From: Scilla litardierei
Taxonomy: Eukaryota; Streptophyta; Magnoliopsida; Asparagales; Asparagaceae
Direction: 5' to 3'
Length of the DNA stretch: 64,000 nucleotides
Assembly (NCBI GenBank): GCA_030789695.1
Contig: CM061142.1
Coordinates: 798,239,258-798,303,257, forward strand
Shown here: piece by piece, positions 1 to 64,000 of the stretch
Numbering within the stretch: position 1 is the first letter of the stretch
Layout: each line of letters opens with the position of its first letter
Notes under the pieces: generated by a model
Told to the model about the DNA's origin: nothing
Databases searched by the model: none
Seen by the model: only the letters and a program-made list of their open reading frames with translations
Translations under genes and position numbers: made by a program

Positions 1-1191
1 TGCTAGAAAACAGCACGGTTGCATTGGACCTGTAGGAAAATACTACTGACTCTCTGTTTTTGGTGACACGTCCATGCAGCACAGCCGTGTCACAGTCTGT
101 CTAGAACTTCACAGTCTCTGTAAAATAAGGCACAGTCGTGCTAACTGTGGCACAGCTGTCTCAAGCCCAAACTACAAACTTGAAGCACATATCAACAAAC
201 TCTACATTGCTTCAAATATCATTCAATGAACCGTATCATCATAGGCTCTTCACGGCTCTACTCAGATTCCAGACCTCTCTAGTGATCAAGAAAACACCAA
301 CCTGTCACCAGGAACTGCGCCCTTTGTCGCATCAACCTCCAAGATACCTTTCAAGCCCAAACATCTTTTGAGCTCGAAGAAATGAATCATACTCGACACT
401 CTACTTGTGGCGATCTCTCTCTTTGAGGTTGACACTACAAACTTATGCTCCATCATCGACTGGATTGACACCAAACCTGTGTCTCCTAAAGTACTCGAAG
501 TCGATCAATGGTTGTAATGTACAATAGTCAACTGAGTTGATCCGCCTCAACCCTCTGAGGAAGCAACATGCACCACCTTCGCCAAACATGAAGTAAGAGC
601 AACATCTTCATCCGGCTTTGACAACCTCAACTTACCGCCTTGGGATTTAACTCTCCAATAGGACGTCACCACAACACCATATGATCTCTGTGAGATTCAC
701 TACTCCTAGTAATCTCTAAGCTGGGTTTGCGCACTTCAGATGATTCCTTGGACAAACTGCGTCATGTCCACCTTGAGCCATGCCACCCACGTAGCCTGCG
801 TGAATGCACATCATTGTGTGCAACTGCTCTACCCGAATACCCAACTCCTCCTTGTGCTCAGTAACTCATTCCATGAGGACTGCAACTCTACCTTAAAGCC
901 ATCTGCTTCCCCTTAGACAATCTGAGCCGCATATGGAGCTGAACCATGATGGGATATAACTTGCACTACATCACCTGAAGATCATTTGCTGCACACCACA
1001 ACTATCCCATCCTATAACCGGCCATGCTCCTCTATCACGACGTCCATATGAGTCCCAAACGCTCATCCACTAAAGCTCTTTAGTACATCAGACTTTTGAC
1101 TCAACATCGCTTGACTTTGAAGCTTATAAAGATTGTCAATCTTCCTTGCCGCCATCACAAAACGATCTCCCCTGGACACCCGTAGTCGCTC

Positions 1192-1470
1192 TCACTTGAG
1201 CACCATGCAAGACCCCACACATGTCAAGGCCCCAAGCGAAATCAAATTCCATTGCAAATCTGGTACATGCCTAACACTCGTAAGTGTTCGAGTGGCTCCA
1301 TCCTGCATCTTGAACCGAACTGTGCCGACTCCAACCACTCCATCTCTAGGAGTACATGTCACAAAATGACTCAGTAGTGGAGTCATATGGGAATCATACC
1401 CTGAATCAAGAATCCAAGAAGCCCGATTGTTTTCCGAAGAAGCCAGCCAATATTTCTCCATTATCAGCAT
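1192..1470 (-). pseudogene. Copia aspartic protease fragment (copia-1)
   Basis: The 92-residue frame has the copia protease active-site context WILDSGYDSHMTP (D-S-G triad near residue 21) followed by VRFKMQDGATRTLTSVRHVPDLQWNLISLGAL, which matches the C-terminal half of copia proteases and the lead-in to the pre-integrase domain. The usual A in DSGA is Y. The downstream minus-strand sequence still shows a weak pre-integrase trace (NLYKL) before the frame is lost. Confidence 0.7.
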
Positions 1471-2283
1471 CTATGCATGCACCTCCAAAAGCTGCTATAG
1501 GCTGAGTAGACTCTTTACCCTTGACCTTCAACAGTGTGCACTTGTTTTTCCAGTGTCCTACCTTATTAAAATAATGCCATGTCTGGTCGTTACTAACTTG
1601 ACCCTTGGACTTGGGTCTCCCAAACTTGGAGCTAGATTTGGATCGTCCACATTGACGACCCTTAAAGAGAGCCACATCTTGATCATCGGTGCTTGTGTCG
1701 CCACTCGACACCTTATTTCTATGCTGTGCAAGTGTAGAGCTGCCTCGACCTCCTCCAAAGAGATTTTTTCCTTTCCTTGTGTCATGGTCTCGATAAAGTA
1801 TAAGCACTCCTCAGGTAGAGAACAAAGCAGTGCAATTGCTTGGTACTCATCACTTACATTCTCTTCCACCGCTATCAAATCCAATACCAACTGGTTCAGT
1901 TGATCAAGATGATCCTATAACAATGTCCCCTCTTTCATCTTAAGCATGAACAATTTTTTAGTAGATACAGCCTTCTTATAAGTGATTTAGTCAAGCATAA
2001 AGATTCTAGCCTTTTCCACAACGCCTCTACAGTCTCCTCTTTCGCAACCTTGCAAAAGGTCTTGTCTGATAGGGCCATCTGAATAGCGCTGTGTGCTTTT
2101 TATCTCTAGCTCTAATCTCATATAGTCTGTGACAGATTTTGGAATAGATTTCTTGTCAAAGACTATCCTGTAAAGCCCTTCGTGCTTGAGCATAGCCTTC
2201 ATCCGCATGCACCATAGAGTGAAGCTATTCTTTTCGGTAAACTTCTCGATCTTGTATCTAGACGTTGAATATGTCTCTGCCAT
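1406..2283 (-). pseudogene. Decayed copia gag (copia-1)
   Basis: The start ATG is at 2283-2281 (protein begins MAETYSTSRYKIEKF). The N-terminal gag signature (FTLWCMRMKAMLKHEGLY, near residue 20) resembles the plant copia gag domain. Two more fragments in other frames follow: 1890-1558 (LLCSLPEECLYF, typical of the gag core) and 1807-1406, which carries a zinc-knuckle remnant (HYFNKVGHWKNKC). Its first two cysteines appear to be replaced (W and F where CX2C is expected), so RNA binding is lost. At least two frameshifts separate the pieces. Confidence 0.75.
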
Positions 2284-2307
2284 TGTGTAACCTATGACAA
2301 CCTGAAA

Positions 2308-2318
2308 GCTCTTTACCA
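2308..2318 (-). other. Primer-binding site of copia-1, degenerate
   Basis: Minus strand TGGTAAAGAGC, two nucleotides inside the LTR end. It differs at two bases from TGGTATCAGAGC, the initiator-Met tRNA primer site usual for plant copia elements. Confidence 0.6.
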
Positions 2319-2320
2319 CT

Positions 2321-2524
2321 TGTTGGGAAACCGATGAACAACCAATAGACAGCGGAAGCGGCCTCTTCGGTGGATATTTACCCAACAATCGCTACGTCGC
2401 GATCTTTCATAGATACACCACAATATCACAATATCCAACCAAAACAACCAATACGAAAAGTAACAAAAGCATGAAAGTAACAAGTCAAGCGACACAGAGT
2501 TTACCTTGGTTCTGTTTGCTAACA
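2321..2524 (-). repeat. 5' LTR of copia-1
   Basis: On the minus strand the segment begins TGTTAGCAAACAG and ends TTTCCCAACA, so it has canonical TG...CA ends. It is followed directly by a primer-site-like sequence and then gag. The partner LTR is outside the window, so the boundary rests on terminal dinucleotides and context only. Confidence 0.65.
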
Positions 2525-2769
2525 GTGCCTACGTCTAGCTTCCCGACGATGGTTTCCACTATATGATCAGAGAGAATTACATCGACTACGTCAATCTTCT
2601 TCAACAAAAGAGAGCACCAATAACTCCAAACGTGAGATTCAAACTCTTGTCACAAACCCAATGGAGATCCCAAATTTGAGAAAAAATCAACAAAAAAAGT
2701 GTTGCAACAGACATCAAGAAATAAAAATTTATGTAATTCACTCAATATTGCCATTACCATAAAAAAGGT
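2525..2769. other. Short stretch between copia-1 and copia-2; no gene seen
   Basis: AT-rich sequence outside both LTRs. It is the left flank into which copia-2 inserted; its continuation on the right side of copia-2 starts at 40522. I see no open frame or domain. Confidence 0.4.
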
Positions 2770-2774
2770 ATCAG
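2770..2774. repeat. Target site duplication of copia-2, left copy
   Basis: ATCAG directly before the LTR end; the same 5 bp follow the other LTR at 40517-40521. Confidence 0.85.
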
Positions 2775-2948
2775 TGTTGTAAATCAAGAGAATGAGTAAA
2801 CATGGCACAAAGCCATGGTTCTCTATTTATTCATAATAGTAGAATGCCAAGGGACATGTGATACCAAAGGTCCCTATTAGTAAGCTTCCTGGGGAGTAAT
2901 GGGGGGATAAAGATGAGGGGAGGCCAAAGGCCTCCCTCATTCATAACA
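2775..2948 (-). repeat. 3' LTR of copia-2
   Basis: 174 bp. Minus strand runs from TGTTATGAATGAGGG to TTGATTTACAACA. A close copy is at 40343-40516. A pyrimidine-rich plus-strand stretch next to it is the polypurine tract of the minus strand, so this is the 3' LTR. Confidence 0.9.
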
Positions 2949-2958
2949 CTCCCCCTTA
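2949..2958 (-). other. Polypurine tract of copia-2
   Basis: Minus strand TAAGGGGGAG immediately upstream of the 3' LTR; expected primer for plus-strand DNA synthesis. Confidence 0.8.
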
Positions 2959-3984
2959 TCCATCCATTACTTTGGTCTTAGCGTATAAAGCTAAGGGGAT
3001 GGATACTTCTTGATCCAGAGTAGTCATGTTTGCCTTATTAAAACCTTAGCTGTGGAAAGCCCAGTGGGAAAAACCAACAGCTTAAGGAAAAAGAGTGCAA
3101 CCCGCAGGTTACTCCCCCTGATCCGTACAAGCCTTATGCTTGTAGGTCTTTCAGCTTTCATTAGAGGTGGACACTTCAGGGTCCAGAGTTAAATGAGATT
3201 GCCTCATTAAAACCTTTGGCTATGGAAAACCTAATGGGAAAACCCATAGCTAAGGGAAAAAGAGTACAACTCTACTATCAACACCCCCTGATCTGTACAA
3301 GCTTTAGGCTTGCAGATCTCCTATGTATCTATACAATCATTTCCTATTCGTCTATACATCCATCATGTTCTGAAAGTAAATACAATCATCACTCATCTAT
3401 ACAAGTTTCACTCATATCTAGCGGCTACTGGAAAACAGTGGCGCTCAGGAGTGATATGCTCTTCGAAGTTTGGTAGATGAGTCCACGTATGTATTCTTTT
3501 ACTCAGTCTACACCGTGTCTGCAAGGTACTGCTGGACCTGGATGAGCGTATTCTAGATATGCTTTTTGGATGAAGATCTTCTCAGAAGATGTAGACTTTT
3601 GGAGGATAATGCGTAGATCTTTAAGAGGTGGCCGGCCATTTGTGCTTAGTCATCGCGATGGTCTGTAAACCTGCATATGCGATATTTATTCCTTGGATGC
3701 TGATCCTTGACCCTTGGAAGTTATGCAGAAGCAGCTTATCCTTGGTCCAGTGGTGCTCTCTAGCGCAGCACTTTATCTGACTAACAGCTTTACTGTAGAC
3801 GTTCTATTAGAGACACGTGCAGTTGACCAGATAAAGGAGTGTAACTAGTACACTAGAGCTAGGTTCTTCAGGACCTAGGATGTCCTCCCCCTCTTCTAGG
3901 AGCTAGGTTTTTCAGGACCTAGGATGTCATCCCCCTCTTCCAACGATTAGAAGGCATCATAAATAAGCATCCATTTTTAATAGA
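2959..3984 (-). other. copia-2 3' region, decayed RNase H and 3'UTR
   Basis: No frame of useful length. Two related blocks about 160 bp apart, at about 3036-3107 and 3202-3276 (plus strand motif GGAAAGCCCAGTGGGAAAAA and its variant), look like an internal duplication. Similar GTGGGAAAA-containing blocks occur near the 3' ends of other plant copia elements, as far as I recall. RNase H should lie in the upper part but I cannot recognise it. Confidence 0.5.
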
Positions 3985-4388
3985 TTGCAAATGGACATTT
4001 TTCTTCATAAATTCCTGGTGTATGAAGAATATGATAGGTATAAAAGGATTCCACCACGAAGGTGTTTAATCTGTAAACCGAGACAATACCTTGTTTTGCC
4101 TATGTATTTCATTAGGAAGGTATGCTTAAGGCTATCAGATATATCAATGGTCTCTGCAGGAGATCCTATTAGTTTTAAGTCGTGCACATAGACGGCGAAT
4201 AATACAAATCATGTCCATGTTCTTGTGATAAAGATACATGGGCAGATTTCATTATTAGGGAATCCTTGTTCAGCAAGGAATTCGCTAAATCTGTTATACC
4301 CCATTTTTCATGATTGCGTAAGATCATATAATGATCCTTGAAGCCTTTATAGAGGAGACATTCATACGTCTCTCTTTCATCTCATGGG
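3985..4388 (-). pseudogene. Copia reverse transcriptase, C-terminal part (copia-2)
   Basis: Minus-strand translation near 4200-4000 reads VYVHDLKLIGSP then FLMKYIGKTRYCLGLQIKHL, the segment around and after the catalytic YVDD box of copia reverse transcriptases (family pattern YVDDL...MKDLGKTKYCLGLQI). The first catalytic aspartate appears as His (YVHD). The upstream half of the domain continues at 10376 on the other side of element C, showing that C inserted inside the reverse transcriptase gene. Confidence 0.75.
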
Positions 4389-4393
4389 GTAGA
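4389..4393. repeat. Target site duplication of element C, left
   Basis: GTAGA, matching 10371-10375. Confidence 0.85.
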
Positions 4394-6237
4394 TGGTGGG
4401 CTCCGAAAAGGTGCTCTCTCTCAAGTGCAAGAGTCCGTACAAGTAATATAATCTGGGAGTCCAGATGTCGAATCCTCAGGAGGAAATCTGTTGCAACCAC
4501 AATTCAAATCAAATAGAAATCCAACAAAGAGAAACTAACCACTTTAAATGATGACGGTGTGATGATTTTAATGGTGGTGAACAATGCGAACAAAGAAATT
4601 CGTGTATGAAAATATTAAAAAGTATGCACATGGTATGGGTTCGTTAGGATCAATGATTCGTATTAATTTAGTTGATGAATATAACACAATGAATTCTCTT
4701 TTTGAGAGCAATTCACCTGAATATATCCAATATAACTCAATGAATTCTCCTTTTGGGAGCAACTCATCGGAAGATGCCCTTTTGGGGGTTCAAGCACAAA
4801 ATTCAATAAGATCGTGGCTAAAGTTATAATACGATATGAAACTCTCTTTTGGAGAGATCAAAACTACGGTATGAAACTCCCCTTTGGGGAGATCAAAACT
4901 CACCCTTTTGGGGCGATCATCAACTCAATCACTTCTTTTGGAAGATGAACAAGACGATTTACGAACAAAGATTACAATTTTAACGACATTTTAACGATTT
5001 AGCACAAGGAATACAACCAAATAAACACGCATCATATCCCCTAACTATGCCATACCATGCACAAATAGGATTTAGCTACTCATGGTGAAAGAATAAACAA
5101 GTTTCATAGCCAAATACTTCAAGTTCATACCAAAATACGATGAAAAACACCAAAATACGGAGTAGAAGTTTAGAAATATATTACCAAATCTCCAAGTTAG
5201 GCCTCAAAACTCTCTGAAAAAAATAAGAACAGCCTCTGGAATTTTTCAGAATTTTACAGAGGGGAAATACGGCTCCTAGAGCCTCTAATACGCCCAAAAT
5301 ACGCCCCAATCTGCTTGTATACGCCCAAAAACCCTAGAATACGCTTATATAATAGGCATTGCGGGTTTAATGAGCTATCGGGTTTGAAACACGCTTCATT
5401 TCTGCCCAAAACCCAAACCCGCTGATCGCCCGCTTCCTCCGCCGTTCGATCTGGGCGGGATCTGATGAGATCCCGCCACGTGTCCACCGTTATCAGGCGC
5501 CCGCAACCGCTTGAATCGAATCCGAATACAGCTCGGAGCTGACAGCGGCTGTTGGATGAAGATCGAGTGGCCGTTGCTTGGCCACGTCGCCCGCTTGAAT
5601 TCCCACTTTGTACATACATCGCCCGCTCGCAGCCGTTGGATTGTAGGCGGGACGGCGGAGATCGCGCCACGCGTCCCTGCGGTATATGCATCTTACCGCT
5701 TCCGCTTTCGTTCGTTGGACTGCTTTCTGCCGTCGGATCAAATAGCTAACGGGCACGATCGTGCCACGTGGCCCGTCAATCTCGATTGCCGCTGCTTCGT
5801 TCTGCGTTGCGGATGGCCGTTGGATTACGATCCAACGGCGCAGAAAAATCCACGTCGCCCTCTTGATGATGATCGTCGGATTGAGCAGGAGCGGTTAGGA
5901 TGATGCCACGTGTCACGTATTTCCACGTATTTTCGTATTTTCGTGCGTATTTCTCCTTTTAAATAGTATTCTGCATTCAAAAATACACAGTAATTAGCAC
6001 AGATCTCAGAAAAATACAAATAAATAGTCGTTGAAATCGTGAGATCGAGACCAAGCTACAAAAAATATAAAAAGTGCAGAAATACGTCGTTAAATGCTGT
6101 TTTGTTCTCAAATAGTTTGTTTTCTCTAATAAATAAATGTGTGGAAAATACGTATGAATTAGAGAACAATGTAGCATCACATGAGCACAAAATAAGGCTA
6201 AATGGGGGGTTAAATATGTAATATTGAACCCAAATCA
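4394..6237 (-). repeat. 3' LTR of element C
   Basis: Minus strand starts TGATTTGGGTTC and ends GGAGCCCACCA. It contains a putative TATA box (CTATTTAAAAG, minus strand, about 5958-5968), three CACGTG G-boxes (5477-5482, 5765-5770, 5907-5912), two perfect 10-bp-stem hairpins (5454-5477 and 5816-5839) and a row of small hairpins (about 4690-4948). Confidence 0.9.
4690..4948 (-). repeat. Row of seven small hairpins with a constant TTTTG-type loop (element C LTR)
   Basis: Successive plus-strand units read TCTC-ttttt-GAGA, CTCC-ttttg-GGAG, CCC-ttttg-GGG, CTCTC-ttttg-GAGAG, CTCCCC-tttg-GGGAG, CCC-ttttg-GGG and CTTC-ttttg-GAAG. The loop is nearly fixed while the stems change. The second LTR repeats the row at about 8822-9080 with small differences. 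Function unknown. Confidence 0.75.
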
Positions 6238-6247
6238 CACCCCCCAA
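6238..6247 (-). other. Polypurine tract of element C
   Basis: Minus strand TTGGGGGGTG directly before the 3' LTR. A short stem (CTAGC/GCTAG) precedes it. A second PPT-like tract with its own hairpin lies about 950 bp upstream near 7185-7220. Confidence 0.8.
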
Positions 6248-7268
6248 CTAGCGATTTGCTAGTCTCTAGCAAAAAGAGCGATAAATACGGATGAGTAATA
6301 AAACAATAAGTTCTTTCAAATTGCTCATGGCATGGCTCAATAATACGCATTCCAACATGATCTTGACCATCAATATACACATCCATGAACAAAATCAATC
6401 ACATGATATTTTCTCTAATTTAGTATGAATAAATAACATACAAGCATCGTTTTGCGCAAGCGAAAGTATAACACGTCGTTATATTCCAGTTTTCTTGTTT
6501 CCAAGGAATTGGCCTATCAAAACAATCATTCAAGAGATGGGTATTAAAGTTGCTTAGTATATTCACCATTTCTTTTCTTTTATTCGTTCTACATAACGTG
6601 CATCAAGCAACATTTGTAGAAAAATGTATAACTTGGATCGCTCCATCAAATGAGTGAGTTTCCGGTCAATGGCTCCCAAATCAGACGATAATAGGGCATT
6701 AGGCCAAGAAGGACCCCTCGGACTGTACTACTCGAGCCAACCAAGTTATTTATTAGTGACATACTTATTCATTCATTTTTCATTCATTTTTCTTTTCTTT
6801 TCTTTTCTTTCTTTCTCTTTTTCTTTGTAAGCAACTCAACATCCATATTTTCGAACGTAAACATTAGTAACCATGGCCACATTCCTCTTCAACTTGAAGA
6901 CTATTCCAATAAATCGTGTATACTTAAGCTTTTTTCATCACATTAGCATGCATGAAATAAATTCAAACTATTTCGAGATATTAATCATGGAAATTGAAAG
7001 TTTTCATGAATATCATATTAACGGTAATTCCATAAAGGAAAAATAATTTAATCAAGCCATAAACAATTTTTAGAACACAATTAATGCATAATCATCCGCA
7101 TTTGAGGCATGTGAAGGAGTTTTACAAAGATGAGATTTAGTGATATATTCTTCTCAAAAAAAACATCCTAAGGTCTCATACACACCCCCAACTAAAAATG
7201 GACATTGTCCGCAATGTCGAAAGGGGTACGAGTTTATTCAAGCAAGCAACCTAGACAGCATATAAAAA
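6248..7268 (-). other. Non-coding 3' region of element C
   Basis: AT-rich, with a pyrimidine-rich run (about 6775-6830). Near 7185-7220 the minus strand has a hairpin (GACATTG-cgga-CAATGTC) followed by a PPT-like TTGGGGGTGTG. No frame seen. Confidence 0.6.
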
Positions 7269-8390
7269 CTACACTACTGGAAAGAACACACCGTGATCAA
7301 ATGGCGGATCCCGAATCTTTAATTGTGGAGGAAGTTGTTCAATTTGCTCCTTGCGCTCCTCGGCGAGTAATCTTCCTCCAATGACTAAACTGGACTCCAG
7401 CAACACAACCCCAAGCATCTCTATAAGCTGTTTACCAGTTTCCTGCAAGAGATGAGTCATGTCAATCCAACTTAGTTTAAAATTCTTCTCAATAAAAGTA
7501 TTCCAAATGTAGTTGTCAAAATAAGTGAAATAAATTAAAGCGAGTTGACGACTACTCCCTGAAAGATATGCACTACTCTCCGTACGATGCTCAATCAATG
7601 GAGAGAGGGGTAAATGATTTTGGGACAAAACTGGAGGAGGGCATGGTTCTGACTCCATGGCGATAATCTCAAAACCCTTGTCCCTAGCTGTCTCCTCCTC
7701 TCGTTCATTCAAAATTGCTAGCTCGTCCTCTCTTTTGCACACACTTTCTGCCATGTGGATATTTTTATTCGTGTCCTCAATGTGACATGGCTTGCTCGAT
7801 TTTCCTGCAATAGAAGATAAAATCGTATTAGATTCTTGAAGTTGAATTTCAAAATAAGTATTTTCTTCTAAGCGAGTGGCAAACAAATTAAGATTTTCAA
7901 TAGATTTTTGAATCTGCCGACTCCGAGCAAGGAAATTCTCCTGGAATTGATGGGATGTGGCCTCCTGTGTCTGAATAATCGAGTGAACTTCCTCTTTCAA
8001 GGATTGCAAGGGTACGTCTATGCGTTGCTCCCCTTGATCGAGGCACGAAGGCTCCGTTGAATCGCTCTTTGAAGTCTCTTCCATGGTTTCTTCATTTTCT
8101 TGCAGAGACTCCATGTATTCCCACGCCTCTGTCGGCGTCATGCCTCCCAATAATTCCTGCAGCTAGGGTTGTAGTCCATCTAGGAAGGACACCATAAGCT
8201 CTTCATTTGTGTACCCATGCTGCGGATAGCTCGATACTATGTTTGTGAACCTCCTCCAGGCCTGAAAGAAAGTTTCACAATCAGTTTGATTAAAATTTAC
8301 AATCTTGAGCTTTTCCATCCTATGTTTGTGTGCATTAGCATACCGTGCATCATACAGATTGTTCGTGCAATAGAAATTCATATAATCCAT
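7269..8390 (-). pseudogene. gag-like gene of element C, one in-frame stop
   Basis: Two frames, 8390-8163 and 8150-7269, are in register and separated by a single TAG in the context LQP-stop-LQELLGGMTP, so this was probably one gag ORF of about 370 residues. The first part (FFQAWRRFTNIVSSYPQHGY, then MVSFLDGLQP) is the retrotransposon gag core. The context after the stop (CTG CAG) does not match the usual plant-virus readthrough pattern, so a nonsense mutation is the simpler reading. The C-terminal 260 residues have Glu/Gln-rich, probably coiled-coil stretches and a conserved-looking tail (LKIRDPPFDHGVFFP); no zinc knuckle or protease is seen. Confidence 0.75.
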
Positions 8391-8508
8391 TTTAAAAAAA
8401 GTAAAAGTTTATGTACAAAAAACTCAAACAAAAATTTATATAGAGTAAAGTGGAAAGATCTCACCGAAGGTCCTCTAAATGAAATAAACCGTGGTAACAA
8501 ACCATTCC

Positions 8509-8526
8509 TCCCCGGCAACGGCGCCA
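8509..8526 (-). other. tRNA-Asp primer-binding site of element C
   Basis: Minus strand TGGCGCCGTTGCCGGGGA, the complement of the 3' end of plant tRNA-Asp, six bases inside the LTR. Elements A and B have the same sequence at the same distance. Confidence 0.9.
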
Positions 8527-8532
8527 AAAACT

Positions 8533-10370
8533 TGGTTGGCTCCGAAAAGGTGCTCTCTCACAAGTGCAAGAGTCCGTACAAGTAATATAATCTGGGAGTC
8601 CAGATGTCAAATCCTCAGGAGGAAATCTGTTGCAACCACAATTCAAATCAAATAGAAATCCAACAAAGAGAAACTAACCACTTTAAATGATGACGGTGTG
8701 ATGATTTTAATGGTGGTGAACAATGCGAACAAAGAAATTCGTGTATGAAAATATTAAAAAGTATGCACATGGTATAGGTTCGTTAGGATCAATGATTCGT
8801 ATTAATTTGGTTGATGACACAATGAATTCTCTTTTTGAGAGCAATTCACCGGAAAATATCCAATATAACTCAATGAATTCTCCTTTTGGGAGCAACTCAT
8901 CGGAAGATGCCCTTTTGGGGGTTCAAGCACAAAATTCAATAAGATCGTCGCTAAAGTTATAATATGATATGAAACTCTCTTTTGGAGAGATCAAAACTAC
9001 GGTATGAAACTCCCTTTTGGGGAGATCAAAACTCACCCTTTTAGGGCGATCATCAACTCAATCACTTCTTTTGGAAGATGAAAAAGACGATTTACGAACA
9101 AAGATTACAATTTTAACGACGTTTTAAAGATTTAGCACAAGGAATACAACCAAATAAACACGCATCATATCCCCTAACTACGCCATACCATGCACAAATA
9201 GGATTTAGCTACTCATGGTGAAAGAATAAACAAGTTTCATAGCCAAATACTTCAAGTTCATAGCAAAATACGATGAAAAACACCAAAATACGGAGTAGAA
9301 GTTTAGAAATATATCACCAAATCTCTAAGTTAGGCCTCAAAACTCTCTGAAAAAAATAATAACAACCTCTGGAATTTTACAGAATTTTACAGAGGGGAAA
9401 TACGGCTCCTAGAGCCTCCAATACGCCCAAAATACGCCCCAATCTGCTTATATACGCCCAAAAACCCTAGAATATGCTTATATAATAGGCATTGCAGGTT
9501 TAATGAGCTATCAGGTTTGAAACACGCTGCATTTCCGCCCAAAACCCAAACCCGCTGATCGCCCGCTTCCTCCGCCGTTCGATCTGGGCGGGATCTGATG
9601 AGATCCCGCCACGTGTCCACCGTTATCGGGCGCCCGCAACCGCTTGAATCGAATCCGAACACAGCTCGGAGCTGACAGCGGCCGTTGGATGAAGATCGAG
9701 TGGCCGTTGCTTGGCCACGTCGCACGCTTGAATTCCCGCTTTGTACATACATCGCCCGCTCGCAGCCGTTGGATTGTAGGCGGGACGGCGGAGATCGCGC
9801 CACGCGTCCCTGCGGTATATGCATCTTACCGATTCCGCTTTCGTTCGTTGGACTACTTTCTGCCATCGGATCAAATAGCTAACGTGCACGATCGTGCCAC
9901 GTGGCCCGTCAATCTCGATTGCCGCTGCTTCGTTCTGCGTTGCGGATGGCCGTTGGATTACGATCCAACGGCGCAGAAAAATCCACGTCGCCCTCTTGAT
10001 GATGATCGTCAGATTGAGTGGGAGCGGTTACGATGATGCCACGTGTCACGTATTTCCGCGTATTTTCGTATTTTCGTGCGTATTTCTCCTTTTAAATAGT
10101 ATTCTGCATTCAAAAATACACAGTAATTAGCACAGATCTCAGAAAAATACAAATAAATAGTCGTTGGAATCGTGAGATCGAGACCAAGCTACGAAAAATA
10201 TAAAAAGTGCAGAAATGCGTCGTTAAATGCTGTTTTATGCTCAAATAGTGTGTTTTCTCTAATAAATAAATGTGTGGAAAATACGTATGAATTAGAGAAC
10301 AATGTAGCATCACATGAGCACAAAATAGGGCTAAATGGGGGGTTAAATATGTAATATTGAACCCGAATCA
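8533..10370 (-). repeat. 5' LTR of element C
   Basis: Minus strand starts TGATTCGGGTTC and ends GGAGCCAACCA, six bases before the tRNA-Asp primer site. It carries the same G-boxes, hairpins and small-hairpin array (about 8822-9080) as the other copy. Confidence 0.9.
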
Positions 10371-10375
10371 GTAGA
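10371..10375. repeat. Target site duplication of element C, right
   Basis: GTAGA, matching 4389-4393. Confidence 0.85.
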
Positions 10376-10620
10376 GTATACCCTTCTGGAAGTTTCATAT
10401 AGATCTCTATATCTATATAGCCGTATATATATGCAGTCACATCGTCCATGAGCTGCATTTCTTGGCTTTTCCAGAGATGTTTAGGCGTAGTATGAAATAG
10501 GAAAATGATCACATTTCCTTCATTTCTTATTCTTATGAAAACACAACTTATATTCCACAGGTTTTACACATTCCAGTGTATGGACTATTGGTCCAAATAC
10601 TTTGCTTTTCTAGAGTGAGT
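10376..10620 (-). pseudogene. Copia reverse transcriptase, N-terminal part (copia-2)
   Basis: Minus-strand translation contains MDDVTAYIYGYIDIEIYMKLPEGY, matching the copia reverse transcriptase segment MDVVTAYLYG...DIYMKVPEG (first catalytic aspartate region). The reading frame runs straight into the element C insertion; the domain resumes at 4388. Upstream frames are shifted. Confidence 0.8.
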
Positions 10621-10632
10621 CTAGCTCTACTC

Positions 10633-11184
10633 TTATTGCCTCATCCCACTTTGGCCAATATATGCGTTTATGCTATAGAAAAGTGGGTTGACGTCATCGT
10701 CGTATTCAGCGACGTGAACGGGAATAGCGAAAACAAAACCGTCGTCGATGACTGTGCTATATCTGTCCAGTACCTCTCCAGTACGTACATTATACAATGA
10801 TATTTCTCCTATTGTTTCCTCTGTAGGGAAAATTAGGAGGGGAGAGGTCACTGGTCTGAGCACAACATCTTGTGGAGGGATTATATTAATATTTCCAGGA
10901 ATCTTCCTCTTTCGAGGAACTTTATCTTTTGAACCTGGCGGACATCCTCTTTTCAATTGAGGTACATCCAATTCTGCTGCTGGTGGATTGCATTCATCTT
11001 TGGGGATGTCAATCCTAGCTGGCATGTTGGCAGCAGGGACGTGTGAACGAACAAGCTTATGGTTGTCCGTGAATTTATCTACCAATTGATGTACATTAGT
11101 CTGAATGTGAAGGATCTTCTGGATCTCATCTTCACACAGAAATAGTATGCGGATCATGATGAGATTAGGACTTTTGTGTCCCAT
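10633..11184 (-). pseudogene. Copia integrase C-terminal region and linker to reverse transcriptase (copia-2)
   Basis: The 183-residue frame includes NMPARIDIPKDECNPPAAELDVPQLKRG and GSKDKVPRKRK, the basic Pro-rich linker seen between integrase and reverse transcriptase in many plant copia polyproteins. It has no catalytic residues itself. The end runs towards the reverse transcriptase start at about 10620 in a shifted frame. Confidence 0.75.
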
Positions 11185-11850
11185 GATATGGTCTTAGAAG
11201 CTTCAGGCTTCTTTAGACTGTGTGCCTATTTAATGAGACTTCGCGAAACTTAGGGTGTGAAAGCTTCAGTCTCAGTCACCCACATTATCAGCTTTTGAGA
11301 AAGCTAGGTTACGGGTGGACAAAAAGGCATGCATAAGACCATCTGCACGCATAAGACCATCTAGTAGATGCATCTATCAATACAATGAATTACCGAAATG
11401 GGCCACTTGCGAAGTGAATAGGCCCGCAAAGGTCACCATGTATTCTCTTAATGAAGCCAGGAGACATTAATCCCACTTTCAGGATGGAAGGTCTCTTTAT
11501 AAGTTTTCCCTTATGACAAAGGGGGACAAGAAGACTCAATCTTTTGAAGAATCTTCAGGTTCTCAAAAGGATTCATTTGATGATGCGTCCATCATCGCTG
11601 ATCCAGGATGATCAAGTCTATTGTACCAGAGTTGAAAACTCTGGCAATGAAAGGCACTTTTGGTGCTCAGTCAAGTTGGCTTTTTATAGGATGAATATCT
11701 GTAATGATATGGACCAGACGGGGGTCCAACGAATGGTTTGTAGATGGTCTTCTGGCCATCCGTTTTGACCATTTATATAAGGATTATTATCCATAGTTTC
11801 CAAGGTATGTTCGTTTTAAACGAAATATCCTTGAAACTTGGGAGATTCCT
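11185..11850 (-). pseudogene. Decayed copia pre-integrase and integrase core (copia-2)
   Basis: Minus-strand translation around 11640-11580 gives LWYNRLDHPGSAMM (family pattern LWHDRLGHPG, pre-integrase), and around 11490-11400 gives GLMSPGFIKRIHGDLCGPIHFASGPF (family pattern IQGDICGPI, the start of the integrase core with its first catalytic Asp). The rest of the core is broken. Between this and gag (about 11850-12130) the protease should lie, but I cannot identify it. Confidence 0.7.
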
Positions 11851-12130
11851 ATATAATTAAGGAGAGAAATTTGCATCTTATAGTCTCGTTGTATGTGTGA
11901 GCAATTTTAATACTTCACTGGTATCTTATAGTCTCGTTGTATGTCCATAATATTTCACATTTCATCTATATATCAGAATGAATAAAAAAGCTATATATGC
12001 ATTCATAAAGTTCCAAAAAGGAAATATAGATGAAGGAAACTAGTATTTAAAATGCAAAGATAAAAAGCAAACTAAGATAAGGCTCGATCGAGCAGATCAT
12101 CATTCTCGAAGTCTTGTACATTGAACTTGG

Positions 12131-13092
12131 TCAGAGCTTGAATATCTGACAGGTTTGTTTCAGGGGAGGCTTTAGGCTCGCCTGGTACAGGTCCTGGAGG
12201 TGGCGAGGAATGCGACAGTTTCTGGACCAATGTCCAGTCATGCCACATCTATGGCATTTGTTCTTCCAGTTCTTATTTGGAATTTGCACTGGATCAGTGT
12301 TCTTATGCTTCCATGTGAAGTTTTTCTTCCCCATGTTGTTGTTCTGGGATGGTGCTCTTGCTGGCTTCACTTCAGCTTTCCCTTTGTTCGTACTAGCCTT
12401 CTTCTTGGTTTTCCACTTCTGGAGAGAAACATGGTGGGCTTCAGGGATAGGAGCAGCAACAGCAGGGCGAAGATTATGAGTGGCAAGTAGTCTCTATTCT
12501 GCTCTGTCCTAAGAAGGCAAGAGAGCAAATCAGAGAATTTCGTGAAGTTGCGTTCACGGTACTGTTGCATGAGGATTGCATCTTTCTCATGGAAAGATGT
12601 AAATGTCTTTTCCAACATGCGATGCTCCGAGACTTCTTCACCACACAACTTCAGGCGTGAGGCGATATTATGAAGTGCTGAGTTGTACTCAGCAACAGAC
12701 TTATAGTCTTAAAGACAGAGATTTTCCCACTTATAATTGGCACGTGGTAGTATGATATCAATTTGATGACTATAACGTACCTCAAGCACTGTCCACAACT
12801 CAAGAGGGTCTTCTACCATTAAGTATTCGGCCTTTAAGGTTCGATCTATGTGTCTCCTGATATAGATAATGGCTTTCGCCTTATCCATGTCAGAGACAAC
12901 GGTAGTAGAACTGCCAGCTGGCTGGGCCACTGCCGGGGAATTTCTAGTAGTTGTCTCGGCCGCTGCGGGGGCCAAAATTGAGTGAAGGAGTGCCATTGAA
13001 TGCAAGTGGAACTTTAGGTCCACTCGCCAGCTCAGGTAGTTCTTTCCTCCTGCGTCAAGGACATCAAAATCGACGCAAGCCAATTTTGCCAT
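12131..13092 (-). pseudogene. Copia gag with zinc knuckle (copia-2)
   Basis: Start ATG at 13092-13090 (MAKLACVDFDVLDAGG); YLSWRVDLKFHL near residue 19 is the usual N-terminal gag motif. Three frames (13092-12709, 12648-12367, 12370-12131) follow in order with small shifts. The last carries an intact CX2CX4HX4C zinc knuckle (CHRCGMTGHWSRNC). Since the knuckle residues survive, the frameshifts may be fairly young. Confidence 0.8.
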
Positions 13093-13535
13093 TTATCTAT
13101 GCAATTGAATATAAATGAATTAATATTTGCAAAAAATAAATTCACGCAAAGTAAATAAACAGTCATGTGGGGATCGGCCAGATACCCTTAGAAAGAAAAT
13201 GTCTAAAAATGTCCGAATACAGTCCAAAAATGAAATACAAAAAGAAATGAAAAATACAACTTGGAAACCCAGTTTGGGTCCCAGCATAAAGCAGATTTCA
13301 TCTATGTCTTCAATTTGGCTGAGCTCTGGTCATTGGCATTTTACATTATAACCTCACTACAAAATCTCTCAAAACAGAAAAAGAAAGCGAGGAATATAAA
13401 AAGGTGTATCTCAAAATGGCTGATCACAAACCACAAGACTGATTTATTTACAACATCCACATAGTTTATATATGCTACAGGCAATATAAAAATCAACCAC
13501 GCAAACACACAAACATAATCAATACAATTATTCAA
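13093..13535 (-). other. copia-2 leader, segment next to gag
   Basis: AT-rich non-coding sequence upstream (minus strand) of the gag start, interrupted at 13541 by element A. No gene seen. Confidence 0.55.
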
Positions 13536-13540
13536 TATCG
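13536..13540. repeat. Target site duplication of element A, left
   Basis: TATCG, matching 25537-25541. Confidence 0.9.
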
Positions 13541-13835
13541 TGATCACTCCATATTTTACACCTTTTTTCTGTGTATTTGCATGCCATTTAGATCGCCCAA
13601 ATCATGTTTTTCACGATATATCGACGATATTGCGATGCTTTTCACGATTTGTTGTTTTTGTCGCATTTCAGGTGATTTGGCGCGATTTGGAGTGATCTCG
13701 AGACGCGCTTACTCTAGACGGCCACCGACGACCTCCCCGAGGGATATTTTGCTATTGGAGAGGAGCGGAAGAAGAATGGACGTCGCAGGAGCGACGAGGA
13801 GGCCAAAACAATCAGATTGGGCATCTTTTGTGTCC

Positions 13836-14217
13836 CACTCGGCCGAGTGGAGGAGCCACTCGGCCGACCAGCGAGACACTGCTCGGCCGACCCGTTCAGA
13901 CACGATTTCCATGTGTACTCGGCCGAGCGTCGGAGTCCACATCGGCCGAGTGACTATACCACGTCCGCCCGAGTGGCGCCCAGACGAAGCCCCTCCAAAA
14001 TATCGAAGTTTCTGTTTTTCGGCCACCTGAGCTTCAGAAGACCCACTCGGCCGAGTGGCAAACCACGTCCGCCCGAGTGCAGTGAAGCCATCGGCCGAGT
14101 GACGACAACTCACTCGGCCGAGCCGCCTCCGAACTGAAGACCCTTGAAGCCCCCGACTTACTGGAAAATGACAGGGTTTTCACTCGGCCGAGCGACTTTT
14201 GTCACTCAGCCGAGTGC
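13836..14217 (+). promoter_or_regulatory. Array of CACTCGGCCGAGTG palindromes in U3 of element A
   Basis: About nine copies of the CGGCCGA core, mostly inside the full or partial 14-bp palindrome, plus variants such as CGCCCGAG and CAGCCGAG, within 380 bp upstream of the putative TATA box at 14299. The spacing is irregular, so this is not a simple tandem repeat. Position and density suggest a binding site for a dimeric factor; that role is inferred. The 3' LTR carries the same array. Confidence 0.7.
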
Positions 14218-14298
14218 GATGCGCTGCCTGTAGCGAAATTTGCGGAAAACAGGCTGTGCAGGGGCGTTTTGGTCAGGATTTTTGGACGATTTTTGGGG

Positions 14299-14307
14299 CT
14301 ATTTAAG
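14299..14307 (+). promoter_or_regulatory. Putative LTR TATA box, element A
   Basis: CTATTTAAG in a GC-flanked context about 80 bp after the last palindrome. It marks the likely U3/R side of the LTR. Confidence 0.55.
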
Positions 14308-14697
14308 CCCTGTTTTTTACCCTAGTTTTGGGGAGCCATCTCTTAGATTTTTTGCAGCTTTTTGAGACTACTTTTTAGCTTTATTATTTGTGATTGGAGA
14401 AGAGGAAAAACTTGGATTTTTGTTGGATTATTTGAAGAACTACATTGGTTTGCATCTCTCTTCCCCAAAAACTCTATTTTTATTGTTTATATCATTGTTG
14501 TGATGAATTCCATTACCTATTTCATTGATTATTTTTGTGCTATTGCTATGATTTGTGAGTAGTCTCCACGTCTTGGGGCGTGGGGATGAACCCTACAAGC
14601 CCAATTTCGTATTTGTGATAAATTGGTAGAAATTGTGCTAGAATCAATAATTAGAGATTAGATTGGGATCGAATTACTACGGATAGCTAGGTATTCA

Positions 14698-15002
14698 TAT
14701 CAATTGGGATTTGCAAGAGATTGGATCCCAATTTGATAGGAAGCCCTAGAAATCCGAATTGGGTTGGAGTCGGACTTTCGAAGTATCGGTTTGCAAGAGA
14801 TTGGACCGATACTAGGATCTCCGGTTGCAATTCCGTGCCGATACCCGTTTGCAAGAGATTGGACGGGTAGGAACTATCCTAATTTAGATTGTGGACCGAG
14901 TTTGCAAGAGATTGGGCTCGGTGCGCAATTGGACGATGATGTTGATCCTAATGCTAGCTTTCCTAGGCTAGGGTTTGCAAGAGATTGGACCCGACCCTAG
15001 GA
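14698..15002 (+). repeat. Five stem-loops with a constant 14-nt loop and different stems (element A 5' LTR)
   Basis: The loop TTGCAAGAGATTGG starts at 14711, 14791, 14849, 14902 and 14975. Stems: AATTGGGAT/ATCCCAATT, AGTATCGGT/ACCGATACT, TACCCGT/ACGGGTA, ACCGAGT/GCTCGGT (one G-U pair), and a 14-bp stem 14961-14974 with 14989-15002 (12 of 14 paired). Loop identity with stem variation is not expected of ordinary tandem duplication. The array lies downstream of the TATA box, so it would be in the RNA leader, where packaging, dimerisation or translation signals of retroelements lie. Confidence 0.85.
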
Positions 15003-15367
15003 TAGCTATAGACCGGCAACAGCGCGAGAGCGTGAGCTTGGTTCCACATTTAGTTGCAACTAGTTCATCCAAATTCTCATTCTAGCAATTTTGATACCGA
15101 CGAACCACATTTATGAAATACGGTGAGTGGCGGGGATTCCCCATTCCCTAGACGTTCTTTATTTGATTTGATATTTCGCACATTTGTCTGACGATTGTGA
15201 CAGGATCGCCCAAGGCAATTCTCTCTATTCTTAAATAGCCAGGTTGATTAGGAGCAAGCACGGTCATTCTTCCTCCCTGTGTTCGATACCCGCTCGCCGC
15301 TATACCGTGCGCTTGCGGTAAAACTACAACCGTTCTTTGGGTGTACGTCCCGGAGCGATCAAGTTTT

Positions 15368-15385
15368 TGGCGCCGTTGCCGGGGA
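15368..15385 (+). other. tRNA-Asp primer-binding site of element A
   Basis: TGGCGCCGTTGCCGGGGA, six bases after the 5' LTR; complementary to the 3' end of plant tRNA-Asp. Confidence 0.92.
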
Positions 15386-15533
15386 GGCGATTACGTTTGA
15401 TTCTTTTTCACCCTAGCTACTTCTTTCTTTTATTTTTATTTTTTTTATTGTTACCATTATTATTTCCTTTACTATTCTTACCTAACCCTTCCACGGTATT
15501 AATCATTTCTTTGAAACTCTGTTTCCCCTGTGC

Positions 15534-16844
15534 ATGAACACGAGATCTACGGCGGACCCAGAAGACTTATTATTTGATCCCGAGATCGAACATACCGCGC
15601 GGAGACTTAGAGCGGAAAAGAGACAAGATCCGGAAGGGAGGTATATGACCAACCCGGAAACTCCTGAAGAATTGGCGGCAAGGATGGCAAGGATAATCTC
15701 TATTCGAGATAGGCTTCGGCCTAAGACTTCTTCTACCACCTCGTCCATTGCCATGCCAGGGTTGGCGGCTGACAAGAACTTCGAGCTAAAGACTGGATTG
15801 GTGGTTTTGATGCAACAAGACCCATTTCATGGGAACGCACATGAGAACCCCTACTACCACATCCAACTATTCTTGTCGAAGTGCGCCACATTCCAGATGC
15901 CGGGGGTCTCCAACGATGCTATCAGACTGCGTCTCTTCCCCTTTACGCTAAAGGACAAGGCACTCTATTGGTTGAGGACGCAAGCTGAGGGTGTCTTCAC
16001 CACTTGGGACGAGCTGGCGAGTGCATTTACTGACAAATTTTATCCGCCATCCAAGACGGTGAAGATCCGTAGCGCTCTCATGTCCTTCAAGCAAGGACCA
16101 CAGGAGACGCTCTATGAAGCATGGGAGCGTTTTAAGGATTTGCAGCATCAATGCCCGCACCACAGTATAGAGGATTGGGAGCTAGTTCATAGCTTCTACA
16201 ACGGTCTCCAACCGGGGACCAAACAAATTATTGATGCCGCGGCGAATGGTGCAATTTTGTCAAAGACTCCCGAGGAAGCTACGGCCCTAATTGAGGAGAT
16301 GGCCTCAAATAACCAACAATGGGGCGATGAGCGAGGACACTCCACATCCTCCTTAAAGCCAACTAGCATCTACGAGGCGAAGGCCGTAACGGAGCTCACG
16401 AGCAAATTCGATTCTCTCCACAAGGTGGTGGAGAGATTGGAGAAATTTATCACGGAGCCCCAAGGAAGCCCATCCACCTCCGCACCGACCAACCAAATGT
16501 GTGATTGGCAAGACCAATCTCAAGTCATGTACTCGGGAGGAGAGCAAGGAGAAGGATCCTTGGAGCAAGTACAATATGTTGCGGGGAACCAAGGGTATTG
16601 GTCCAATCCGGCCGCAAGAAATCATCCGGGATTCTCCTACGCCAACAATGAAGGAGCCTTGAACCCGCCACAACCACCGCCTCAACAAGCTCGACCACCA
16701 CCACCCCAACAACAAAACTATCCACCGAGGGGGCCTACTCAACAAAACTTTCAACCGAAGCAACAAGTTCCACCATATAGGCCTCCCGGATACAACCAAG
16801 GGTGGAGGAATCAAAATCAAAACCCTCCACAAGCTCCACAATGA
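15534..16844 (+). CDS. gag: Gag polyprotein of element A (436 aa to an in-frame UGA)
   Basis: Starts MNTRSTADPEDLL. The retrotransposon gag core lies at about residues 105-235 (LRLFPFTLKDKALYWL, FTDKFYPPSKTV, ETLYEAWERFKDL, LVHSFYNGLQPGTKQ), the capsid-like domain of plant Athila/Tat elements. A Gln/Pro-rich tail follows. No zinc knuckle is seen. The frame ends at a TGA (16842-16844), after which the same frame stays open into the protease-coding part with no other stop, so gag and protease were one ORF or are joined by stop suppression. The product would form the cytoplasmic virus-like particle. Confidence 0.88.
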   Translation: MNTRSTADPEDLLFDPEIEHTARRLRAEKRQDPEGRYMTNPETPEELAARMARIISIRDRLRPKTSSTTSSIAMPGLAADKNFELKTGLVVLMQQDPFHGNAHENPYYHIQLFLSKCATFQMPGVSNDAIRLRLFPFTLKDKALYWLRTQAEGVFTTWDELASAFTDKFYPPSKTVKIRSALMSFKQGPQETLYEAWERFKDLQHQCPHHSIEDWELVHSFYNGLQPGTKQIIDAAANGAILSKTPEEATALIEEMASNNQQWGDERGHSTSSLKPTSIYEAKAVTELTSKFDSLHKVVERLEKFITEPQGSPSTSAPTNQMCDWQDQSQVMYSGGEQGEGSLEQVQYVAGNQGYWSNPAARNHPGFSYANNEGALNPPQPPPQQARPPPPQQQNYPPRGPTQQNFQPKQQVPPYRPPGYNQGWRNQNQNPPQAPQ

Positions 16845-18308
16845 TCCGACTTCAAAACTAGAGTCGAGGCGTTCATGGTCGAGCAAAATAAGGTGAATGC
16901 TACTTTGAAGGCGGGGCAAGAATCTCTTAATACCGTAGTGGCTCAAATATCGGAGCAATTGGCGTTGCTCAATCGGAACACTCAAAGATTGCCGGCGCAA
17001 CCGGAGCAAAACCCACGGGGCAACACGGGCCACATCAATGCCGTAGTTGCCGTTACTACTAGAGGCGGGAAGGACACCACCCCCGCTATGATTCCTACCG
17101 AGGAGGCCGTGGAGGAAAGCTTGGAGCCGGTTGAGCTGGTAGTTGAGATTGAAAAGGAGAAGGAGCCACAAGACAAGGAGAAATCTAGGGCGGAGCGATT
17201 AATTGAGGAGAGGCGCTTCATGCCACCTGTCCCATTCCCCCAAAGACTAGCGAAAGCGAAAATGGAGAAAAGGCTAACGAAATTCCTCGAGTATCTAAGA
17301 GGAGTTAGCCTCAATATTCCCTTCCTCGACGCCATCGTGGAGATCCCCACGTATGCTAAATTCTTGAAGGACTTGATTTCGGGGAGGAAGAGGAAGGAGA
17401 AGATCATGCTAGCCGAGGAGGGCTCTTGGTTCACCAAGAGAGAGAAGGAGCCGGCAAAATTTAAAGATCCGGGGAGTTTTCGGATTCCTTGCACTTTGGG
17501 CGGCGTGCCTCTTCAAAAGGCGTTGGTCGATCTTGGGGCTAGTGTGAGTCTCATGCCCCTCTCCATGTTCTTAAAGCTTAACACCGGGACAAAGTTAAAA
17601 CCCACCGACATGCGCATTCAATTAGCCGATGGCCGGATAACAAGGCCGGTGGGGATTGCCGAAGACATCCCACTTCAAGTCCCGGGTGGAATATGCTTTC
17701 CATGTGACTTCGTCATCATGGACGTTAAGGAGGAGGGAGACACCTCATTGATACTTGGACGCCCATTCCTCGCCACCGCCGGAGTCATCGTCGACGTGCG
17801 CGAAGGTACCTTAACCTTAAACGTCAGAAACATCGAGGTGGAGCTCCACATTCCTAAGGCAATGAAGCACATGCCTTACCACGAGGAGCTTGATTACATG
17901 GACCTCCTCGATGAGGTGATAGAGGAGGCGATTCCTCACTCAATTGGCGCCCTTTTTGATGAAGAATTTGAAGAAGGCCCGGATTTAGGCCAAGATGAAA
18001 AGAGTGAAGACGATTCCCCCGACTTCTCCGCTGATGAAGATGAAGGCGACACTGATGTCGCAAGGATTCGAGAGCTCTGCAAGCTCTCGAAATTAAAGTC
18101 TCCAAAGAAAGCTCCGTCGGTACGGAAATCGGCATCGCCGGTTAAGCCGTTGACCGGGGCAAATGCTAGCTTGGGGGAGCCTCCCCCCAACACTATTCGA
18201 GACAAGAGACCTCCGAGGGAGGACGCTACGCCGCCACGTCCAAATCCAAGCGCGCTCCCCGGGAAGTTTGACGGGTGCATCTCATATGCACCAAACATCC
18301 CGCATTGA
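16845..18308 (+). CDS. Protease region of element A, in frame with gag
   Basis: Continuous frame from just after the gag UGA; the first internal Met is at 16875. Residues near 215-230 read ALVDLGASVSLMPLSMF, the aspartic protease active-site context of Athila-type elements, with D-L-G where many families have D-T-G or D-S-G. LILGRPFLATAG about 80 residues later is the second conserved block. The tail after about residue 335 (LLDEVIEEAIPHSIGAL, then VARIRELCKLSKLKSPKKAP) has a close counterpart in element B after the integrase domain, so in A the polymerase-integrase segment is missing with the frame kept. Confidence 0.85.
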   Translation, partial: SDFKTRVEAFMVEQNKVNATLKAGQESLNTVVAQISEQLALLNRNTQRLPAQPEQNPRGNTGHINAVVAVTTRGGKDTTPAMIPTEEAVEESLEPVELVVEIEKEKEPQDKEKSRAERLIEERRFMPPVPFPQRLAKAKMEKRLTKFLEYLRGVSLNIPFLDAIVEIPTYAKFLKDLISGRKRKEKIMLAEEGSWFTKREKEPAKFKDPGSFRIPCTLGGVPLQKALVDLGASVSLMPLSMFLKLNTGTKLKPTDMRIQLADGRITRPVGIAEDIPLQVPGGICFPCDFVIMDVKEEGDTSLILGRPFLATAGVIVDVREGTLTLNVRNIEVELHIPKAMKHMPYHEELDYMDLLDEVIEEAIPHSIGALFDEEFEEGPDLGQDEKSEDDSPDFSADEDEGDTDVARIRELCKLSKLKSPKKAPSVRKSASPVKPLTGANASLGEPPPNTIRDKRPPREDATPPRPNPSALPGKFDGCISYAPNIPH

Positions 18309-18323
18309 TTGAAAATTATAGGG

Positions 18324-18371
18324 GGTCGAGCTCACGACCTAAAACGAGCGCTTGTCGGGAGGCAACCCGAC
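18324..18371 (+). other. Two consecutive hairpins after the pol-type ORF (element A)
   Basis: GGTCG-agctca-CGACC (18324-18339) is followed by GTCGGG-aggcaa-CCCGAC (18354-18371). Both have six-nucleotide loops. Element B has both at the same place (33998-34045). The GGGAGGCAACCC part resembles a sequence I recall after pol in many Athila elements. Possible RNA signal between the two coding units. Confidence 0.65.
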
Positions 18372-18635
18372 GGTTTTTGCTTTATTTTTACTTTTTCTTT
18401 ATTTTCGTTTTAGAGATTTTTAGTGTTTTGAGTCATTCGACCAAAAATTTTGTGATAACGGGTCCTATTTTTCTTGACAGGAGAGGAGATAGGTAGATCC
18501 ATCATGAGGAGGATGAACGAGATGACGAGGAGCGCCCCAAGAAGGCGCTCGACGCTTAGGAGGAGGATGAAATCGACTGGAGGAAGAAAGACGGAGTTTA
18601 GAGCCCAAACGAAGACAAACAGCAGAACACAAGGC
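18372..18635 (+). other. Spacer between protease region and internal palindrome array, element A
   Basis: T-rich, then purine-rich sequence; no recognised frame. Confidence 0.4.
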
Positions 18636-18963
18636 TTACTCGGCCGAGTATACTAGTCACTCGGCCGAGTACACAAGTTCGTCCGGCCGAGCCGCTCACG
18701 AACGAGGGAAGTCTGCTGTACCCAACTCTCTGTTTATTTTCTTGATTTCGATATAACTGCTACTCGGCCGAGTATACATTATCACTCGGCCGAGTGAAAC
18801 GGATACCCTCCTAGGGCGAGTCATGCCGAGTAGCTTGAGTCACTCGGCCGAATGGACTTACGTCACTCGGCCGAGGCTGGCAAAGCCACTCGGCCGAAGC
18901 GATATCCGGGAGAAAATTTTTATTTGCCTCGCTCGGCCGAGTGATCACGTCACTCGGCCGAGT
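18636..18963 (+). promoter_or_regulatory. Internal CACTCGGCCGAGTG array of element A
   Basis: About ten CGGCCGA cores in about 330 bp, the same motif as in the LTR U3. The last copy (CACTCGGCCGAGTCGTA) ends about 12 bp before a TATA box at 18975. Together with the downstream intron and ORF start this looks like an internal promoter. Confidence 0.7.
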
Positions 18964-18974
18964 CGTAACTCTTT

Positions 18975-18984
18975 TATATATAAG
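18975..18984 (+). promoter_or_regulatory. Putative internal TATA box, element A
   Basis: TATATATAAG, between the internal palindrome array and the ORF1-like gene. Element B has CTATATAAG at the same relative place (33369-33377, minus). Confidence 0.65.
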
Positions 18985-19189
18985 TGGCGAGGGGGGGGCG
19001 CGGATTTCGAAATAGCAAATCCCAAATCCGCCCGCGCCCCCTCAGATCCCATCGCCCGATCTCGCTTCACCCAGCCCCCACTCGCCCGACCAAGCCCGCG
19101 CGCGTTGCCGCTCGGCCAGCCACCGCCGGCCGACCATCGCCGCACCCCGCCCGAGTCGCCGCCGGCGGCCTTGTCTCCGATCACCTCCG

Positions 19190-19352
19190 GTATAGCTTGA
19201 TTTGCCCGTTTTCTCCTCTTTTTGCGTAGTTTTCGAGGATCCGTGTATTAATCGAACCCCTAACCCGAATCAATTCCCATATCTATCTGTTATACCCCTA
19301 TCGCTCCATACATTTTGATTATTACTCGCTGATATCGCTTTTCCATTCGCAG
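19190..19352 (+). other. Putative 5'UTR intron of the internal transcript, element A
   Basis: TCACCTCCG|GTATAG at the 5' side and CCATTCGCAG|GTTG at the 3' side, 163 bp, T-rich between. Element B has a homologous donor (CACCTCG|GTTTAC) and acceptor (CTTTGCAG) at 33151-33000 although the sequence between has diverged. Confidence 0.6.
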
Positions 19353-19530
19353 GTTGCTTTTTGGAGCTTAGGGGAGCCTAGGGGAGCTTCTACGGGCTGT
19401 TTTGGACTTCGTGGAGGCGCGGACTTCGCACGCTTCCACTGCTTAGCACTCACGGCGTGTTTTGGTACACTCTTTCCATTCTTTTTGCACACGCCACACT
19501 TTTTCACTTTTCGGCGCGCTCGGGGCCGAT

Positions 19531-21737
19531 ATGCCGCCCCGGACACGGCCGCGGTCGACGAGAGCTTCCGCTAAGCGGAAGCGGTCGGACGAGCCCGGCC
19601 CCTCCCACTTGGTGGAGGACTCTCCTCCGCCTTCCCCCACACACGCTGTCCACCCAGCACAGCCTGCAGGCCCCGCACACCCCGCACAGCCTGCAGTGCA
19701 CCCACAGCCCGCACAGCCTCTCCCTGCCGATCCACAGCCACCACCACCGGCTCCACTGGTCGGGCCGCTCGGGATTACGTTCCGAGACGACGCACACCAC
19801 GCCGTCTTCGAGCGTATCTCCCAGCGCTCGATCGTACCCTCCAGGTTTGCACACCTCGCTGACCTAGGACGCCTGGGGGTACTTGAGGGGATGCTCACGT
19901 TGTACGACAACGTGGGCTGGCGAGATTTTTTCCAGGTGTCGGCGGATACTTTTACCCGCCCGACACTTGAGGTTTTGAGTTCGATCGCCCGGACCGATGA
20001 GGGATGCTCATTCAGGTTCATGGATCGAGAGTGCCAGGTCACTCTCGATATGATGAGAGCGTTCTTCTCATGGCCCGCAGTCCCCGGAGCCGATCGCGGT
20101 TACGGCCCCACACATATCCCTCCACCCTCTTTCGACGCCGGTGCCTTCTGGGCACGTATCACAGGCCACCACGCCGCCTTTGACCCTAGTAGGGCCAAGG
20201 CCTCGGCCATTGTCCACCCCTGCCTACGTATTGCCCAACGCCTTATGGCGACCACCTTTTTGGCCAGATATGAGCCGGGCACGATGTCTACGCCAGAGCT
20301 CTACATGCTCTATGCGATGACACGTCCCAGAGCTCTATCTAGGGATGGACACGAGCTTGTCCCCGCCGTCGTGATCGACATTGCGGCTTGGTTTTTAGAC
20401 CGTATCATTGTGTCGGTGGGCGCTCGCTCACTGATATGCTGCGGCGGTCTGATCACCCTGCTTACCATGATGACCGGCGAGGACTTACCTGACGACCTGC
20501 GATGCGTTCCGGGCCCCACTTCCTTGTCGATAGACGTTATGGCCCGGATGTAGATGCTGCGTTCGCATGGTGAGCGTCACTGGGTCTGGTTGCACGGCCC
20601 TTTCGGTGCCGACTACATGATTCTCCCGAGCCCAGCTCGGACCCAGATTGCACCGGCCCATGTTGACTGGCTCCCAGCGATGGATGTCCTCATCCCCGCT
20701 GCGTACGTGCTCGAGGCCGAGGAGGCCGAGCAGGCCCACGCTGCCCACGCTGCCCAGGCTGCTCCCGCAGACCCTGCTGCACACCTTGCCGAGCCTGCTG
20801 CCGACCCCGTCGACCCTGTGGCCCCTCAGCCTGTTCCTGACGTTTCCGCTGCTCCTGACACTTCTGTCCCCACCTCTGTCAGTGTCGAGAGTACTTTTGC
20901 TGAGCCCACTTCCACCACTGTCACCACTTCCGAGGCTGTCCCCACCACTCCCGCTGCCACCTCTGGCCCTCTGTCCGTGGAGCCTCTTTGCTCCGCACTC
21001 CCCGAGCGCCCGCCGACCTTTGTCGAGAGTGGAGCGTCCTCGTTTGCCGCGGTCGTGGAGACCATGGCTAGCATGATCTCCGCTGGGATTGCACCTTTTG
21101 GTCCACACAGTTCCGCCCCAGCGGTGAGTCCTCTGTCTCCACAGCCGCCGTATTCTCCGAGAGCGTCGTGGCGTCTGTCCACACTTCTGGGCCACTGACC
21201 TCTCTTGCCACCTCGTTGCCACTTTTGCACGCTTCCTTTGCTGCCGCTGCCTCTACTTCTCACTAGCCGGTGTCCCAGCCTCACACTGAGGCCAGGCCCA
21301 CATTTGCTGGCGCGGCACCTCTTGTCCCCTTCCCTGCTGAGCCCGTTACATACTCCACTCGCGTACGCCAGCCCCGCCCTGCGCAGCCTAGACCGGTGCG
21401 TCCCTCTGCACCACCCCCGCCCGACACTGTACTGCAGAGCATACGTGCTCTTGAGTTGGCGGTGAGTGGTCTTAGAGGTGACCTTAGGACCCTGTCCTCC
21501 ACCGTCTCTACGATGGCTGGACGCTTTGACCTGATCCCTCAGATCCACTACTGCCTGACACAGATCTTAGAGCGTCTTCCGCGCGTACCCCCACCCACCC
21601 AGCAGGTTCCCACACACACTTCCATACACACTAGACCTGCTTCCACTTCCACGCCCACCCCAGCTCAGCAGCGTACACCACCACCACCACCACCTCCGCC
21701 TCAGGACGGAGACGGCGCAGCACCACCTTCCTAGGCA
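19531..21737 (+). pseudogene. ORF1-like gene of element A in the env position (one nonsense codon, one frameshift)
   Basis: I place the start at 19531 (MPPRTRPRSTRASAKRKR) because element B has the same start context; an earlier in-frame ATG at 19462 is not conserved. A KRKR nuclear-localisation-like motif lies near residue 18. Residues about 85-335 resemble the Athila ORF-1 / plant transposon protein domain (FERISQRSIVPSRFAHLADLG, FRFMDRECQVTLDMM, PSRAKASAIVHPCLRIAQRL). An Ala/Ser/Thr/Pro-rich region and a coiled-coil-like segment (LQSIRALELAVSGLRGDL) follow. A TAG at 20551-20553 and a single-base loss near 21130 interrupt it. No signal peptide or membrane segment is seen, so an envelope role is not supported. 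Function unknown. Confidence 0.75.
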
Positions 21738-22839
21738 CCCTTGATGCCATCGATTCCTTTTGCCGTTGTGCTGCCCGTTTCTGCTGGGTCCTGATGCCTT
21801 TTTGTCCACCCCCCTCCCCTCACTTATTTTGGGATTCTCATTTGCCGTATCTTTATATATCTTTTTTGGGAGAGAGGGAGAGCTTTTGGTGACCCATTTA
21901 TACTCGTATCACTCATATCTGTGCATGCATCATATCCGCATCATATTTTCATTTCTTTATTTTTCGTTTTATTATCTTTTTCTTTCCATCATGCATGCAC
22001 CCTCACTTGCCCCTCTCATTACTTGTCTCTCTGTGTGCCACACTTTGCACATTGAGGACACTGTGCGGTTTAGCTTGGGGGGGTGAGTTCTCACGTTCTT
22101 TTTCGATTTGCCATCTTTATTTTTAGTTTTTCACACCGTTTTTTTTCACTTTTGCACTCATTTTTCTTTATTTTTCTTTTATTTTGCCATGCATCACGTT
22201 TTTCTTATTTCTCTGTGTGCCGCATTGCATAGTTTTATTTTTCTTATCTTTATTTCTTTCCTTTTTCATCTCATGCTAGAGATGAATTTTCTGTGATGAT
22301 GTCTACGTGGAGTTAGCTTATTCTATATGCATGCTATATTTGTCATGTCTTAGATTTTATTTCTGATATCACATGCTATGACTTGCTTTGCATTTAGAAA
22401 TAGTAACCCACACTTTTTCCACATGAAAATGGATGAAGTTTTATTATTAGCTGAGCCTGAATATTCATATGTATGCTATCACAGAAAACACACCAAGATT
22501 CACGCATTGAATGCCTATATCTGGAGTACTGATTTCTTTTCCTATATCACTTCTATATGCATGAATTGTACACTTCACTTCGGGATGATTGAATGATGTT
22601 AGCTATGATATATCTGGATTAGTTAGCTTTTTTGTGATCAAAACTGAGTAAATTAGATTACCCTGCCGAAGTTGTCGTGCATGTCTTACAGAGTGAACCG
22701 AGAGTTATATATATTTCTTTCTCCACAAATCTTGAACATCATTTCTCTACTTTTAAAAATCATTGGTGAATCTCCCCTTAGTGATTCTATTTTATGGCAT
22801 TTCGCCCGCTATTAATTCCTAGCTCCAAATCCCTTCTTC

Positions 22840-22890
<51 letters not shown>

Positions 22891-23700
22891 AAAGAGAGAA
22901 AAACATTCTTGTATATCATTATCTCTCTCTGAGTTGGGATCATTGTGTATATATTGCTTATAAAAAAAGAGAAAAAAAAAGAGAAAAGAGGAAAAATCCT
23001 CAATAAAAGATCCCATCTCACTTTCTTTCTTTCTTCTTTCTCTTCTTTGCTTTTGGAGCTATATAAAAATGGGGATGTAAATATTTTTGTGCCACCACGC
23101 TTATAGATAAGCTTGGGGGAGGGGACCCATTGATGTGTGAGAGAGTGACTACTTGACATTGCACGACAACCTAGGCTAAGTAATATTCTATACTCGGTGA
23201 GATTGTTTCTAGCTTCACGAAATCCAGAAATCTAAGCCTAGCATTCATTTCATGAAATCCAAACTTTTCTATTCTCTCTATTCTATAGTGTGATACTCTT
23301 ATATTCCAGATAGAAAGCGTTCAATTGAAAAGTGTGTGATCTGTGATTTGTATACCGCTTTAAATGATTCAGGCAATGTTAATTTTAAAATCATTCCGTT
23401 CTTCATGATTATATCATTGTTCGTGGGTTTTCTATTTCTATTTGCACTATTATACTATGATATCAAAATAAGATTCTTTGACATGTATTTCTCATTCGGT
23501 GCATGCTATAAGAGTAAGTGAAACCCACGTCCTGAGAAAATGATCTAGCACCCTACCTCTTCGCTTCTTTCTTTCGTCTTTATTTTCATTTGGTTTTTCA
23601 TTCTTCTTCGTTTTTCATTTTTTTCGTTTTTCGCCGTTTTCGTTTTCCGAATCCACCGGGTTCGCATTTTACTTATCTTCCTCGAGGACGAGTAAGAGGC
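21738..23700 (+). other. Long 3' non-coding region of element A
   Basis: Contains two early hairpin-plus-polypurine modules: CACATTG-agga-CACTGTG then TTTAGCTTGGGGGGG (about 22048-22082), and GCTTAT-AG-ATAAGC then TTGGGGGAGGGG (about 23098-23122). An (AT)n microsatellite lies at 22842-22888. Element B has the matching region at 28890-30655. No coding frame. Confidence 0.7.
22842..22888. repeat. (AT)n microsatellite
   Basis: About 23 uninterrupted AT units inside the 3' non-coding region of element A; the corresponding place in element B is not expanded. Confidence 0.9.
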
Positions 23701-23715
23701 AAGCTTGGGGGATTT
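23701..23715 (+). other. Polypurine tract of element A
   Basis: AAGCTTGGGGGATTTT-type tract abutting the 3' LTR, preceded by a short hairpin (CTCG-agga-CGAG). Confidence 0.8.
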
Positions 23716-25536
23716 TGATCACTCCATATTTTACACCTTTTTTCCGTGTATTTGCATGCCATTTAGATCGCCCAAATCATGTTTTTCACGATATATCGAC
23801 GATATTGCGATGCTTTTCACGATTTGTTGTTTTTGTCGCATTTCAGGTGATTTGGCGCGATTTGGAGTGATCTCGAGACGCGCTTACTCTAGACGGCCAC
23901 CGACGACCTCCCCGAGGGATATTTTGCTGTTGGAGAGGAGCGGAAGAAGAATGGACGTCGCAGGAGCGACGAGGAGGCCAAAACAATCAGATTGGGCATC
24001 TTTTGTGTCCCACTCGGCCGAGTGGAGGAGCCACTCGGCCGACCAGCGAGACACTGCTCGGCCGACCCGTTCAGACACGATTTCCATGTGTACTCGGCCG
24101 AGCGTCGGAGTCCACATCGGCCGAGTGACTATACCACGTCCGCCCGAGTGGCGCCCAGACGAAGCCCCTCCAAAATATCGAAGTTTCTGTTTTTCGGCCA
24201 CCTGAGCTTCAGAAGACCCACTCGGCCGAGTGGCAAACCACGTCCGCCCGAGTGCAGTGAAGCCATCGGCCGAGTGACGACAACTCACTCGGCCGAGCCG
24301 CCTCCGAACTGAAGACCCTTGAAGCCCCCGACTTACTGGAAAATGACAGGGTTTTCACTCGGCCGAGCGACTTTTGTCACTCGGCCGAGTGCGATGCGCT
24401 GCCTGTAGCGAAATTTGCGGAATACAGGCTGTGCAGGGGAGTTTTGGTCAGGATTTTTGGACGATTTTTGGGGCTATTTAAGCCCTGTTGTTTACCCTAG
24501 TTTTAGGGAGCCATCTCTTAGATTTTTTGCAGCTTTTTGAGACTACTTTTTAGCTTTATTATTTGTGATTGGAGAAGAGGAAAAACTTGGATTTTTGTTG
24601 GATTAATTGAAGAACTACATTGGTTTGCATCTCTCTTCCCCAAAAACTCTATTTTTATTGTTTATATCATTGTTGTGATGAATTCCATTGCCTATTTCAT
24701 TGATTATTTTTGTGCTATTGCTATGATTTGTGAGTAGTCTCCACGTCTTGGGGCGTGGGGATGAACTCTACAAGCCCAATTTCGTATTTGTGATAAATTG
24801 GTAGAAATTGTGCTAGAATCAATAATTAGAGATTAGATTGGGATCGAATTACTACGGATAGCTAGGTATTCATATCAATTGGGATTTGCAAGAGATTGGA
24901 TCCCAATTTGATAGGAAGCCCTAGAAATCCGAATTGGGTTGGAGTCGGACTTTCGAAGTATCGGTTTGCAAGAGATTGGACCGATACTAGGATCTCCGGT
25001 TGCAATTCCGTGCCGATACCCGTTTGCAAGAGATTGGACGGGTAGGAACTATCCTAATTTAGATTGTGGACCGAGTTTGCAAGAGATTGGGCTCGGTGCG
25101 CAATTGGACGATGATGTTGATCCTAATGCTAGCTTTCCTAGGCTAGGGTTTGTAAGAGATTGGACCCGACCCTAGGATAGCTATAGACCGGCAACAGCGC
25201 GAGATCGTGAGCTTGGTTCCACATTTAGTTGCAACTAGTTCATCCAAATTCTCATTCTAGCAATTTTGATACCGACGAACCACATTTATGAAATACGGTG
25301 AGTGGCGGGGATTCCCCATTCCCTAGACGTTCTTTATTTGATTTGATATTTTGCACATTTGTCTGACGATTGTGACAGGATCGCCCAAGGCAATTCTCTC
25401 TATTCTTAAATAGCCAGGTTGATTAGGAGCAAGCACGGTCATTCGTCCTCCCTGTGTTCGATACCCGCTCGCCGCTATACCGTGCGCTTGCGGTAAAACT
25501 ACAACCGTTCTTTGGGTGCACGTCCCGGAGCGATCA
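23716..25536 (+). repeat. 3' LTR of element A
   Basis: 1821 bp, same ends as the 5' copy. Palindrome array about 24011-24392, TATA about 24474-24482, hairpin array 24873-25177. One hairpin loop has a C-to-T change (TTGTAAGAGATTGG). Confidence 0.92.
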
Positions 25537-25541
25537 TATCG
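25537..25541. repeat. Target site duplication of element A, right
   Basis: TATCG, matching 13536-13540. Confidence 0.9.
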
Positions 25542-27004
25542 CAGGAAAATTTATTGGATAAATATATTAAATTTACGTTAAAAAGTTACTTGGACCACGG
25601 GAAAACGTCATTACCTGTTAGGTTAGGTAACTAACCTAATGATAGAGCGGTCTCAGGATCCTTGTAATTTATTAAAACGTAAATTAAATTTTTATCCAAT
25701 TAAAAATAGGGCGATAAATAATGAATTACACATTAAATTCATTAACAAATTTCTAATTTGTGCCAAATACCCCATAAATAGTTAATAAAACTCAATATCC
25801 TCACCCTGTTTTCCCATGGTTTTTCTGGATTTTTCCAGAGTTTTTTCGGATTTTCAGGGTTTTAGTAGGGTATTATATGAATTAAAAATATTTTGGCCTG
25901 TAGGCCAGAGGCCCGCGGGCTGGTTGCGGACTGCAGGCCCGTCAGACAAAAAATACCCATTTTTTATTTTTTGTTTTGTTATTTACTGGGCTCATAGCCC
26001 ATCAGGGAAGGCACATGCCTCTTCTCCCCATTACCTTGGGGTTAGGGTTTTAGGAGGCAGGGGGTGGGGTGGGGTCCCCCGACCGGGGGGGGGGGGGGGG
26101 GGCGTGCAAGGAGACCCTCCCCCTCCGACATGGAGGGGCCGGCAATATGAAGCCCCAACCCCGACAATATTATATTTTTGGACCAAAACCAAAAATCATC
26201 TCAAAAAAATTTATAAACCAAAAAAAATAAAGAAAATATTTAATAAGATTAACTCTCAAAAATATTATTATTTTTTGTTAGACAGCACTGGCTTATTGGC
26301 CGAGAGGCATGGGGCAGGAAAAATTTCCCCACTCACTTAAAAGAAATTTGATAAATTTGATTTATAAGTAGGTTTGGTCAATTGAATGAATGCACATCAG
26401 CCCATAATAATAATGACACTGTCCTGTAAAAAATCTTTGCAGAAACTCTATACTCTTTGATGAGAATGTCGAGCGGCGAGAGGAAAAATCCACTGTCGAA
26501 GATCGGAGCGGCGCCTCGGGTGCAGCGTTCCCCCGATGAGTGGAGCAGCGCTCCCCCGACGAGTGGAGCAACGCGTCGGGTGCGGCGGCCCCCTAAAGAT
26601 AGGAGCGTCGCATCTGGTGCAGCGTTCCCCCGACGATCGGATCGTCGACACAATGAAAGACCTGAGCCCGAGCCTCTCCCCGATAGGGGGGCGGCGCGGA
26701 GGAGAGCCACCCCCGTCAGGGGGTGGCGCGGTGGTCGTGCCCCTGCAGGGGGGTGGTGGAACACGCTACATGGAGGAGCCCCCCCCGAAGGATCTGAAGT
26801 ATACCCAGATTGCAGAATACCCAAATTTTTTTCAGTTCCAATTCAGATTGAAGAAAATTGACAGGGCAATTAAAATTTTGTTGATCCGTAGATAAAAATT
26901 GACAGGGAGGGCGTCACAAAAAATATACAGATTGCAGAATACCTCAGGGGCCCTTCAGATTGCAAAATTATTTATGCCTAGAGGTGTAAGATATAAAAAA
27001 CAGC
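25542..27004 (-). other. copia-2 leader, middle segment between elements A and B
   Basis: Belongs to copia-2 because it lies between the duplications of A and B. It has an AT-rich half (25542-25890), a GC-rich half with a run of 18 G (26085-26102) and imperfect GC-rich repeats of roughly 35 bp (about 26500-26645; recurring unit GTGCAGCGTTCCCCCGA). Minus-strand frames of up to 148 codons are Arg/Pro/Gly-rich and look like composition artefacts. No gene recognised. Confidence 0.55.
26500..26645. repeat. Imperfect GC-rich tandem repeats in the copia-2 leader
   Basis: Variants of GGAGC-GGCGCCTCGGGTGCAG-CGTTCCCCCGA follow each other about four times with point changes and small indels. Confidence 0.6.
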
Positions 27005-27009
27005 CCCAT
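27005..27009. repeat. Target site duplication of element B, left
   Basis: CCCAT, matching 39906-39910. Confidence 0.88.
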
Positions 27010-28846
27010 TGATCGGATGCCCGAGGTGCGCGAACACGCAACCGGGGCACGCGACTCGCTAGTCTTACAGCAAGCGCACAGTGTAGCGGCGAGCGGGTAT
27101 CGAACACGAGGAGGCCAAATGACAGTGTCTTCTTCAACTCACCTGGCTATAAGAACAGTCTAGAAATATTCGCTATAAAGCGGTCACAGTCGTTCAATTG
27201 TATAAAAAGAAATATCAGATTAATAAAGATGCATAGGGGTAGGGAATCCCCGCTACAAACCGTGTCTCGTCATTGTGATTCGTAGGTGTCACAATTGCTG
27301 ACTTGAAATTTAGGTGAACTAGTTGCAACTAAATGTAGAACCAAGCTCACGCTCTCGCGCTATTGTCGGTCTATAGCAAACCTAGGGTAGGGTCCAATCT
27401 CTTGCAAACCCTAACCTAGGCAAGCTAGCGTGAAGGACAACATCATCGTTCAATCGCATCTCGAGCCCACTCTCGTGCAAACTCGAGCTACGACCTAGGT
27501 TGGGATAGTTCCTACCCGTCCAATCTCTTGCAAACGGGTATTGGTATAGAATTGCAATCGAAAACACTAGTTTCGGTCCAATCTCTTGCAAACTGATTCC
27601 GGAGAAATCCAATTGTAACCCAATTCGAATATCTAGGGCTTCCTATCGAGTTGGGATCCAATCTCTTGCAAATCCCAATCGGTATGAATCCCTAGTTATT
27701 CGTATTAAATCAATCCCAAACTAACCCTAATCAATTCTAACAATAATTTCACCAATTCATCACAAATTAGAAATAGGGTTCGTAGGGTTCATCCCTACGC
27801 CATAAGACGACAAAACTACTCACAATTCATAATGAAATTCAACAGAAATTCACAAATAAAATCAATAGAATTCTTAGCAATATTCAATATATCAATAAAA
27901 ATGGAGTTTTTGATAGGGAGAGAGACAAACCAATGAAGAACCAATAGCATCCAACAAAATAACACTTTTCTCTCCCCCCCTAAAAGCTCAATCTAATCTC
28001 CTAAAAAGTAAGCTAAAAAAGGCTGCAAAAAGTTCTGAAAAAGCTTTCTAAACTAGGTTAAAAACTGGGGTTAAATACCCCCCAAAACGCCCAAAAAACT
28101 GTGACAAAAATGCACATGCACAGCCTCAAAATCGCAGTTTACGCTACAGGCAGCACGACTCACTCGGCCGAGTGACAAATGTCATTTGGCCAAGTGACAA
28201 ATGTCATTCGGCCGAGTGACAAACCCTGACAATTCCAGTAAGTTCGGACTTTTGGGGGTCGGCTCCTCGGGAGTCACTCGGCCGAGTGACTTTCTTTGCT
28301 TCGGCCGAGGGGACTTCTTCACTCGGCCGAGTCGGAACTTGGGAAACGACTGTAAAATTACAGTAAGTCTGGACTTTTTCATTGCTGTCGTCTTGATGCT
28401 ACTCGGGCGAGTGGGGTCTCCGTGGTTCGGCCGAGTGGGCTGGCGATGCTCGGCCGAGTGCACGCTGATACTCAGTCTGTTGCGTGTCCGATCTAGTCGG
28501 CCGAGCGGGCTCTCGATGTTCGGCCGAGTGACTCCTTCACTCGGCCGAGTGACATGCTGAAACTGCCCAATCTTCGTATTTTTGCTCCCTCGTCGCTCCT
28601 ACGACGTTCTTTCTTCTTCCACTCCTCTCCAATAGCAAAATTCCCCTCGGGAGAGTCACGGGTGATGTCCCGGAGTGGGTGCATATCAGAATCACTCCAA
28701 ATCGCTCGAAATCTCCTGAAATTCGACAAAAACAAGAAATCGTGAAAAGCATCGCAATATTGCCGAAAAATCGTGAAAAGCGCGATTCGAGCGATCAAAA
28801 TGGCATGCAAACATGCAGAAAAAAGGTGTAAAATATGGAGTGATCA
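27010..28846 (-). repeat. 3' LTR of element B
   Basis: Minus strand starts TGATCACTCCATATTTTACACC, closely matching element A, and ends GCATCCGATCA. It contains the palindrome array (about 28160-28555), a TATA-like GGGTATTTAA (28071-28080, minus) and five hairpins (27381-27679). A 22-bp local duplication near 28178-28221 explains most of the length difference from the other LTR. Confidence 0.9.
27381..27679 (-). repeat. Five stem-loops with a constant 14-nt loop (element B 3' LTR)
   Basis: On the plus strand the loop appears as CCAATCTCTTGCAA at 27394, 27520, about 27578 and 27658, and as variant CCACTCTCGTGCAA at 27467. Stems include CCTAGGGTAGGGT/ACCCTAACCTAGG (12 of 13), CTCGAG/CTCGAG, TACCCGT/ACGGGTA and TTGGGAT/ATCCCAA. 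Order and spacing match element A in LTR orientation; the fourth stem differs from A at two base pairs, with both sides changed. Confidence 0.85.
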
Positions 28847-28861
28847 AAATCCCCCAAGCTT
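28847..28861 (-). other. Polypurine tract of element B
   Basis: Minus strand AGCTTGGGGGATTT next to the 3' LTR, preceded by the hairpin CTCG-agga-CGAG as in element A. Confidence 0.8.
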
Positions 28862-30655
28862 ACCTCTTACTCGTCCTCGAGGAAGATGAGTAAAAAGCGA
28901 ACCCGGTGGATAAAGAAAAATAGAAACGATGGAAAGGCGGAAAATGAAAAACGAAAAACAAAGTAGAAAACGAAGAGGGAAGCTGCTAGATCATTTTTCT
29001 CAGGACGTGGGTTTTGCTTACTCAAATAGCACGCATCGAATACCAAACACATGTCAAAGACTTTTATCTCGATATCATAGTATAAATGTGCATTTGAAAT
29101 AGAAAACCCAAGAATATCAATATAGCTTGAAAAATGGAATAATTCTAGAATTAGCATCGTCTGAAGTATCTAAAGCGGTATACAATATCGTAGATCACAC
29201 ACTTTTCAATTGAATGCTTTCTATAAGGAGTATAAGAGATATCACACAATAGAGTAGTAAGAATAGAAAAGTGTGGTTTTCATGAAATGAATGCTAAGCG
29301 TAGATTTCTGGATTTCGTAAAACTTTAGCAATCTCACCGAGTATAAAATATTACTTAGCCTAGGTTGTCATGCACCATCAAGTATTCACTCTCACACACA
29401 TCATTGGATCCTCTCCCCCAAGCTTATCCATAAGCGTGGTGGCATATACAAAACAATATTTACATTCCCGTTTCTTATTAAGCTCCAAAAGTCAAAGAAA
29501 ACAAAAATAAAAGCAAAAGAGGGAAGAAAGAGAGAAAGGATATGAGATGGGATCGTTTTCGAACTTCTTTTCTCTTTTCTTTTCTTATTCTCAAATCTTT
29601 TCCTTTTTCTTTTTCTCTTTTTTTTAAATAGCATATATATACAAATGATCCCAAATCAAAGAGAAGGATATACACGTATTTTTTTCTTTGGGTTTTGGGG
29701 AATTTGGAGCATGTGATATAATAACGGGGGGATGCCAATAATAGAATTGCTAAGGGGAGATTCACCAATGAATTTAAAATAGAGAAATAATGTTCAAGAT
29801 GTGTGGAGAAAGAAATAAATGTATCTCTCGGTTCACTCTATAGGACGTGCATGACAACTTCAGCAGGGTAATCTAATCTACTCAGTTTGATCTCAAAAAG
29901 TAAACTAATCCAGATTTATCAATGCTAGCAAACATTCAATCAACCTGAAGTGAAGCGTACAAATCATGCAATAAGAAGTGATATGAGAAAAGAAAGCAGT
30001 ACTCCAAATATAAGCATCAATGCGTGAATCTTGGTGTGTTTTCTACGATAGCATACATATGAATCATCAGACATCAGCTAATAATAGAATTTCATCCATT
30101 TTTATACGGAAAAAGAAGTGGGTTACTATTTCTAAATGCAAACTGGACATAGCATATGATATCAGAAACAAAAGATATGACATGACAAAATTAGCACGCA
30201 TATAGAGAACAGCTAATACCATGTCATCATCATCACAGAAAAATCATCTCTAGCAAAGGATGAAAGAAATAAAGATAAAGGAAAACAAGACTATTTACAA
30301 TGCATCACACAAAGAAAAAACGTGATGCATGGTAAAAAAAATGAAAAAGTGATGAAAACTGGGTGCAAAAGCGGAAAAACGTGATAAAACTAAAAATAAA
30401 GGTGATGAAAGCAAAAATGTGAGAACTCACTCCCTTAAGCTAAAGTGCACAGTGTCCTCAATGTGCAAAGTGTGGCACACCGAGAGACAGGAAATGGGCG
30501 GGGAGGGTGAGGATGCATGCATGATAAAAAAAGGTAAAAATAAATAAAAAGAAAATATGATGATGTGAATGATGCATGCAAAGATGGGAGTGATGCAGAT
30601 ATGTGTCACCAAAAATACTCTCCCTCTCTCCCAAAAAAGATATATAATGATGTGA
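28862..30655 (-). other. 3' non-coding region of element B
   Basis: Aligns in layout with 21738-23700 of element A, including hairpin CACATTG-agga-CACTGTG (about 30451-30470, minus) and hairpin GCTTAT-GG-ATAAGC followed by TTGGGGGAGAGG (about 29410-29440, minus). No coding frame. Confidence 0.7.
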
Positions 30656-32830
30656 TCAGAGTAGGGAAAAAATAGTGAGGGGAGGAGGGGGGCAAAAATA
30701 TATCGACAGGACCAGTAGAGAATGGGCAGCATAACGACAAAAAAGGTCAATGGCATCAAGGGTGTGCCTAAGATGGTGGTGCTGCACCATCTCCGTCCTG
30801 TGGAGGAGGTGGAGGAGGTGGTGGGGGTGGTGGTGGACGTGTCTGCTGGGTGGGTGGTGGACGTGTCTGCTGGGTGGGTGGGTGTAGGGAGGCAGTCGTG
30901 CTAGGATCTGATTCAGGCAAACCTGAATATCTGGAAGCATGGCGACGCGGGTCTCCATGGAACTGACCGCGGCAGAGAGAGCCCTAAAATCTCCCCTGAG
31001 TCCACTCACCGCCCCCTCAAGAGCATGGATGCTATGAACTAAGGCGTCAAGGAGTGGTGGAGCGGAGGGACGGACAGGTCTAGGCTGTGAAGGTCGGGGC
31101 TGTCTGATACAGGCAGTGTAAGTAATCGGGCCAGCAGGTAGGTGTGGAAGAGATGCTGTGCTCACTAGTGGATGCCCAGCCTCAGTGCGAGGCTGGGACA
31201 CAGGCTGGGACGAGGAGGCAGCAGCAGTGGTGGTGGAAGACAAAATCGGCAACGAGGCAGCAAGAGAGGTCGATGACACAGAAGCAGGGACAGACGTCAT
31301 GACACTCTCGGATATAACAGCTGCGGTGGAGACAGAAAGGTCGACCGCTGGGGAGGAAGTGTTAGGACCAAAAGGTGACACCCCATCGAACATCAAACCG
31401 AAAAGGGTCCCCACGACGGCAGCGAAGGAAGGCTCACCGCTCTCAAGTATGGTGGGTAGACGATCGGGAAGAAGTGAAGAAATAGGCTCAACCGAGATAG
31501 GCACAACAGTGGTGGGGGTGGTGGCGAACGTGGTGGACGGCTCAGCAAGGGTACTCCTGACACTGGCAGAAGTGGGGACAGAAGTGCAGGGAGGTGCAGA
31601 AAGCGTAGGCTCGGGCTGAGGGATCACGGGGTCAACAGGAGGTGCAGGGTGCACAGGGGGTGCCTGCTCAGCGCCCTCAGCCTCAAGAATGTAAGCAGTT
31701 GGGATGAGGAGATCCATCGTTGGGATCCAATCCTCGTGGGCCGGTCCTATATGTGTCCGAGCTAGGCTCGGGAGGATCATGTAATCGGCACTGAAAGGAC
31801 CATGCAACCACACCCAGTGCTACTGGCCGTGGGGACGAAGCATCTTCATCCGGGCCATGACGTCTATCGAGAGTGCAGTGGGGCCCGGGGCTCGTCTAAG
31901 GTCAGCAGGAAGGTCCACGCTGGTCATCAGGGCTAGCAGAGTGATCAGACCGCCACAGCAAATCGGTGAGCGAGCGCTCACCGAAATGATGATGCGGTCT
32001 AAAAACAAGCTAGCAATATCAATCTCAACGGCGGGGACCAGGTCATCACTATCCCTATCGAGAACTCTGGGGCGAGTCATCGCATAGAGCATATAGAGCT
32101 CAGGCGTAGACATCGTCCCAGGCTCGTACCTCGCCAAGAAGGTGGTCGCCATGAGGCGCTGGGCTATGCGGAGGCAAGGGTGTAGGATGGCTGAGGCCTT
32201 GGCCCTACTAGGGTCAAAGCCATGGTGGAAGCCTGTGATACGTGTCTAGAACGTGGAAGTGACAAATGATGGTGGTGGGATGTGAGTGGGTGCGTAGGCT
32301 CGGTCGGGGACGGGGACAGTGGGCCACTGGAAGAATGCACGAAGCATGTCTAGAGTGACCTCGCACTCTCGATCCATGAGGTAAAATGTGCATCCTCCAG
32401 GGATCTGGGCGATCGAGCTAAGGACCTCAAGTGTCGGACGGACGTAGGTGTCCGCCGACACTGACAAAAAGTCGTGTCAACCCACGTTATGGTACAACGT
32501 GAGCATCCCCTCTAGCACCCCTAGGCGGTCCAGGTCTGCTAAGTGTGCAAACCTAGAGGGCACTATAGATCGCTGGGCGATATGCTCAAATCGGACGCGC
32601 TGTGCGTCGTCTCTGAACGTGATCCCTAGCGGCTCGACAACAGGAGCCGGTGGTGGGATAAGGTCGGCAGGGATGGGCTATGCGTGGATGGGATCGGCGG
32701 GAAGCGGTTGTGTGGGGGGTGGTGGACTAGGGGGAGGGGAGTCCTCCCTAGCGTGAGAGGGACCGGCATCGTCGGTCCTCTTCCGCTTGGAAGAGGCTCC
32801 CTGCGTGCGTGGCCTAGTGCGGGGCGGCAT
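30656..32830 (-). pseudogene. ORF1-like gene of element B, several breaks
   Basis: Start ATG 32830-32828 (MPPRTRPRTQGASSKRKR), homologous to the chosen start in A. Domain pieces: 32467-32246 (VSADTYVRPTLEVLSSIAQ), 32152-31820 (MATTFLARYEPGTMSTPELYMLYAM) and 31813-30656 (Ser/Thr/Pro-rich region, then LVHSIHALEGAVSGLRGDF coiled-coil-like segment). A stop at about 31818-31820 and upstream shifts break it; the nonsense codon of A is a Lys codon here, so the breaks arose separately. A His-rich end beyond about residue 320 of the last piece looks like a frameshift product. Confidence 0.75.
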
Positions 32831-32999
32831 GTGTGCCGCGAGTGCTCACCCAATAAAAATGTAATGCAGTGTGCTTAATAAAAGGAGCGAGTGTACCTGA
32901 ACATGCCACGAGAGCAAATCAGCGAGTGTGTATGAAGAGCGCTGCCTCCGCGAAGCCAAAAATGCGTCCTGAAGCTCCCCTAAGCTCCCCCAAGATAGC

Positions 33000-33151
33000 C
33001 TGCAAAGCAAACAACAATATCAGCGGGTAATATTCAAAATACATGGGGGAGATGGGGTATAATAGATAGATAAACAATTTAATTTGATTTTTGGGCTCAA
33101 CGGGTCTACGGATCGAGAAAAATAGGAGAAAACCGGCGTTTGGGGGTAAAC
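33000..33151 (-). other. Putative 5'UTR intron of the internal transcript, element B
   Basis: Minus strand CACCTCG|GTTTAC ... GCTTTGCAG|GCTATC, 152 bp, homologous in position to the intron of element A. Confidence 0.6.
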
Positions 33152-33368
33152 CGAGGTGACATGGGGGTCGGCCGGCGGCGGGGGGTGTCGCCGGAGGTCG
33201 GGGCGTCGGCGGTCAGGCGATCGCCGGCGGTGGTCGGCCGATCGGGCCAGCGGCGAGGTGAATCGGTCGAGGGGGGGTGCTGTCGCGGGCGAGGGGAGTC
33301 AAAAGGTCACGGGCTCGGGCGAAATTGGGTGAATGGCTGCGTTGGAATTCGCGCCGAGCCCGCAGCAG

Positions 33369-33377
33369 CTTATATAG
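33369..33377 (-). promoter_or_regulatory. Putative internal TATA box, element B
   Basis: Minus strand CTATATAAG, between the palindrome array and the ORF1-like gene. Confidence 0.6.
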
Positions 33378-33390
33378 GTGTAGATACGAC

Positions 33391-33732
33391 TCGGCCGAGT
33401 GACTATGTTGCTCGGCCGAGTGACGTATCGATAAGAAAATTTTAAATTTCTCCCAGCCACTTACGACTCGACCGAGTGGCTTATGTTCACTCGGCCGAAG
33501 GGAAAAAACTCCTTCGGCCGAGTGGCACAAGCTACTCGGCAATATTCAGCCTAGGAGGGTATCCGTTTCCCTCGGCCGAGTGACTAAACGTACTCGGCCG
33601 AGTGACAGTTAATACGAAATGCACAAAAAAGACAGAGATTTGGGTTCTTCAGAGTTCCCTTGTTGGTGCCCCACTCGGCCGAATGGGGTCCTTTGCTCGG
33701 CCGAGTCACATATGATACTCGGTCGAGTGACG
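33391..33732 (-). promoter_or_regulatory. Internal CACTCGGCCGAGTG array of element B
   Basis: About eight CGGCCGA cores plus three one-base variants in 340 bp. The one nearest the TATA box (33369-33377, minus) has the same CGGCCGAGTCGTA edge as in element A. Confidence 0.7.
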
Positions 33733-33997
33733 TGCTGTTTTCTGCTTCGGGGCTCCGTTTTCGCTCTACTCTCTGTTTTTCTTCCTCCAGTTGGTTTCTT
33801 CCTCCTCCTAAGGCCTGAGCGCATTCCTGGAGCACTCTTCCTTGTCTCTATCTTCCTCCATATGAGATATCTCCTTTTCTCCTCTCATGTCATAGAAATC
33901 AAGACCCGTCGTCACGGTCTTTATGGGCAAAAAGACTCAAAACACTAATAAAGTCTAAAACAAAAATAAAAACCAAAATAAAAAGAATGCAAAAACC

Positions 33998-34045
33998 GTT
34001 GGGTTGCCTCCCGACAAGCGCTCGTTTAAGGTCTTGAGCTCGACC
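33998..34045 (-). other. Two consecutive hairpins after pol (element B)
   Basis: Minus strand GGTC-gagctcaa-GACC, then GTCGGG-aggcaa-CCCAAC (one G-U pair). They occupy the same place as 18324-18371 in element A. Confidence 0.65.
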
Positions 34046-34147
34046 CCTTTGGATTTTCAATTAACGCTTGATGTTGGGTGCATATGAAATGCACCCGTCG
34101 AACTTGTCGGGAAGACCGCTCGGATTTGGATCATGGTGGTGAGTGGC

Positions 34148-34822
34148 CTAACTCAGTGCCCCTTCATCATGAGCAATATTGGGGGATGGCTCCCCCAACC
34201 TTGAGCTTGTTCCGGTCCTCGACTTCGTCGGTGACACCGATCTTCGAATTGGTGGAGCTTTCTTTGGACTCTTCAATGTTGAGAGCTTGCAAAGCTCTCG
34301 TATTCTCGTGACATCAGCGTCGCCATCATCATTCGCCGTGGAGCTATTGGGAGAGTCCTCCATCTTCTCTTCTTCGACCGAATCTTGGCCTTCTTCGAAG
34401 CCATCATCGTGGAGCGCACCGATGGAGTAGGGGATAGCCTCTTCAATGAACTCATCAAGGAGGTATGAAAGGTCATCCGGCCGTCCCTTGAGTAGATATA
34501 TTCTATTTACCTCGCCCATAGGGTCTCCTTTGGAATAATGCTTTAGCTGTTGCCCATTCGGCTTGAAAGTGGCTCCGTCTTTCCCTTCCAATTCAAATGC
34601 TCCTCCCGGTTGTATGTGCTTGATGGTGAAAGGTCCGGACCACCGTGACCTCAACTTCCCGGGGAATAGTCGGAGTCGGGAATTATATAGCAAGACCTTG
34701 TCTCCGACCTTGAAGTCCGTGACAGTTATGCGAGCGTCGTGGAGAATTTTGGTCCTTTCTTTGTAAATTCGTGAGCTCTCGTAGGCATCTCTTCTAATTT
34801 CGTCAAGCTCATTGATGTCCAA
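34148..34822 (-). pseudogene. Integrase C-terminal domain and acidic tail (element B)
   Basis: The first 120 residues (VGDKVLLYNSRLRLFPGKL, RWSGPFTIKHI, FKPNGQQLKHY) are the integrase C-terminal domain of Athila-type elements. The tail (LLDEFIEEAIPYSIGAL, VTRIRELCKLSTLKSPKKAP) is homologous to the end of the protease ORF in element A, which locates the deletion in A. A stop before 34822 separates it from the core. Confidence 0.8.
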
Positions 34823-34825
34823 GAG

Positions 34826-35406
34826 TCACCTCACCGCCGCACTCTTATAGTCATAATTGAGTGTCTTGATGGCCCAATACGCGCGGTGCTCCAACTCTAC
34901 CGGTAGGTGACAAGCTTTCCCATAAACAAGTCGGAACGGTGTGGTGCCAATCGGAGTGCGAAAGGCCGTGCGATATGCCCATAGAGCATCGTTTAACTTC
35001 ATGGACCAATCTTTTCTAGATCGATCTATAGTCTTTTCAAGAATTTGCTTGATTTCTCTATTTGAAACTTCCACTTGTCCGCTCGTCTGACGGTGGTAGG
35101 CCATGCCAATTCTATGGTTTACCCCGTACTTTTTCAACATGGCTTCAAATTTGTTTTCTATAAAGTGACTTCCCCCGTCACTTATCAAAGTACGGGGCAC
35201 CCCAAAGCGCGGGAAAATATTCTGCTTGAAAAACTTGGAGACAACCCTCGCATCATTGGTAGGGTGGCGATGGCTTCTACCCATTTGGAGACGTAGTCCA
35301 CGGCCAATAAGATGTACTTGTTACCCTTGCTTGATGGAAATGGTCCCATGAAGTCCACTCCCCAACAATCAAAGAGCTCAATCTCTAGAATGGGCCTCAT
35401 TGGCAT
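34826..35406 (-). pseudogene. Integrase catalytic core (element B), one frameshift
   Basis: 35406-35185 holds [12 protein letters not shown] (first catalytic Asp); 35284-34826 holds LISDGGSHF (second Asp) and [15 protein letters not shown] (catalytic Glu). The spacing fits a DD35E core. A frameshift near 35280 joins the two overlapping frames. Confidence 0.85.
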
Positions 35407-35412
35407 CTCATT

Positions 35413-36729
35413 TCATTTGGAAATATTCCCGGTCCGTTGGCATCTATCGCACCCCTTGACGAAGTCGTGCGTGTCTTTGAACATTGTTGGCCAAAAGAAT
35501 CCACTCTGCAATATCTTAGCGATAGTCTTAGATGCGGCGTGATGTCCCCCGCATGGCATACCGTGGCAATGCAAGATGATGGAGGTGGCCTCCTCCTTAG
35601 AAATACATCTCCGAATAACCCCATCCTTGCATATCTTAAAGAGATACGGATCTTCCCAAAAATAGCTACGGACCTCATGCATAAATCTTCTCCTTTGCTG
35701 TGTGGGCATCCCGCATGGTTTAATCCCACAAGCCAAGTAGTTTACAAAGTCCACATACCAAGGAACTTCCCTGGGCCTTACAGCGTATAGCCTCTCATCA
35801 ACAAAGGAGTCATCGATGGGCAAACTTTCGTCCTCCTTGTCACGAATAAGCCTAGACAAATGATCCGCCACATCGTTGTCTGTACCCTTCTTATCTCTGA
35901 TTTCTAAATCAAACTCTTGCAATAGAAGTATCCACCTAATCAACCTAGGTTTGGCCTCTTTCTTGTTTAGAAGATACTTCAATGCCGCATGGTCGGTGTG
36001 GACAATTACCTTTGATCCAAGGAGATAGGAGCAGAACTTTTCAATGGAATACACGACCGCTAGAAGCTCTTTCTCCATAGTTGTATAATTTTTCTGTGCG
36101 TCATCCAATGTTTTGCTTGCATAGAATATTGCATGAAGCTTTCTGTCTTTCCTTTGTCCTAACACCGCTCTAATGGCTTGGTCACTTGCATCACTCATGA
36201 GCTCAAAGGGAAGGCTCCAATCCGGTGGTTGTATGATGGGCGTAGAAATTAGTGCTTCTTTCAATGTGTTGAATACCCGCAAGCATTCTCTTGAAAAAAC
36301 AAATGGAGCATCTTTAGCAAGCAAGGAGATAAGGGGCCGGGCAATCAAGGCGAAATCCTTGATAAAGCGGCGGTAAAACCCCGCATGACCAAGAAAGCCC
36401 CTAATGCCCTTAACATTAATAGGAGGAGGGAGTTTCTCGATTACCTCAATCTTTGCCTTATCAACCTCAATCCCTCTTGAGGAGACAAGGTGCACAAGAA
36501 CTATCCCTTCGGTGACCATGAAATGACATTTCTCCCAATTAAGAGTAAGATTATTTTGTTGACATCTTTTAAGATCTTTGGTAAGATTAGCCAAACAAGA
36601 ATCAAACTCACTTCCATAAACTGAGAAATCATCCATGAAAACTTCCATAATATTTTCAATATAGTCGAAAAAGATGGAGGTCATGCACCTCTGAAAGGTG
36701 GCGGGTGCATTACAAAGACCAAAGGGCAT
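35413..36729 (-). CDS. pol: Reverse transcriptase C-terminal half, RNase H and integrase zinc domain (element B)
   Basis: 438 residues. [16 protein letters not shown] opens the palm; the catalytic pair is in FMDDFSVYG near residue 32. RNase H acidic residues are all present ([23 protein letters not shown]) at about residues 190-300. The integrase HHCC zinc domain follows ([11 protein letters not shown] ... CDRCQRTGN). Domain residues look intact, so decay affects the frame more than the active sites. Together these enzymes copy the RNA to DNA and prepare integration. The frame ends just before the integrase core. Confidence 0.88.
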
Positions 36730-37170
36730 TCTACGGTAGGCGTAAGTGCCTTAAGGACAAGTAAAAGTAGTCTTTTCTTGGTCGTCTTCATGCAAAGGGA
36801 TTTGGAAAAACCCCGAATACCCTTCCAAGTAGCAAAAGTATTTATGTTTAGCAAGCCGTTCAAGCATTTGATCTATGAAGGGTAGTTGGTAATGGTCTTT
36901 TCGGGTGGCTTTATTTAGTTTTCGATAATCAATTCACATCCGCCATCCCGTGACAGTGCATGTAGAAATGAGCTCTCCTTTTTCATTTTTTATAACGGTC
37001 ATCCCCCCTTTCTTGGGGACGACGTGAACGGGGCTAACCCATCTACTGTCTGAGATTGGATAAATAATGCCGGCCTCAAGCAATTTAAGGATGTCCTTTT
37101 TGACTACCTCTTTCATATTCGGGTTCAACCGCCTTTGAGGCTCAATAGAAGTGGCTTCAGTGTTTTCCAA
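36681..37170 (-). pseudogene. Reverse transcriptase, N-terminal half (element B)
   Basis: 37170-36934 reads QRRLNPNMKEVVKKDILKLL, then AGIIYPISDSRWVSPVHVVPKKGG, the fingers region of gypsy reverse transcriptase in Athila form. The palm start near 36800 is partly readable in another frame (GYSGFFQIPLHEDDQEKTTFTCP). Frameshifts separate it from the C-terminal half at 36729. Confidence 0.8.
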
Positions 37171-37259
37171 GTGGATCCTATGCGTGCAAAGCCTAGGGCT
37201 TATTCCCTTTAGATCAGAGATAGTGTAGCCAAGGACATCCTTGTGGTCCCTAAGGACTT

Positions 37260-37514
37260 CTAGTAGTTTTCAAGTTGATCATGGCTGAGGTGGGAATTAA
37301 CAATCACCGGTAAGGTCAATTTACTACCCAAGAAAGCATACCTTAGATTCGGCGGTAATTGTTTAAGCTCTACATCAAAGGGTGTCGTACCCTCTGCTTC
37401 ATCATCTTGTGTGAGTTTGGCTTCTCCTTCAACATCTGAGTTTAGCTCACTCTCGAGTGGAGGCTCAGAATCGCTCCTTAGTGAGGATGGTGCATCGGAA
37501 TAGACGCTCTCCAA
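37260..37514 (-). pseudogene. Pre-reverse-transcriptase segment of element B
   Basis: ELKQLPPNLRYAFLGSKLTLPVIVNSHL matches the conserved lead-in to the reverse transcriptase of Athila/Tat elements (pattern ELKPLPxHLKYAYLG...LPVIIxxxL). The upstream residues are acidic. The frame stops before the reverse transcriptase proper. Confidence 0.75.
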
Positions 37515-37681
37515 TTCTACGCTAGCATCGATAGAACCACCACCTTGCTCCGGTTCATTCCTGAGATCAAGAAATACGTTAGCAGATTCATAAATGCAAG
37601 AGTGGGGTCGTATAGTGTAACTCCCTGAATATCAGTTTGCTCGAAGGATTCCTCGGGGGTGTAGTACTCTTCGACGCATGT

Positions 37682-37921
37682 TCAACCGCTTTCGAAATAT
37701 AGCTTGTCGTCCCTCACATCAACTCTGATATCTCCCCCAATAGTCCCATCCGGGGAGATTTGATCCATCACAAAGCTAGCAAACAATTGTTCGACAGGGT
37801 CCTCGATATTAATAGCAAAAGCTCCGGTAGCGTGGACCTCGTCAACAAGTTCCTTAAGGAGCTCCGTAAAGGATTCATCACCTCCCTGGCCAGACTCAGT
37901 CATTGGAATTGCATCCCCCAT
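37682..37921 (-). CDS. Short unknown frame after the primer site (element B)
   Basis: 79 residues, acidic (MGDAIPMTESGQGGDESF). It occupies the place of gag but shows no gag domain. The end (GGDIRVDVRDDKLYFESG) faintly resembles the protease tail of element A (GVIVDVREGTLTLNV), so it may be a remnant of gag-protease. I do not recognise a function. Confidence 0.35.
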   Translation of the reverse strand: MGDAIPMTESGQGGDESFTELLKELVDEVHATGAFAINIEDPVEQLFASFVMDQISPDGTIGGDIRVDVRDDKLYFESG

Positions 37922-38064
37922 TTTACCTGTTAAGATCTTGTGGAAAATTTTGGGAGAGTGTGCAAATAGGGCTGTAAACAGAGTTAGTAAAGAATGAAGA
38001 AATAAATAAAGAAAGAAATTGAAAAATAACCGGGTGATCCAAATTGAACTCCGTCAAAAACACC

Positions 38065-38082
38065 TCCCCGGCAACGGCGCCA
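38065..38082 (-). other. tRNA-Asp primer-binding site of element B
   Basis: Minus strand TGGCGCCGTTGCCGGGGA, six bases inside the 5' LTR, as in A and C. Confidence 0.92.
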
Positions 38083-38088
38083 AAACCT

Positions 38089-39905
38089 TGATCGGATGCC
38101 CGAGGTGCGCGAACACGCAACCGGGGCACGCGACTCGCTAGTCTTACCGCAAGTGCACGGTGTAGCGGCGAGCGGGTATCGAACACGAGGAGGCCAAATG
38201 ATAGTGTCTTCTTCAACTCACCTGGCTATAAGAACAGTCTAGAAATATTCGCTATAAAGCGGTCACAGTCGTTCAATTGTATAAAAAGAAATATCAGATT
38301 AATAAAGACGCCTAGGGGTAGGGAATCCTCGCTACAAACCGTGTCTTGTCATTGTGATTCGTAGGTGTCACAATTGCTAGACTTGAAATTCAGGTGAACT
38401 AGTTGCAACTAAATGTAGAACCAAGCTCACTCTCTCGCGCTATTGCCGGTCTATAGCAAACCTAGGGTAGGGTCCAATCTCTTGCAAACCCTAACCTAGG
38501 CAAGCTAGTGTGAAGGACAACATCATCGTTCAATCGCATCTCGAGCCCACTCTCGTGCAAACTCGAGCTACGACCTAGGTTGGGATAGTTCCTACCCGTC
38601 CAATCTCTTGCAAACGGGTATTGGTATAGAATTGCAATCGAAAACCCTAGTTTCAGTCAAATCTCTTCCAAACCGATTCCGGAGAAATCCAATTGTAACC
38701 CAATTCGAATATCTAGGGCTTCCTATCGAGTTGGGATCCAATCTCTTGCAAATCCCAATCGGTATGAATCCCTAGCTATTCGTATTAAATCAATCCCAAA
38801 CTAACCCTAATCAATTCTAACAATAATTTCACCCATTCATCACAAATTAGAGATAGGGTTCGTAGGGTTCATCCCTACGCCATAAGACGGTAAAACTACT
38901 CATAATTCATAATGAAATTCAATAGAGATTCACAAATAAAATCAATAGAATTCATAGCAATATTCATTATATCAATAAAAATGGAGTTTTTGATAGGGAG
39001 AGAGACAAACCAATGAAGAACCAATAACATCAAACAAAATAACACTTTTCTCTCCCCCCCTAAAAGCTCAATCTAATCTCCTAAAAAGTAACCTAAAAAA
39101 GGCTGCAAAAAGTTCTGAAAAAGCTCTCTAAACTAGGTTAAAAACTGGGGTTAAATACCCCCAAAAACGCCCAAAAAACTGTGACGAAAATGCCCATGCG
39201 TAGCCTCAAAATCGCAGTTTACGCTACAGGCAGCGCGGCTCACTCGGCCGAGTGACAAATTTCATTCGGTCGAGTGACAAACCCTGACAAATTCCACTAA
39301 GTTCAGACTTTTGGGGGTTGGCTCCTCGGGAGTCACTCGGTCGAGTGACTTTCTTTGCTTCGGCCGAGGGGACTTCTTCACTCGGCTGAGTCGGAACTCG
39401 GGAAACGACTGTAAAATTATAGTAAGTCTGGACTTTTTCATTGCCATCGTCTTGATGCCACTCGGGCGAGTGGGGTCTCCGTGGTTCGGCCGAGTGGGCT
39501 GGCGATGCTCAGCCGAGTGCACGCTGATACTCAGTCTGTTGCATGTCCGATCTGGTCGGCCGAGCGGGCTCTCGATGTTCGGCCGAGTGACTCCTTCACT
39601 CGGCCGAGTGACATGCTGAAAATGCCCAATCTTCGTATTTTTGCTCCCTCGTCGCTCATACGACGTTCTTTCTTCTTCCACTCATCTCCAATAGCAAAAT
39701 TCCTCTCGGGAGAGTCACGGGTGACGTCCTGGAGTGGGTGCATATCAGAATCACTCCAAATCGCTCGAAATCTCCTGAAATTCGACAAAAACAAGAAATC
39801 GTGAAAAGCATCGCAATATTGCCGAAAAATCGTGAAAAGCGCGATTCGAGCGATCAAAATGGCATGCAAACATGTAGAAAAAAGGTGTAAAATATAGAGT
39901 GATCA
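38089..39905 (-). repeat. 5' LTR of element B
   Basis: 1817 bp, same ends. Palindrome array about 39240-39612, TATA-like tract 39151-39160 (minus), hairpin array about 38461-38760. Its second hairpin loop is mutated. Confidence 0.9.
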
Positions 39906-39910
39906 CCCAT
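39906..39910. repeat. Target site duplication of element B, right
   Basis: CCCAT, matching 27005-27009. Confidence 0.88.
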
Positions 39911-40342
39911 CCGGGGAAGAAAACATTATGAGATTTTAGGCACATTTCAGACTTATGTTTCACGCAAATTTTCCAGATTATTAACACTAGATCATTAGAT
40001 CGTACAAACAGATCAAGCATAACAAAAAAAATAAAAGTATTGGCTTAAGATTTTTGCTAATCTCAATTAACAAGGTGTATGTTCTTGATTTTTAGTAAAA
40101 ATGTATATAATTTTTGCATATTATATATCTACGAGATAAGAAATTATACCTCTAGATCGTTGATTTAGGGAAGAACAATTGTAATCCGTAGATAAGAAAA
40201 AATAATCACCGTTCCGCAAATCGACGTCACAATAGCTTTGCCGCAACGGATCACTGCAATAAGAGATTCCTAAGCGCGGTGAGGGTGATTTTAGGGGATT
40301 ATTAGGAGAAACTCAAGAAGTAGAGCTAAAGTGCTGATAATG
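39911..40342 (-). other. copia-2 leader, segment next to the 5' LTR
   Basis: Non-coding, AT-rich. A piece near 40178-40200 (AATCCGTAGATAAGAAAAAA) resembles one near 26884-26896 in the middle leader segment. No gene. Confidence 0.5.
40331..40342 (-). other. Primer-binding site region of copia-2
   Basis: Minus strand CATTATCAGCAC directly after the LTR. The TTATCAGCAC core is a site I recall next to many plant copia LTRs; it partly matches the Met-tRNA site TGGTATCAGAGC. Confidence 0.6.
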
Positions 40343-40516
40343 TGTTGTAAATCAAGACAATGAGTAACCATTGCACAAAGCCATGGTTCTCTATTTGTTC
40401 ATAATAGTAGAATGCCATGGGACATGTGATACCAAAGGTCCCCATTAGTAAGCTTCATGGGGAGTAATGGGTGAATAAAGATGAGGGGAGGCCTTTGGCC
40501 TCCCTCATCCATAACA
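40343..40516 (-). repeat. 5' LTR of copia-2
   Basis: 174 bp, the same length as the copy at 2775-2948 and differing at only several bases. It ends (minus strand) in ACAACA and is followed by a primer-site-like sequence. Confidence 0.9.
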
Positions 40517-40521
40517 ATCAG
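40517..40521. repeat. Target site duplication of copia-2, right copy
   Basis: ATCAG directly after the LTR; pairs with 2770-2774 across 37.7 kb. Confidence 0.85.
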
Positions 40522-41290
40522 AGATTTTTTATAATATTAAAAGAAGGAGAGCACAAAAATGAAATCAATAATTCTCTTGCACTACATCGACAAATAAGGG
40601 CAATGCATTTCCTCTCACACAAAACTTTTGTTACAATAAAATTAATTTATTGAAACAATAAAAGAAGATGTACAAAAACGGTAGGCCCAACAAAGAGTAA
40701 TTAGGTCCATTAAATTTGATAGATATGGTTAGTAAGTTTGAAACCAATAATGACTTAAAAGGCATAACTTATTTTAGTCATAAATCCTAGTATATTTAAA
40801 TACGCATCTATCCTTTATTTTTAATGTATGTGGCACTATGCATACTCTCTAATTTCTTTACCATTATCCCGAAATAACAATGACACATTGAGCTAAATTC
40901 GTGTGCAAATTGATGAATTTAGTCGCTTCTGCCACCAAAGTATAGTAACATGTGCAACAGACGGTAAGGTACAAAGGACATACATCATAAGTCAGAGCTA
41001 TGAGATCGAACCAACAGGTTAACTCTGCATGGAATCCCTTGTCTCCGAGCTAATGGTAAATCTGACCGAGATTCCCTCTCGTCTGACTCCGATAGAGCAC
41101 GTTCGACTGAGCTCTCCTTCTATTGGATCTCTCCTCCTTCATCTGTTCCTTCAAAGCAGAGAGCACCAAGAGCTCTAAGCCCGTCGACCATGAGACCCAT
41201 GATCTCGTCGAGAAGTAGAAGTGGTGTCTGTCTCGTGAGATCGAGCCTATCGCCTCCTATAACTTCATCTCCGTCATCACCATCGAAGAT
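40522..41290. other. Right flank of copia-2 up to the gap
   Basis: AT-rich to about 41020, then more GC-rich. A minus-strand frame ends at 41120 (acidic, LDEIMGLMVDGLRALGALCFEG) and runs into the gap; I do not recognise it, and its length is inflated by Ns. It could be the end of a host exon or of another repeat. Confidence 0.35.
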
Positions 41291-41790
41291 NNNNNNNNNN
41301 NNNNNNNNNNNNNNNNNNNNNNNNNNNNNNNNNNNNNNNNNNNNNNNNNNNNNNNNNNNNNNNNNNNNNNNNNNNNNNNNNNNNNNNNNNNNNNNNNNNN
41401 NNNNNNNNNNNNNNNNNNNNNNNNNNNNNNNNNNNNNNNNNNNNNNNNNNNNNNNNNNNNNNNNNNNNNNNNNNNNNNNNNNNNNNNNNNNNNNNNNNNN
41501 NNNNNNNNNNNNNNNNNNNNNNNNNNNNNNNNNNNNNNNNNNNNNNNNNNNNNNNNNNNNNNNNNNNNNNNNNNNNNNNNNNNNNNNNNNNNNNNNNNNN
41601 NNNNNNNNNNNNNNNNNNNNNNNNNNNNNNNNNNNNNNNNNNNNNNNNNNNNNNNNNNNNNNNNNNNNNNNNNNNNNNNNNNNNNNNNNNNNNNNNNNNN
41701 NNNNNNNNNNNNNNNNNNNNNNNNNNNNNNNNNNNNNNNNNNNNNNNNNNNNNNNNNNNNNNNNNNNNNNNNNNNNNNNNNNNNNNNNNN
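41291..41790. other. Assembly gap (500 N)
   Basis: Exactly 500 N, the usual placeholder for a gap of unknown size. It separates the copia-2 flank from element D, so their true distance is unknown. Confidence 0.98.
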
Positions 41791-42365
41791 CGCATCCACA
41801 ATGCAATGGCATGGCAGAGGCGGCGAACAAATGCATCCTCGAGCCCTTGAAGAAGAAGGTCGGCAGCGCTCCCGGATCTGGGCCCGGCGAGCTACCCGAC
41901 ATACTTTGGTCCTACCGCACCACATACAAAGCTTCAACTGGCGAGAGCCCCTTCATTCTCGCCTACGGGGCGAAGGCCAACGTTCCAGTAGAGGCCGGTG
42001 AGGAATCCCTCCGACTCCAGTACTTCAACGAAGAAGCCAATGAAGAAGGCCTCGACGTCAACATCGAGCTCATCGACGAGGTAAGGGAACATGCTATAAC
42101 AAGTCTCATCAAGCACAGCCAGAGGATGGCCCGGTATTACAACTCCCGCGTGAGGAAGCAGAGCTTTAGAGTCGGTGACCTTGTCCTCATAGATGCGACC
42201 TTCAGACCGGAGATCGGCCGCCAAGGAAAGCTCTCCGCCAAATGGGAAGGCCCATATACAATAACTGACATTGTAGGACCAACGACCTACATTTTGGCGA
42301 CAATGGATGGCGAGGAATTAGCCCATCCATGGAACGCTGAGCATTTGCTCAAATATTTTCAATAA
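41791..42365 (+). CDS. Integrase, C-terminal half (element D)
   Basis: The frame is open from the gap edge to TAA at 42363-42365. HPQCNGMAEAANKCIL holds the catalytic Glu region (usual form NGQAEAANK). SYRTTYKASTGESPFILAYGAKANVPVE is typical of Tat integrases. The C-terminal domain follows (FRVGDLVLIDATFRPEIGRQGKLSAKWEGPYTI, then HPWNAEHLLKYF). About 190 residues without a stop, so well preserved. The N-terminal half and reverse transcriptase are not in the window. Confidence 0.88.
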
Positions 42366-42629
42366 ATATTTTTGTGTTTGTACACTCACTCAATGTGTTA
42401 TCTCAATTTGAATTTCAGTTCCTCCCCGAAATTAGAACACCTCCACCAGGGTCGCCTAAACGTTCGAGAGTCCTAGCTCTCACGAGACGACCTAGAAGGG
42501 AAAGTCACAGGTCTTTGCTCGACCTCCGACATGTCATTATGTTTCGACTCACACACGCTTCGCGTTTTTTCTTGCATATGAGAAATTCTAGGTCAAGATC
42601 AGCTTAAACATTGGTAGCAAGCTACCCAA

Positions 42630-43130
42630 ACAGGGGATGATCAAAGATTCGGGGCAGGCTACGCGATGCGCCCCCGAAAGGCTCCAAGGGCATAGGACGG
42701 GCTACGGCCTCGAGCTAACCCCATCAAAGATCCGGGGCAGGCTTCGCACTGCGCCCTCGAAAGGCTCCAAGGGTGCAGGACGGGCTTCGGCACCAACATA
42801 ACCCTATCAAAGATCCGGGGAGGCTACGTGCTGCGCCCCCGAAAGGCTCCAAAGGAGCAGGACGGGCTACGGCCCCGATCTAACCCCAACAAAGATCCGG
42901 GGCAGGCTACACGCTGCGCCCTCGAAAGGCTCCAAGGGTGCATGATGGGCTACGGTCCCGATCTAACCCCATCAAAGATCTGGGGCGGCTACTCATTGTG
43001 CCCCCGAAAGGTCACCAAGGGCTTGGGACAGGCCACACGCCCCCGACCCTTCCCTATCAACCCTCCGGGGCAGGTCACGGCCTAGCTGCGTGCTGTGCCC
43101 CCGAAAGTTCACCCAAGGGTACATATCTGT
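42630..43130. repeat. Tandem repeat in the 3'UTR of element D
   Basis: A unit of roughly 80-95 bp (AAAGATCCGGGGCAGGCTAC, then CTGCGCCCCCGAAAGGCTCC, then GGACGGGCTACGGC) recurs five to six times with changes and shortened end copies. Such repeats after integrase are typical of Tat elements. Confidence 0.85.
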
Positions 43131-43458
43131 TGCATTAAATGTGAGGATATGTAATGATGCCTATGGGGTGCCCCTCTACCTCCCCAGCTCGGTCTAGAGC
43201 CTACAAAAGCACCCTAGACAAAGGGCAAGACCGATCTAACGTCACCATCCTTCAAAACAGCTATCTACTCAACATTTCGTCTTTCCTCGACCCTAAGCTC
43301 GTCCATGTCGAAGGTTGGGGCATACACATACAAAGACAGACAAGGCGCATGAACAACAAGCACAGAAAATTTTGAAATTTCAATTCATTACATTTACAAC
43401 TAACATTACAAAAGTCAAGCCCGGCCCCAAGGTCGGCCCTACATTGGGGCCCCCGGAA

Positions 43459-45537
43459 CTACGGAGCCTCCACTCGGTCACCACCTCCCTGGGCCTGAGA
43501 GCCCGCCTGGTCGCCCGCCTGGTCGCCGCTGGCCGGAGCCGCCGCCTCCTCGGCATCAGCTGGGATGGAAGCCTCCCCCTCGTCGTCGGAGACCGCTGAC
43601 AACCGGGAAAAGTCAATCTCCAGGTTGGGGTAGAGCTTCCCCAACCCATTCTTGACCCTCCTAAGGCCCGCCTTCAGGCCCTCCTCGACACCCTCGGCAC
43701 TCATCTCCGTCAGAGTGGGGACGAACTCCAGGAGCTGATACTAGCGGACGGCCTCCATCTTGATTGCCTCCAGCTCAATCTTCTCCAACTCTGCTACTCG
43801 CCTCTAAAGGTCGGCGGTCCTTTTCAATCTGGCCTCCTTCTCCTGGGCCAGGAGTTCTCAGTAGCGACCCTTTGGGCCTCTTCTTCCCTGGCCTTTTGCT
43901 CCGCCTCCTCCTTAATTGTCTCCAGCTCGGTGATTGTCACCTTTTGAATCACATAGTATCTCCAGAGTTTCGTCAACTTGTAGTCGACGACCTTCAGCTT
44001 CCTTCTTCACGGCCTCGAGCTCGCCGCCTTCATCCCAAGAGCAGCCTCGGCCTTATTCGCCACTGCCGTGTGACGTTGGAGGGACACCAATGCTGCGACT
44101 GTCTACAGACGGAACCAAAGGCATGAGCGCATCTAAATGAAGAGGAGATCTGCATTTTGAATAAAGGAAGCAACGAACCTGCATGCTGTGACAGACGGCC
44201 GTGTCGTAGAGCTGCTCGGCATAGACATTTGCCAAGGACTCTCGGTCTCTTGTCAGTGTGTTGTTCTCAGCCAGGCGGGCAGCTACCATGGCCTCATCAA
44301 AGAATGATTCCTGGGTGCCCATCGGATAGAGTGGCACGACGATCTCGCCCTCCCGGAGGATGAGGATCTCGGCCTTCTTCGACTTGAAAGTGGTGAGCGC
44401 CGCCTCGTAGCTTGGGTGACCCGGCTTCCCCAGCCCGGACGACGGACACCTGAAGGGCTAGCGAACAACGGTCACAGCCTGGCTGGTCTGGGCCAACCTA
44501 CGCAGAGAACTCGGAGGGGCGGCCGAATGGATGGGGATCGCGACGATCACGTCGACCGGCGGACCCTGGGACGCGACGACCGTTAGGTCGGCCGCCGGCT
44601 CATCGACCGGGTCGAGGTTGATGGGGCAGACCAGTGCCGCCTCTCTCGAACAAGAGAGTGGATCGGTAGTCGCCGGCTCCTTCCTCACCTTCTTGCTCCG
44701 CTCATCCTTCTCGGCCCGAGCGGTGGTCGGTCCCTCTTTGCCCCTCTTCTGCCAGACCTTCATCGGGCGCTTGGCCGCTTGCTCCTTGCCTTGGCCGCTT
44801 GCTCCTTGGCCGCCACCTCCCTGGCCATCTTCATCATCTTTTCCCTCGAGAGACTCATCGCCGCACCTGCAAAAAGACGACAAATCACGGTGAGCAAATC
44901 AGGAGTTGAGCACAAAGCTCGGAGTACCTTTGAGCCAGACGTGCTTGGCGATTTGCTCATCCGCGACCAGGCCCTGGAAGTCCCTGCTTTCCTTGGGGAT
45001 CTCCTCCAGGATCCTGGTGTTCTCTTGGTCGTCCGTCCCAAGGACCACTTCGTTGTTCACTGAGGGATTCAACGTCCCCCAGTTCGACCTCAAAGCCAAG
45101 TCCGCTGGCATCGAGACGCAGAAAAACCTCTCCTTCCAGTCTCTTACTTTACCCGACAAATTGAGGACGAGAGGCTGACCCCTCCTCGCATAGACGTAGT
45201 AGTACGCCCCTTTTCGCTTCGCCTCGAAGAAATACTGGAACAGCGACAAGGTCGGACTTATGCCACTACCGAAGAAAAGGACGAGGAAGCTGACCATGGA
45301 ACTAATGGAGTTCGGCATCAGTTGGAAGAGGGGGAGTTCGAGGAAGTGTTGGACGAGGAGGAGGAAGGGATGGAGTGGGAACCAAAGCCCAAGTGTAAAG
45401 GTCGGGTAGTAGACACCAACCTCGTTATCCCACGGGGAGCAGACCCGCTCGGTGTATTCGGGAAGGTGAACATTGTAGGGTGGCCTGATATACTCTGAGC
45501 GAACAAGGGGGATGTAGGAGGTCGGCGTTTGGGACAT
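43459..45537 (-). pseudogene. Antisense ORF of element D (plant 'gypsy type transposon' domain), with introns
   Basis: 45537-44899 (MSQTPTSYIPLVRSEYIRPP, then GVYYPTFTLGLWFPLHPFLL, then FFGSGISPTLSLF) resembles the 'putative gypsy type transposon' domain found antisense in Tat elements. A clean intron (44927-44867; AAAG|GTACTC, TTTTTGCAG|GTGC) keeps the frame across to AAMSLSREKMMKMAREVAAKEQ, and a second likely intron is near 44105-44190. Further pieces are 44883-44458, 44337-44053 (coiled-coil-like) and 43704-43459 (GLRRVKNGLGKLYPNLEIDFS). Frameshifts occur after 44780. Introns in this direction mean it was transcribed opposite to the element. Function unknown. Confidence 0.7.
44867..44927 (-). 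other. Intron in the antisense ORF of element D
   Basis: Minus strand GTACTCC...TTTTTGCAG, 61 bp. Removing it joins VWLKG to AAMSLSREK in frame. Confidence 0.65.
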
Positions 45538-46249
45538 TATGGCCAGAATCTTCGCGGTGTTGTTGTAACTACGTCGCCCCCGGAGCCCTAATGACCGACC
45601 TAGGCCCTTTTCCTTTCTTTGGTTTCATATTGACTGCCGACGTCGAGGCGACGACAAGCTCGATGGCTAGGTCTTCCTTCCGCTCCTCCGGCCAAGACAC
45701 CTCCGGCTCCTCCGATTCTATGGTGCTGACACCCTCAAACTCGTCGAACCACCCCTCGACCTAGGAATAGGAAGCGGAAGAAGGGGATGAAGCTATGGCA
45801 TAGACCGATGGAGTACCTAAAAAGCGAAAGGACAAACGGAGCTCCAACGACAACGAAGTTGCGACGGCATGACGACGGTGGCGGAAGCTCTCAGCAACAA
45901 CGGAGGGAAACGAAATTTCGAAAATGGATGCAGAAAACTCCTTGGCGATGCCTCCCTATCTTATTTTATAAGGAGAATAGGTTGATCTCAGCCGTAGAGG
46001 CGAGCCACTTGGCGAGATCCGGGTGAGAATGGCACCTCGACTTCCCCCCACGATCGTATTAGCCACTTGTCACGCTCCGAGATGTCGGATGCCTTGATTG
46101 TCTCCCGCCCCCAAATCGTCATAATGACCTAGAAAGATCTGGAGAGCCACGTCATCCGATGGAGGTACGACACATCATCCGATGGAGGTACGGCACGTCA
46201 TCCGAGCTGAGCCGGGCTTGTCGTTTCGAACTCGAATGACGGGGGCAGT
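45538..46249. other. Element D region between antisense ORF start and 3' LTR
   Basis: Would hold the promoter and 5'UTR of the antisense gene. About 45880-46060 is rich in gene-like sequence but I see no conserved domain. The tract GACGGGGGCAGT (46238-46249) abuts the LTR and is the likely polypurine tract. Confidence 0.5.
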
Positions 46250-47259
46250 TGTGACGACCTTAAGGCCGGCCCAGAGAATAAAGGCCCAAATAGTTCAAGC
46301 CTAAGCGAACAGGTCTCCGACCATCCAGAATGAGAACAAGCCCAAACGGGAAGCTCGCCCTGATGCTGGGAAGCTCGTCTTACTGAGCGGCAAGCTTGCC
46401 AACAGAGTCAAGAGAAGAGCTCATCAGCTGATCGAGCGGAAGACTCGCCAGCCTAGCGAAGAGGAAGCTCGCCTACTCTCCAAACAAGAAGCACAGCCAG
46501 AGAAAAACTTGGGACATCAAGCTCGGACGCCGAGCTTCGCTCACTCTGGGGGCGACCTACCAGGCACAAATATCTCTGACATGGTGACGTCGGGTCATGT
46601 ACGCCTCCAATTAATGCTAGAGGTTAAGAACAAGACCTGATGGTCGCCCGTCGCGTCTCCAATTAATACAAAAATATCTCTGACACACTGACACCCATTT
46701 AATGCTAGGTTGAGGCGGTTCGATAAATGTCTCTGACATCATCGCCGACCAATCGCATCCCCACTAATGCTCCAGCTAAGCAGAAGCGACAGTTGATTAG
46801 ACGGCGATCAACCGACTCTCGCCACTAAATACCCCCCTCTAGCCACCAAGGACGGGGTTGGTTAGTTGAAATCATAAGCTTACACTTAATACAATAATGT
46901 CGGATATCGTCCATATATCTGTGCCTTCCACTAAAGCTCGCCACGCAAAGCCAATGTACTTTAAGATCGTCCAGCATGTCCGACCTACTCCTAAAAGAGT
47001 CATTTACTGACTTAACCATCGGAGAGGCTACGGGTTGACAGCCAACAGCCTTTCGACAAGCTGCTCTTCTCGCATGAAGCTCGGCTTACCTACCAGGCGA
47101 TCGGCGACCAAGCGGCGACTAATCGACGACTTTGATCCTTCGCTTGCAAAGCACATCCTAAGGCGTATTAGCCTCTTCTACAACCCAACTACTTGTAATC
47201 ATTGTACCCTTGATTCCCCTTATACAAATTCTATTGTTGGGCGGACTTGACCCGCAACA
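46250..47259 (+). repeat. 3' LTR of element D
   Basis: TGTGACGACC ... GACCCGCAACA, 1010 bp, TG...CA ends, directly after a purine tract. Internal repeats: AAGCTCG blocks (46345-46460) and AATATCTCTGACA blocks (about 46568-46690). TAAATACCCCCC near 46826 may be the TATA region. The partner LTR is not in the window, so the right end is provisional. Confidence 0.7.
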
Positions 47260-49180
47260 GCTTTGCCCATCATCCCCTTTAGTGGAGGAAGCCCCAGTTC
47301 TCACTGTTCCCAACTCTTGGGAACTACACTGGTTCGACCCCTTCACGAGCCATGCTCCGCGGAATGATCGCAGTGGTTTCTCCCATGGCCTGCTCCTTCA
47401 TAAGTTATGCCCAATGAGGGCGGTCACACCCAAGGGTCAACTCCTCGGTCGTTGTATTCCACAAAGACAACCTTAGCGAAAAAAATGCATGGGAATAGCC
47501 TCGAGAATCGACGTGCCCGAACTCTCAATATAGCCCACCACTCCGGTCCATTCTTCTGTTCGGATCAACCGACCTGCTTGGTCGAACTACAGACAAAGAC
47601 AAAGCTAGCCACAATAAAGCAACACGGGCCGGGGCCAGCCCCCAACGATACTACCTCCTACAGACCCCCAGCTCAAGTTAGAGGTCCCACTGGACCCACC
47701 TTAGTGGTACACCATAGAGGGTTTCCCAACGATGTTCGCGTACCGCTCCTCTAAAGGATATTGCCCGTATGCCCTTAGCTCAAACATGGGGCCCCATCGA
47801 TGCGATTTCAGATTATTGGCTCTGTCCGGGCTAGACTGGCCCCTGGGGCCCTCAATGGAAGCTTGAGGATGCACATGCCAAAGCACCAGACTCCTACTCA
47901 CTTGAGAGACTAAGGGGCCAGTATGTACTTGGCAGCTTATGCTTAACAAGTGATATCTTACTGTACACTGCGATTTCAATAGTTAGTCTCTTCAGTAAGG
48001 AATCGATGATGCACAAGAAGCAAAACAATAAGGGTGAAGTAGAAAAGTAATGATTTGAAGAATAAGGTGTTTGATTTCAATTTTTTCAAATAGCCTTCTC
48101 ATTCATGAAAGATCTATTAGATTTATTACAATATTTCAACATACTATTACAATAATTCGGCCACAACTAGCGGCTAAAGATCAAGCCCTTCGCCTTCTTT
48201 CGTAAATCCAAGCCTTTCGGGAGAGGAGCATGACTACGTTAGGGATGCAGAGCAATACTAAAGCTCGCTCCTCACCAGATGCTATTCAGGATGGCACGTG
48301 GAGCCACATCCAGGACAATCTGATGTCCCATGGGAAATCTAAGCCCATAGTTGGAAGCCCAGACTGGTGGTGCCAAATTGACGACTGTGGGGACAACATG
48401 GAGAGAGACACTTGCAATGGCCATGAACCTAAACCACTCTGGATAGCCGAAACAGTCTGGGGTTAGCTCGGACGAAGCAGGCCACAGAGAGCTCTTCTCT
48501 GCACCATAACCTGGGCACCCACAGAAGATACGATAGCAATACAGAGGAGGAAACACGTGTGCTTATGTTACTCCTTATCTCAACCCCCATTAGTTATGAA
48601 CGGTGCAGGATACTTCGATCCTGTGATCACTGTCAGATTTGCCAGAGATAAGCTTGGAGGTCCGCCACCTTCAATGACAAGCAGAGAGCCATACCAAGGA
48701 AGGACATAACGGCCTACTACTCACCGTAAGCTTAGACAGAGTTGGCCTTAGTCCAGAAGCATCTCTGCATACATGGCATTCGGACACCCCAACAGCCTCT
48801 CCTTTTCTTTCCAAAGAAGATCTACCCGCTTTTTCCATGGACGAAGACACATCAACGAAGGGGGAGGAGTATCTCAACAAGGGCAAGGATGGTCCTCTAG
48901 CAGTGTGTTTGCCCCTCCTTTTATAATCAGTTCAGGCAGCGTCTGAAGGATCATGACCATTCAACATCTACGATGGAACACCTTGCATTGAGAAATGGTC
49001 TCGTCTTTCCAAATTCAGCCTTTAATGTGAATTATGACAGCTCGTAGGATGAGCAGCCATGCTAGCAAGCACTGCAATCTCTATTCCCTAAGCATTGTTT
49101 CCTCCAACTTGGGACTTTTGGACGGTGGACTCGACGTCAACACATGCTCGATGCAAGACCCGTGGTTCAGACTGGGGTCA
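47260..49180. other. Decayed repeat DNA right of element D
   Basis: No conserved frame. The T/A-rich stretch at about 48060-48180 resembles the 3' end of the antisense gene of D (about 43360-43420), suggesting an older Tat-like element beneath. Confidence 0.4.
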
Positions 49181-49184
49181 GCCC

Positions 49185-49655
49185 ACTGGTTCAGGCCTCC
49201 GGCCCCTAATGTGGCATTATTCCACTACGAAGTCGCTGAGGCCCTAATGTGGTCTTTTTATTCCATTGGTTCAATCCCCTAGGCCCAAGTGTAGATTTCT
49301 TATTCTACGTGCGAGGCACCGAGGCCCTAGTGTGGTCTTCTTATTCCACTAGTTTAGGCCCCCCAGGCCTCAGTTTGGTCTTCTTATTCAACTGGCGTGG
49401 CGACGAGGCCCTATTGTGGTCTTCTATTTCACTGGTTTAGGCCCTCGGGCCTACTAGCAAGGTGTCAAGACCCTAGTGTGATCTTCTTATTCCACTGGCT
49501 CAGGCCTCCGGGCCCTAGTGTGGCATTATTCCATGGGTGAGGCCTCCGTATCCTAGTATGGTCTTCTTATTCCACTGGTTCAGGCCTCCATGCCCTAATG
49601 TGGTCTTCCTATTCTACTATCTTAGGCCTCTGTGCCTTGGTGTGGCCTCTTATCC
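49185..49655. repeat. Tandem repeat family 1 (about 55-60 bp units)
   Basis: About eight degenerate copies of GGCCCTAGTGTGGTCTTCTT-ATTCCACTGGTTCAGGCCTCC. Order and spacing vary by small indels. Confidence 0.8.
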
Positions 49656-49659
49656 TCTC

Positions 49660-49880
49660 AACAAAGCCCTAAGCTAACCTGAGGCACAGACCTCTAGCAT
49701 TCGACCCAGCGTGGTCTTGCCACGTCCACAAGCAAAGCCCTCAGCCAGCCTAAGGCACAGACCTCTGGTATTCGACCCCATGCGGTCATGCCACATCCAC
49801 AAGCAAAGCCCTCAGCTTTCCTGCGGTACATACCTCTGGCATTCGACCCCGAGTGGTCATGCCCCGTCTACATCAAACGC
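49660..49880. repeat. Tandem repeat family 2 (about 71-bp units, three copies)
   Basis: Unit: AAAGCCCTCAGC ... GGCACAGACCTCTGG-ATTCGACCCC ... GTCATGCCACATCCACAAGC, starting near 49663, 49734 and 49805. Abuts family 1. Confidence 0.8.
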
Positions 49881-50556
49881 CTAGCCTCGGTCAGGGCACT
49901 CGCTGTCGAGACCTTGGGGTCACAACATTGACCTCTGGCACTTGACCCAAGTCATACCATGTCTGAACTCTAACCCCTAGTCCAGACTAGGGCCTATAAC
50001 TTTTGGCACATGACCTTGATTACATCGTGCCCGCAACATGCTGTCAAGACCCATAAGTCCCAGCACTATCAAATGGTATATGACATAGGTCATGCCGAGT
50101 CTAGCCCCTAGCTCAGGTTGGGGCCCTCCGCTGGTCCAAACTCAGTGTACCAACGTCACTATTTCCCTTTGTTTTTGGATGATTTTTTTGTCCCTTTCAT
50201 GAACCTCAGTTTGGCGCATGAACCATCAACCAGTCAGCAGGATTGGGGCCGAGCTGTCACCAGGATGAGGTCATGCTACCTTCGCATGCTGAACCCCCAG
50301 CTCATGTTGTGGCCCATGCAAATGTCATATTCAATACAGAATCCATCGCCCCCATGCCCGCCTGCACGACCAGTTTCCCCCGGCCTCACAATATTGACCC
50401 GAGTCAAACATTTGGTAAACTTCAGGCACTAAGGTCTACCGTGAACATTCCACACATCAGGGATGTCATTACAAGCAAAAATGGTGCAGACAAACAAGAT
50501 CAGGGCAAAAGGCAGACTTCCATTCGTCTTTCCAAAAACTTACAAAAGATGCCACA

Positions 50557-51197
50557 TCATGGTTCGACAAGAAACAGAGAAAAAGTTACATGGGAGGCCC
50601 TGAATCGGACCCATTCTCTCCCGTAGCCTCTCCCTTGAATGGGTCCCCTCACTAAGGTCTCGGATCTGTCGTCAAGGGCCGCTCTTAATAGATCCCATGC
50701 AATGGCTGCAAGTACAACACTCGTCTCCCGAAGCATGAGCATGCTAGAATGTTTCGAAAACATCCCCAGAAACATGTTCTTCATAAATTTGACCCCAGCA
50801 TCGAAGTCCATGTCAGCCCGGGCCTTAACTTTCTCTATCTCTTGATGGTGGGCCTGGGCCACTAGTACAGCCTCCTCCTTCAGCTTGAACATGTCGTCAT
50901 TAGCTCGATGAAGATCATCCCTACCACTTTCGCATTCAGTTTACGAAGCTAGTCCTTGAGGCGAGCAAGGTCGTCCTCCAGCTCATCTACTCGGTGTCTA
51001 CACTGGATTAGGTTATGATGGTAACGGCATAGCTCTGTTGATCCATGCATAAAGGAAAAGGAAGTCAGTACAATTGTGGAACAACAGGGGACATAAGCTA
51101 CAACGAGGCATTCCTGGTTGAGCTGATGGATGGCTAGTGTGAATCCATCCATATCCAGCCTGGGTAAGTCTGCCACATCCCTAGATTCACCCAGCAT
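50557..51197 (-). pseudogene. Antisense Tat-type ORF remnant, coiled-coil part
   Basis: 51197-50949 and 50892-50557 are two minus-strand frames with helical, charged sequence (RRHRVDELEDDLARL-like ends; FKLKEEAVLVAQAHHQEIEKVKARADMDFDAGVKFM). The layout (coiled coil, antisense, next to tandem repeats) resembles the antisense ORF of element D. No confident domain. Confidence 0.45.
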
Positions 51198-51489
51198 GTA
51201 TTATAGCACTCTGGAGCCAAGGTTCTCAGCATCACACTTTTAACACCGACGCCACATACTCTCCTCCCCCTTTTAACCTAATTTCTAAGGGATCAACAGT
51301 AAATCATGACATCTGTTTGATCTACTTAATTCCAATCACGGCCATCCAAGAATGATGCAACCGGTCAACCCTTGCATAGTGTACACGTAGGTTGTCCCCC
51401 TCCATTTCGGCATCCCTTGGCAAGTGGACTTGTCTTTATAAACCCCACATTAAATGCAGGTCCCGTCGACGCTGTCACCTCACATTCCA
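51198..51489. other. Left flank of element E
   Basis: Decayed repeat DNA; it continues at 62447 on the other side of E. No gene seen. Confidence 0.4.
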
Positions 51490-54400
51490 TGTCACGCCCC
51501 AGTCACCCTAATACTCAGGGGAAGAGAATCTAATTTTCAACTCCCCGAGACAAGAGGAGATGAGTCACATGACGGGCCGCAGTCTTAGACCAAGCGTAAA
51601 AGAAGAGTAAGGCATGCCACTGCTCACACTGGAACAACACAGAGACAACACAAAGCACATGTAAATAAAAGCGCTCCAACAATCACAGAGACATGATCTA
51701 CATCTATAGAGTGGTGCTAAAATAAAGCAGGAAAAGTAGCTACAACAACAACATCACAGAGCCACAACAGAGTACAACAGTACACTACAGTCCACAGTCA
51801 TATAATATGTACAGAGTCTACTACAAATATATGTACACCGTCCTGCTGGGATTCAAAAAGTACAAAACATCATCTGACTATGACTACATCGCCACCATCA
51901 AACCACTACTACATGGGTACAACGTCTATAGAGTACAACTGTAACTAACCAGAAGTACAACAAAACAAAACAACTACACTCGTCACTGGAGTGACTACAA
52001 CGACTACAAGCTCGTCCCCCACCGTGCCCACGTACACCCACAACATCGCTCTCAAGCAAAGGGAGACACTAGACTACGCTGGACGCCTAGCTGTGTCCTG
52101 TTCTGAAGTCGGAACCTGTGCTGTACCTAAACCACAGAAATAGGTCACGTCAATGCGTGACCAGTAGAAGAAACTCAACACTCTAAAGGAACTAAACACA
52201 CATCACATTTCAGCATTAACAAGTTATTGATTTAAGTTTGATTTCATTATGATTTGGAAAGGTCGAGACCAAGACTCAAGTACGAGGACTAAGACGCGTT
52301 CCACAGTTGGAATGGCTACGGCACCCGCCAGTGGCACTAAGCACTGTGTGAAGCTTAACAGGACCTCCCACCCCAAAGACATGACAGTGGGACGACATAC
52401 CCCAATCGTCAGGACAGTATACCACAGAAACAACAACTCCAACTCCAACAACAACAACATAGTCTGTCCTCGTACTATCAGTTTTCTCGGGCTTTCACCC
52501 ATACCCAACCCCGCCTAGAGGGCCTACCCACTTTGAGTGGCATGGACACATCTGGCCATGTTATCACCTACCCTAGGGTCTAGTTGCTCCATATTCCTTT
52601 TCCATTCAAGTATTGCAACACCATCACCACTTACACAATTCACAAACCAAACTTCATTCTCAAAGCAAGATGGAGCCACTCACCCCAAAGGGTGGAGATT
52701 AACATTATCAACACTATCATAGGTTAATCACTTCACTAATCACCATTTACAACATTGCAACTTCAGAAATCATAATTAAATAACGACTACAACACAATCC
52801 AGGTTCTGGCTTCAACAGAATAGGCACTTAACAACAGCTATATCTCAAAATATTTGTCCTGAACATGAAAAAAATATTGCATTATGAGTTATAACCCTAC
52901 TCGTCTATTTCCAGGCATTTCAAACCTCACCTTAAAGTTCCAACAAATGAATTTTATATGAATTAAATACTGAAAGTTGTTCCAGCAGATTTCAGGCAGG
53001 AAAACAGAAGCTGGAAAATCCATGTATTTAAAATAGTTGGGGGCTGACTTGGATTATGGCCAAGAAGGCAAAGTTTTAAATCTAGGTCTTAGGTTTAAAA
53101 AGAGCTCAAGAATACGAAAATCCATCCAGTGGTCCAAAGGATATGGGCTGTTTTGAAAAAAGTGTCTGGGCTGGTAAAATCTGGACAGTTTGTAAAGCTC
53201 GAATTTTTAAAAATACTAAGAGTCAAAATTAGACTTCGGCCAAGTTGAAGAAAAGTTAGAGGACTTATCAACGTACAACATACTAAAATTTCATAAGTTT
53301 TTGTTTAGAAATTCGTTGGGAAAAACCTCTGAAAGAATTTAGGCAGAATGTCCCTTGTTTGGGTCGATCTGCCCTGTTTTTATAAAATGACTTAAAAATA
53401 GAAATTGAAACTTATGAAAGGGGAAAATTTTCCAGAAGCATAAAAATAACATCTTGGGGTATGCAACAAAAACCAAAGCCTAAATCAAAGTATAATAGAG
53501 ACTAACAAAGAAAGTTGGCAATTTGAAGCAAAATTAGCAACATGGGCATATATATGCATTTATAAGTATCATCACAAGGCAAAAATCGATGAAGCTTCAA
53601 ACTTAAGCATTTCTGAACCATACTACCTCATAGCATCCAAATTGAAAGCATGCATCCATGGAGAATGGGAAAAGACATCATCTTGCATAACAATTCCAAC
53701 ATGCTTAGCAATTTTAGCAAGAAATTAAGCGAAGAAACAACATGCAACGTAAATGTCACAAAGAGGTTAAAAGAAAACCCTAGCATACATCTAACCTAAC
53801 CCTTAGAGTGCTGAGAGACTCTACCTTGGGTGCTTGATGAAGATGAAGCCTCCTAGCTTGTGCTTGAGTAAAAACTCCAAGTGGAAGTGGTCCCTGGCTT
53901 CCTTTTTGGCTCAAAACCCTAGCATGCAAGCTCTTCTTCCCTCCAAGCTCCTTCTTCAACCTCAAGACCCTCCTCTCACACTCTCTAGCAGGTGATAGCC
54001 ACGAAATTGGGTGGTTAAGGGTGTAAAATCGGGTGATTTAGAGTGTTTAGGGTGTATTTGTACTTAGAGTGTTTAGGGTGTATTTGTAGTGAATTAAGGT
54101 GTATAAAAGCCTCCAAGGGCATTCTAGTCAATTCACCACCCCACTAACCAATCCTCCAAATCATGTTGAGCTAAGTGCCCCCACTAACACCCATTATCAT
54201 AGCCAAAAGACTAATTTGCCCTCTCTTGACATTTTACATAAAACCCCTCCTTTTTTGCCTTATTGCGATTTTACCCGAAATTGGACCAAATTGCAAATGT
54301 GAGGGGTCTTAAGGCAAAACTCTCCAATCCCCAATAGTCTCCTTGCATATTTGCCACTAAGGTCTCATTTACGACGTCTCAAGATGATCATGGTAGCCAC

Positions 54401-54564
54401 GGGACACTTTTCCATGCACGCATCCCAATGCATGGGGATCAATCTCAATATCCGCGTGTATGATTTGAAGGACGAGCGTGCCCAAGGCTAACTCCATCTT
54501 CTAAATACTCATGGTGAGTCCACTTATTAACCCTATCCCGTAGACTGGACTACGGAGGGTTACA
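51490..54564 (-). repeat. 3' LTR of element E
   Basis: Minus strand TGTAACCCTCCG ... GGGGCGTGACA. About 1.5 kb of it (51640-53140) is AC-rich and AT-rich non-coding sequence; no frame is supported within it. Confidence 0.9.
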
Positions 54565-54576
54565 TCCTACCCTCTT
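54565..54576 (-). other. Polypurine tract of element E
   Basis: Minus strand AAGAGGGTAGGA abutting the 3' LTR. Confidence 0.75.
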
Positions 54577-54682
54577 AGAATCAATTCCGTCCTCGGAATT
54601 ACAAAGATATCAACAAGGAAAGTAGAAACAATCTCTTATATAAATATATACAAGTCCGCAATGATACCTTGATATAAGAGTA

Positions 54683-55033
54683 TTACATAAACAAATATGG
54701 ATATTTCCCTCGCTTCTCTTCCTCGCGTTCCCAAGTGGATTCTCCAGGTGACTTGTGGTGCCACATAACTCTTACAAGATCCATTGTCTTATTCCGTAGT
54801 GTCTTTTGCCTCCGATCTAGAATCGCCACGGGCTGTTGCTCATATGTCATATCTGGACGTACCTCTATATCAGTGTGGTCCACAATTAGACTGGGATCTC
54901 CCATAAAGCCTCGAAGTTGGGATACGTGAAATACATCATGAATTCCTTCAAGAGATGGTGGAAGCACCAATCTATAAGCCACCTCACCCACACGAGTTGA
55001 AATCTTGAACGGACCAACATATCTCGGGCTCAA
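54683..55033 (-). pseudogene. Integrase C-terminal and chromodomain (element E)
   Basis: [22 protein letters not shown] and [11 protein letters not shown] are the GPY/F-type integrase end; [36 protein letters not shown] matches the chromodomain of chromoviruses, which directs insertion into heterochromatin. It is separated from the core by a frameshift. Confidence 0.85.
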
Positions 55034-55117
55034 CTTTCCTTGACGCCCAAATCAAATCGTACCTCGTGTAGGAGAAACTTTCAAAAACACATAATCACCA
55101 GGTTGGAATTCCAGTGG

Positions 55118-55600
55118 TCATCTCTTAGTGTCCGCCCAATGCTTATAGCGATCCTGAGCAATCCTGAGATTCTCGCGAATCGTCCTTACCACATTAACAG
55201 TCTCGACCACCATGTCTGGTCCCAATAACTCACGGTCTCCCACATCATCCCAACTAAGTGGTGATCGGCATTTCTTTCTATAGAGGGCTGCAAACGGTGA
55301 CATGCCAGTACTTGCCTGGTAACTATTATTATAAGCAACCTCGACAAGATGCAAATAATCGCCCCAAGATCCCTGGAATTCCAACACACAAATCCTCAAC
55401 ATATCCTCCAGAATCTGAATCACGCGCTCAGACTGGCCATCTATCTGAGGGTAGTAAGCAGTACTGACGCTGAGATTGGTTCCCAAGTTGACTTGCAGAC
55501 TTTTCCAAAAATGAGACGTGAATCTCGAGTCTCGATCTGATACTATGCATACGGGAACCCCATGAAGTCTCGCAATTTCTTCCATGTACCTCTTAGCCAA
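55118..55600 (-). pseudogene. Integrase core (element E)
   Basis: CIVSDRDSRFTSHFWKSLQ (second catalytic Asp), YYPQIDGQSERVIQILEDMLR (catalytic Glu), and YNNSYQASTGMSPFAALYRKKCRSPL. The spacing fits a DD35E core. The frame stops at 55118. Confidence 0.88.
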
Positions 55601-55674
55601 AATTTCTATGGACTAACCAACTCGGAACGGAATAAAATGCGCCGATTTCGTCAATTGGTCCACGATGACCCAAA

Positions 55675-56561
55675 TCACATCATGACCTTTGGTGTGCGAG
55701 GCAAACCAGTCACAAAGTCCATCGTCACATGCTCCCACTTCCACTCAGAAATGGGAAGGGGCTGGGGTAAACCTGCGGCTCTCTGATGTTCAGCCTTCAC
55801 CTGCTGACATACAATACATGCTGTCACACTCTTAGCTACTTCACGCTTCATGCCATGCCACCAAAAATACTGCCTCAAATCACGATACATCTTCATACCT
55901 CCAGGATGAATAGAATACGGGGAACTGTGTGCCTCTTTCAACCGTTCTTCCCGAATAACTCCAGCGGGTACACAAACTCGACTGCCAAACCTCAAAGAAC
56001 CATCCTCGTGAATGCAGAAGTATGTCCGAAGACCATCTTCTACTTGCTCGCGAAGCTTCTTCAGTTTGTCATCCTCAGATTGAGCTGCTTTAATTCGATC
56101 CACCAAATCTGACCGAATTTGCAAGTCCATATCAAATGCTTGACTTTCTGGGAGCACAAGCTCGATCTCCATCTGTCTCAAAGCACAACAAAGCTGCGGC
56201 TGAGAAGTCAATCTCAATACTGCTGGCAACTGGCTAAGAGCATCCGGAACCATATTGACTTTGTCTGGGTGATATAGAAGATTAATATCATATTCTGCCA
56301 TCAACTCCAACCACCTTCTCTGCCTCATATTAAGCTCTTGTTGCGTGAAGACACATTTCAGACTTTTATGATCTGTATATATATCTTCACACGTTCGCCC
56401 AATAAAAAGTGTCTCCACAACTTCGGTGCAAAAATCACTGTAGCCAACTCCAGGTCATGAGTGGGATAGTTTTGTTCATAGACTTTGAACAATCTCGATG
56501 CAAGCAACCACACGTCCATGCTGATGGAGTACACATCCCAATCCTTTCCCTGAAGCATCAC
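55675..56561 (-). pseudogene. RNase H and integrase zinc domain (element E)
   Basis: 56561-56358 and 56418-55675 in two frames. YTDHKSLKCVFTQQELNMRQRRWLEL and YHPDKVNMVPDALSQLP are the C-terminal RNase H motifs; the first acidic residues are in the degraded part. HSSPYSIHPGGMKMYRDLRQYFWW and CIVCQQVKAEHQ form the integrase zinc domain. WEHVTMDFVTGLPRT begins the integrase core with its first catalytic Asp. Confidence 0.8.
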
Positions 56562-56809
56562 AAAATTTTTTCGAATCCTCCTGATCGATCGGGAATCGTC
56601 AACACGGGAGCAGTCGTCAAACGACGCTTCAACTCATCCATCGCCTGTTGACACTTGTCTGACCACACATAAGGCATATCTTTCTTCGTCAGGTTTGTCA
56701 GAGGCGCTGCGATCTTTGAGAAGTCCTTGATGAATTTTCGGTAATATCTGGCAAATCCCAAGAAACTTCGAATCTCGGTGACTGACCTCGAAACAGACCA
56801 TTCTTCCAC
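56558..56809 (-). pseudogene. Reverse transcriptase thumb / connection (element E)
   Basis: VTEIRSFLGFARYYRKFIKDFSKIAAPLTNLTKK, then CQQAMDELKRRLTTAPVLTIPD: the segment between palm and RNase H of gypsy elements. It continues the previous frame after the stop near 56845 and ends at a frameshift. Confidence 0.85.
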
Positions 56810-56842
56810 AACAACGATCTTCTCAGGGTCAACTGATATCCC

Positions 56843-57976
56843 CTAACCTGATATGATATGTCCAAGGAATGCAACCTTGGTCAACCAGAACTGCCATTTA
56901 CTATATTTAGCATAAAGCTGGTGCTGCCTCAACGTCTCCACCAAAATCCTCAAATGTTCTGCATGCTCTGCCTCATCCTTGGAATATACCAAAATGTCAT
57001 CAATGAACACCACCATAAAATTGTCCAAATAATCAAAGAACACCAGATTCATCAATCTCATAAACGTGCCTGGTGCATTCGTAACTCCAAATGGCATCAC
57101 CAGAAACTCATATTGCCCGTACCGAGTTCTAAATGCAATCTTAGGGATATCTGATTCTCGAACCTTCACCTGGTGATATCCACTCCACAAATCTAACTTA
57201 GAGTACACCTTGGATCCACCTAACTGATCAAAAATATCATCGATTCGGGGAAGTGGGTACTTATCTTTCACAGTTGCTTTATTCAATTCCCTATAATCGA
57301 TGCACAACCTTCTAGAGCCATCTTTCTTGTTTACCAACAAGACTGGTGCTCCCCAAGGAGACACACTGGGTTGAATCAGTCCACGACCTGATAAATCAGT
57401 CAACTGATTCTGAAGCTCATCTAGTTCAGGCGGAGCCATACGATACGGAGCCTTCGAAATCGATTGGGTCCCCGAAATCAAATCAATGGTGAATTCTAAC
57501 GATCTATCCGGAGAAAGTCTATAAACATCATCGTGAAACACATCAGGAAAACCTCTAACAATTTCAGGGATTTCTAACTCTGTCTCTATGGCCATCGCCT
57601 GTGCATCCGTTGGCGTTGCCCTGAACTTCACAAGTTCACACATACTAGTTCCATTGTGATACACAAACTTTGCATGACCCGGAATTCGAAAAACTATCCT
57701 CCTCCGTTCACAATTTAGCTTAGCATAAAACTTCCCCACCCAATCCATCCCAAACATAACCTCATAATTGGGCAAATCTATCACTAAGAAGTTTGCATAC
57801 AGCTCTAATCCAGCAATTTCTACCAGACAATTCCTCATACCAGAAGAACTACAGACTACCCCATTTCCAGTGTGCACATTCCAGTTATAGGTAAAGGAAT
57901 CTACTGCTATCTTGTTCTTAATCACAAATTCCTTAGATAGGAAACAATGGGAAGCTCCGGAATCAAAGAGTACCAA
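56843..57976 (-). CDS. pol: Protease and reverse transcriptase of element E
   Basis: 377 residues. [16 protein letters not shown] near the start is the chromovirus protease active site. Reverse transcriptase motifs in order: [46 protein letters not shown]-like [29 protein letters not shown], and the catalytic [10 protein letters not shown] at about residue 325. The frame ends at HIISG, where a TAG (minus strand) replaces the next residue. Active-site residues are intact. Confidence 0.9.
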
Positions 57977-58152
57977 GGCAGGAAAAGATGCGATTCTAAC
58001 AACATCTAACAGAAAAACAAGCTACTAAACATTTTACTCATGCTAGCTATAAAGAAACAACTCTCACAAAATAACTGAGTGGATCACTTACCAGTGATGA
58101 CTCCCCTGAAGCCCTTCTTTGCTACTGCCGTCAACTGAAAAGTCTGACGCTA

Positions 58153-59283
58153 CTAAGGCACGGGGGCCTCTCTCCCAGCCATCGGACGCTGCGGTGCCCT
58201 CGGCAGTCTCCCCTGCCCTGCCTGTCTTGGTCTCTGCGGTGGTGCTGGTAGTAGAAGTCTCTGAGGGGCCACTTGAAGCTGATGCTGATGCTGCTGCTGC
58301 TGACCCGGCCTTGCCACACCATAACTTCCAGGAAACCCTTGACGTCCTCTTGGGCACTCTCTTTGAACATGTCCCTGGCCACCACAACTGAAGCATCTTC
58401 TCTGTAGCCAGGCTCGACTTTCTCTAGCTATGTGCCCCGACTTACTGCAATGGAAACAGGCTGGCTGTCTTGGAGCTGAAGGTGCTGGGGGTAGAGCTCC
58501 TGGCCTCTTGAACTGGGTCGTCTGAACCGGCCTCAAAACTGCAGTCCTCTGAGCCGTCTGTGATTGACCACCGGCTGCTGGTAGCCTTTTCAAGCTACGG
58601 AGGTGAGACTCATGCATCCTAGCAGCCGCCAACACTGCCTCCTGGGTAGACAAAACTGCTATTGACATAGCTCCTCTGTACTCTGGATTCAGACCCTTCC
58701 TGAATCTCCGTGCTCTATCAGCCTCTTTCTCTACTAACTCAGGGGCATACTTACCGAGTTGCGAAAATTCAGCATCATACTGGTCAACAGTCCTCTGACC
58801 ATGCTTTAGCTGCTCAAACCTCTGACGCAGCTCATCCTTGGCGGTATCTGGGAGGTATGCCGCCTCAAACAGCTTCCTGAACTCTTCACATGTCAACACT
58901 GCCCCCTTGAGGCACTGCTGATGGGCCCTCCACCAATCCCTTGCCGCAAAGGTGAAACATCTGCGTGCTGCATCCAGCCACTCATCTCGAGGGGCACCTA
59001 CCAAAGTCAGGCAGTCCTCCATGTGGCTGAGCTACTCATCAACCTCTAGGCCCTCCTTGTCTCCACAGAAGGACTTAGGTGTGAAGTCCTTGAACAATCT
59101 GTTGGTGGAAGTGGAACTCGGCGCCGGAGTATGACCCTGCTGGCACTCCGCTACACGCTCAAAAACTCCGGTCAAGATTTGTATCATGGTAGCTGCGTCA
59201 AAAGACGTCGCCCCTGACTGTGGACTCTGTCCCGTCGGAGCATCTACTGTGCCTCCGTTGGAGTTACCATTCTCATCATCCAT
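58153..59283 (-). pseudogene. Gag of element E, one in-frame stop
   Basis: Start at 59283 (MDDENGNSNGGTVD). A single TAG near 59029-59031 (EVDE-stop-LSHMEDCL) interrupts an otherwise continuous frame of about 377 codons; a Trp is usual at that point in the family, so a TGG-to-TAG change is likely. The gag core follows (WLDAARRCFTFAARDWW, LRQRFEQLKHGQRTVDQYDAEF). Two zinc knuckles are near the end: the first has lost its last Cys (CFHCSKSGHIARES), the second is intact (CFSCGGQGHVQREC). Confidence 0.85.
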
Positions 59284-59401
59284 TCTGCTTCATGAGAATA
59301 AGATACAAATTAGTACCACATATTGATATGTCAGAGCATAAACTGTGTAGTTCTTACGTGTGTCGCAGTGTTAGTGGACCTGCATGGACCACCACAAAAC
59401 C

Positions 59402-62400
59402 TGTCACACCCTAGTCACCCTAAGTTCAACTCCCGGAAACAAGAGGAGATGAGTCACGTGACGGGCCGCGGTCTTAGACCAAGCGTAAAAGAGTAAGGCA
59501 TGCCACTGCTCATACTGGAACAACACAGAGGCAACACAAAGCGCATGGAAATAAAAGCGCTCCAACAATCACAGAGACATGATCTACATCTATAGAGTGG
59601 TACTAAAATAAAGCAGGAAAAGTAGCTACAACAACAACATCACAGAGCCACAACAGAGTACAACAGTACACTACAGTCCACAGTCATATAATATGTACAG
59701 AGTCTACTACAAATATATGTACACCGTCTTGCTGGGATTCAAAAAGTACAAAACATCATCTGACTATGACTACATCGCCACCATCAAACCACTACTACAG
59801 GGGTACAACGTCTATAGAGTACAACTGTAACTAACCTGAAGTACAACAAAACAAAACAACTACACTCGTCACTGGAGTGACTACAACGACTACAAGCTCG
59901 TCCCCCACCGTGCACACGTACACCCACAACATCGCTCTCAAGCAAAGGGATACACTAGACTACGCTGGACGCCTAGCTGGGTCCTGCTCTGAAGTCGGAA
60001 CCTGTGCTGTACCTAAACCACAGAAATAGGTCACGTCAACGCGTGACCAGTAGAAGAAACTCAACACACTAAAGGAACTAAACACACATCACATTTCAGC
60101 ATTAACAAGTTATTGATTTAAGTTTGATTTCATTATGATTTGGAAAGGCCGAGACCAAGACTCAAGTACGAGGACTAAGACGTGTTCCATAGTTGGAATG
60201 GCTACGGCACCCGCTAGTGGCACTAAGCACTGTGTGAAGCTTAACAGGACCTCCCACCCCAAAGACAGGATAGTAGGTCGACATACCCTAATCGTCAGGA
60301 CAACATGCCACAAAAACAACAACTTCAACTCCTCCTCCAACAACAACAACAACATAGTCCGTCCTCGTACTATCACTTTTCTCGGGCTTTCCCTCATACC
60401 CAACCCCTGCCTAGAGGGCCTACCCGCTTTGAGCGGCATGGACACCTCTGGCCATGTTATCACCTACCCTAGGGTCTAGTTGCACTATATTCCTTTTCCA
60501 ATCAAGTATTGCAACACCATCACCACTTACACAATTCACAAACCAAACTTCATTCTCAAAGAGCAAGATGGAGCCACTCACCCCAACAGGTGGAGATTAA
60601 CATTATAAACACTATCAGAGGTTAATCATCTTCACTAATCACCATTTACAACATTGCAACTTCAGAAATCATAATTAAATAACGACTACAGCACAATCCA
60701 GGTTCTGGCTTCAACAGAATAGGCACTTAACAACAACTGTATCTCAAAATATTTGTATTGAACATGAAAAAATATTGCATTATGAGTTATAACCCTACTC
60801 GTCTACTTCCAGGCTTTTCAAACCTCACCTTAAAATTCCAACAAATGAATTTTATATGAACTAAATACTGAAAGTTGTTCCAGCAGATTTCAGGCAGGAA
60901 ACAGAAGCTGGAAAATCCATGTATTTAAAATAGTTGGGGGCTGATTTGGAGTATGGCCAAGAAGGCAAAGTTTTAAATTTAGATCTTAGGTTTAAAAAGA
61001 GCTCAAGAATACGAAAATCCATCCAGTGGTTCAAAGGATATGGGCTGTTTTGTAAAAAGTGTCAGGGCTGGTAAAATCTGGACAGTTTGTAAATCTCGAA
61101 TTTTTAAAAATACTTAGTTTAGAGTCAAAATTAGACTTCGGCCAAGTTGAAGAAAAGCTAGAGGACTTGTCAAAGTACGACATACTAAAATTTCATAAGT
61201 TTTTGTTTAGAAATTCATTGGGAAAAATCACTGAAAGAATTTGGGCAGAGTCTCCCCTGTTTGGGTGGATTTACTCTGTTTTTACAAAATGACTTAAAAA
61301 TAGAAATTGAAACTTATGAAAGGGGAAAAATTTCCAGAAGCATAAAAATAACATCTTGGGGGTATGCAACAAGAACCAAAGCCTAAATCAAAGTATAATA
61401 GAGACTAACAAAGAAAGTTGGCAACTTGAAGCAAAATTAGCAACATAGGCATATATATGCATTTATAAGTATCCTCACAAGGAAAAGATTGATAAAGCTT
61501 AAAACTTAAGCATTACTGAACCACATTACCTCATAGCATCCAAATTGAAAGCATGCATCCATGAACAATGGGAAAAGACATCATCTTGCATAACAATTCC
61601 AACATGCTTCGCAATTTTTGCAAGAAATTAAGCGACGAAACAACATGCAACGTAAATGTCACAAAGAGTTTAAAGAAACCCTAGCTTGCATCTGTCCTAA
61701 CCCTTAGAGTGCTGAGAGATTCTACCTTGGGTGCTTGATGAAGATGAAGCCTCCTAGCTTGTGTTTGAGCAAAAACTCCAAGTGGAAGTGGTCCTTGGCT
61801 TCCTCCTTGGCTCAAAACCCTAGCATGAAAGCTTTTCTTCCCTCCAAGCTCCTTCTTCAACCTCAAGACCCTCCTCACACACTCTCTAGCAGGTGATAGC
61901 CACGAAATTGGGTGGTTAAGGGTGTAAAGTGGGGTGACTTAAGAGTGTTTAGGGTGTATTTGTAGCAAATTAAGGTGTATAAAAGCCTCCAAGGGCATTC
62001 TAGTCAATTCACCCACCACACTAACCAATCCTCCAATGCATGTTGAGCTAAGTGCCCCCACTAACACCCATTATCATAGCCAAAAGACTAATTTGCCTTC
62101 TCTTGACATTTTACATAAAACCCCTCCCTTTTTGCCTTATTGCGATTTTACCCGAAATTGGACCAAATTGCAAATGTGAGGGGTTTTAACGCAAAACTCT
62201 CCAATCTTCAATGGTTTCCTTGCATAGTTGCCATTAAGGTCTCATTTACGACGTCTCAAGATGATCATGATAGCCATGAGACACTTTTCCATGCACGCAT
62301 CCCAATGCGTGGGGATCAATCTCAATATCCGCGTGCATGATTTGAAGGACGAGCGTGCCCAAGGCTAACTCCATCTTCTAAATACTCATGATGAGTCCAC

Positions 62401-62441
62401 TTATTAACCCTATCCCATAGACTGGATTACGGAGGGTTACA
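59402..62441 (-). repeat. 5' LTR of element E
   Basis: Minus strand TGTAACCCTCCG ... AGGGTGTGACA; aligns end to end with the other copy with scattered substitutions and small indels. The primer site after it is unclear (GGTTTTGTGGTGGTCC). Confidence 0.9.
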
Positions 62442-62446
62442 TCCCA

Positions 62447-62954
62447 AAGGCGATTACTTGCATCATTCTGAATGTCAGGACTTCTCTTTCCAAGGCACAA
62501 CACTTGGATTTTCTCTTATCTCGGTAGGGGGCATTGTCTCACCAGATGATGTTACCAACATTTCAACTTTTTTTCTTAACCCCTTAATGGAAGCTCGGGC
62601 TAGCAATGCTCGACCTCAACACTCGGTGGTGAATAACATGGGGTCCAACTAAGCTTGACGCCCCAGCCTTGAATGGGGCCCTCTCTTATTCTAACAAGTC
62701 ATCTACTCCTTTCTAGCCTGTGGTCTAATGTCCACGGACCAGTTTGAGACCATGCCCCAGCTCAAGTCTCACGGGTCCTTTCTACAGAGGCCCAAGCACA
62801 AGTGCTCATATGCTCTCCTAGCCTAGAGGGCCAAGTCTAACACCCAGTCATGATCCTCAAAACCCAAAGCCTCTCCTGGCCTGACGAAGGCATCATGACC
62901 CCAGCCTTCCAGGCTCGGCATGGTGCAATTCCTAAAATTTCCAAGCTTACCCAA
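62447..62954. other. Right flank of element E
   Basis: Continuation of the decayed repeat DNA left of E; GGGGCCCTCTC-type phrases resemble those near 50100. No gene. Confidence 0.4.
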
Positions 62955-64000
62955 TGTCACGCCCCGTTTCCCAAAAATATGGAGGCGAAGCGTGAGAAGG
63001 TCCGCTCAGACCTGAAGCTACAAAGCTGCAAGTCCGATAAGCGTCAATCAAATTTAAAACTGCAGGTCCTTGCAACGCGAGCGAAACAAGATAATAATAA
63101 TGAAATGAGACAAAAGAATAATCTCAGAATATCCATAAATATAAATTCCAACATCGCAGAAAAGCCACCAGGCTAAAAGAAAAAGAGACTAAAGGCCCAA
63201 ACATGGCCAACAAAAGTACAAAGTACAAACGACGGTGCTACGCACCAATAACTAACAAAAGGCCTAAAACAAAATAAAGCTCAACAAAGACTCAAAGAAT
63301 GGTCACCGGTGTCCACCAAAATCCTCCTGGCAATCATGGACTCAGACTCAGCGTCAGCAAAACACCACGTACTCAGCAACGGTCTCTGGCTCAGGGTCTA
63401 ACATGTGACACCCAAAAGAGCAAGGGGCACATGTCAGCAAGTCTACAAGAGACTTGTGCAAGGAAACTGAAGGTAGGTAAAAGTAAAGCAACCTAGCAGT
63501 TCTAGCATGATGTAATGACATGGCAGTTAAAGTAATGAGTGCAACAGGTAAGGTAAAGTAAAGTAAAGTACGAGCATGGCATTTAAACATGGCATGGATG
63601 ACAAGTATTGCATGAATCATTCACAAGACAAGTACAAGACAAGAAAAGTAAGCACCTCGTGCACAGGGATTCCGCCTTTTGGCTAGAGTGGCTGCACGGC
63701 CAGCTCCTAGCTCAAGTGATCGTTTATCCCTACCCCTCCACGTGTATCGAGCCAGGGCCTTACCCCCGAACGGTAATGCTCGCTTCTGGATCACGAGCCA
63801 GGAAGTGTTTTTAACAAGTATGGCATAGGGGTGCACCTAGCCGGTCCAGGGAACCCGGGCATTGGCTTTTGACCAACACATGAGGCCCGTTTCCCCCAGA
63901 AGTAGTTTTCAAGGAGTACAAGTGTTGTAGCGTGTGCTACGAATGCAACAATCAACTGGGATGACATGTAAGATGCAATGCATGGTAGTTAAAAGTGCGT
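62955..64000 (-). repeat. F: edge of another chromovirus-type LTR, cut by the window end
   Basis: Begins (plus strand) TGTCACGCCCCGTTTCCC, sharing its first 11 bases with the LTR edge of element E, so on the minus strand it would be the 3' end of an LTR. The rest does not align with E. Orientation and length cannot be settled. Confidence 0.5.

What the first reader, a model, noticed from the sequence alone, without database searches (positions are those of the whole stretch)
14698..15002. LTR stem-loop array with an invariant 14-nt loop and different, fully paired stems
Element A carries five stem-loops in 300 bp. The loop TTGCAAGAGATTGG is identical in all five, while each stem has its own sequence: 9 bp perfect, 9 bp perfect, 7 bp perfect, 7 bp with a G-U pair, and a 14-bp stem with 12 pairs. 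Duplication of one hairpin would give similar stems; here only the loop is kept and pairing is kept. That points to selection on structure and loop sequence, in a part of the LTR that should be in the RNA leader. I know of no described element with this design. Packaging, dimerisation, a protein-binding platform or translation control are possible roles (inference).
Basis: partly seen in the sequence, partly recalled or inferred. Interest (0 to 1): 0.9.

Follow-up and report, generated by a model that had tools for sequence, protein, structure and literature searches.

The report
Five-hairpin RNA array in plant retrotransposons
A very common plant jumping gene carries, near the start of its RNA, five hairpins that share one small frozen tip but have different stems kept paired by matching mutations, which makes it a strong candidate for the tag by which these elements are recognised for copying.

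Summary
Confirmed and strengthened. All five loops are exact at the stated places. The same array sits in all four LTRs of two Athila-type Ty3/Gypsy elements in the window and in all 50 arrays aligned from the host genome, which holds 167,774 exact copies of the 14-mer. Hairpins are longer than reported (34-77 nt), and the '14-nt loop' probably folds itself (U·G, UG bulge, CAA/UUG, GAGA tetraloop). A structure taken only from the window fits 95.7% of pair cells in the 50 arrays. Of 54 arrays, 18 pairs have common states differing on both sides (re-pairing control mean 5.3, maximum 12 of 2,000). Drift between LTR mates hits cap and stems equally (2.3%), yet between lineages the cap stays at 2.9% while stems reach 20.9%: fold and cap are selected, in the sense RNA. 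Four gag-bearing, one pol-bearing and four coding-poor elements all keep it, so it acts in cis. Best explanation: a multivalent recognition platform for packaging or co-mobilisation (about 0.5); no binding data. Kissing-loop dimerisation, miRNA precursor and chance are disfavoured. Weak point: for the CAC cap variant, energy favours another register of the tip. No Rfam match; my literature searches found no description.

The parts
13541..15361 (+). 5' LTR of element A (Athila-type Ty3/Gypsy); TSD TATCG at 13536-13540 and 25537-25541
   Evidence: 99.2% identical to 23716-25536; ends and TSD read, checked
14680..14756 (+). Hairpin 1 (cap 14711-14724)
   Evidence: outer-stem pairs kept 97.5% on average over 54 arrays
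14761..14833 (+). Hairpin 2 (cap 14791-14804)
   Evidence: TCGGT/ACCGA to TTGGT/ACCAA covariation; kept 93.1%
14838..14871 (+). Hairpin 3 (cap 14849-14862)
   Evidence: CCC/GGG to TTC/GAA in the related group
14887..14930 (+). Hairpin 4 (cap 14902-14915)
   Evidence: five pairs with double changes in 34 rows, the cap pair A-U to C-G among them
14955..15008 (+). Hairpin 5 (cap 14975-14988)
   Evidence: cap CAA/UUG to CAC/GUG in another set of elements. RNAalifold gave this cap another register, which I replaced by the common one
15021..15038 (+). Further GAGA tetraloop hairpin just 3' of the array (AGCGC-GAGA-GCGUGAGCU)
   Evidence: closing-pair probability 0.81 in the leader fold; aligned
14299..14306 (+). 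TATA-like box, inferred start of the leader about 400 nt upstream of hairpin 1
   Evidence: TATTTAA also in element B; inference, no transcript data
15368..15385 (+). Primer binding site next to the LTR
   Evidence: sequence read; type recognised from memory
15534..16844 (+). Gag ORF of element A, no CCHC zinc knuckle
   Evidence: PF03732 1.7e-20; no strict CCHC match in either element
16875..18308 (+). Protease-containing ORF of element A
   Evidence: PF13650 2.8e-06
23716..25536 (+). 3' LTR of element A; array copy with hairpins 24855-25183
27010..28846 (-). 3' LTR of element B; array copy with hairpins 27702-27374
38089..39905 (-). 5' LTR of element B; array copy with hairpins 38782-38454
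34829..36750 (-). RT-RNaseH-integrase region of element B; no match to A's gag or protease domain in B
   Evidence: RVT_1, RT_RNaseH, Integrase_H2C2; rve 1.3e-07, 32.3 bits, just under its cut-off 32.6; tblastn of A's gag and protease ORFs on B hits only the C-terminal part, residues 347-485, of the latter

Best explanation
The array is a cis-acting RNA element in the 5' leader of a large Athila-type retrotransposon group. Five independently folding hairpins present the same small cap five times; its most likely fold is a U·G pair, an unpaired UG, three base pairs and a GAGA tetraloop. Supported here: the cap sequence and the pairing of each stem are under purifying selection in the sense RNA, while stem sequence is free as long as it pairs. 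Inferred: the cap is a protein-recognition motif, five copies give avidity, and different stems keep the hairpins from mispairing. Most likely step: binding by the shared Gag (or a Gag-linked host factor) that selects these RNAs for packaging and reverse transcription, so that gag-bearing, pol-bearing and coding-poor members are mobilised by a common pool of proteins.
For: Covariation: structure from the window only, tested on 30 genome arrays, gives 96.0% paired cells and 20 double-changed pairs against re-pairing means of 88.1% and 10.8, 0 of 2,000 reaching; with 50 arrays 95.7% and 22 pairs; common states in 54 rows 18 double-sided against mean 5.3. Cap: 100 of 100 listed genome places of TTGCABGAGANTGG (of 36,203 matches) keep a standard pair at positions 6/11, 94 of them C-G. 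Selection, not mutation: mates 2.3% in cap and in stems, far lineages 2.9% against 20.9%. Sense strand: common G·U states in 32 pairs, common A·C in 4, against 29 and 17 in drift. Cis role: 4 of 4 short elements lack gag, protease and RT matches and keep the array; four elements with gag and protease but no RT match, and element B with RT but no gag, share it. Background: most Arabidopsis Athila elements lack pol and seem mobilised in trans (PMC2410132, passages), which needs a shared cis signal.
Against: No binding, packaging or expression data. The cap fold is not settled by energy: isolated hairpins with the CAA cap show it in 161 of 172 cases, but 51 of 53 with the CAC cap prefer another register (four pairs, 6-nt loop; -14.5 against -13.4 kcal/mol on the stem of B hairpin 4), and of 269 caps overall 165 show the full standard cap. 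Gag has no CCHC zinc knuckle, so a classical nucleocapsid-psi contact is not expected. The array lies in the LTR, about 360 nt upstream of the PBS, so it could equally serve reverse transcription, export, stability or translation. Short elements carry ORFs of their own, so a translation role is not excluded. Seven of 44 variable pairs have a common non-pairing state, and one control measure (variable pairs that always pair, 37) is reached in 13 of 2,000 re-pairings.
Confidence: 0.5

Rival explanations
1. Translation or export platform: the hairpins recruit a host factor that lets the long structured leader be exported or translated (as in pararetrovirus leaders).
For: Predicted leader of about 1.2 kb with seven upstream ATGs; plant pararetrovirus leaders recruit export factors (PMC12786077, passage); short elements still have ORFs that could need it.
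Against: Elements with gag, with pol, or with neither keep the same array, although their first ORFs differ.
Confidence: 0.22
2. Dimerisation site: the palindrome UUGCAA in each loop forms kissing contacts between two RNAs.
For: UUGCAA is a 6-nt palindrome present five times.
Against: Its CAA pairs with UUG in the predicted cap. The common variant TTGCACGAGAGTGG breaks the palindrome: 42 hairpin-4 caps and 11 hairpin-5 caps among 269.
Confidence: 0.06
3. Binding platform used by the host (silencing or RNA-decay factor) or by the element against it, not for packaging.
For: Multivalent caps suit any RNA-binding protein; 167,774 exact cap copies persist.
Against: A host-imposed recognition site should be lost, not kept under selection; a counter-defence decoy remains possible. 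No direct evidence.
Confidence: 0.15
4. No RNA function: pairing is maintained by palindrome-correcting template switching or recent duplication, or is chance.
For: Quasi-palindromes can be corrected by template switching (recalled); LTR mates show one double change.
Against: LTR mates mostly break pairs (1 double, 28 one-sided, 41 broken of 70 changed pairs); invariant U·G pairs stay uncorrected; the cap is frozen without being a mutational cold spot; arms of different hairpins share only 1-5 of 9 positions.
Confidence: 0.03

Closest known systems
Dispersed RNA packaging signals of RNA viruses (MS2, STNV, parechovirus, HBV)
   Same: Several stem-loops share a short recognition motif; in MS2 the motif is an apical loop plus a 5' bulge (PMC6281560, passages); HBV signals carry RGAG in their loops (PMC7612645, abstract start in listing).
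   Different: Here five copies are clustered in about 330 nt of an LTR leader, with a nearly invariant cap; protein binding is unproven; the host element is a plant retrotransposon.
Retroviral psi and leader hairpins (HIV-1, MLV, MMTV)
   Same: Structured hairpins in the leader upstream of gag, GNRA-type loops among them (recalled); a purine loop is critical for MMTV encapsidation (PMC8096270, title and abstract start in listings).
   Different: Retroviral leader hairpins have different loops; no identical five-fold array is known to me (recalled). This Gag lacks zinc knuckles.
Transferrin-receptor mRNA with five iron-responsive elements (recalled, no call)
   Same: Five hairpins with invariant loop and different stems form a protein platform.
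   Different: Different motif, 3' UTR of a host gene, known protein partner.
Athila retrotransposons, including pol-less families (PMC2410132, passages)
   Same: Host element belongs here: ATHILA ORF hit and Ty3-type Gag and RT; pol-less, gag-keeping members.
   Different: The passages read describe no leader hairpins or packaging signal; 'Athila' with 'packaging signal' gave 0 papers.

Membership tests
Athila lineage of Ty3/Gypsy LTR retrotransposons | LTRs with TSD, Ty3-type Gag, RT, integrase | tested here: met
   LTR pairs and 5-bp TSDs; Gag in A, RT-RNaseH in B, integrase core in B just under its curated cut-off. Neither element in the window has all genes.
Athila lineage of Ty3/Gypsy LTR retrotransposons | ATHILA ORF | tested here: met
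   PF03078 8.2e-10 at 19462-20550; B has ORFs that match the same stretch of L178 as A's ATHILA ORF does (tblastn)
Retroelement packaging signal (psi) | Conserved structured RNA in the leader upstream of gag | tested here: inconclusive
   Structure and conservation met; that it is in the transcript rests on a TATA-like box only
Retroelement packaging signal (psi) | Kept in elements that must be mobilised in trans | tested here: met
   4 of 4 short elements without gag/PR/RT matches keep it; that they are mobilised by A- or B-like helpers is inferred
Retroelement packaging signal (psi) | Bound by Gag; needed for and able to confer packaging | not testable with these tools
   needs protein and RNA experiments
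Retroviral dimer initiation site (kissing loop) | Palindrome kept in an unpaired apical loop | tested here: not met
   CAA of UUGCAA is paired in the predicted cap; palindrome broken in common variants
miRNA/siRNA hairpin precursor | Stem arm sequence conserved, loop free | tested here: not met
   Opposite pattern: cap 2.9%, stems 20.9% between lineages
Known Rfam family | Match above gathering score | tested here: not met
   No hit in the array; best sub-threshold hit CRISPR-DR36 16.3 bits against 38
Packaging-signal-mediated assembly (RNA viruses) | Multiple stem-loops sharing a coat-protein recognition motif | tested here: inconclusive
   Shared motif on different stems met; protein contact not testable

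The most novel reading that the evidence does not exclude
The five-hairpin array is the shared identity tag of a split retrotransposon system. Gag and protease sit on one kind of element, RT and integrase on another, and coding-poor elements ride along; all are packaged into common particles because the same frozen RNA cap is displayed five times in each leader.
Probability: 0.28. Interest if true: 0.92.

Novelty: new variant of a known kind. Interest (0 to 1): 0.8.

Why it matters
What RNA feature plant LTR retrotransposons use to select their own transcripts is largely open as far as I know. The passages of the 2025 review that I read (PMC12786077) describe RNA pools but no defined packaging signal, and in the BARE paper PMC3735527 the phrase 'packaging signal' does not occur. 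Here is a compact, strongly supported RNA element with a 14-nt cap, present in an inferred 30,000 or more LTR copies (167,774 exact caps, at most five per array) and shared by elements with different coding content. It makes the question directly testable with short RNAs and one protein. It also gives a new covariance-model target for annotation and a way to trace which non-autonomous elements belong to which helper.

Tried and rejected
Kissing-loop dimerisation, miRNA precursor, DNA-only palindrome, chance and simple duplication were considered and rejected or ranked low (see rivals). Rfam gave nothing in the array. Literature: exact 14-mer 0 papers, 12-mer 2, unrelated by title; Athila with stem-loop 7 papers, passages of two read; passages of PMC3601003, PMC3735527, PMC12786077, PMC2410132 and PMC6281560; no whole paper was read; other searches were seen as listings.

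Limits and results against. The 50 aligned genome arrays come from about the first 3.1 Mb of contig C1, and each was found by at least one intact cap (14-mer or its variant), so cap conservation is biased upward; the mate comparison shares this bias. Two further arrays that were fetched (in L180 and L181) were not aligned or counted. The consensus structure was derived from the window elements, so tests on the window itself are partly circular, and I changed its hairpin-5 cap to the common register; one search uses structures from one element alone, one search uses rows not involved in deriving the structure. Relatedness was handled by re-pairing controls and LTR mates, not by a tree model; the cap change CAA/UUG to CAC/GUG counts as at least two events (hairpins 4 and 5), not as 53. 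The measure 'further pair types' did not exceed its shuffles (491 of 500 as high). Folding z-scores in 150-nt windows do not single out the array. In B3's own minimum-energy fold hairpin 2 is missing and hairpin 4 takes the other cap register. Mates (16 pairs) were assumed from distance and identity above 0.9; none of the 16 was dropped. Counts of gag and RT in the genome could not be obtained (tool busy), so whether autonomous elements exist is unknown; pol-bearing elements rest on B alone. The plant species was not identified.

Full report
What is there. The five copies of TTGCAAGAGATTGG lie exactly where reported, inside the 5' LTR of a 12-kb element (A, 13541-25536, + strand) with LTRs 99.2% identical and TSD TATCG. 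A second element (B, - strand, 27010-39905, TSD ATGGG) has the same array in both LTRs, about 82-84% identical to A there. Gag (PF03732), protease and an ATHILA ORF (PF03078) are found in A, RT-RNaseH and integrase domains in B (the integrase core scores just under its cut-off), so the host is an Athila-type Ty3/Gypsy retrotransposon, hence a plant genome.

The fold. RNA folding of A's array gives z = -7.5, of B's -4.7. In the whole predicted leader of A (14325-15533) the minimum-energy fold still contains all five hairpins, with closing-pair probabilities of the caps 0.56-0.62. In A the 14 nt fold into a cap: U1·G14, unpaired U2 G3, C4-G13, A5-U12, A6-U11, loop GAGA. A sixth GAGA hairpin follows at 15021-15038. 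Against uniqueness: 150-nt windows of U3 fold as strongly (z to -5.4) and the array's antisense strand reaches -4.2. In B3 the minimum-energy fold lacks hairpin 2 and gives hairpin 4 another cap register.

Not chance. Cognate arms pair best among all 120 permutations in each of four LTRs. 118 unrelated occurrences of the 14-mer have at most 5 contiguous flank pairs. A covariance model of the hairpin finds the 20 hairpins of the four LTRs (42 bits or more; 12 of them built the model); the next hit in the window has 12.5 bits.

Covariation between A and B. On 105 hairpin pairs, A5 against B3 shows 8 double changes that keep pairing, 8 one-sided changes that keep it, 2 broken and 87 unchanged; random placement of the same substitutions gives 1.04 doubles on average, 0 of 20,000 reaching 8. 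With structure from A alone (112 pairs) the counts are 8, 7, 9 and 88, again 0 of 20,000.

Genome copies. The host genome (3.68 Gb) has 84,400 + 83,374 exact 14-mers; the reversed control has 1 + 4. Spacing in the listed places is close to that of the window. I aligned 30 arrays and then 20 more; the first 30 are 74% to 97% identical to A. All 50 align to the five-hairpin array; of 54 arrays with the window's four, 51 keep at least 80% of outer stem pairs in all five hairpins and 3 in four. For the 30, pairing is 96.0% with 20 double-changed pairs, beyond every one of 2,000 re-pairings that keep relatedness and column make-up. The tool's own count on 34 rows gives 96.4% and 22 pairs, 0 of 500 shuffles; slid structures reach 50.4% at most; the measure 'further pair types' is not exceptional. 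Counting only states present in at least four rows of 54, 37 of 44 variable pairs always pair (re-pairing mean 31.2, 13 of 2,000 reach it), 7 have a common non-pairing state (mean 25.7, none as low) and 18 have double-sided changes (mean 5.3, none as high).

The cap. TTGCAC-GAGA-GTGG is common in hairpin 4 (42 caps) and occurs in hairpin 5 (11 caps) among 269; at positions 6/11 the 269 caps read A-U 205, C-G 57, U·G 4, G·U 2 and A·C 1. In the genome, TTGCABGAGANTGG has 36,203 matches; of the first 100 listed, 94 are CAC/GTG, 4 CAT/GTG and 2 CAG/TTG, so all 100 keep a standard pair (the listed places are from the first 7.2 Mb of one contig). Energy does not settle the fold of the variant: folded alone, CAA caps take the standard cap in 161 of 172 cases, CAC caps take another register in 51 of 53, by about 1.1 kcal/mol on the stem tested. 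The pattern at 6/11 speaks for the standard cap, since among the 269 caps G at 11 never goes with A at 6; but it rests on few independent events.

Selection rather than mutation. LTR mates diverge only after insertion. Over 16 mate pairs, cap positions differ at 22/960 and stems at 62/2702, both 2.3%, linkers at 26/1517, 1.7%. Over 854 distant pairs the values are 2.9%, 20.9% and 30.7% (the cap figure leaves out positions 6 and 11, which stand at 18.7%). Mates break pairs more often than not (41 of 70 changed pairs, one double change). Common G·U states occur in 32 pairs and common A·C in 4, while drift makes 29 and 17. So the sense RNA is what is selected, with the caveat that the structure was itself predicted on the sense strand.

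Who carries it. Four short elements (LTR spacing 5.0-5.8 kb; L173, L175, L176, L177) have no gag, protease or RT match to A or B (at E up to 1 two stray fragments of 13 and 19 residues). In two of them I scanned the acidic ORFs, without Pfam match; part of them is related to a leader ORF of B. They carry the array with compensatory changes such as CCC/GGG to TTC/GAA in hairpin 3. Elements A, L178/179, L182/183 and L235 (4.5 kb of it read) have gag and protease and no match to B's RT and integrase; B has RT and integrase, and A's gag and protease ORFs match it only in a C-terminal stretch outside the protease domain. Arabidopsis Athila families are likewise often pol-less but keep selected gag, and seem to be mobilised in trans (PMC2410132, passages). 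A shared cis signal is what such a system needs.

Function. The pattern (frozen cap on different stems, in several copies, kept in cis by elements of different coding content) fits a multivalent recognition platform, most probably for packaging. The MS2 operator has the layout of apical loop plus 5' bulge (PMC6281560, passages). This is an analogy; no binding was tested, and the Gag has no CCHC knuckle (none of the 120 listed of 1,972 Gag relatives shows PF00098).

Novelty. No Rfam family matches the array. Searches of the open-access literature for the sequence and for combinations of Athila, LTR retrotransposon, stem-loop, leader, packaging and covariation found no description in what I saw of them. 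Subscription papers and preprints were not searched.

A recheck added: the other cap register for the CAC form, the direct gag/protease/RT comparison, and the integrase score.

Noticed in passing
window 13541-25536 and 27010-39905; L173, L175-L179, L182, L183, L235: Gag-protease and RT-integrase appear on different elements that share LTR and array (four against one sampled); four short relatives have neither. Possible split or complementing retrotransposon system; genome-wide census not obtained.
   Followed up: partly
window 13834-14217: U3 carries repeated copies (seven in the longest family found) of a palindromic motif around ACTCGGCCGAGT, also present in element B; possibly a repeated DNA-binding site in the promoter region.
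   Followed up: no
window 16065-16168, - strand: Rfam snoR71 (RF00097) scores 46.8, above its threshold of 40, antisense to the gag ORF; perhaps a family model that overlaps retrotransposon sequence.
   Followed up: no
window 15021-15038: A further hairpin with a GAGA tetraloop follows the array, with GC-rich stem and no UG bulge.
   Followed up: partly
L122 4510-5605, - strand: LTR-like leader in a contig filed under Blastococcus endophyticus holds five TCCACTTGGA hairpin motifs with partly different stems, within a region with a 232-bp tandem duplication; may be an independent hairpin array of similar design.
   Followed up: partly
L121 and L122: Two small contigs in bacterial genome assemblies (Streptomyces clavifer, Blastococcus endophyticus) look like plant Athila/Tat-type LTR sequence, probably contamination.
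   Followed up: no
L173 2866-4464 and L176 2568-3972: Acidic ORFs without Pfam match in the short elements, one stretch related to a leader ORF of element B upstream of RT.
   Followed up: partly
L173 8446-9901: Second LTR of a short element is followed by a primer-site-like sequence and the 3' part of an A-type element, which suggests a recombinant or tandem element.
   Followed up: no
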